The translations under genes were made by a program, and so were the position numbers. A model generated the notes under the pieces. It searched no databases and had not been told where the DNA came from. It saw only the letters and a program-made list of their open reading frames with translations. Shown here piece after piece: positions 1 through 23,160 of a DNA stretch of 23,160 nucleotides; within the stretch, counting starts at the first letter, position 1; every line of letters starts with the position of its first letter. The stretch comes from a virus, in the IMG/VR virus record IMGVR_UViG_3300047445_000207, positions 1 to 23,160 of that record; one strand, 5' to 3'.

Positions 1-501
1 GCGGCTAAGGGTCTCGTAAATGGTCTAAAGAAGCAAAAGAAGAGCATTGAAAAAGTGATGCTCGACATTGCTAAGGCCATGGAAAAGGCTATCCGTAAGG
101 CCCTGGGTATTAAGTCGCCTAGCCGTGTCATGGCAAAGATTGGTGACTTTACAGCGGATGGCTTCCTAGGCGCCGTACAGCGCCGTATCCGCGAGGCTGG
201 CCTAGTCGGCGGCTCCTTCGCTCGCGCGGTCGCTGCGGGGGCCCTACATGAGGCGCAAGGGGTGGCTAAGGCTGCGGACAAGGCTCACGCCCTGGAGAAC
301 GCTACAGCCGCCGCTAACGCGTCCGGATCCGATGGCGCCTATGTCCGACACAACCAATGGCAGGCTGCGCAACCTATTGTGCATGTCCACGTTGCCGGAC
401 ACGTCACGGCAGAAAGGGACCTAGCTAAGGCTATTGCCACCAATGTACGTGACGAGATTATCCGTATCGGAAAGAGAAATGGAGGTAAGACCGGCCTTTA
501 G
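1..501 (+). CDS. Tail tape measure protein, C-terminal end (partial)
   Basis: The frame is open from the first base of the window, so this is the end of a longer gene; the first in-frame start codons seen (GTG at 55, ATG at 58) are internal. The piece carries the KALGIKSPSRV motif (window residues about 36-46) followed by a short helical, Ala-rich tail. GIKSPSR is a common signature near the C-terminus of siphovirus tape measure proteins, which span the tail lumen and set tail length. A minor tail gene follows directly, as expected in a tail module. The call is supported by the motif and gene order; the rest of the protein is outside the window. Confidence 0.82.
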   Translation, partial: AAKGLVNGLKKQKKSIEKVMLDIAKAMEKAIRKALGIKSPSRVMAKIGDFTADGFLGAVQRRIREAGLVGGSFARAVAAGALHEAQGVAKAADKAHALENATAAANASGSDGAYVRHNQWQAAQPIVHVHVAGHVTAERDLAKAIATNVRDEIIRIGKRNGGKTGL

Positions 502-523
502 CCCCTTTGGGGGCGGGGCCGGT
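490..523 (+). terminator. Nested hairpin between tape measure and minor tail genes
   Basis: ACCGGCC (490-496) pairs with GGCCGGT (517-523), enclosing a second small hairpin, GCCCC (501-505) with GGGGC (510-514). No T-run follows, so it is more likely an mRNA processing or stability element, or a weak attenuator, than a full terminator. The first arm and the stop codon lie inside the structure. The next gene has no obvious ribosome binding site, so the fold could also affect its translation (inference). Confidence 0.45.
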
Positions 524-534
524 CCCCTAACCCT

Positions 535-3500
535 ATGGCAAGTAATGTAAGGCTTTCCCTAGATGCTGCGGTCGCTTTCGAGTCGGAGATTAGCGACACT
601 CCCGCATATTCCGACGTGACCCCGTGGGTTAAGTCCTTCAATACTAACCGGGGACGTTCGTCTCAGCTAGATCAGTTCGAAACGGGCACCATCTCTATGA
701 CAATGGATAATACGGATGGACGTTTTACCCCCGACCGCATTAATGCGGCGGGATTCGAATTGTACGCCTCTAACGTCGTTAACCCCTCCGTCACTAGCGC
801 GTTTACCGCGTCCAATGGTGTGACGCTCGCGAATTACGTTCTCCCCTCAACGGGTAAGTCAACCCTTAAGGTTACGATGCCCACCATGGGAGGGACGAGT
901 CTTTCCCTCGTGACTATGCCGACTATCACGGTAAGTCCCACTACTCGCCTAGTGGGTACTTTCAAGTTTAGGAAGTTTTCTTCCAGCGATGCGAGTCTAA
1001 CTATTCGCCCGTATCTCGACTTCTACAACGCTAACAACAGTCTCAACCATTCCATACCTATTTTCGCCTATGCGGACGTTAATAGCGATACCACGGCGAC
1101 TAGCTACACTTTCACTACAGAGGTTCCGGCCGACTCCTATTCGGTGAAGGTGCGTTTCACTAACCGTACCGGGACCACGGCAACTAACTTTCTTATTGAG
1201 GAATGTCACCTTAACAACAATGACCCTTACGTCATTTATGACTCATACTATGCGGCATACAAGAATAAGGTTGCGCCGAATAGGCGGGTAACAGTTCACT
1301 CCGTCATGGGCGGTAACATCCTTCCCCGCTGGATAGCTTCCCCCGTCATGGGGGAAGAGGCCTACGGGCCTAACGGACGCTATGAGCGGACGCTAGGGCC
1401 CTCCGGGGAACTCTGGTGGACGTACTCTTACCAGAACGTAGTTAGCCCCCCTACGGCCGATGCCGGAAATACCTCATTTCGCATTAAGATGAACAAGGCA
1501 ACCGCTAATGCGGTTACCGGAACCGAGGTAGGTCAAAATTACCTGTATGCCCAAACCCCCATTTATGGTGGTCGCGCATATCGTGTCAGGTATTGGGTTA
1601 GGGCGGATACCACGGTTGGCATTCCCCCCGCCGGAGTCATGAGGGCGGAGGCAATGGACCGCACTACCGGTAATGGATGGGTTGCGGGTAACGTTAGCTG
1701 GACTCCCACGGATGGTACGTGGTTTAGGGTTGACCAAACCCATGTTGTCCCGGCCGATTACAGCTCCTATGACTTCCGTATTGCATTCTTTTTCGGGGAG
1801 CATGTTCTATCGCAGAATGTTTCTAACGATTTCGCTTTTGAGCTAATGGGCCTCCAAATCCAGGATGTCACCTACAACACTAATCCGCTGGATTATGCTT
1901 ACGGTGATGGTGCCGAGCCCGTGTTTAACGGGTATGCGGAAAAGTGGTCCTCGGCCACCTATTCCCCTTACGGGAATCAGGAGGTGGAGGTTTACGCCTC
2001 CGACGATTTCCGAATATTCTCGGATACCGTTTACCCTAACCCGGTTAAGGCCGGTGTTTTGGCGGATCCCAACCTAGTTTCTTATATGCCGTTCGATGAT
2101 CCGGCAGGATCCACTAGAGCCAATGACGGCTGGAATTCCAGCCTAGGGGGTGGAGGAACCTTTAGTTCCTCCGACGGAGGATCTACTGTCACGTTTGGCG
2201 TGACCGGTTTTGTTGGTGGCGTTAATGACGGTACGTGTATCCAATTTGGCGCCCCTGCGGTTAGCACTAACGGAACACGATTTCAAATGTCTGGGCAACC
2301 CAATGTGGTGACTAATCCGAACGTTAAAAGCGGTTTGGGGCAGTCGGATACAGGCTTTCAGTTGTCATTCTGGTTTAACATTCCCTCCGGATCCCGCCCG
2401 GCTAACAATGCCCATTACGCCGTATTCGCCGCTTCCCGTTTCTCTGACGGGGCTAGTACTCACCTCGTGTCATGTTTTGGCGACGCTAACGGCGACTACA
2501 TTTACACCCGCTGGGGGCATATCAGTACCGGCTATCTCGTCAACAAGACGAGAGGAACGCTATTTGATGGCAATGCACATCACGTCATCATTAACGGTAG
2601 TGCGGTATCAAACGCCTTCAATGGCGCTCGACCTATCTCCGTTTACGTGGACGGTGTTCTAGCGGGATCCACTACGACTCCCACAGGCACTACTCCTATT
2701 CCGGATGACCATTACATTGGCGGATCCCCGGATACGGCCTTTAACTTTGCCCGTTGGCAATTCGTCGGCAAGCTATCTCACGTCTCGCTATCGTCGAGTA
2801 ACCAGACGAATGTTACCGATAAGTGGAACGCGCGTTTCTGGGAAAAGTCGCCCTCTAAGACTGGTGGATTTACCCTCGGGTATATCGCCCGTGGCGTTAA
2901 CGCTACCCGTTACGGATCCTACGATGGCGACACGGGGCCCGTTACGGGCTACAACCTTTACCCTGCATCGTTCACGAACGCTTCCGCCCTTAGCGTCCTC
3001 CAGGACACCGCAAGGGACTTGAGAGGCTTTGTGTACGCCAATAGGGACGGCCGTATCACCTGGTACAACCGGACGACCGTTGCGGGCCTCCTAAATGCGA
3101 CACCTAAGGTTGGCAATAGCGCAACCGTGGACCTCACCCTAGGCGAGGGGCCGGAACCTGGGTGGACTTATGAATCCGATATCACTCGGATTTACAACTA
3201 TGTTGAGGGGACTCACGTCAATACCGGTAACATCTATACCAATATTGACACCGTCTCGATTAAGCGTTACGGCAAGAGGCCTTACACGTTCGAAAGTAAC
3301 CTGTCTAATACGTCGAATGTTGAGCTACAGGTTAACGATTTGCTGAACGGCGATGATGGTTACAACCGGCCTAAGGTCCAGCTAAGTGACCTAAACTTTA
3401 GCCTCACGCCTAATTACGCCATGGCGGCAAAGATTCTCCGTATGGATCTATTGGGGATTTTGACGCTAAAGAATCTTCCCGATTACGCCCCATGGCTAAC

Positions 3501-3636
3501 GGCTTATCTTCAGGTCGAAAGAATTGCACACAGCGTGAACGTCAATGGTGGAACGTGTGAATGGAACACGACTATTTCTGTGTTCAATGTCGGCACCCCC
3601 GTGCCGCATCCGTTCGGCACTAAGACGCCTTACTAG
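535..3636 (+). CDS. Minor tail protein with LamG-like domain
   Basis: A 1033-aa structural protein next to the tape measure gene. The N-terminus (about residues 1-65, with TPWVKSFNTNRG and MTMDNTDGRFTP) resembles the distal-tail/baseplate beta domain common in actinophage minor tail proteins. Residues about 80-235 and 345-420 look like jelly-roll or carbohydrate-binding folds (alternating beta, YRVRYWVRA). Residues about 503-775 resemble a laminin-G/concanavalin lectin domain (LVSYMPFDD, DGVLAGSTTT, FVGKLSHVSL). The C-terminal ~240 residues return to a tail-hub-like region. Large multi-domain proteins of this kind sit at the tail tip and are thought to bind host surface glycans. The start has no clear Shine-Dalgarno sequence; GGGG at 515-518 is far away. 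Tail role is well supported by position; the domain limits are estimates. Confidence 0.8.
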   Translation: MASNVRLSLDAAVAFESEISDTPAYSDVTPWVKSFNTNRGRSSQLDQFETGTISMTMDNTDGRFTPDRINAAGFELYASNVVNPSVTSAFTASNGVTLANYVLPSTGKSTLKVTMPTMGGTSLSLVTMPTITVSPTTRLVGTFKFRKFSSSDASLTIRPYLDFYNANNSLNHSIPIFAYADVNSDTTATSYTFTTEVPADSYSVKVRFTNRTGTTATNFLIEECHLNNNDPYVIYDSYYAAYKNKVAPNRRVTVHSVMGGNILPRWIASPVMGEEAYGPNGRYERTLGPSGELWWTYSYQNVVSPPTADAGNTSFRIKMNKATANAVTGTEVGQNYLYAQTPIYGGRAYRVRYWVRADTTVGIPPAGVMRAEAMDRTTGNGWVAGNVSWTPTDGTWFRVDQTHVVPADYSSYDFRIAFFFGEHVLSQNVSNDFAFELMGLQIQDVTYNTNPLDYAYGDGAEPVFNGYAEKWSSATYSPYGNQEVEVYASDDFRIFSDTVYPNPVKAGVLADPNLVSYMPFDDPAGSTRANDGWNSSLGGGGTFSSSDGGSTVTFGVTGFVGGVNDGTCIQFGAPAVSTNGTRFQMSGQPNVVTNPNVKSGLGQSDTGFQLSFWFNIPSGSRPANNAHYAVFAASRFSDGASTHLVSCFGDANGDYIYTRWGHISTGYLVNKTRGTLFDGNAHHVIINGSAVSNAFNGARPISVYVDGVLAGSTTTPTGTTPIPDDHYIGGSPDTAFNFARWQFVGKLSHVSLSSSNQTNVTDKWNARFWEKSPSKTGGFTLGYIARGVNATRYGSYDGDTGPVTGYNLYPASFTNASALSVLQDTARDLRGFVYANRDGRITWYNRTTVAGLLNATPKVGNSATVDLTLGEGPEPGWTYESDITRIYNYVEGTHVNTGNIYTNIDTVSIKRYGKRPYTFESNLSNTSNVELQVNDLLNGDDGYNRPKVQLSDLNFSLTPNYAMAAKILRMDLLGILTLKNLPDYAPWLTAYLQVERIAHSVNVNGGTCEWNTTISVFNVGTPVPHPFGTKTPY

Positions 3637-3656
3637 ATTTAGAGGGGATATCGGCA

Positions 3657-4034
3657 ATGGATTATGTGGGTCTCGCTTTGGGCGCTTGTGGCGCCCTTAT
3701 TGGCGTTGGCTCCGCGTTTGTTCGGATTAGGTCTGAAACGGATACGGAATCGGCGCGACTCTGGAAGGAGAATGCAGAGGCGGAAAAGACTAGGGCCGAT
3801 CGGCTAGAGGCGACGGTTAGGGATCTAACCGCGCGCGTGGAGAGACTGGAGGCGGAAAACGGGATGCTCCGGTCCCTCGTGACGGGGGAACGGGCCTTGG
3901 ACGACCTATCAACTCTGATCACGTCCCAGCATGCGCGAGTAATGGAGGCTCTGAGAGGGCCCAGCGGCCCCGTGCGGGCCGTTGAGACCCGGGACGGTAC
4001 GCCGACCCCGGACAAGGATTCCAGGGCCTCCTAG
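3657..4034 (+). CDS. Small membrane-anchored coiled-coil protein, upstream of endolysin
   Basis: 125 aa. Residues about 3-24 form one hydrophobic, Gly/Ala-rich helix (GLALGACGALIGVGSAF). Residues about 28-80 are a strongly charged heptad-type helix (RLEATVRDLTARVERLEAEN), and the tail is disordered. AGAGGGG (3641-3647) lies 9 nt before the ATG. One N-terminal membrane segment plus a coiled coil just before the endolysin suggests a lysis-accessory protein, an unusual holin, or a membrane-bound tail or chaperone factor. No family is recognised, so the lysis link rests on position alone. Confidence 0.7.
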   Translation: MDYVGLALGACGALIGVGSAFVRIRSETDTESARLWKENAEAEKTRADRLEATVRDLTARVERLEAENGMLRSLVTGERALDDLSTLITSQHARVMEALRGPSGPVRAVETRDGTPTPDKDSRAS

Positions 4035-4051
4035 GCCCCTTCAAAGCTTTC

Positions 4052-4080
4052 AGGCCCCTACCGGGTTGGTGGGGGCCTTT
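4052..4080 (+). terminator. Intrinsic terminator or attenuator before endolysin
   Basis: AGGCCCC (4052-4058) pairs with GGGGCCT (4072-4078), with an inner ACC/GGT pairing, followed by TTTCTC. It lies between the coiled-coil gene and the endolysin on the same strand, so it may reduce rather than block read-through. Confidence 0.6.
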
Positions 4081-4106
4081 CTCATGCTCAAAAGAAAGGA
4101 GTAGGT

Positions 4107-4859
4107 ATGTCCGGCAGAAACGCAATGCTTGCCGAATGTAAGTCTTGGGTTACCAAGGCCTATAAGGAGGGCGCGAATAACAACACCGTATTCGGTAAGT
4201 GGTATGGCCTGAACTTCCAGCCTTGGTGCGACATGTACATTAGTTATTGCGCTAACAAGTCTGGTAACGCTAGCGCGGTTGGCAAGTTTGCTTACACTCC
4301 CGCGCACGTGAACTGGTTTAAGTCCCGTAAGCAGTGGGGCCTAACCCCTAAGGTTGGCGCCATTGTCTTTTACGATTGGGACGTCGACGGTATGGCCGAT
4401 CACGTCGGTATCGTGAAGTCGTTTACCGATTCGACGATTACCACCTATGAGGGTAATACCTCTAGCGGCAATGGCGGATCACAGTCTAATGGTGATGGCG
4501 CCTATGAGCGCACGCGTCCCCGTAAGGTCGCTACGGTTCTAGGTTACGGTTATCCGGCCTACGCGCCGGATCCCGTTAGGGCTCCTCCGGTCACCGTAAA
4601 GGCTCCCGCTTTCCCGGGGTTCGATAAGCTTTACCCTGGTAAAGCTTCCCCATATGTGACGCTCCTAGACAAGCGGCTAATTGCCCTGGGGTATAAGCGC
4701 TATTACAAGTCTGGTCCGGGGCCGATGTACGGCACGGGCACCCAGGCTGCGGTTAAGGCCTACCAGGTTGCGCACCCCGAGTTTCAGGCGCACGGTCGAC
4801 CGGACACGGTCTGTGGCGCTAGGCAGTGGGCTGCAATCTTCAAGGGCTATAAGGGCTAA
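4107..4859 (+). CDS. Endolysin: CHAP hydrolase with C-terminal peptidoglycan-binding domain
   Basis: 250 aa. The N-terminal half (about residues 25-150) is a CHAP (NlpC/P60-like) domain: Cys41 in PWCDMYISYC, His99 in ADHVGIV and Glu115/Asn117 in YEGN form the expected Cys-His-Glu/Asn catalytic set, and the GAIVFYDWD strand is typical. A Pro-rich linker (about 150-165) leads to a C-terminal domain (about 170-248) with GTGTQAAVKAYQ, typical of PG_binding_1. CHAP enzymes cut peptidoglycan stem peptides or cross-bridges as amidases or endopeptidases; which bond is cut here cannot be read from sequence. There is no signal peptide, so release would need a holin. AAAGGAG is well placed before the ATG. 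It is the last gene of the rightward late block and is followed by a strong terminator. Confidence 0.9.
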   Translation: MSGRNAMLAECKSWVTKAYKEGANNNTVFGKWYGLNFQPWCDMYISYCANKSGNASAVGKFAYTPAHVNWFKSRKQWGLTPKVGAIVFYDWDVDGMADHVGIVKSFTDSTITTYEGNTSSGNGGSQSNGDGAYERTRPRKVATVLGYGYPAYAPDPVRAPPVTVKAPAFPGFDKLYPGKASPYVTLLDKRLIALGYKRYYKSGPGPMYGTGTQAAVKAYQVAHPEFQAHGRPDTVCGARQWAAIFKGYKG

Positions 4860-4867
4860 AAGGAAAA

Positions 4868-4887
4868 GGGCCCCCTTTCGGGGGCCC
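4868..4887. terminator. Bidirectional terminator between convergent genes
   Basis: Perfect 8-bp stem GGGCCCCC (4868-4875) with GGGGGCCC (4880-4887), loop TTTC. Flanking AAAA on the left and TTCCCTTT on the right give T-rich tails in both directions. It separates the endolysin (plus) from the first minus-strand accessory gene. Confidence 0.85.
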
Positions 4888-4893
4888 TTCCCT

Positions 4894-5133
4894 TTACTTG
4901 AAAACCAGGATCGTTCCGTAGACGTAAGCCCCATCGCGAATCCTCCGGGACTGGATTCCGACTATGTGGGTTTCTTCCCTTGCGATTCCCATTTCGTCAA
5001 CCCCCCAGTTCCAAATCTCGTTAACTAGGGCTTGCGCCTTAGCGCTGTCCTCCGGGTGTTCCGTTCCCGGAAGCCTCCGGTCCTCCAGGACTTTACCGGT
5101 TTCGTCCATTTCCGTGAGCCAAACCGCGTACAT
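4894..5133 (-). CDS. Small hypothetical protein, 79 aa
   Basis: No family recognised. The protein starts MYAVWLTEMDE and ends with a beta-rich stretch (THIVGIQSRRIRDGAYVYGTILVF). The middle (about 25-45) is helical, and there are no membrane segments or cysteines. It is a stand-alone cassette: a promoter at 5185-5213, an untranslated leader with the recurring AGCGGAAGGGG ribosome-binding element (5140-5150), the gene, and a shared terminator at 4868-4887. Confidence 0.7.
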   Translation of the reverse strand: MYAVWLTEMDETGKVLEDRRLPGTEHPEDSAKAQALVNEIWNWGVDEMGIAREETHIVGIQSRRIRDGAYVYGTILVFK

Positions 5134-5184
5134 CCTATTCCCCTTCCGCTGGGCCCGGGGCCCTATCCCCGTTCCGCTGCACTA

Positions 5185-5213
5185 AGTAAAGCATGCCCTT
5201 AGGGGATTAGCAA
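5185..5213 (-). promoter_or_regulatory. Minus-strand promoter with degenerate operator
   Basis: On the minus strand the -35 is TTGCTA (5208-5213), then a 17-nt spacer, then the -10 TTTACT (5185-5190). The spacer holds CCCCTAAGGGCATGC, a decayed relative of the GCACACCC-N5-GGGTGTGC operator seen at the other cassettes. The -35 overlaps the last bases of the upstream terminator stem. It drives the 79-aa gene ending at 4894. Confidence 0.6.
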
Positions 5214-5235
5214 CCCCCCGCTTTAGCGGGGGGTT
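5212..5235 (-). terminator. Terminator of the zinc-ribbon gene
   Basis: Ten-bp perfect stem AACCCCCCGC (5212-5221) with GCGGGGGGTT (5226-5235), loop TTTA. It lies just downstream of the minus-strand gene at 5253-5552. Its distal arm shares two bases with the next promoter's -35, so termination and re-initiation are packed together. Confidence 0.75.
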
Positions 5236-5252
5236 GCCCTTAGCGGTTAGGC

Positions 5253-5552
5253 CTAAAACTCGTAGGCTTCCCTGTCGACCAGCGGGGGAACCATCCCCCT
5301 GGACCACATGGACCGGGCGGAGAGTTCCGCACAGTTAAGGCAAAGCGGTTGCCGGTTTTGCTTCGCACGTTGGAATTCTTCCGGGGTGTATTCCCGGGGG
5401 GCGATTACGCCGTCCACAATCTGAACGTCTACCGGCAAGCCGGTTTCCGGAAGAATCGCAACCCCCATTACCCGGTCGGCATTTTCCAGCAAAAAGGTAA
5501 CGACACTGTGACAGTTAGCGCACTTTGAGACGATTAGTTCGTGTCCGCCCAT
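5253..5552 (-). CDS. Zinc-ribbon-like hypothetical protein, 99 aa
   Basis: The protein has two cysteine pairs, KCANC near the N-terminus (residues about 10-14) and LCLNC near residue 78, which would form a zinc ribbon. Between them are beta strands (VMGVAILPETGLPVDVQIVDG). The family is not recognised. The frame stays open to 5636, but that longer reading would run back through the promoter. ATG at 5552 is preceded by GCGGAAAAGGGATAAGGGAA and is preferred. It is transcribed from the promoter at 5607-5636 and closed by the hairpin at 5212-5235. Confidence 0.72.
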   Translation of the reverse strand: MGGHELIVSKCANCHSVVTFLLENADRVMGVAILPETGLPVDVQIVDGVIAPREYTPEEFQRAKQNRQPLCLNCAELSARSMWSRGMVPPLVDREAYEF

Positions 5553-5580
5553 TTCCCTTATCCCTTTTCCGCCGGGGTTC

Positions 5581-5600
5581 GTCACCCTAACCGGGGTGAC
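5581..5600. repeat. Perfect inverted repeat in leader of zinc-ribbon gene
   Basis: GTCACCC (5581-5587) and GGGTGAC (5594-5600) form a perfect 7-bp dyad. It lies just downstream of the -10 at 5607, so it would be at the start of the transcript. It could be an operator or an mRNA hairpin. The half-site CACCC resembles half of the common cassette operator. Confidence 0.5.
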
Positions 5601-5606
5601 GCGTTG

Positions 5607-5636
5607 ATTAAAACACGCGGGAGTGTTCCCGCGCAA
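5607..5636 (-). promoter_or_regulatory. Minus-strand promoter with a distinct palindromic operator
   Basis: -35 TTGCGC (5631-5636), 18-nt spacer, -10 TTTAAT (5607-5612), all on the minus strand. The spacer region holds a perfect dyad, CGCGGGA (5616-5622) with TCCCGCG (5627-5633), unlike the cassette operator. It lies in the divergent gap before the plus-strand gene at 5657 and may influence both. Confidence 0.6.
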
Positions 5637-5656
5637 CCGTTAGGAGCAAAACGCTA

Positions 5657-5875
5657 ATGACCTTTCTCGACCGTAACCGCGCACGCATCTTTGCCGTTGT
5701 AGCGGCCCTACTGCCTCTCGCATCGGTCTACCTACACAACCTCCCCACGGGGCTTGTCCTGGGCGCCGTAGCGGCCCTCCTGGGCCTCAACGTGGACTCT
5801 CAGACCGTGCCGCTAACCGAGCACGACACTAAGGTTACGGAGGCCCTTTACACTGATGTCCCGTCGGGTGAGTAA
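5657..5875 (+). CDS. Two-TM holin-like small membrane protein
   Basis: 72 aa. After a short charged N-terminus (MTFLDRNRAR) come two hydrophobic segments, about residues 11-28 (IFAVVAALLPLASVYLHN) and 31-46 (TGLVLGAVAALLGLNV), then a polar acidic tail. Size and topology fit class II holins, which form membrane holes that release endolysin. The endolysin is nearby on the same strand, but two minus-strand genes lie between. AGGAG (5642-5646) precedes the ATG by 10 nt. The stop codon lies inside a GTAA-repeat (5868-5892), and a strong terminator follows. Other small membrane functions are possible. Confidence 0.68.
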   Translation: MTFLDRNRARIFAVVAALLPLASVYLHNLPTGLVLGAVAALLGLNVDSQTVPLTEHDTKVTEALYTDVPSGE

Positions 5876-5892
5876 GTAAGTATGTATCTAAC
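5868..5892 (+). repeat. GTAA/GTAT tetranucleotide repeat
   Basis: GTGAGTAAGTAAGTATGTAT followed by CTAAC: five GTRA/GTAT-type units overlapping the stop codon of the holin-like gene. Nearly the same string occurs at 12328-12350, and again inverted at 12366-12388. A shared protein-binding site is possible (inference). Confidence 0.55.
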
Positions 5893-5907
5893 CCCCTAAA
5901 CGACTAA

Positions 5908-5937
5908 GGCCCCCGCCGTAATGGCGGGGGCCCTTTT
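5908..5937. terminator. Bidirectional terminator, holin-like gene / Lsr2-like gene
   Basis: Perfect 10-bp stem GGCCCCCGCC (5908-5917) with GGCGGGGGCC (5923-5932), loop GTAAT, followed by CTTTTC. It sits between convergent genes. Confidence 0.85.
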
Positions 5938-5955
5938 CGTGTTTCCGGCCTACCT

Positions 5956-6381
5956 TTAGCCCTTTACAGGCATGAGGTCATCAACGGAAACGTTGTGCGC
6001 TTGCGCGTAAGACTCCTTAATGTCCATGGGGATCCGGCCCCGGTCCCCCACCTCGTAACCCTCACCGATCGCCCACTGGCGAACCATGTTCAGGTTGTGG
6101 CCGGTGTTCCGGCGGGGGCCGCGCGGAGCGACGGCCGTCCGCGTCCGGATAGGGGCGGCAGGCTTGCGGACAAGCGTAAGGGCCGCGTCCTCATCGATGG
6201 CCGCGCAAGCAATGTACTTAGCGAACATTTCCCGGAAACCGTTTGCCTGGTCCTTAGACGTTTCCAGCTTAAACGCCACACCGTCAAGGGAGAATCGGAC
6301 AATGTCCGAGTCTTCTTCGGCGATAACGTCGCCGGTAACGTCGTCGATAACCTCTACCAGTTCAATGATCTTGCGCGCCAT
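5956..6381 (-). CDS. Lsr2-like nucleoid protein / xenogeneic silencer
   Basis: 141 aa. The N-terminal part (about 1-60: VEVIDDVTGD, DIVRFSLDGVAFKLE) matches the beta-hairpin-plus-helix oligomerisation domain of Lsr2. The C-terminal part (about 96-132: MVRQWAIGEGYEV, DRGRIPMDIKESYAQAH) matches the Lsr2 DNA-binding domain, whose RGR tripeptide (residues 114-116) inserts into the minor groove of AT-rich DNA. Host Lsr2 coats and silences foreign AT-rich genes in actinobacteria; phage copies are known and may silence phage or host genes or interfere with host Lsr2. A linker rich in Pro/Arg (about 72-92) joins the domains. It has its own promoter (6461-6490) and a leader hairpin (6425-6444). Possible targets are the AT-rich blocks at 8100-9900 (inference). 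Confidence 0.85.
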   Translation of the reverse strand: MARKIIELVEVIDDVTGDVIAEEDSDIVRFSLDGVAFKLETSKDQANGFREMFAKYIACAAIDEDAALTLVRKPAAPIRTRTAVAPRGPRRNTGHNLNMVRQWAIGEGYEVGDRGRIPMDIKESYAQAHNVSVDDLMPVKG

Positions 6382-6424
6382 GACCGGGGTTTCCTTTTCC
6401 TTGGTTTCCGCTGGGCGTCAGGAG

Positions 6425-6444
6425 CGGGGGCCTTTCGGCCCCCG
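6425..6444 (-). promoter_or_regulatory. Leader hairpin of the Lsr2-like gene
   Basis: Eight-bp perfect stem CGGGGGCC (6425-6432) with GGCCCCCG (6437-6444), loop TTTC, between the promoter (6461-6490) and the ATG (6381). On the transcribed minus strand no U-run follows, so attenuation or mRNA stabilisation is more likely than full termination. The leader also has CCCAGCGGAAA (6405-6415). Confidence 0.5.
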
Positions 6445-6460
6445 TTCCCTTCTGCTTAGG

Positions 6461-6490
6461 ATTATGCCCTAACCCTTAGGGTTAGCGCAA
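6461..6490 (-). promoter_or_regulatory. Promoter of Lsr2-like gene with CTAACCC dyad
   Basis: Minus strand: -35 TTGCGC (6485-6490), 18-nt spacer, -10 CATAAT (6461-6466). The spacer is largely a perfect dyad, CTAACCC (6469-6475), TTA, GGGTTAG (6479-6485). This differs from the GCACACCC operator, so the gene is probably under another regulator, possibly itself. Confidence 0.6.
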
Positions 6491-6507
6491 CCCCCCCTTT
6501 AGGGGTT
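6489..6507 (-). terminator. Weak terminator of the Glu-rich gene
   Basis: AACCCC (6489-6494) can pair with GGGGTT (6502-6507) around the gene's stop codon. The stem abuts and shares bases with the -35 of the next promoter, the same arrangement as at 5212-5235. The stem is short and there is no U-run. Confidence 0.45.
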
Positions 6508-7700
6508 TACTCGACTCCGAGAATCTCGCCGATTCGCGTGGACTTGTCCATCCAGTAGCGGTAAGCGTTGGACTCTTCCGCGTCGCCCTTAGGGCGGTTA
6601 GCGACGGCGATTTTCGTCCAGTTCTCGAACGCTACCCAGGGGTCACCGTTCAGGCTGAATTCAGCCTTAGCGCGCTCTTCCGGGGAGGGACCTTCCTCTT
6701 CCTCTTCCTCTTCCTCTTCCTCTTCCTCTTCCTCCGCGTCGTCCTCCTGGTCCTCCTCCGGGGCCTCCAGGGCCTCCGGAGCGTCCTCCTGGGGCTCCTC
6801 GGCCTCCGGGTCCGGGGTGGTGTCCGTAGGGGCCTCCAGGGCCTCCGCCATGAGGATCAACTCCGCTTCTACCTCGGTAACACAGTTAGCGCAAGCCTTG
6901 ATTTCCGCAGCCTCCGCCCAGTTCAGTACGGGAAAGCCGTTGAAGTCTCGCGCCGCAGCGCGCTTAACGGTGTTGCACTTTTCCGCGTCATCCTTGTGAT
7001 GCACGGCTTGCCGGTTAGCCGCACTGAAAAGCTTAGACTCAGACACGTTGTGTCCCTTTCCGCTGGGGTGTGATTCAGACTTTAGCGGGTTAGTGCCGTT
7101 CGGGTCAACCCACCCAACCGTTTCCCGGAACCATTCCAGGGCAACGCTGTAATCCGCGTTGCCGATTTCTTCCCCGGTCAATTCCGTGTGGTCACCCAAC
7201 CACAACCGCGCGGCCGTCGCGTACTCCTCTACGGATCCCATGGGGAGCCGTTCCCCTGCCTGAATGTGCATGTCGGTTTCGGTTCCCAGGGCCCGCATTA
7301 CCGCGCGAGTCTCAGCGCTTTCACCGGTAATACGTTCAATGTCGTCCGTGACCATTTCACTTCCCTCCGCCGGGGTGTAGTTAGAGATTACAGGGTTAGC
7401 GGCCTCTGTGTCTATACCCGCCATAATCGCTTTGTGGGTTATCGCAACCGCCTCCGTAATGCGCTCACGGTGCCCGTGGGCCTCCGGGCGGTAGCCGTCC
7501 CCCAGGCTTTCGAACGCGTTTGCCAGCATGACGTTTTCCCGCTTGTTGTCGCCATAGTAGTTAAGGGCAACAGGCTCAAGGTTCTTGAAGATGCGGATAC
7601 GCCAATTATCCTTGTGGCACTCAACGTAGTAAGAGTGAGTTTCCCCGTAAGCGTGATACTGGCCCGATTCGATCCGCGTCCACTTGAGCACCGTTGCCAC
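6507..7700 (-). CDS. Glu-rich hypothetical protein, 397 aa
   Basis: No family recognised. The N-terminal ~210 residues are mixed alpha/beta (WTRIESGQYHAYGETHSYYVECH...). A Cys/His-containing section (about 228-275) has AVHHKDDAEKC and KACANC, a possible zinc site. A very acidic region (about 285-340) ends in 14 consecutive Glu encoded by a hexanucleotide repeat, and the C-terminus (about 345-397) is globular. The GTG start has GGGGAGGGGCTAACC before it and a matched promoter at 7731-7759. An in-frame GTG at 7046 (codon 219) has its own promoter-like sequence and the recurrent AGCGGAAAGGGA ribosome-binding element, so a shorter 179-aa product may also be made, or two genes have fused. Function unknown. 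Confidence 0.75.
   Translation of the reverse strand: MATVLKWTRIESGQYHAYGETHSYYVECHKDNWRIRIFKNLEPVALNYYGDNKRENVMLANAFESLGDGYRPEAHGHRERITEAVAITHKAIMAGIDTEAANPVISNYTPAEGSEMVTDDIERITGESAETRAVMRALGTETDMHIQAGERLPMGSVEEYATAARLWLGDHTELTGEEIGNADYSVALEWFRETVGWVDPNGTNPLKSESHPSGKGHNVSESKLFSAANRQAVHHKDDAEKCNTVKRAAARDFNGFPVLNWAEAAEIKACANCVTEVEAELILMAEALEAPTDTTPDPEAEEPQEDAPEALEAPEEDQEDDAEEEEEEEEEEEEEEGPSPEERAKAEFSLNGDPWVAFENWTKIAVANRPKGDAEESNAYRYWMDKSTRIGEILGVE
6693..6734. repeat. Hexanucleotide microsatellite, seven TTCCTC units
   Basis: Seven perfect tandem copies of TTCCTC (GAGGAA on the coding strand) encode 14 Glu in the Glu-rich protein. A change of whole units would lengthen or shorten the Glu run without a frameshift. 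Confidence 0.9.
7079..7108 (-). promoter_or_regulatory. Candidate internal promoter within the Glu-rich gene
   Basis: Minus strand: TTGACC (7103-7108), 18-nt spacer, TAAAGT (7079-7084). The distance to the in-frame GTG at 7046 (33 nt) matches the other cassettes, and AGCGGAAAGGGACA (7051-7064) lies between. It could give a transcript for the C-terminal 179 aa only. Confidence 0.4.
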
Positions 7701-7730
7701 GGTTAGCCCCTCCCCTTTGTCGTTGCCCTA

Positions 7731-7759
7731 AGTAAAGCACACCCGTTAGGGGTGTGCAA
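7731..7759 (-). promoter_or_regulatory. Cassette promoter-operator (Glu-rich gene)
   Basis: Minus strand: -35 TTGCAC (7754-7759), 17-nt spacer, -10 TTTACT (7731-7736). A perfect dyad, GCACACCC (7737-7744), GTTAG, GGGTGTGC (7750-7757), fills the space between and includes part of the -35. Confidence 0.75.
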
Positions 7760-7767
7760 GCCCCTAA

Positions 7768-7787
7768 GGGCCCCCTTTCGGGGGCCC
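7768..7787 (-). terminator. Terminator of the 57-aa gene
   Basis: Perfect 8-bp stem GGGCCCCC (7768-7775) with GGGGGCCC (7780-7787), loop TTTC, just past the stop at 7801 on the minus strand and just before the next promoter. The U-run is poor. Confidence 0.65.
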
Positions 7788-7800
7788 CGTTAGCGGGGGG

Positions 7801-7974
7801 TTACTCGTCGTCGCCTATGAGGCCCCGGAGGAACATCGCGCGGCGGATCCGCCAATCGGCCAACTGCACCTCTTCCGGGGTTTCGGCGTAAAGGGCGCGA
7901 CGCTCCTGGGCCTCTATGTCATCCTCGCCCTCAAAGTACTTGTAAGTCTCTCCATCGAGCGTGACTTCCAGCAT
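7801..7974 (-). CDS. Acidic mini-protein, 57 aa
   Basis: No family recognised. The protein begins MLEVTLDGETYKYFEG (beta hairpin), followed by a charged helix (DDIEAQERRALYAETPEEVQLADWRIRRAMFLRGLIG). The frame is open to 8049, but that would translate the promoter itself. ATG 7974, directly after TTAGCGGAAAGGGAAGCC, is the supported start. It is a single-gene cassette with promoter at 8021-8049 and terminator at 7768-7787. Confidence 0.68.
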   Translation of the reverse strand: MLEVTLDGETYKYFEGEDDIEAQERRALYAETPEEVQLADWRIRRAMFLRGLIGDDE

Positions 7975-8020
7975 TAGGCTTCCCTTTCCGCTAAGGCCTC
8001 TAACCGGCCCCTCTGGAAGA

Positions 8021-8049
8021 ATTAAAGCACACCCCGTCAGGGTGTGCAA
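8021..8049 (-). promoter_or_regulatory. Cassette promoter-operator (57-aa gene)
   Basis: Minus strand: -35 TTGCAC (8044-8049), 17-nt spacer, -10 TTTAAT (8021-8026). Perfect dyad GCACACCC (8027-8034), CGTCA, GGGTGTGC (8040-8047). Confidence 0.78.
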
Positions 8050-8069
8050 GCCCCCTTAGGGCCCTTAGC

Positions 8070-8084
8070 TATTACGGCGTAATA
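8070..8084. repeat. Palindrome TATTACGGCGTAATA, copy 1
   Basis: A 15-bp odd palindrome, identical to the core at 10987-11001. It lies upstream (minus sense) of the promoter at 8021-8049, at the edge of a gene-free repeat block. A protein-binding dyad is likely (inference). Confidence 0.6.
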
Positions 8085-8099
8085 ATCCCGCACCCCTTA

Positions 8100-8350
8100 A
8101 GGGTGGACGGTTAGAGGTATGGACAAAAGGGACAAAATGGACATTTCGGGTATAGGGGGTTTTATCATGATATAAGTCGCGCAGGGCGACATGACCGATT
8201 GGTCCTTTATGTCATGATTTATCATCATAAGATATACCATAGTGGACATTTCGGACTTAACGGACATTTCCGACATTTCGGGTATGGCCATTTTATGATG
8301 ATTTATTGCCATAAGTCCGCCCATAGTGGACATTAGCGACATGTCCGATT
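8100..8350. repeat. Gene-free AT-rich repeat block 1
   Basis: About 250 bp without a credible gene, much more AT-rich than its surroundings. It contains GGACATTTCGG-type elements near 8139, 8244, 8262 and 8271 (two of them 18 bp apart), CCATAGTGGACATT twice (8238, 8321), GACATTTCGGGTAT twice (8140, 8272) each followed by TTTTATSATGAT, and TTTATCATCAT/ATGATGATTTAT elements. GGACAT...ATGTCC at 8328-8346 is a dyad. It lies between a terminator (8361-8388) and the promoter at 8021. It may be an iteron-type origin, a multi-site regulator array or an Lsr2 target; none is proven. Confidence 0.6.
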
Positions 8351-8360
8351 AAAGGCAAAA

Positions 8361-8388
8361 GAAAGGCCCCCCTTCCGGGGGGCCTTTC
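8361..8388 (-). terminator. Strong terminator of the 95-aa gene
   Basis: Perfect 12-bp stem GAAAGGCCCCCC (8361-8372) with GGGGGGCCTTTC (8377-8388), loop TTCC. On the minus strand it is followed by TTTTGCC. It directly follows the stop codon at 8389. Confidence 0.85.
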
Positions 8389-8676
8389 CTAGAAGCCTCG
8401 CGCTTCCAGCTTCGCCCTGGCTTCCATCACTGCCGGGCTGACCGGCTCAAAGTCTCCGGTGTACGCGTACCCGGTCCGGGGCTTGGCTTCCTCGGCAGCC
8501 ATCCAGGCCTCCGCCGCAACCTCGTCCCGGAGGTATGGGGCGCCCTGTACGCGGGCCCCCCAGGGGGTCTTAGCCTCCGTCCGGCTCCAGGGGCCCTTAG
8601 CGCCGTAGCCGTCCGCCGTGATGACCTTCCAGGAGTAGGTGCCGTTCGCCTCTTTGCGGGTCTTGAGCGTAGCCAT
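8389..8676 (-). CDS. Small hypothetical protein, 95 aa
   Basis: No family recognised. The N-terminus (MATLKTRKEANGTYSWKVITADGYG) looks like a small beta-sheet fold of the kind seen in DNA-binding arm domains. The C-terminal half is Ala/Glu-rich helix (DEVAAEAWMAAEEAKP, AVMEARAKLEARGF). The start ATG is preceded by GGGGAAAGGAACCG. It has its own promoter (8722-8750) and terminator, and AT-rich repeat blocks flank it on both sides. Confidence 0.72.
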   Translation of the reverse strand: MATLKTRKEANGTYSWKVITADGYGAKGPWSRTEAKTPWGARVQGAPYLRDEVAAEAWMAAEEAKPRTGYAYTGDFEPVSPAVMEARAKLEARGF

Positions 8677-8721
8677 TTTCGGTTCCTTTCCCCGGGGGCC
8701 CGTCCCCCTCTCGATGTCTTA

Positions 8722-8750
8722 ATTATGGCACACCCTAGGGGCGTGTGCAA
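8722..8750 (-). promoter_or_regulatory. Cassette promoter-operator (95-aa gene)
   Basis: Minus strand: -35 TTGCAC (8745-8750), 17-nt spacer, -10 CATAAT (8722-8727). Dyad GCACACCC (8728-8735), TAGGG, GCGTGTGC (8741-8748), with one mismatch. Confidence 0.75.
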
Positions 8751-8759
8751 CCCCTAATC

Positions 8760-8920
8760 CCGGTAACTTTAAGTGATTAGGCATGTCTAATATTTCACCC
8801 AATGGGCGCCATGAGATGATAAATCCCCCGTCGTCCACCATATGATGATAAAACCCCCTAATCGGACATTAGGGACTAGTCCGATTTGTGGCTTTTGTCC
8901 CTTTTGTGGCTTTTGTCTAT
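8760..8920. repeat. Gene-free AT-rich repeat block 2
   Basis: Contains GATGATAAATCCCCC (8815-8829). A 34-bp stretch (8840-8873, beginning ATATGATGATAAAACCCCC and ending GGACATTAGG) matches 9864-9897 at 29 of 34 positions. There is a dyad ATCGGAC (8861-8867) with GTCCGAT (8879-8885), and two 15-bp direct repeats TTTGTGGCTTTTGTC (8885-8899, 8903-8917), 18 bp apart. GGACAAAA at 8121 is the reverse complement of part of this repeat, so blocks 1 and 2 are partly mirror images around the 95-aa gene. No gene is seen. Confidence 0.6.
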
Positions 8921-8936
8921 TCTGACCCAAAGGAAA

Positions 8937-8958
8937 GGGGGCCCCCGTAGGGGCCCCC
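8937..8958 (-). terminator. Terminator of the 54-aa gene
   Basis: Perfect 9-bp stem GGGGGCCCC (8937-8945) with GGGGCCCCC (8950-8958), loop CGTA, followed on the minus strand by TTTCCTTTGG. Confidence 0.78.
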
Positions 8959-8970
8959 GTCCTTACCGGC

Positions 8971-9135
8971 CTACTCGCTGTCGGTGACCTGGATCATCAC
9001 CTCCGCTGCCTTAAGGCGGTTGATCCGGGTGGTGGAGATAACCTCCCCGTCCGCATCGGTAACGATAACCTCGTACTCATCACCCATGAAAATCATTTCG
9101 ATTTTCTGACCGCTCCGGGCATTGAAAGTAGGCAT
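8971..9135 (-). CDS. Acidic mini-protein, 54 aa
   Basis: A short gene of 54 codons plus TAG, starting MPTFNARSGQKIEMIFMGDE and ending AAEVMIQVTDSE. No family is recognised; the pattern is a small beta fold (KIEMIFMGDEYEVIVTDADGEVIS) followed by a helix. Support comes from its setting: AGAGGGAA ribosome binding site 8 nt before the ATG, promoter-operator at 9185-9213, and terminator at 8937-8958, the same cassette design as its neighbours. Confidence 0.68.
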   Translation of the reverse strand: MPTFNARSGQKIEMIFMGDEYEVIVTDADGEVISTTRINRLKAAEVMIQVTDSE

Positions 9136-9184
9136 TCGCCGGTTCCCTCTTGAGTTGTTACCCGCCGTGCTCGGCGTTAGGACT

Positions 9185-9213
9185 ATTAAAGCACACCCCT
9201 AGGGTGTGTGCAA
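9185..9213 (-). promoter_or_regulatory. Cassette promoter-operator (54-aa gene)
   Basis: Minus strand: -35 TTGCAC (9208-9213), 17-nt spacer, -10 TTTAAT (9185-9190). Dyad GCACACCC (9191-9198), CTAGG, GTGTGTGC (9204-9211), with one mismatch. Confidence 0.76.
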
Positions 9214-9234
9214 AGCCCTAACCGGCCTAAAGTC

Positions 9235-9438
9235 TCAAGAGTTTTGGAGTTCTTCCAAATGGGCCATGATGGCATTCATTACGGCGTATTCGTTAGGACA
9301 CCCTACGGCCGTCCAGTCGCCGCCGCTAACGGCGTACGACCCGTCATCCAGCCTTAGCGACTGAAAGTCAATGCCGTTAACGGTGGTCCTGAACGTGTCC
9401 CCCGGTGTTGCGTACTCAAAGGGGTTGTACCCGTCCAT
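9235..9438 (-). CDS. Small hypothetical protein, 67 aa
   Basis: Begins MDGYNPFEYATPGDTFRTTV and has a compact mixed fold with a C-terminal helix (NEYAVMNAIMAHLEELQ). No family recognised. GGAGGCAGGGGACG precedes the ATG. It is the exception in this region: no cassette-type promoter lies in front of it, and the only hairpin upstream (9524-9545) should terminate the neighbouring transcript. No clear terminator follows before the promoter at 9185. It may use a weak promoter not recognised here or depend on read-through. Confidence 0.62.
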   Translation of the reverse strand: MDGYNPFEYATPGDTFRTTVNGIDFQSLRLDDGSYAVSGGDWTAVGCPNEYAVMNAIMAHLEELQNS

Positions 9439-9523
9439 GCGTCCCCTGCCTCCCTGCGGCCCTCCAGGGCCTCTCTACGCCCCTCACAGTACAGGCCCGG
9501 TCTCCTCGTGCCCAGACATGCCA

Positions 9524-9545
9524 GAGGGCCCCCGTAGGGGCCCTC
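9524..9545 (-). terminator. Terminator of the zinc-binding 64-aa gene
   Basis: Perfect 9-bp stem GAGGGCCCC (9524-9532) with GGGGCCCTC (9537-9545), loop CGTA. No U-run on the minus strand, so strength is uncertain. Confidence 0.65.
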
Positions 9546-9558
9546 GTGGCGCGGGAGG

Positions 9559-9753
9559 CTAGTCCTCCTGGGGACCGTAATCGTTCACGAGGTGGTTACC
9601 GGCCTCCTCGGCCCAGTAGAGGGCCGCATCGTGGCAGTCCTGGCAGGGAACCTCCACGGTGCACGTGTAGTGGCCCCCAGGGGCTTTCTCAAGGCAGTGC
9701 ACGCACCGTGCAACCGGGGTGCCTGCGTCGTGCCAAAGGACGGTGTCCATCAT
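9559..9753 (-). CDS. Zinc-binding mini-protein, 64 aa
   Basis: Contains CVHC (residues about 17-20) and CQDC (about 37-40) with nearby His and Cys (HYTC), so a small zinc ribbon is likely. The remainder is acidic. Such proteins in phages often bind host proteins or nucleic acids, but no specific family is recognised. The leader carries CCAGCGGAAAGGG just before the double ATG; the first ATG is best spaced. Promoter at 9805-9833 and terminator at 9524-9545. Confidence 0.7.
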   Translation of the reverse strand: MMDTVLWHDAGTPVARCVHCLEKAPGGHYTCTVEVPCQDCHDAALYWAEEAGNHLVNDYGPQED

Positions 9754-9804
9754 GGCTAAACCCTTTCCGCTGGAGGCGGGGCCCTAATCCCGCCCGATGG
9801 GTCA

Positions 9805-9833
9805 ATTAAAGCACACCCAATAGGGGTGTGCAA
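9805..9833 (-). promoter_or_regulatory. Cassette promoter-operator (64-aa gene)
   Basis: Minus strand: -35 TTGCAC (9828-9833), 17-nt spacer, -10 TTTAAT (9805-9810). Perfect dyad GCACACCC (9811-9818), AATAG, GGGTGTGC (9824-9831). Confidence 0.78.
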
Positions 9834-9854
9834 CCCCAATCCTAGTTTAGGCGA

Positions 9855-9900
9855 TGTCGTACTATATGCGCATAAATCCCCCTAACCGGACATTAGGAGG
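9855..9900. repeat. Repeat block 3, shared 34-bp element
   Basis: 9864-9897 (starting ATATGCGCATAAATCCCCC, ending GGACATTAGG) matches 8840-8873 at 29 of 34 positions. As in blocks 1 and 2, it lies between a gene's terminator and the next promoter. Confidence 0.65.
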
Positions 9901-9910
9901 CAAAGCAAAA

Positions 9911-9930
9911 GGGGCCCCCTAAGGGGCCCC
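9911..9930 (-). terminator. Terminator of the 60-aa gene
   Basis: GGGGCCCC (9911-9918) pairs with GGGGCCCC (9923-9930), loop CTAA, followed on the minus strand by TTTTGCTTTG, a good U-rich tail. Confidence 0.78.
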
Positions 9931-9940
9931 CGTAACCACC

Positions 9941-10123
9941 TTACCGGTGCGCCATGTGCTGGCCTACCCTAATCGCGTTACGTCGACCCATAACGCGCGT
10001 CACGCGCTTAACGTTAGGGCCCGTTACGATTACCGCAAACCTCCCCGGCTGGTCCGTGCTAACGAGCCGTACGCCGTTGCCAAGCTCCATCCGGACAACA
10101 TCCTTTGAGCTGCTCGTAACCAC
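9941..10123 (-). CDS. Basic mini-protein, 60 aa
   Basis: With the GTG start at 10123 the protein is beta-rich then strongly basic (PNVKRVTRVMGRRNAIRVGQHMAHR), suggesting nucleic-acid binding, though no family is recognised. The frame remains open to 10180, inside the promoter, so that longer start is rejected. GTG at 10123 follows GCAAAGGGGAAAAGC with ideal spacing. The alternative ATG at 10090 lacks such a site. Own promoter (10152-10180) and terminator. Confidence 0.65.
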   Translation of the reverse strand: MVTSSSKDVVRMELGNGVRLVSTDQPGRFAVIVTGPNVKRVTRVMGRRNAIRVGQHMAHR

Positions 10124-10151
10124 GCTTTTCCCCTTTGCCGTCGTTGCCTCT

Positions 10152-10180
10152 ATTAAAGCACGCCCGCGAGGGGTGTGCAA
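10152..10180 (-). promoter_or_regulatory. Cassette promoter-operator (60-aa gene)
   Basis: Minus strand: -35 TTGCAC (10175-10180), 17-nt spacer, -10 TTTAAT (10152-10157). Dyad GCACGCCC (10158-10165), GCGAG, GGGTGTGC (10171-10178), with one mismatch. Confidence 0.76.
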
Positions 10181-10199
10181 GCCTAATCCGGAAACGAGA

Positions 10200-10221
10200 A
10201 AGGGCCCCCGGAGGGGCCCTT
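10200..10221 (-). terminator. Terminator of the 99-aa gene
   Basis: Perfect 9-bp stem AAGGGCCCC (10200-10208) with GGGGCCCTT (10213-10221), loop CGGA, followed on the minus strand by TCTCGTTTCC. Confidence 0.75.
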
Positions 10222-10228
10222 AAGGGGG

Positions 10229-10528
10229 TTAGCAGGCGTAAGCCATCTCTCGCCACCCGTCAATCACTTCCCGCGTCTGAGGAGCCGCGTAAAGCGGGAT
10301 CCGACGCGCCTCCTCCTCGCTCGTGTAGTAGTACACGACGTGCTCAACAGTGATGGCGTGAAAGCAGTCAGAAACGTACATGTCCCAAGCAGTGTCCATC
10401 CCCTCGTACACATCGCTAAAGCCACGGGAAAAAGAACCATCCTTGCTGTATACGGTGAACGCTCCCTCACCCGACATGCCGTACTCCGTGGCAGTGGAGG
10501 TAATCTCGATGAAAGCAATCGCGTACAT
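10229..10528 (-). CDS. Small hypothetical protein, 99 aa
   Basis: MYAIAFIEITSTATEYGMSG begins a beta-rich N-terminal half. The second half has aromatic and acidic residues (VEHVVYYYTSEEEARRIPLY). No family, membrane segment or metal site is recognised. AAGGGG (10537-10542 as its complement) precedes the ATG. Promoter-operator at 10587-10615 and terminator at 10200-10221 make it the rightmost minus-strand cassette. The plus-strand gene at 10721 diverges from it. Confidence 0.72.
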   Translation of the reverse strand: MYAIAFIEITSTATEYGMSGEGAFTVYSKDGSFSRGFSDVYEGMDTAWDMYVSDCFHAITVEHVVYYYTSEEEARRIPLYAAPQTREVIDGWREMAYAC

Positions 10529-10586
10529 TGTGACCCCTTAGGGGTTGTGGAGGGACCGGCCCTAATCGGTCCCTCGCGATGCCTCT

Positions 10587-10615
10587 ATTAAAGCACACAC
10601 CCAGGGGGTGTGCAA
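10587..10615 (-). promoter_or_regulatory. Cassette promoter-operator (99-aa gene)
   Basis: Minus strand: -35 TTGCAC (10610-10615), 17-nt spacer, -10 TTTAAT (10587-10592). Dyad GCACACAC (10593-10600), CCAGG, GGGTGTGC (10606-10613), with one mismatch. It lies back to back with the plus-strand promoter at 10630. Confidence 0.76.
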
Positions 10616-10629
10616 CCCCGATTAGGGGG

Positions 10630-10658
10630 TTGCGCCTAAAGCGCTAAGGGGCTAAAGT
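10630..10658 (+). promoter_or_regulatory. Plus-strand promoter of the 52-aa gene
   Basis: -35 TTGCGC (10630-10635), 17-nt spacer, -10 TAAAGT (10653-10658). Just downstream, GGTTAGG (10673-10679) and CCTAACC (10681-10687) form a perfect dyad, extended by GTCGG/CCGAC, as a possible operator or leader hairpin. CCCAGCGG (10693-10700), the recurrent leader element, follows. Confidence 0.62.
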
Positions 10659-10720
10659 TCTGTCTGTCGGGAGGTTAGGGCCTAACCGACAACCCAGCGG
10701 ATAACTCAAAAGGGGACGAC

Positions 10721-10879
10721 ATGATCACTGAGACTGAACTCGCGATCATTGATGCGGCTAACGACGAGTACCGTCGAATCGCCGGAATCATGATCCAGGG
10801 CGGTTGGGACATCGGCGCCATTCGGCACGCACACCGCGCCAACAACGGCGGTTGCCCCGGTTGCCACTACTGCGACTGA
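10721..10879 (+). CDS. Zinc-binding mini-protein, 52 aa
   Basis: A 52-codon gene starting MITETELAIIDAANDEYRRI: a helix, then GGWDIGAIRHAHRANNGG and a C-terminal metal-type cluster CPGCHYCD. No family recognised; it is probably a small zinc-binding adaptor. AAAAGGGG is well spaced before the ATG. It has its own promoter and a 12-bp terminator (10887-10914), so it is a full plus-strand cassette. Confidence 0.72.
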   Translation: MITETELAIIDAANDEYRRIAGIMIQGGWDIGAIRHAHRANNGGCPGCHYCD

Positions 10880-10886
10880 TCAAACC

Positions 10887-10914
10887 GAAAGGGCCTCCGA
10901 AAGGGGGCCCTTTC
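10887..10914 (+). terminator. Terminator of the 52-aa gene
   Basis: Twelve-bp stem GAAAGGGCCTCC (10887-10898) with GGGGGCCCTTTC (10903-10914), one U-G pair, loop GAAA, followed by TTTATG. Confidence 0.8.
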
Positions 10915-10965
10915 TTTATGTCCGTTTAGGGTTAGCTTATGCCTATAAATCCTGACATAGGCTAA

Positions 10966-10985
10966 GGGCCCCCTTTCGGAGGCCC
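10966..10985 (-). terminator. Terminator of the DUF3987-type gene
   Basis: GGGCCCCC (10966-10973) and GGAGGCCC (10978-10985) pair with one G-U on the minus strand, loop TTTC. A second, longer inverted repeat, GCCTAT (10941-10946) with ATAGGC (10957-10962), flanked by TTAG/CTAA, lies just beyond it. Confidence 0.55.
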
Positions 10986-11002
10986 CTATTACGGCGTAAT
11001 AG
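10986..11002. repeat. Palindrome CTATTACGGCGTAATAG, copy 2
   Basis: A perfect 17-bp odd palindrome whose 15-bp core also occurs at 8070-8084. Here it lies immediately after the stop codon of the DUF3987-type gene. Confidence 0.65.
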
Positions 11003-11009
11003 CTGACCG

Positions 11010-12311
11010 CTAAACGTACCCGTCCGCACCCTCTTCCCCAACCCAGTAGTACACCGTGGACGGCCGTCCCATGTCGTTACGCCTTAGCTTGGAGTCGACG
11101 GGCAACCCTTCCATCATCGCATCGATTTCCGGCCTAGGCCTACCCTTGCCGACGATATCCCTAATTTCGCTAATGCTTAGCCCGTCATCCCCTGCCTGAT
11201 GCAGGGCCCGTGCGAGAGGGTTAGTGGCCGGAGGAGCCTCCGAACGGCTATAGGCAGACTTTAGCGTATACTCCGCGCTTTCCATGCTGTATCGAAAGAG
11301 CGCGTCTGCCGCCTTAAGGTCCCTTACGCCGATCTGCTTTCGGCCGTCCGCAATGGCGTACAGGGCCGCGAGCCTAAGCGTGTACGGGGCCCTACGGGCC
11401 GTAAACTGGGCTAGCGTCTCATCCTCCGGATTCTCCCTTGCAATAGCCTCATACATGTAATCGGCCCAATACTCTCCCGCATCCTTAGTGCGGGTAATCA
11501 GAAAGTCGTCCCCCTGATTAAACCATGCCGCATTAAAGGCCAGTTCCTTAGCGCAAGCCTTTAGCTCTTTCATGTCCACATCGCCCCCGTCGGGCAAACT
11601 CTGTACCTGGTGAACGTGAAGGATGAGATAGCGGTTATAGCTACCTCCCGCAAGCTCCTTAGCGCGCATCATGTCCCGAAACTCTCCGGGGCTAATGTGT
11701 CCCAAAACGGCGATGTGTGGACGGGTAGCGGTCATGCTGCCTTTTTTGGTTCGTGTCTTAAGGTCGTCTCCGTCCCACGCTTGACGGAGGACACCGGAAA
11801 GGGAGCCGCTCCTAGCGGAACGTGTCATGAGGTTAGCGTACTCCGATTCGATTACGAAACGCCTTTGGTCCCCGATCATATCCGGGTCAATTTCCATAGG
11901 CTTACCCGTAAGGGCCAGAATGCTTTGGATGTCTTCCAGGGCCTCCGGAGTAGGATCCTCCACTTCCTTAATAAGTCCCTCACCCGACGAAATACCGCTA
12001 ACGGTGTTTGTCTTGAAAAAGTCGTCATCCGCCAACCGCAGTAGCGCTTTAGCGGCACTGGTGGCCGAGCCTTTCCGGCCGTCCGAGGTGCGCCCCAACA
12101 AAAGGGCCCAAACTAGGGCAGGGTGGTTATCCAGGGCAGAAATCTTGACTCGCGCCTGCGGGCCGACCAGGGCCGAGAAACCAACCAGGAGGCTCCCCAG
12201 GATCCCCACGGGGTCCCCCTCGGTCCCTGGGGCCAGCGTGCGGACGGTACGGCCCAAGAGGCCGCTGTAAACGGTGTCCTTCGGCTGCGGTCGCTCCGTG
12301 ACGACTGCCAA
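11010..12311 (-). CDS. DUF3987-type (YfjI-like) helicase/primase-associated ATPase
   Basis: About 433 aa. The pattern GRTSDGRKGSATSAAK (residues about 73-88), GISSGEGLI (about 105-113), RRFVIESEYA and LRQAWDG, AVLGHISPGEF, and GGSYNRYLILHV matches DUF3987 P-loop proteins, found in phages and plasmids and often fused or linked to primases. It probably acts as a replication ATPase or helicase, perhaps at the origin. The C-terminal ~70 residues (ISEIRDIVGKGRPRPEIDAM...) form a winged-helix DNA-binding domain. The frame extends to a GTG at 12320, but GGGGA abuts that codon; TTG at 12311, eight nt after GGAG, is better spaced and is chosen. It lies alone, divergent from the genes at 12552. Confidence 0.78.
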   Translation of the reverse strand: MAVVTERPQPKDTVYSGLLGRTVRTLAPGTEGDPVGILGSLLVGFSALVGPQARVKISALDNHPALVWALLLGRTSDGRKGSATSAAKALLRLADDDFFKTNTVSGISSGEGLIKEVEDPTPEALEDIQSILALTGKPMEIDPDMIGDQRRFVIESEYANLMTRSARSGSLSGVLRQAWDGDDLKTRTKKGSMTATRPHIAVLGHISPGEFRDMMRAKELAGGSYNRYLILHVHQVQSLPDGGDVDMKELKACAKELAFNAAWFNQGDDFLITRTKDAGEYWADYMYEAIARENPEDETLAQFTARRAPYTLRLAALYAIADGRKQIGVRDLKAADALFRYSMESAEYTLKSAYSRSEAPPATNPLARALHQAGDDGLSISEIRDIVGKGRPRPEIDAMMEGLPVDSKLRRNDMGRPSTVYYWVGEEGADGYV

Positions 12312-12327
12312 CGTGATCACTCCCCGA

Positions 12328-12388
12328 GTGAGTAAGTATGTATGTAACTAAGTGCCGTGCTGGGATAGATACTTACTTACATACCTAC
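12328..12388. repeat. Inverted GTAA/GTAT tetranucleotide repeat in divergent control region
   Basis: The left arm (12328-12350, GTGAGTAAGTATGTATGTAA then CTA) and the right arm (12366-12388, inverted) match at 17 of 23 positions when reverse-complemented; all shared bases keep a 4-nt period. A third copy is at 5868-5892. A minus-strand TTGACG (12393-12398) lies just upstream, so the repeats probably overlap the DUF3987 gene's promoter. The rest of 12321-12550 contains no gene. Confidence 0.6.
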
Positions 12389-12453
12389 GCTGCGTCAAGT
12401 CGCTTCCGCGTATGGGGAGTTGAGACCCCCCAGGGTGAGGCCTAGGCCGATAC

Positions 12454-12482
12454 TTGCACACCCCCAAGGCGTGTGCTTCAAT
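12454..12482 (+). promoter_or_regulatory. Cassette promoter-operator, plus-strand copy
   Basis: -35 TTGCAC (12454-12459), 17-nt spacer, -10 TTCAAT (12477-12482). Dyad GCACACCC (12456-12463), CCAAG, GCGTGTGC (12469-12476), with one mismatch. It is the only copy facing right and drives the genes at 12552 and 12832. Confidence 0.74.
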
Positions 12483-12551
12483 GAGGCTGTTGGAAGGGGC
12501 GGGGCCAATTAGGGGGCCCTAAACCCAGCCATGCACTTAGGAAGTGATCTT

Positions 12552-12788
12552 ATGGGTGACTCTTGCATTGCCCGCACGTCTAAGCGGGCGAAGGCTAGCC
12601 GTAATGAGTACGTGGAGACCGTTATGGGCGAGGCTAAAGCCTGGGAACGCGTCCACTACTGGGCTAAGTTTTTCACTGGTCACGGTTTCGGTGATCGGTT
12701 TGGATTTTACCACGAACATGTGGGTTACGGTGCTTACAAGATTTACCAGGTAGATCGTTCCATCGAGCGTAAGACACTTGCGGCATAA
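12552..12788 (+). CDS. Small hypothetical protein, 78 aa
   Basis: Begins MGDSCIARTSKRAKASRNEY: a basic N-terminal part, then an aromatic and His-rich middle (WAKFFTGHGFGDRFGFYHEHVGYGAYKIYQV). No family recognised. An ATG at 12531 is also in frame, but AGGAAGTG (12539-12546) is placed for the ATG at 12552. It is the first of two genes behind the promoter-operator at 12454. Confidence 0.68.
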   Translation: MGDSCIARTSKRAKASRNEYVETVMGEAKAWERVHYWAKFFTGHGFGDRFGFYHEHVGYGAYKIYQVDRSIERKTLAA

Positions 12789-12831
12789 CGAGCCGTCCTG
12801 TTAAATAGGCTTTCCAGCGGAAGGAAAACCA

Positions 12832-13098
12832 ATGGATGTCCTCGTGACCTTATACTTCCCCCACCCCAAAGGGGGGTGGATTGATCTAGGCGCCGGACGA
12901 ATGAACGTTAAGGGCGCTAACGGCCTAACCGAAAAAGTTGCTAGAATCTGCCTAGCCTCATTCATTCAATCCACCGTTCCTGATCACCCAGACGCGCCTA
13001 AGCCGTACGATCCTGAAAAGGTTATTGCCTCCGCCACGTTCGGAGACTTGGGAACACTATACGTCGACGGAAACGGCACCCCTAAAGTGGTCGCATGA
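12832..13098 (+). CDS. Small hypothetical protein, 88 aa
   Basis: A beta-rich N-terminus (MDVLVTLYFPHPKGGWIDLG) with a later helix (TEKVARICLASFIQS) and a C-terminal hairpin (GTLYVDGNGTPKVV). No family recognised. The leader has CCAGCGGAAGGAAAAC (12814-12829) directly before the ATG, the same element used by minus-strand cassettes. It probably shares a transcript with the preceding gene and ends at the terminator 13102-13130. Confidence 0.72.
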   Translation: MDVLVTLYFPHPKGGWIDLGAGRMNVKGANGLTEKVARICLASFIQSTVPDHPDAPKPYDPEKVIASATFGDLGTLYVDGNGTPKVVA

Positions 13099-13101
13099 CT
13101 A

Positions 13102-13130
13102 AAACCCCCCGGCATAGAGCCGGGGGGTTT
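13102..13130. terminator. Bidirectional terminator between convergent genes
   Basis: Perfect 12-bp stem AAACCCCCCGGC (13102-13113) with GCCGGGGGGTTT (13119-13130), loop ATAGA. It ends both the plus-strand pair and the long minus-strand replication operon. Confidence 0.88.
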
Positions 13131-13132
13131 CT

Positions 13133-13546
13133 TTACGTTAGGGACATGAGCCCTTCTGGGCTATCCCACACAATACGGGTAACGCCAGACTTCCAAATCG
13201 CTGTCTCGCATTCGTCACACGGGGCCCTGGTGATGTACAGGGTTGCCTTTATGGTTCCTCGCCTGCCTGCCTCCTCCAATGCGTTTCGCTCCGCATGGAC
13301 AGCTATACAGTCCCCGTAGGAGCCTCCTGGAGGCCGCTCCGAGTAGTCCAGTCGCCCTCTGGGGCATGCGCCCGCAGTAAGGCACCCAGGGGCCCCCGAG
13401 GGGGCCCCGTTGTAGCCAGTAGCCATGATGCGATTGTCCTTGACCAGGACCGCGCCAACCTGCGATCTAGTGCAGTCTGCCCTAGCCGCTACCGCCCTTG
13501 CTACGCCAATAAAGTATGCGTCCCAACTTGTGCGGCTAATGGCTAT
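13133..13546 (-). CDS. dCMP deaminase, apparent ATA start
   Basis: About 137 aa. It deaminates dCMP to dUMP, the substrate for ThyX two genes upstream. Zinc ligands and catalytic Glu are visible: HAE (His84, Glu86) and PCDEC (Cys110, Cys113). The typical N-terminal core is also present (RADCTRSQVGAVLVKDN, then TGYNGAP). The first ATG in frame (13426) would remove that core. The frame opens only after a TGA at 13556-13558 and contains no ATG, GTG or TTG before 13426. ATA at 13546 overlaps the previous gene's TAG stop (ATAG) and follows GAGGGCGAGGG, so translational coupling from ATA is proposed; ATT at 13540 is an alternative. Enzyme identity is secure, the start is not. Confidence 0.82.
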   Translation of the reverse strand: MAISRTSWDAYFIGVARAVAARADCTRSQVGAVLVKDNRIMATGYNGAPSGAPGCLTAGACPRGRLDYSERPPGGSYGDCIAVHAERNALEEAGRRGTIKATLYITRAPCDECETAIWKSGVTRIVWDSPEGLMSLT

Positions 13547-13695
13547 CCCTCGCCCTCAACGCCACCCCCGCCGCCTCCACCTGCCGCCTGATGCTGCGCG
13601 TCGGTGGAATTCATGCAGTCCTCAATGGGCCACGAATATTGCATGCCGCAAATCGTGCACTCGTAATAGGTGGAAACCTTTTCCACGATAGCCAT
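13543..13695 (-). CDS. Zinc-finger-like mini-protein with Gly tail, 50 aa
   Basis: Begins MAIVEKVSTYYECTICGMQY: CTIC, then WPIEDC and a later His give a possible zinc finger; the C-terminus is seven Gly followed by VEGEG. No family recognised. GGAGG before the ATG overlaps the end of ThyX, and its TAG stop overlaps the putative ATA start of the deaminase. The gene may act mainly as a translational bridge between ThyX and the deaminase (inference). Confidence 0.68.
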   Translation of the reverse strand: MAIVEKVSTYYECTICGMQYSWPIEDCMNSTDAQHQAAGGGGGGGVEGEG

Positions 13696-13699
13696 TTAG

Positions 13700-14428
13700 C
13701 TAACCTCCAATAGGATTGTTTGTATCGAAATCCTGGAAACACCCAGGGGCGATATCCTTTAGCTGCGCAAGGATGTTTCCGGCGAACTCCCTAATCTCCG
13801 CGTCGGCGGCCACATGCCAACGCTTATTCAGGAAGTCTCGCCATGCACGCATGTTGCCGGTAACGACAATGCGGGTTTCCGTCCCTCCGGGGAGGACCGC
13901 CCTAGCGGCCTCCCGCGCTTCCTTGCGCTTAAGGCCGGAAGCCTTGAGCCGGTTTACCGTCGCCTCATAGTCCCTTAGAGGCGCCCACGGTAGGGGGGCC
14001 GTCGCTGCTCCCCCGTGCTCCTCCTGAAGGGCGGGAGGGACCACCATGCGAGCGTTAGTCATGTCAACGTAACGCTGTGACATTTCCGAATAGGACAAGT
14101 GCCGGTGCCGGATTAGCTCGTGCGTCATGTTCCGGCTAACCCCTGTCACATAGAACGTTGCCGAGGAATGCTCCAGAACACTGTAATGACCCTGGTCAAG
14201 GATGTTCTTTAGGTAGCCCATTTCGGTTGCCGTAGCTGGGTTAGGCTTATTCCAGGACTGGTAACAGGCACGGCCCCCGAATACGGGGACCGAATCACAA
14301 TCATGGGTCACGTCGTCGGCGCCAACGCCGTTTTCCCGCACGTACCCCTCGGGGTCGTAATCCCCGTCAAGTGCGTCTATCATTGCATCGTAATTGGTTT
14401 CAGTCTTTGCGATTAGCGTTACACGCAA
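13700..14428 (-). CDS. thyX: Flavin-dependent thymidylate synthase ThyX
   Basis: 242 aa from the chosen start. Converts dUMP to dTMP using FAD, NADPH and methylene-tetrahydrofolate. The diagnostic ThyX motif RHR-x5-MSQRY is complete (RHRHLSYSEMSQRY, residues about 107-120). GRACYQSWNKPNPAT near residue 52 and GNMRAWRDFLNKRWH near residue 200 are also typical. The frame extends to an ATG at 14458, but that lacks a ribosome binding site, while TTG at 14428 follows AAGGAG by 10 nt and begins the usual LRVTLIAKTE strand. It overlaps the preceding small gene by 29 nt and cooperates with RNR and dCMP deaminase encoded beside it. Confidence 0.93.
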   Translation of the reverse strand: MRVTLIAKTETNYDAMIDALDGDYDPEGYVRENGVGADDVTHDCDSVPVFGGRACYQSWNKPNPATATEMGYLKNILDQGHYSVLEHSSATFYVTGVSRNMTHELIRHRHLSYSEMSQRYVDMTNARMVVPPALQEEHGGAATAPLPWAPLRDYEATVNRLKASGLKRKEAREAARAVLPGGTETRIVVTGNMRAWRDFLNKRWHVAADAEIREFAGNILAQLKDIAPGCFQDFDTNNPIGG

Positions 14429-14600
14429 GGTCGTATTGCTCCTTATCAAAACAGCCATTAGGACATTCGTCGTACCATTCGGCGGAGAAACAATCTCCGC
14501 TCAAAACGAGGTCCATTTCCGTCCATCCGCAAACGCAACAGAAACGAACCCCGTAGTGAGACAGATACTTAACCCGCCGACCCTTTATCGGATGGGACAT
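14400..14600 (-). CDS. Zinc-ribbon mini-protein between RNR and ThyX, 66 aa
   Basis: Contains CCVCGW (about residues 20-25) and DECPNGC (about 44-50), consistent with a zinc ribbon; the rest is polar. No family recognised. It overlaps the 3' end of RNR and the 5' end of ThyX. The start is uncertain: ATG 14600 has GGGAG only 1 nt away, GTG 14615 is in frame, and ATA 14588 overlaps the RNR stop (ATAA), echoing the deaminase start. A redox or adaptor role beside RNR is only a guess. Confidence 0.62.
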   Translation of the reverse strand: MSHPIKGRRVKYLSHYGVRFCCVCGWTEMDLVLSGDCFSAEWYDECPNGCFDKEQYDLACNANRKD

Positions 14601-16621
14601 GCTCCCGTTGCACACTCCAAATCAATAGCGTCAGAAACGCTCTTAGCCTTTGCAGCCTCATACTCCTCACGCGTAATGCGCTCATAGGGAGACTGTGGGC
14701 GGGAGGAATCAACCATAATGGTTGTCCCCTTAAGCTTGGGCAGATACTTAATCAGCACTGCCTTAAGCTCGTCTGCGGTAACACTCCCCTCCGGGATGTT
14801 TACCGTGTGGGAAATCGCGTTATCCGCGTAATAAGTCTGGTACATAGCCTGAAACTTTATGGAGTCTTCCAGACTGATTTGATCCTGCGACTCGACAATA
14901 TCGGGGTCAAGGCCCCGAGCCTCCATTTCCGCAATCAGGGTATCCTTAGTCGGAATAGTGACTACCTTAGTGTTGGCAGCGTAAATGCAGTCCTCCACTA
15001 GGTATCCCTCATCCTCGTATGCCTTGACTTGTGCCATCTGTTCAGGGTCCACCGCGCTAAAACGGATCCGTCGGAGAAAGTATCGGCCGTAAATGGCCTG
15101 ATCACCTTCCGGAACCCCGGGGAGCTTTGCAATACTGCCCGTGGGGGCAACGGTCGTTACCTTAATAGGCTCCGGGATACGCAGCTTAAAAGCGTATTCC
15201 CGCGCCTCATCCCGGACAACGTCGTAAAGCTCCTCAAGGTCATAACGGAAACGCCGATCGCGGGGGGCGACTGTGTACCGGATCCCTCTAAGGTTCAGGT
15301 GACCCTGTACGCCAAAGTGACCGACTCCAATACGCCGTTCCCGCCGCATTACGGCTAGCTGCTCCTCATCCGTAAAGTCTCCGAACGTGGCACGGATAAG
15401 GAACCTGGTTACGAGCCGGTGAGCCTTTATCAGGTTCTCATAGTCGACCCTGCCGTTAGGCTTTACGAAAGCCTGCATATTCACGTGCCCAAGACAACAA
15501 GCCATCATCTGTGGCCCTGGAATCTCGCCGCACGGGTTAGTGGCCTCTATCGGGTCAACCTCGCCCACCTGGGCTAGCGTCTGATTGAAGAAACCGGGCT
15601 CACCGTTAACGAGCATGCCGTTTACGGTTTCGTCCATAACCATAGAAGCGTGAACGTTTAGCGGGTGCTTTTCGTCGCCCACCGCATCCATAAATTCCTG
15701 GTCCACAATGACGCTAATGTTCGTCGTCCAATGACTACCGCTATCCACCTTACAGCGGATAAAGTCGATAACCTCCGCATCCTTCCAATGTTTCATAGCC
15801 ATACGGGCCGAACGCCTTACGCCACCACTAACGACACATTCCGCAATGGCATGGTCAATCGCCATAGCATCCATGCCGGTAAGGGTTCCGTGATACTTTC
15901 CTCGATTGTTGAGGATTTCGGCAACGCTCTTAAGCATCTGCGCCAATGGAAGCGGGCCGGAGGCCCTACCGCCAAAGGCCTTGAGACGCGCCCCAGAGGG
16001 CCGCACGCGGGACACGTCAAAGACTCGCGCCCGATGCACGAGGTTCCAATCGTGAGCGTCCGTAATCAGGTGCTCCAGGGACGTACACCATCCCTCGCGG
16101 GAGTCCTCCACCTCATAGGCCCCGACCCAATCGGGGGTGTAAGTGGTGGACAGTAGACCGGCCTCCTTAAGGGCCGCATAGTCCTGGTGTTCAGGGTCGC
16201 ACACAATGTGCACGTCTAGGACGTTAGCCACTTCCGGATAGCCGCTAAGGCGGTCATCTGAATAGTTGGCCCCTACGCCTCCACCTTCCATGAGGCGGAG
16301 GAACACAAAGGAGAAATGCCGTTCGGGACGCTTAACGTCCCAGGGGGCGATGTGGCAGTTGAAAAGGTACTGCCGACCCTTGACTCCGGAGGCCCAAAGG
16401 TGCCGTCCGGCGGGCAGGATCTTGAAATCCCGCATAAAGGAAATAAGGTCCTCACGTTCCCCCGGCTCGATAGCGTCCGGGGGGACAAGTCCCAGGTTAC
16501 CGTCAACGACGCGGGTAACCGTTTCGGGCCACGTTTCCTTAGTGCCGTCCGCCTTAGGGCGCGAATAAGTCCTTTCGTAAACGGTCTGGCCGGTAGGTCC
16601 CCAGTTAATCTCAGTAGTTAT
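14585..16621 (-). CDS. Adenosylcobalamin-dependent ribonucleotide reductase (class II, monomeric type), apparent ATA start
   Basis: About 678 aa. Reduces ribonucleotides to deoxyribonucleotides with a B12-generated thiyl radical. NPCGEI gives the radical Cys364 and Glu366; Cys375/376 and Cys89 fit the redox pair; the C-terminal CATGACPIR (Cys670, Cys675) is the swinging dithiol. The layout matches the single-chain triphosphate reductase of lactobacilli and many actinophages. The first ATG in frame (16435) would cut off 62 residues that look native (TTEINWGPTGQTVYERTYSR, TKETWPETVTRVV). No ATG, GTG or TTG occurs between there and the in-frame TAA at 16639. ATA at 16621 is 7 nt after AGGAG and is the best start; ATC 16627 is too close. 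Confidence 0.9.
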   Translation of the reverse strand: MTTEINWGPTGQTVYERTYSRPKADGTKETWPETVTRVVDGNLGLVPPDAIEPGEREDLISFMRDFKILPAGRHLWASGVKGRQYLFNCHIAPWDVKRPERHFSFVFLRLMEGGGVGANYSDDRLSGYPEVANVLDVHIVCDPEHQDYAALKEAGLLSTTYTPDWVGAYEVEDSREGWCTSLEHLITDAHDWNLVHRARVFDVSRVRPSGARLKAFGGRASGPLPLAQMLKSVAEILNNRGKYHGTLTGMDAMAIDHAIAECVVSGGVRRSARMAMKHWKDAEVIDFIRCKVDSGSHWTTNISVIVDQEFMDAVGDEKHPLNVHASMVMDETVNGMLVNGEPGFFNQTLAQVGEVDPIEATNPCGEIPGPQMMACCLGHVNMQAFVKPNGRVDYENLIKAHRLVTRFLIRATFGDFTDEEQLAVMRRERRIGVGHFGVQGHLNLRGIRYTVAPRDRRFRYDLEELYDVVRDEAREYAFKLRIPEPIKVTTVAPTGSIAKLPGVPEGDQAIYGRYFLRRIRFSAVDPEQMAQVKAYEDEGYLVEDCIYAANTKVVTIPTKDTLIAEMEARGLDPDIVESQDQISLEDSIKFQAMYQTYYADNAISHTVNIPEGSVTADELKAVLIKYLPKLKGTTIMVDSSRPQSPYERITREEYEAAKAKSVSDAIDLECATGACPIR

Positions 16622-16632
16622 TGTGATGCTCC

Positions 16633-16923
16633 TTACTTAGTCTTCTTATTGCTTGCAATGGCGACAAGAACCATATTGAAAAGCACTCCGGCGGCGAAAG
16701 CCTTAAGGAAGGAAAGGCTGAATACCATCATGATGAGAACCGCGAGGAATCCCAGCCACACAAACGCTAGGGCCGTCATGAGGATAAAGACGATCGTGTA
16801 CGCGATAGCGTTAGCGACCTTGCCCGGCTTCACTTCCTTCTTTGCCCCAATGGAGGGGCCCACAAGGTTTGGATTGTAAAGCCAATCGGAGAGACTGTCA
16901 GTGTTAGCGGTTTCCTTGCTCAA
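16633..16923 (-). CDS. Two-TM membrane protein, 96 aa
   Basis: A polar N-terminus (about 1-35), then hydrophobic segments about 38-65 (AIAYTIVFILMTALAFVWLGFLAVLIMMVF) and 68-89 (LSFLKAFAAGVLFNMVLVAIAS), and a Lys-rich end. It is predicted to be an integral membrane protein with two or three passes. No family recognised. The TTG start follows AGGGGATAAAACC. The stop codon overlaps the RNR ribosome binding site, so translation is probably coupled. A membrane protein inside a nucleotide operon might be a membrane anchor or a lysis or exclusion factor; this is unproven. Confidence 0.75.
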   Translation of the reverse strand: MSKETANTDSLSDWLYNPNLVGPSIGAKKEVKPGKVANAIAYTIVFILMTALAFVWLGFLAVLIMMVFSLSFLKAFAAGVLFNMVLVAIASNKKTK

Positions 16924-16934
16924 GGTTTTATCCC

Positions 16935-17579
16935 CTATCGGTTAGTAATTGCTTGGGCCGAACTGTTACTCATACGCTTACGGGCCCCGGGGCCGTCATG
17001 TTCGTCGATAGCGATAAGCCGTTCATTGTTCATGAGGTCACGCAAGCGCATTACCGCGCGAGAGTGCGCCCTAGACCATGTCGCAAGGGACTTACCGGCA
17101 CGGGTAGCGGCCTCCCCGGGGCCGTACTCCCAGTCATCGCGGAGTGTGCTCGCTTGCGCCCCCGTGAGCCCCTGATAGGCCTTGTCAACGTCTATGAGGG
17201 CCGTCACCATGGACCGCCCGTCACGGGTCTTTTCCCGCCCGTACGTGGCGGTAGGGCTAGCCTCCGCCCACGCGTCCCGGGGGAGGTAGTAGACCTCCAG
17301 GAGTACGGCTACCTCATCAGTCCCGTACATGTAATGGGGGGTGCCGTAAACGGCACGGTAACGCTCCTTAGCGCAATACTCGGTTGCATACTTTCGGAGA
17401 TAGGCGCCAACCGCGCCGTTAAGGTTACCGGTCGTCTTAGCGAAAAAGTGCCGCTTTTCGACTAGCTTAAGGTTCAATTCGCAGTGCAAATCGTCGGCAT
17501 CAATGCCGGGCCAGTCACGCGCAAAGCTGCGCGCAACCGACCGAGCAAGGCTAACAAAGTCTTCCGGGTTGTAACTCAT
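16935..17579 (-). CDS. Sigma-factor-like DNA-binding protein, 214 aa
   Basis: The N-terminal region (about 5-75: SVARSFARDWPGIDADDLHCELNLKLVE, AVGAYLRKYATEYCAKE) resembles sigma-70 region 2 (DDL...E pattern). Near the C-terminus, GEAATRAGKSLATWSRAHSR plus AVMRLRDLM resembles a region 4 helix-turn-helix. It could be a phage sigma-like factor or a related regulator, and would be a candidate for recognising the repeated promoters in this genome. Similarity is by pattern only. The ATG overlaps the stop of the phosphoesterase gene (TAATG), so they are translationally coupled. Confidence 0.6.
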   Translation of the reverse strand: MSYNPEDFVSLARSVARSFARDWPGIDADDLHCELNLKLVEKRHFFAKTTGNLNGAVGAYLRKYATEYCAKERYRAVYGTPHYMYGTDEVAVLLEVYYLPRDAWAEASPTATYGREKTRDGRSMVTALIDVDKAYQGLTGAQASTLRDDWEYGPGEAATRAGKSLATWSRAHSRAVMRLRDLMNNERLIAIDEHDGPGARKRMSNSSAQAITNR

Positions 17580-18382
17580 TAAACGGCCTTCCTAATCTTG
17601 CCATTTTCAAACCGCATCCCGTCATAGATGAACGATCCGTTATTAGCCATGAGGATTACTTGAGGCTGCACACGATTACCGGAAACGTGCAGCATGCCAA
17701 ACGCCATTTGCCAATTTGCGTAACCGGTACCCAGGTACGACACCTTAGACAGGTCACTAATGTGGCCAATCTCCATACCGATCTTAGAGCGCATACGTCC
17801 CCCGTAACCGTGGGACGTCTGAGAGATACCGGCACGGTGCGTATGACCACAAACAACGTTCGTGTCATACTTGACGGCCGCGTTATAGGCCGTGCCTCCG
17901 GCCGTTTGCGTCATCTTAATTTCCCGGTTATCGCCATGGGTGGTGACCCACCCGGGGGCAACCTTATGGATACTGTCCCGTACCTCAATGCCGTAATCGT
18001 CCAGAGACAGCAGGCGGTCATACTGCCATTCCGGCATGCCCGCTACAGCGGGCGCATACTTCTGAAGATATGCGCTAATGCGGATATCGTGGTTACCCAA
18101 ATGGAGGCCAAAGTAACCGTCATGCTTACTGCGCCAAAACTCTAGGACGCGCTTACCCTTTTCGCGTTCCTCGTGCACACCCCCCGCAAACTCGTTAATG
18201 GTTCCCTTAGACCAGCGGGAGGGAGCGTCGAGATTCAGGAAGTCACCGGTATGGACAACACCCTTAGGCTTGACCTCCTCCAGGAGGGCGCCAATATTGG
18301 CAACCGCGCCCGTATGATGCTCCGGAACGTGAGTGTCAGGGATAAGGACTACGGTATATGGGCTACTAGCATCGTGCTTCAA
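17579..18382 (-). CDS. Calcineurin-like metallophosphoesterase, 267 aa
   Basis: The full two-metal motif set is visible: DTH (Asp16, His18), GDFLN (Asp47), GNHD (Asn97, His98, Asp99), THGD (His149) and GHTH (His180, His182). Such enzymes hydrolyse phosphodiesters or phosphomonoesters; in phages they may act on DNA ends, nucleotides or signalling nucleotides, and the substrate cannot be told here. The TTG start has AAGGAG 5-6 nt upstream overlapping the preceding stop. It is coupled to the sigma-like gene downstream. Confidence 0.87.
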   Translation of the reverse strand: MKHDASSPYTVVLIPDTHVPEHHTGAVANIGALLEEVKPKGVVHTGDFLNLDAPSRWSKGTINEFAGGVHEEREKGKRVLEFWRSKHDGYFGLHLGNHDIRISAYLQKYAPAVAGMPEWQYDRLLSLDDYGIEVRDSIHKVAPGWVTTHGDNREIKMTQTAGGTAYNAAVKYDTNVVCGHTHRAGISQTSHGYGGRMRSKIGMEIGHISDLSKVSYLGTGYANWQMAFGMLHVSGNRVQPQVILMANNGSFIYDGMRFENGKIRKAV

Positions 18383-18556
18383 TTACGCTCCTTCGAAAAA
18401 GTCGACCAAACCGGCGGCCTCATAGTAGGTGATTTCGTCATAGGCGATTTCGTCGCCGTGCTCATCGAGAATGGATACCGACTGGCTATCGCCAGAGCGG
18501 ATAAAGCACAATTGGTAACGTCCGACCGTAAGCGTTTCCTGGCATTCACGCATCAT
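18383..18556 (-). CDS. Small hypothetical protein, 57 aa
   Basis: Begins MMRECQETLTVGRYQLCFIR and is a compact beta-rich protein with an acidic C-terminal helix (YYEAAGLVDFFEGA). No family recognised. The frame is open to 18619, but AAGGAG sits 8 nt before the ATG at 18556, so that start is used. The start overlaps the end of the preceding gene. Confidence 0.68.
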   Translation of the reverse strand: MMRECQETLTVGRYQLCFIRSGDSQSVSILDEHGDEIAYDEITYYEAAGLVDFFEGA

Positions 18557-18785
18557 TAGCGGTGCTCCTTGCCTTGACAAGTCCCTCACGGAGGAGCCGC
18601 GCCCCCAGGGCGACAGCATCCCGTGGGGTGAGGAAAAACCCGATGTGGTGAGTCATGACCCCTGCGCCGTTGTGCTCGGAGGCCGTGACGTAAACGGCGT
18701 CCATGTCGTAATTGCTTTCGGCCACCGTAAGGTAATCACTGCCGTTGCTTTCCTCGCAAGCGAATTCTTGCTTAGGGAAGTGCAT
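18546..18785 (-). CDS. Small hypothetical protein, 79 aa
   Basis: MHFPKQEFACEESNGSDYLT leads into beta strands (DAVYVTASEHN, MTHHIGFFLTPRDAVALGARLL) and a short helical end. No family recognised. The ATG overlaps the previous stop as TAATG, and its own end contains the ribosome binding site of the next gene, so it belongs to the coupled operon. Confidence 0.7.
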   Translation of the reverse strand: MHFPKQEFACEESNGSDYLTVAESNYDMDAVYVTASEHNGAGVMTHHIGFFLTPRDAVALGARLLREGLVKARSTANDA

Positions 18786-19222
18786 TAGTCCTCCTTAAGG
18801 GTTCTAGCGCAGTAAACGTAACCTTCGATATCGTCTAGGTTATCCGCCTTATGGTTGCTCTTTTCGCGAGACACTTTCATTAGGATCATCATTAGGGCAA
18901 CATCCCGCTTAGTGACCTCCGTCCCGAGGTGGGCCGACCAAAGCTTTGCGATGCGGTTAAAGGACACGTCAGGGTCCCCGTAAGCGTTCTGCCGCTCACC
19001 CTTCACCAGGGCTTCCCCTGCGGTCCGTGCTGCCTGCCTACGGGTCTGTGCACGGGGTGCAAGGTAGACGTATGTCGTCCAACGGCCGGAGAGTCCCGGC
19101 TGATCGGGGAAGGTGACGAAATATTCTCGGGATAGCGCGCCGCAATCGCGGATATCGGAAATGACCCCAGCATCCCCGGAGGGGACGTAAGTTACGTTGT
19201 CGAAAATCTGAAACTTAGACAC
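18785..19222 (-). CDS. DUF6378-like protein, 145 aa
   Basis: The C-terminal ~70 residues (KGERQNAYGDPDVSFNRIAKLWSAHLG..., VALMMILMKVSREKSN, DNLDDIEGYVYCA) match DUF6378, a helical domain common in phage proteins near replication or nucleotide genes. The N-terminal ~50 residues (FDNVTYVPSGDAGVISDIRD) form a small beta-barrel-like part. Molecular function is unknown. GTG start, AAGGAG 8 nt upstream, overlapping the TOPRIM gene's stop by 8 nt. Confidence 0.75.
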   Translation of the reverse strand: MSKFQIFDNVTYVPSGDAGVISDIRDCGALSREYFVTFPDQPGLSGRWTTYVYLAPRAQTRRQAARTAGEALVKGERQNAYGDPDVSFNRIAKLWSAHLGTEVTKRDVALMMILMKVSREKSNHKADNLDDIEGYVYCARTLKED

Positions 19223-19868
19223 CTATTAGCTCCTTAAGTGCGTCGTAGCCGTTTTCCTGAACAAACGAGTTAACATCGTGTCCCTCAGGAAGGAGAATTA
19301 CGCGAGCGTTAGTGATTAGAGCCGCGAGAGGCTCCGCAAACTTTTCCAAACCCGTTCCGCCATCATCGTTATCCGCGTACACGTAAACCGCCTTATAGCC
19401 TCTGATCATGCGGGTAAATTCGGGCTTCCAACTAGTCGCCCCAGGGGCGCCTACCGTAGGAATACCTGCGAGATGCGAGGTAACCGCATCTATTTCACCC
19501 TCGGATATTGCTAGATATTCTTCGTTACGGAATAGGTCCGCCGTATTGAAGAGCCTTAGCTCATTACCGGCAGGGTTAAGATACCGGGTCTTATGGACCG
19601 TCTTACAGTCGTGGTCCTGGAGGCAACGGAATTTCATTCCCACAACCCCATAAGGGGCCTCATAGGGAATGGCTAGCATTCCTCGATATTGTTCATGACC
19701 CGGCAACGGGTCGACGACTACGCCGAGACGAAAGAATCGAGCGCTGTCCTGCCACAGGGGCCCGAACCTCTTCTTCAAGAACGCTTCGGCGGCGACGTTT
19801 CCCTTTACCGCCTTGTTGTATCCCGCCGTAGCTTCCTCCAAGAATTCCTTCACAGAACTCGATGGCAC
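19215..19868 (-). CDS. TOPRIM part of a two-frame DNA primase
   Basis: 217 aa. TOPRIM signature: SEGEIDAVT (Glu123, Glu125) and VYADNDDGG (Asp166, Asp168). It would synthesise RNA primers when combined with the zinc finger encoded just upstream. The N-terminus (VKEFLEEATAGYNKAVKGNV) resembles the linker of CHC2 primases. The frame lies +1 to the upstream zinc-finger gene and overlaps it by 176 nt. The GTG at 19868 lacks a good ribosome binding site. A ribosomal frameshift, a real split or a sequence error could each explain this. Confidence 0.82.
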   Translation of the reverse strand: MPSSSVKEFLEEATAGYNKAVKGNVAAEAFLKKRFGPLWQDSARFFRLGVVVDPLPGHEQYRGMLAIPYEAPYGVVGMKFRCLQDHDCKTVHKTRYLNPAGNELRLFNTADLFRNEEYLAISEGEIDAVTSHLAGIPTVGAPGATSWKPEFTRMIRGYKAVYVYADNDDGGTGLEKFAEPLAALITNARVILLPEGHDVNSFVQENGYDALKELIGV

Positions 19869-20097
19869 TACCGAAATCGGTTATCCCCTCTCTCCACATG
19901 ACCAGGGCGAAACTGTCGCCCCCGAAATCGCACGTATGACATTTGAAGGTGTTCAACCCTGTATTGACGGACGCGCTAGCGCTACGGTCCTCATGGAAGG
20001 GGCACTTAACCGGGGCCCAAGAGCCCCGGTCGTTAACGTGCTCCGCGTCGTAATGCTCTAGCAATTCCTTAATGGACGGCTTATCTACCGGATCCAT
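19693..20097 (-). CDS. CHC2 zinc-finger part of DNA primase
   Basis: 134 aa. Zinc ligands Cys32, His35, Cys53 and Cys56 in KCPFHEDRSASASV and FKCHTCDFGGDS are those of the DnaG/CHC2 family, which senses the template site for priming. After about residue 85 the sequence becomes Arg-rich (GKGKRRRRSVLEEE...) and coincides with the conserved start of the TOPRIM frame, so the tail probably has no conserved role. The ATG overlaps the upstream stop (TAATG). Confidence 0.8.
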   Translation of the reverse strand: MDPVDKPSIKELLEHYDAEHVNDRGSWAPVKCPFHEDRSASASVNTGLNTFKCHTCDFGGDSFALVMWREGITDFGSAIEFCEGILGGSYGGIQQGGKGKRRRRSVLEEEVRAPVAGQRSILSSRRSRRPVAGS

Positions 20098-20291
20098 TAG
20101 TCCCCCATGTAACGCCCCTCTTGGGCCGTCTCGCTGGTCCAGGAGGGGGAGTAGTCCTCGGGATAATCACGCATCATCTGACGCGTGTAACGCTCCCACT
20201 CCTCGGGATCGTTAGTCGTGCCGAATCGGGCACGGTCGATACGCGCCTGCCGCTTACTGGCCTTAGTCGTGTTGCCATTGTGTCGGGGCAT
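20097..20291 (-). CDS. Small basic hypothetical protein, 64 aa
   Basis: A Lys/Arg-rich N-terminus (HNGNTTKASKRQARIDRARFG) followed by an acidic, aromatic C-terminus (EEWERYTRQMMRDYPEDYSPSW). No family recognised. It is directly coupled to the primase zinc-finger gene (TAATG), which suggests a role at the replication fork, but function is unknown. Confidence 0.7.
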   Translation of the reverse strand: MPRHNGNTTKASKRQARIDRARFGTTNDPEEWERYTRQMMRDYPEDYSPSWTSETAQEGRYMGD

Positions 20292-20293
20292 GC

Positions 20294-20482
20294 TTAGTTC
20301 TCCTCGTACGAGTAGGTGAGGGAGTCCCAGTCAAGTCGGATAAACGGGTCGTCGTCGGTACCGATAGAGTCCTGTACCTCATAGATGAAAGCCTTAAGGG
20401 CGTCCAGGGAGATAACGTTCGCTCCCGTTTCCTCGTTAAGCTTTCCCTTAAGTGAAATGCCGTACGTGATTCCCTTAGCCAT
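20294..20482 (-). CDS. Small hypothetical protein, 62 aa
   Basis: Begins MAKGITYGISLKGKLNEETG and is acidic at the end (GTDDDPFIRLDWDSLTYSYEEN). No family recognised. AGGAGG lies well placed before the ATG; its start overlaps the end of the endonuclease VII gene by 8 nt. Confidence 0.72.
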   Translation of the reverse strand: MAKGITYGISLKGKLNEETGANVISLDALKAFIYEVQDSIGTDDDPFIRLDWDSLTYSYEEN

Positions 20483-20918
20483 TCTCGCTATCCTCCTGTT
20501 TATCGAATGTGTACCGGCGCCCTAGCGCCTTATCGGCCGGATAATTCTCTAGATAGTCCGCAGCACGCCTAAGCACTTCCGGCCTATCTCTCGCCCCACG
20601 GGCCAGCAATTGCCCGTTACAGCGGGCACACAAAAGGCCTCTAATAGCCTCTGTCTTATGGCAGTGGTCAACGGCTAGGTTTGTTTTGCGCGGCTCTAGG
20701 CATATCGCGCACACCCCGCCCTGATGTTCAAAGAGCGTTCGGTAATCCTCGCTCGTTAGTCCGTACGTCGCCCTTAGGCGTGCATCGCGGCTGGAGGCAC
20801 GCTGCCTGCCCTTTCGGCAGGCAGCGCACACCTTTCCCTTAGTGCTCGTGTAGAACCGTTCAGCGCGGTTCCTGTGGCACTTGACGCACTCCCTGTAGCC
20901 CCTACGAGGGGCCGTCAG
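20475..20918 (-). CDS. Recombination endonuclease VII (HNH/ENDO VII type), apparent CTG start
   Basis: About 147 aa. The ENDO VII core is clear: GVCAICLEP (Cys70, Cys73), LAVDHCHKT (Asp84, His85, His87) and GLLCARCN (Cys97, Cys100). These enzymes resolve branched DNA such as Holliday junctions. The first canonical start, GTG at 20831, would exclude 29 residues that carry the zinc pair CVKC (11-14), the partner of CAAC (31-34). The frame has no ATG, GTG or TTG before that, but CTG at 20918 overlaps the previous stop as CTGA and lies 5 nt after GGGGGGA. A CTG start coupled to the upstream gene is therefore proposed. Confidence 0.82.
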   Translation of the reverse strand: MTAPRRGYRECVKCHRNRAERFYTSTKGKVCAACRKGRQRASSRDARLRATYGLTSEDYRTLFEHQGGVCAICLEPRKTNLAVDHCHKTEAIRGLLCARCNGQLLARGARDRPEVLRRAADYLENYPADKALGRRYTFDKQEDSENG

Positions 20919-21154
20919 AACTTCCCCCCGCCGAGGAGGTCAGAGAGACCGCTACCGGGCTTCCCCCGCCCGCCACGCTGGGACGCAAGCCCCTCAAGGA
21001 GGGAGGCCAGAAGGAGCCGCGTAAGCGTGTCGGCCGTCTCCCGCTTGAGGTTCCACGTAAACGTACCGTCGCCGTTGTCGATAATCCGGGGAGTCTCGAC
21101 ACCCTTAACCATGATGTTCTTAACCGGGTCGATAACCTGCGTGTTCTCAGTCAT
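20915..21154 (-). CDS. Small hypothetical protein, 79 aa
   Basis: MTENTQVIDPVKNIMVKGVE starts a beta-rich half (RIIDNGDGTFTWNLKRE), followed by a Leu-rich helix (ADTLTRLLLASLLEGLAS) and a Gly-rich tail ending LLGGGKF. No family recognised. AAAGGAG precedes the ATG. Its stop overlaps the proposed CTG start of endonuclease VII. Confidence 0.72.
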   Translation of the reverse strand: MTENTQVIDPVKNIMVKGVETPRIIDNGDGTFTWNLKRETADTLTRLLLASLLEGLASQRGGRGKPGSGLSDLLGGGKF

Positions 21155-21164
21155 GTTTTCTCCT

Positions 21165-21953
21165 TTATCCGATCTGCATGTATTCGAGATTTGCGGGAAG
21201 GGTAATGAACCATTGCCCAGAAGGGTCGGCTTTTCCGCCGCGATTCTTTACCACTGACACGTTAAGTTTCAGATTCTCGAAATCCGAACTCCCCTCTTTA
21301 TGGAGGGTTAGGATCATTGCCGGAATCTTGGATACCTTGCCCAGTAGGGAAGACATTGGGGCAGGCTTTATACCGTCGTCGTATTCGCCGGTAAGGTGGT
21401 GGAGGGCGACTACCGCCGCGCCCGTTTTACGGGCTAGTTCGTGCAGGTAATCGATAATCTCACTGTAGCGGTTGTTTTCGTTTTCGGATTCCGTCCAGAC
21501 ATTTTTGATATTGTCCACGATTACCATCTGTGGCCAGCATCCATACGTATATCCGAAGGCCCTGATATCCATATCCAACGTGTCAAGCGTTGGTGCTGCA
21601 TCAAATTCCCAGCGTAGGTAATCAAGGTTATTTATTTGTGTATCGTAGTGAACCGATTTACCCTGGTCCATATCTTTCTCAACCGCCCATACGGGGGTTT
21701 CTGTAAGCATGGCACCCAATCGCGTGTATTGGGTAAAGGCGTCGGAGTCTGCGGAAAAATATAGGGTGGGTACCTCTGCCCTGGAGGCCACGGTTAGCGT
21801 AAACGCTGATTTACCGGTGCCGGATCCTGCCGCGATTAGTGTTAGCTGTCCGCGCCGGATATGCACCCCCGCCTTTTCAAGGGCGGGGAATGCCGTTGGT
21901 AGAGGCTCGCCCGCTTTGCCTGCCAATTGGCGGGCTCGTACGAGGGTAAGCAA
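21165..21953 (-). CDS. DnaB/RecA-like replicative helicase ATPase, 262 aa
   Basis: Walker A GSGTGKS (residues 43-49), Walker B MVIVDN (143-148), and a C-terminal RecA-fold pattern (AAVVALHHLTGEYDD..., SLLGKVSKIPAMILTLHKE) identify a RecA/DnaB-like ATPase. It probably unwinds DNA with the primase encoded downstream, or acts as a RecA-like helper. It is short compared with DnaB and lacks the N-terminal primase-binding domain. The TTG start has AGAAGG 6 nt upstream. A strong terminator and an operator-like dyad lie directly upstream. Confidence 0.82.
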   Translation of the reverse strand: MLTLVRARQLAGKAGEPLPTAFPALEKAGVHIRRGQLTLIAAGSGTGKSAFTLTVASRAEVPTLYFSADSDAFTQYTRLGAMLTETPVWAVEKDMDQGKSVHYDTQINNLDYLRWEFDAAPTLDTLDMDIRAFGYTYGCWPQMVIVDNIKNVWTESENENNRYSEIIDYLHELARKTGAAVVALHHLTGEYDDGIKPAPMSSLLGKVSKIPAMILTLHKEGSSDFENLKLNVSVVKNRGGKADPSGQWFITLPANLEYMQIG

Positions 21954-21968
21954 TCAGCCTTCTTCCGT

Positions 21969-21989
21969 GCACACACCTAGGGGGTGTGC
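21969..21989. promoter_or_regulatory. Cassette operator without a good promoter
   Basis: Dyad GCACACAC (21969-21976), CTAGG, GGGTGTGC (21982-21989), the same operator as in the accessory cassettes. In the minus direction the -35 position is ATGCAC, but the -10 position is ACGGAA, a poor match. It lies between a strong terminator and the helicase gene. It could be a weak regulated promoter or a roadblock-type site. Confidence 0.6.
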
Positions 21990-21999
21990 ATTCTTGGGT

Positions 22000-22023
22000 A
22001 AAAAAAAGACCGGTTACCCGGCC
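22000..22023 (-). terminator. Intrinsic terminator after ssDNA-binding-like gene
   Basis: On the minus strand a six-bp stem with loop GTAA (pairing 22018-22023 with 22008-22013, one G-U) is followed by eight U (22000-22007). It is the most classical rho-independent terminator in the window and overlaps the stop codon of the upstream gene. Confidence 0.82.
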
Positions 22024-22520
22024 TTAGCGAACCTAGCACATTCACCCTGCTTATAATTCTGGGGACAGTCGAAGCCAAACCACGGCTTGTTAGTCTTCTG
22101 GGAAATGCCGCTCACATAGTTCTTTTCACCGTGACGGCATTCGGTCGCAAGATCATGGTTAGGGGGAGGGCCGCTAGGGGCCGCTGCACCGCCGCCACCG
22201 CCTCCGTTACCGCCTCCGCCACCGTAGGACCGGTTACCGCCTCCAGAGCCCCCGGACGACCCGTAAGAACGGCCGTTGCCCTTAACCTCCGTAGCCCCAA
22301 GCTCACGCTTAAGCAACTCGATAGCCGCAAACTCGTTATGGAGGTTACCGACACTTTCGGTAAGGCGTACCCGCTGCGCCTCCTGGATCATCGCATCCGC
22401 ATGGTCCGCGTCCGTGGCGTGAATGACGATCCACGGAGCATCGTAACCGGGGCCAGCCTTAACCGTAACCGTGATACCGCTATTAAAGGCTACCTCGGGA
22501 CGCCCGTTTTCGTTATCCAA
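22014..22520 (-). CDS. Gly-rich single-stranded DNA-binding-like protein with Cys/His tail, 168 aa
   Basis: The N-terminal half (about 1-75) is beta then helix (RPEVAFNSGITVTVKAGPG, WIVIHATDAD). A Gly/Ser-rich linker (about 80-115) separates it from a C-terminal section with CRHGEK, FDCPQ and GECARF, a likely zinc site. The layout is typical of actinophage proteins annotated as ssDNA-binding, but an OB fold is not certain. The frame runs open to 22586, inside the upstream gene; TTG at 22520, directly after AAAGGAACTAAA and the upstream stop, is preferred. Confidence 0.68.
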   Translation of the reverse strand: MDNENGRPEVAFNSGITVTVKAGPGYDAPWIVIHATDADHADAMIQEAQRVRLTESVGNLHNEFAAIELLKRELGATEVKGNGRSYGSSGGSGGGNRSYGGGGGNGGGGGGAAAPSGPPPNHDLATECRHGEKNYVSGISQKTNKPWFGFDCPQNYKQGECARFAKAG

Positions 22521-22521
22521 T

Positions 22522-23160
22522 TTAGTTCCTTTCTTTGGCTGAACAGTACTTCCATACACTACATATCCGGCAATGATCCCCGACATTAGGGATGAATGAT
22601 TCGGATTCTATGCCACGGTTTAGGCCATCAAACCATGCCTTTAGCCGTTCCGGAGTGTAACGGGTGAGATCGGTTGGGCCAACCTCTTTATCGTCCTTAA
22701 GCATAAGAAATGACCCGTCGTTAATCTCTACCCCATAAGACTCTATGATTGCTAGGCGATATACGCCTAGCTGAAAGTCCCAAGAGGGAATCTTAGTCCC
22801 TGACTTTAGGTCGACGATTCTAAGGCTTCCATCCGGATACTCTCTGATTTGGTCAATGTACCCGACTACCTCAATAGTACCGAGGAAGATTTTAAAGGGC
22901 AACTCGATTGCGGGCTCATAGTCGGGGGTTTCCCAAATGGTCCACCCCTCGTTTAGAGCGTTAGCAATGTATCGCTCTAGTTGCTCGACCCCTCGGCCGA
23001 ATCTACGGCTAAGGTCCACACTACCCTTGGTGCGAGGATTACCGGTCATCCATTTATCAGTGTCCGGCTCATCCTTTAGCATGCGGGAAAGGTGAAGGCG
23101 CCATGCCGACTCGTAAACGTCGGAGGCGCCCGCCAAATCCATTGTTCTGTTAGAGCGTTC
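22522..23160 (-). CDS. RecB/Cas4-like PD-(D/E)XK nuclease, C-terminal part
   Basis: The frame is open to the window edge, so the N-terminus is missing; an internal ATG lies at 23142. GYIDQI and LRIVDLKSGTK give the Asp and the D-x-K core of the PD-(D/E)XK fold, followed by the QLGVYRLAI helix (QxxxY motif). DHCRICSVWKYC supplies three of the four cysteines of the Cas4/AddB-type iron-sulphur cluster; the first would lie upstream. The predicted function is 5'-3' processing of DNA ends in replication or recombination. Followed directly by the ssDNA-binding-like gene. Confidence 0.85.
   Translation of the reverse strand, partial: ERSNRTMDLAGASDVYESAWRLHLSRMLKDEPDTDKWMTGNPRTKGSVDLSRRFGRGVEQLERYIANALNEGWTIWETPDYEPAIELPFKIFLGTIEVVGYIDQIREYPDGSLRIVDLKSGTKIPSWDFQLGVYRLAIIESYGVEINDGSFLMLKDDKEVGPTDLTRYTPERLKAWFDGLNRGIESESFIPNVGDHCRICSVWKYCSAKERN

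Follow-up and report, generated by a model that had tools for sequence, protein, structure and literature searches.

A 21-bp palindrome nested in repeated phage promoters as a likely operator of an immunity repressor

Repeated promoters with a nested palindrome

In the 23,160-nt stretch of phage DNA analysed here (the window), one promoter design recurs in front of gene after gene with an inverted repeat fitted between its -35 and -10 elements, which raises the question of what the repeat does and which protein reads it. The dyad, GCACACCC-N5-GGGTGTGC, was found 10 times across the window at ≤3 mismatches, nine of the 10 at ≤1 mismatch, compared to a mean of 0.18 and a largest count of 2 in 100 dinucleotide shuffles of the window. 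Chance palindromes were ruled out by these counts and by those for related records, where 0.00-0.01 dyads at ≤2 mismatches were expected per 20 kb. Eight of the nine closer matches lie in promoters and one (21969) has no visible promoter. The sites and the genes behind them are as follows, with the related records (G numbers) in which each has a counterpart.

5185..5213, minus strand: promoter built like those below, its operator decayed by loss of the left arm; TTG, 17-nt spacer, TGC-TTTACT and CAGCG start region; upstream of the 79-aa gene 4894-5133
7731..7759 (dyad 7737-7757), minus strand: promoter with nested dyad; -10 TTTACT; 0 mismatches; upstream of the 397-aa gene 6507-7700; orthologous promoters in G002, G004, G005 and G006
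8021..8049 (dyad 8027-8047), minus strand: promoter with nested dyad; -10 TTTAAT; 0 mismatches; upstream of the 57-aa gene 7801-7974 (start at 7974)
8722..8750 (dyad 8728-8748), minus strand: promoter with nested dyad; -10 CATAAT; 1 mismatch; upstream of the 95-aa gene 8389-8676; dyad kept in the G002 and G006 orthologues, left arm lost in G004 and G005
9185..9213 (dyad 9191-9211), minus strand: promoter with nested dyad; -10 TTTAAT; 1 mismatch; upstream of the 54-aa gene 8971-9135; orthologues in G002 and G004
9805..9833 (dyad 9811-9831), minus strand: promoter with nested dyad; -10 TTTAAT; 0 mismatches; upstream of gene 9559-9753; orthologues in G002 and G006
10152..10180 (dyad 10158-10178), minus strand: promoter with nested dyad; -10 TTTAAT; 1 mismatch; upstream of a ~60-aa gene ending at 9941 (start candidates 10123 and 10090)
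10587..10615 (dyad 10593-10613), minus strand: promoter with nested dyad; -10 TTTAAT; 1 mismatch; upstream of the 99-aa gene 10229-10528; orthologues in G002, G004, G005 and G006
12454..12482 (dyad 12456-12476), plus strand: promoter with nested dyad; -10 TTCAAT; 1 mismatch; upstream of the 85-aa gene 12531-12788; orthologues in G002, G004, G005 and G006
20709: weak dyad match with 3 mismatches, probably chance
21969..21989, minus strand: dyad without visible promoter, a possible roadblock site; 1 mismatch; 15 bp upstream of the DnaB-like gene 21165-21953; equivalent place in G002, G003, G004 and G006

All eight promoter sites claimed in a preliminary description of this DNA were present, its coordinates marking where each 29-bp promoter block begins. 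The dyad is a 21-bp palindrome that fills the spacer of a TTGCAC-17-TTTAAT-like promoter, with the -35 inside its left arm and an extended -10 inside its right arm. As described before, TTGCAC and the 17-nt spacer were present in 8/8 promoters, the -10 hexamer being TTTAAT in five and TTTACT, CATAAT and TTCAAT in one each, and the arms differed by at most one base (no mismatch in 3/8 dyads, one in 5/8). Arm position 7 is genuinely degenerate (C/A/G). Between the last base of the -10 and the probable start codon, 28-58 nt were measured, in place of the 29-70 nt given earlier. The claim of one small gene behind each site held only in part: the gene behind dyad 7737 encodes 397 aa. Similarly, single-gene cassettes agree with the terminator-like hairpins found 3' of the genes ending at 8389, 8971, 9941 and 10229, whereas two genes, 9559-9753 and 9235-9438, have no site between them and are probably both expressed from the 9811 promoter. 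A generic sigma-70 scan of 4800-12900 flagged 1/8 dyad promoters, with a total of 3 compared to 3.0 in shuffles; most were missed because the scan accepts only A as the second base of the -10.

Conservation of the sites in related phages

The preliminary description had proposed a search for the dyad in related phages, and eight related IMG/VR phage records were found to carry the same sites. G006, a 45-kb terminally redundant relative, and G002 had 15 and 16 dyads at ≤2 mismatches, respectively. One dyad is common to the relatives found. Among 51 pairs of orthologous promoters, the outer arms differed at 0/612 positions and N5 at 113/255, which supports the earlier statement that N5 varies freely while the arms are constrained; these families hold intact-dyad promoters only, and the two left-arm-lost orthologues at the 95-aa gene (G004 and G005) are uncounted. 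GCACAC faced GTGTGC in 59 cases, all at 9 bp, and in none at other spacings from 0 to 24. The ortholog, spacing and class P counts leave out G007 and G008, which are near copies of G000 (99.9%) and G002 (99.4%), respectively.

Class P comprises 40 promoter sites selected on dyad, -35 and -10, the conservation of which is partly by construction; N5 and a YAWCG motif are unselected features, and YAWCG was conserved at the likely transcription start, predicted to be its A, 7 nt beyond the -10. The second -10 position was T, not A, in 33/40, and deviations in the inner arms were uncompensated (A-G 11, C-T 9, A-T 0). In G002 and G006, the dyad ahead of the candidate repressor gene (see below) is symmetric at the inner-arm position. 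Five promoters have lost the left arm and stay promoter-like with the core kept; the pattern that found them called for a YANCG start as well as a -10-like hexamer. Among the 15 sites of G006, judged by eye, eight combined TTGCAC with a -10-like hexamer 17 nt away, four abut other -10-like hexamers and three do not; dyads abut TANNNT hexamers upstream of the integrase gene and near the right end.

These observations bear on two other ways of reading the dyads. A terminator scan flagged 3/8 window dyads, as might be expected of RNA hairpins or of terminators of the upstream gene. In contrast, the inner-arm changes in the 40 class P sites, to which this argument is limited, were uncompensated, and the RNA reading was judged unlikely on that ground. 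Several genes already have separate 3' hairpins, the tail is TTTAAT alone, and the conservation of TTGCAC and YAWCG is that of a promoter. We hold hairpins or terminators to be very improbable.

The dyads might instead be activator sites, or part of promoters for a phage sigma factor, serving coordinated middle expression in lytic growth and not silencing in a lysogen. The T at the second -10 position and the conserved YAWCG favor this, as does a sigma-like gene at 16935-17579; this gene matches PHROG 354 'sigma-K factor' with E 6.3e-17 and nothing in Pfam or NCBIfam at E ≤ 0.1. Against it, the spacer is an ordinary 17 nt, the same dyad also occurs at TANNNT promoters and at promoterless sites, a sigma factor leaves the 21-bp twofold symmetry unexplained, and the promoters without a left arm keep their core, so the dyad is unnecessary for defining the promoter. 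Activator or sigma-factor sites are considered quite unlikely.

Half-sites acting alone as stoperators were ruled out in three records, where no enrichment was found beyond dyads: free GGGTGTGC was observed 1, 2 and 0 times outside dyads in G000, G002 and G006, compared to 0.6, 1.5 and 1.6 in shuffles, respectively. No match was found by megablast of the window against phages, and a search for further relatives by a DUF3987 protein gave six loci, all in records already known. Lysogens were sought among genome contigs by protein and by promoter pattern and none was found; exact short matches were needed, and the result applies to close relatives only. No description of the dyad was found in the literature searched. 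L007 and L019 had no similarity to the dyad-bearing group. The short relatives L055, L057, L058 and L060 had 5, 1, 1 and 4 sites, respectively, outside the counts, and L010, a distant relative with a portal-like protein 54-56% identical, had a perfect dyad as its only copy.

A candidate repressor beyond the end of the window

No regulator had been recognised in the window by the preliminary description, and the likely gene lies about 1 kb beyond its end in relatives, where it encodes a 142-aa helix-turn-helix (HTH) protein. This protein is probably the regulator of the dyads, missing from the truncated window. A dyad abutting a TANNNT hexamer lies in the promoter of its gene in 5/5 records holding the gene. 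When 2191 ORFs from nine records were searched with a profile built from four Streptomyces phage proteins annotated as immunity repressors, the five 142-aa copies took the first five ranks (E 5.6e-4 to 9.3e-3, with the following ORF at 4.7), and the same five came first with a nine-sequence repressor profile (E 0.009-0.22). With hhalign, the protein matched the Salutena repressor at 5.5e-5 and the nine repressors at 3.1e-4. The gene order 142-aa protein, Cas4-like exonuclease, DnaB-like helicase in G006 is that of Salutena, the cas4 and DnaB model matches being below curated cut-offs.

L5/R4-type repressors combine an HTH at the N terminus with a stoperator domain at the C terminus. The AlphaFold model of the 142-aa protein was poor (pLDDT 60.5). 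Its best full-length Foldseek match was 7r6r, a cluster A2 immunity repressor on DNA (E 0.06); the 50 matches that VIA-align listed were generic HTH chains with Z no higher than 6.2, 7r6r not being among them. No structural match was found for the C-terminal part modelled alone, and no relative by sequence search of the PDB. Pfam HTH matches were below cut-off, and tblastn against 50,697 phage records returned one unrelated sigma-factor stretch (E 0.4). With E-values and fold evidence this weak, the protein is likely a distant relative of the L5 gp71 and R4-type immunity repressors.

The dyads could be repressor operators read by another phage protein, the 142-aa protein having some other role. 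Its family assignment rests on weak scores, and G006 encodes other DNA-binding candidates, among them an excisionase-like protein (8635-8823) and a 72-aa protein without family match (9159-9377). Nevertheless, the excisionase-like gene adjoins the integrase gene, as expected for excision, and a dyad in its own promoter (5/5 records), a match to immunity-repressor profiles and a repressor's neighbours are combined only in the 142-aa gene. Another regulator is considered unlikely.

Proposed mechanism and comparison with known phages

G006 encodes a tyrosine integrase (7317-8558; PF00589 3.2e-8, PHROG 1 1.4e-45 in a scan of G006), and we infer that the virus group is temperate and forms lysogens. 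Several features favor a repressor over an activator: the usual 17-nt spacer, arms that contain both the -35 and the extended -10, an integrase gene in a relative, and a best candidate that resembles immunity repressors. The dyads are likely operators of a phage immunity repressor, which would be the 142-aa HTH protein, with the units silenced in the lysogen. In a lysogen, the repressor would sit on the 21-bp palindrome of each promoter, where it would cover both the -35 and the extended -10 and so exclude RNA polymerase; a fall in repressor level would free the units together, and the dyad in the repressor gene's own promoter would give autoregulation. What the sequence shows is the sites with their spacing and conservation, a relative's integrase, and the candidate gene with the dyad before it and its resemblance to a family; binding, repression and the way in which the protein reads both arms are inferred. 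The earlier proposal of one phage regulator for the repeated promoter with its spacer operator is supported in silico by conservation, fixed arm geometry, spread over related genomes and the candidate regulator in relatives.

The most likely arrangement is an L5/R4-type repressor acting at many palindromic promoter operators in place of asymmetric stoperators. The stoperators of cluster A mycobacteriophages (L5, TipsytheTRex) are 13 bp, asymmetric, bound by a monomer and mostly outside promoters (PMC9283540, PMC6550527). As in cluster A, there are many sites genome-wide, including right-end early and repressor promoters, for one phage repressor, here a candidate, whose gene is at the syntenic place and whose protein is distantly similar. 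Unlike the short stoperators in one orientation to transcription, the sites here are palindromes of 21 bp whose arms always stand 9 bp apart, 40 of them inside one promoter design, and in the window 8/9 are in promoters. Binding of asymmetric sites by a monomer is what is known for relatives of the candidate (PMC9283540), which makes a palindrome unexpected for this repressor family.

In the R4-like Streptomyces phages (Arquatrovirinae, Salutena; PMC10276819), the repressor also adjoins a Cas4-like exonuclease and a DnaB-like helicase, and the Salutena repressor is the closest sequence match to the 142-aa candidate. Serine integrases are reported for those phages (PMC10276819), unlike the tyrosine integrase of G006. 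Unlike the dyad phages, Salutena has an asymmetric repeat, TGTGCAAGTGTCGC, matched 26 times in 41 kb when ≤3 mismatches are allowed, compared to 4.5 expected, and no repeated palindrome was found in its genome. The dyad arm, read on one strand as TTGCACA, and the repeat of Salutena have a core in common; the palindrome may therefore represent an inverted repetition of a stoperator core. It is nearly as likely as not that one lineage of L5/R4-type repressors, which as monomers once read asymmetric stoperators, came to read symmetrically a palindrome whose arms are the promoter's -35 and extended -10, one operator per promoter replacing roadblocks between genes. If confirmed, one repressor family can switch from asymmetric to symmetric recognition, the origin of stoperators becomes testable, and the sites form a natural set of repressible promoters, probably functional in actinobacteria.

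Like the dyad phages, the temperate Streptomyces phage phiC31 has many copies of one palindrome (15 exact TACTCACGTGAGTA), which is unrelated to the window dyad. We take its repressor to be one that works with conserved inverted repeats. The annotated phiC31 repressor gene (19274-21325) is about 2 kb long, whereas the candidate here is a protein of 142 aa.

Dyad sites in the window and in related records

When the window was scanned for GCACACCC-N5-GGGTGTGC, 10 matches with at most three mismatches were found compared to 0.18 expected. All eight promoter sites of the preliminary description were recovered, three of them perfect and five with one mismatch, and each carried the TTGCAC, 17-nt spacer and TTTAAT-like -10 that had been ascribed to it. 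The spacer length follows from the layout, since TTGCAC consists of TT joined to the dyad's first four bases and the TTTAAT-like hexamer begins right after the dyad. At these eight promoters the likely start codon came 28-58 nt after the -10 ended. A generic sigma-70 scan of 4800-12900 flagged just one of the eight, with a total no higher than in shuffles. The ninth and tenth dyads were the following:

21969-21989, good dyad before a DnaB-like gene
20709, dyad with three mismatches, probably a chance match

Exact scanning of IMG/VR returned 18 stretches, and eight related records (G001-G008) were 72.6-99.9% identical to the window over aligned parts. The preliminary description had proposed searching related phages for the dyad, and sites were found there: with at most two mismatches, G006 (45,003 bp) and G002 (48,197 bp) had 15 and 16 respectively, compared to 9 in the window. 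All relatives found carried the same dyad motif. G006, also handled as L026, was taken as complete from its 127-bp terminal repeat; its structural-gene region (15050-32883) held none of the 15 sites, and ARAGORN placed four tRNA genes (His, Leu, Asn, Phe) at L026 13237-14398. A megablast of the window against phage records gave no match, and two exact-pattern searches found no lysogen. The host is probably an actinobacterium, because the best matches of the RNR protein (58% identity) were in Rhodococcus and Streptomyces phages.

By eye, A+T-richer stretches between the cassettes (8120-8350, 8800-8900, 9885-9895) had recurring GGACATT words together with TGATGATTTAT-like runs. Inverted or repeated GTAAGTATGTATGTA-like runs were seen near gene starts at 12325-12390 and 5874-5892, and three other records (L005, L010, L013) had similar runs.

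Promoter anatomy and conservation

The promoter design was fitted by 40 sites in seven non-redundant records, picked by dyad, -35 and -10. The -35 was contained in the left arm, and the right arm terminated in TGTGC immediately 5' of the -10, so that it includes a TGn extended -10. GCACAC stood opposite GTGTGC in 59 cases at 9 bp and in none at the remaining spacings in the 0-24 range. Downstream of the -10, five loose bases were followed by YAWCG (Y 40/40, A 34/40, W 37/40, C 32/40, G 39/40), which had played no part in site selection; its A, 7 nt past the -10, is the likely transcription start. YAWCG lay 6-10 nt past the -10 at 7721-7725, 9795-9799 and most of the other promoters, and was missing at dyads 8027 and 12456.

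Among 51 pairs of orthologous promoters with intact dyads (eight families), differences amounted to 0/612 in the outer arm, 21/204 in the inner arm, 113/255 in N5, 30/306 in the -10, 14/255 in YAWCG and 360/918 in the 18 bases upstream. Over the 40 sites, inner-arm changes were unmatched by the partner base (A-G 11, C-T 9, A-T 0), which speaks for reading as DNA and against an RNA stem; in G002 and G006 the candidate-repressor dyads were symmetric at this position.

In five promoters of four records the left arm was lost, but the -35 kept its TTG, a TGC still preceded the -10, and the YANCG start was retained:

Window 5185-5213
G006 33254
G004 15623
G005 11915
G005 15999

These five promoters keep their core without the left arm, indicating that promoter and operator are separable, and the genes behind them may escape repression.

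It is possible that a phage sigma factor reads the TTTAAT-class promoters, as T occupied the second -10 position in 33 of 40 and a sigma-like gene is present at 16935-17579 on the minus strand (PHROG 354, E 6.3e-17); for its protein, neither Pfam nor NCBIfam gave a match at E <= 0.1.

Predicted repression and dyads outside the main promoter class

Judged from the sequence, a dyad-bound repressor most likely blocks initiation at these promoters. On each dyad it would cover the -35 and extended -10 and stop initiation, and its loss would release all dyad-controlled units together. Other G006 dyads adjoined different hexamers:

Upstream of the candidate repressor gene, TACGGT (TANNNT)
L026 8606-8626, before the integrase gene, with an excisionase-like gene on the other side, TACGTT (TANNNT)
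Near the right end, TAGGTT (TANNNT)
Second right-end dyad, ATAGTT

The alternative that the dyads are activator sites is less likely, because the spacer is of ordinary length and dyads also occur at TANNNT promoters and off promoters. For an immunity repressor, the candidate-repressor, integrase and right-end dyads are where action would be expected, and the integrase-gene dyad may place integration under that control as well. With the two right-end dyads of G006, extra dyads were seen at 26 and 50 bp upstream; in G002, G003, G004 and G008, the dyad in the candidate repressor's promoter had a further one 90-92 bp upstream. The dyad before the DnaB-like gene was present in G000 (the window), G002, G003, G004 and G006. 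Upstream of this dyad a hairpin with a T-run was seen by eye, and no promoter was visible; the dyad may serve as a roadblock.

Candidate repressor and known systems

A gene for a 142-aa HTH protein was found in relatives about 0.8-1.2 kb beyond the window's end point (G006 6166-6594). Its own promoter carried a dyad in all five records having the gene (G002, G003, G004, G006, G008), through which feedback would operate. Among 2191 ORFs from the nine records, a profile built from four Streptomyces phage proteins annotated as immunity repressors ranked its five copies 1-5, with E from 5.6e-4 to 9.3e-3 and the following ORF at 4.7. With nine sequences in the profile, the same copies again came first, yet at E 0.009-0.22. 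By hhalign, values were 5.5e-5 against the repressor of phage Salutena (residues 64-135) and 3.1e-4 against nine repressors (residues 18-137). The order repressor, Cas4-like exonuclease, DnaB-like helicase was the same as in Salutena; both sequence similarity and gene order agreed with the immunity-repressor family. The AlphaFold model was poor (pLDDT 60.5), and its top Foldseek match was 7r6r (E 0.06, probability 0.97), the DNA-bound structure of the cluster A2 immunity repressor. Other results count against the family assignment: 7r6r was not among the 50 matches listed in a second structural comparison (VIA-align), the C-terminal part taken alone had no match, and a PDB sequence search found no relative.

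In the literature, cluster A repressors are described as monomers on 13-bp asymmetric sites, the majority being stoperators outside promoters (PMC9283540, PMC6550527), an R4-type repressor-stoperator system is reported in Streptomyces phages (PMC10276819), and Rhodococcus cluster CA phages are reported to carry asymmetric sites, 25 of them in Rasputin (PMC13313380). Salutena (L044) had the asymmetric repeat TGTGCAAGTGTCGC at 26 places compared to 4.5 expected by chance, which looks like a stoperator array. The dyads studied here fall outside the definition of such an array; phiC31 has 15 exact copies of a palindrome unrelated to them. From these comparisons, the phages here seem to join a cluster A-family protein to an operator layout nearer that of phiC31.
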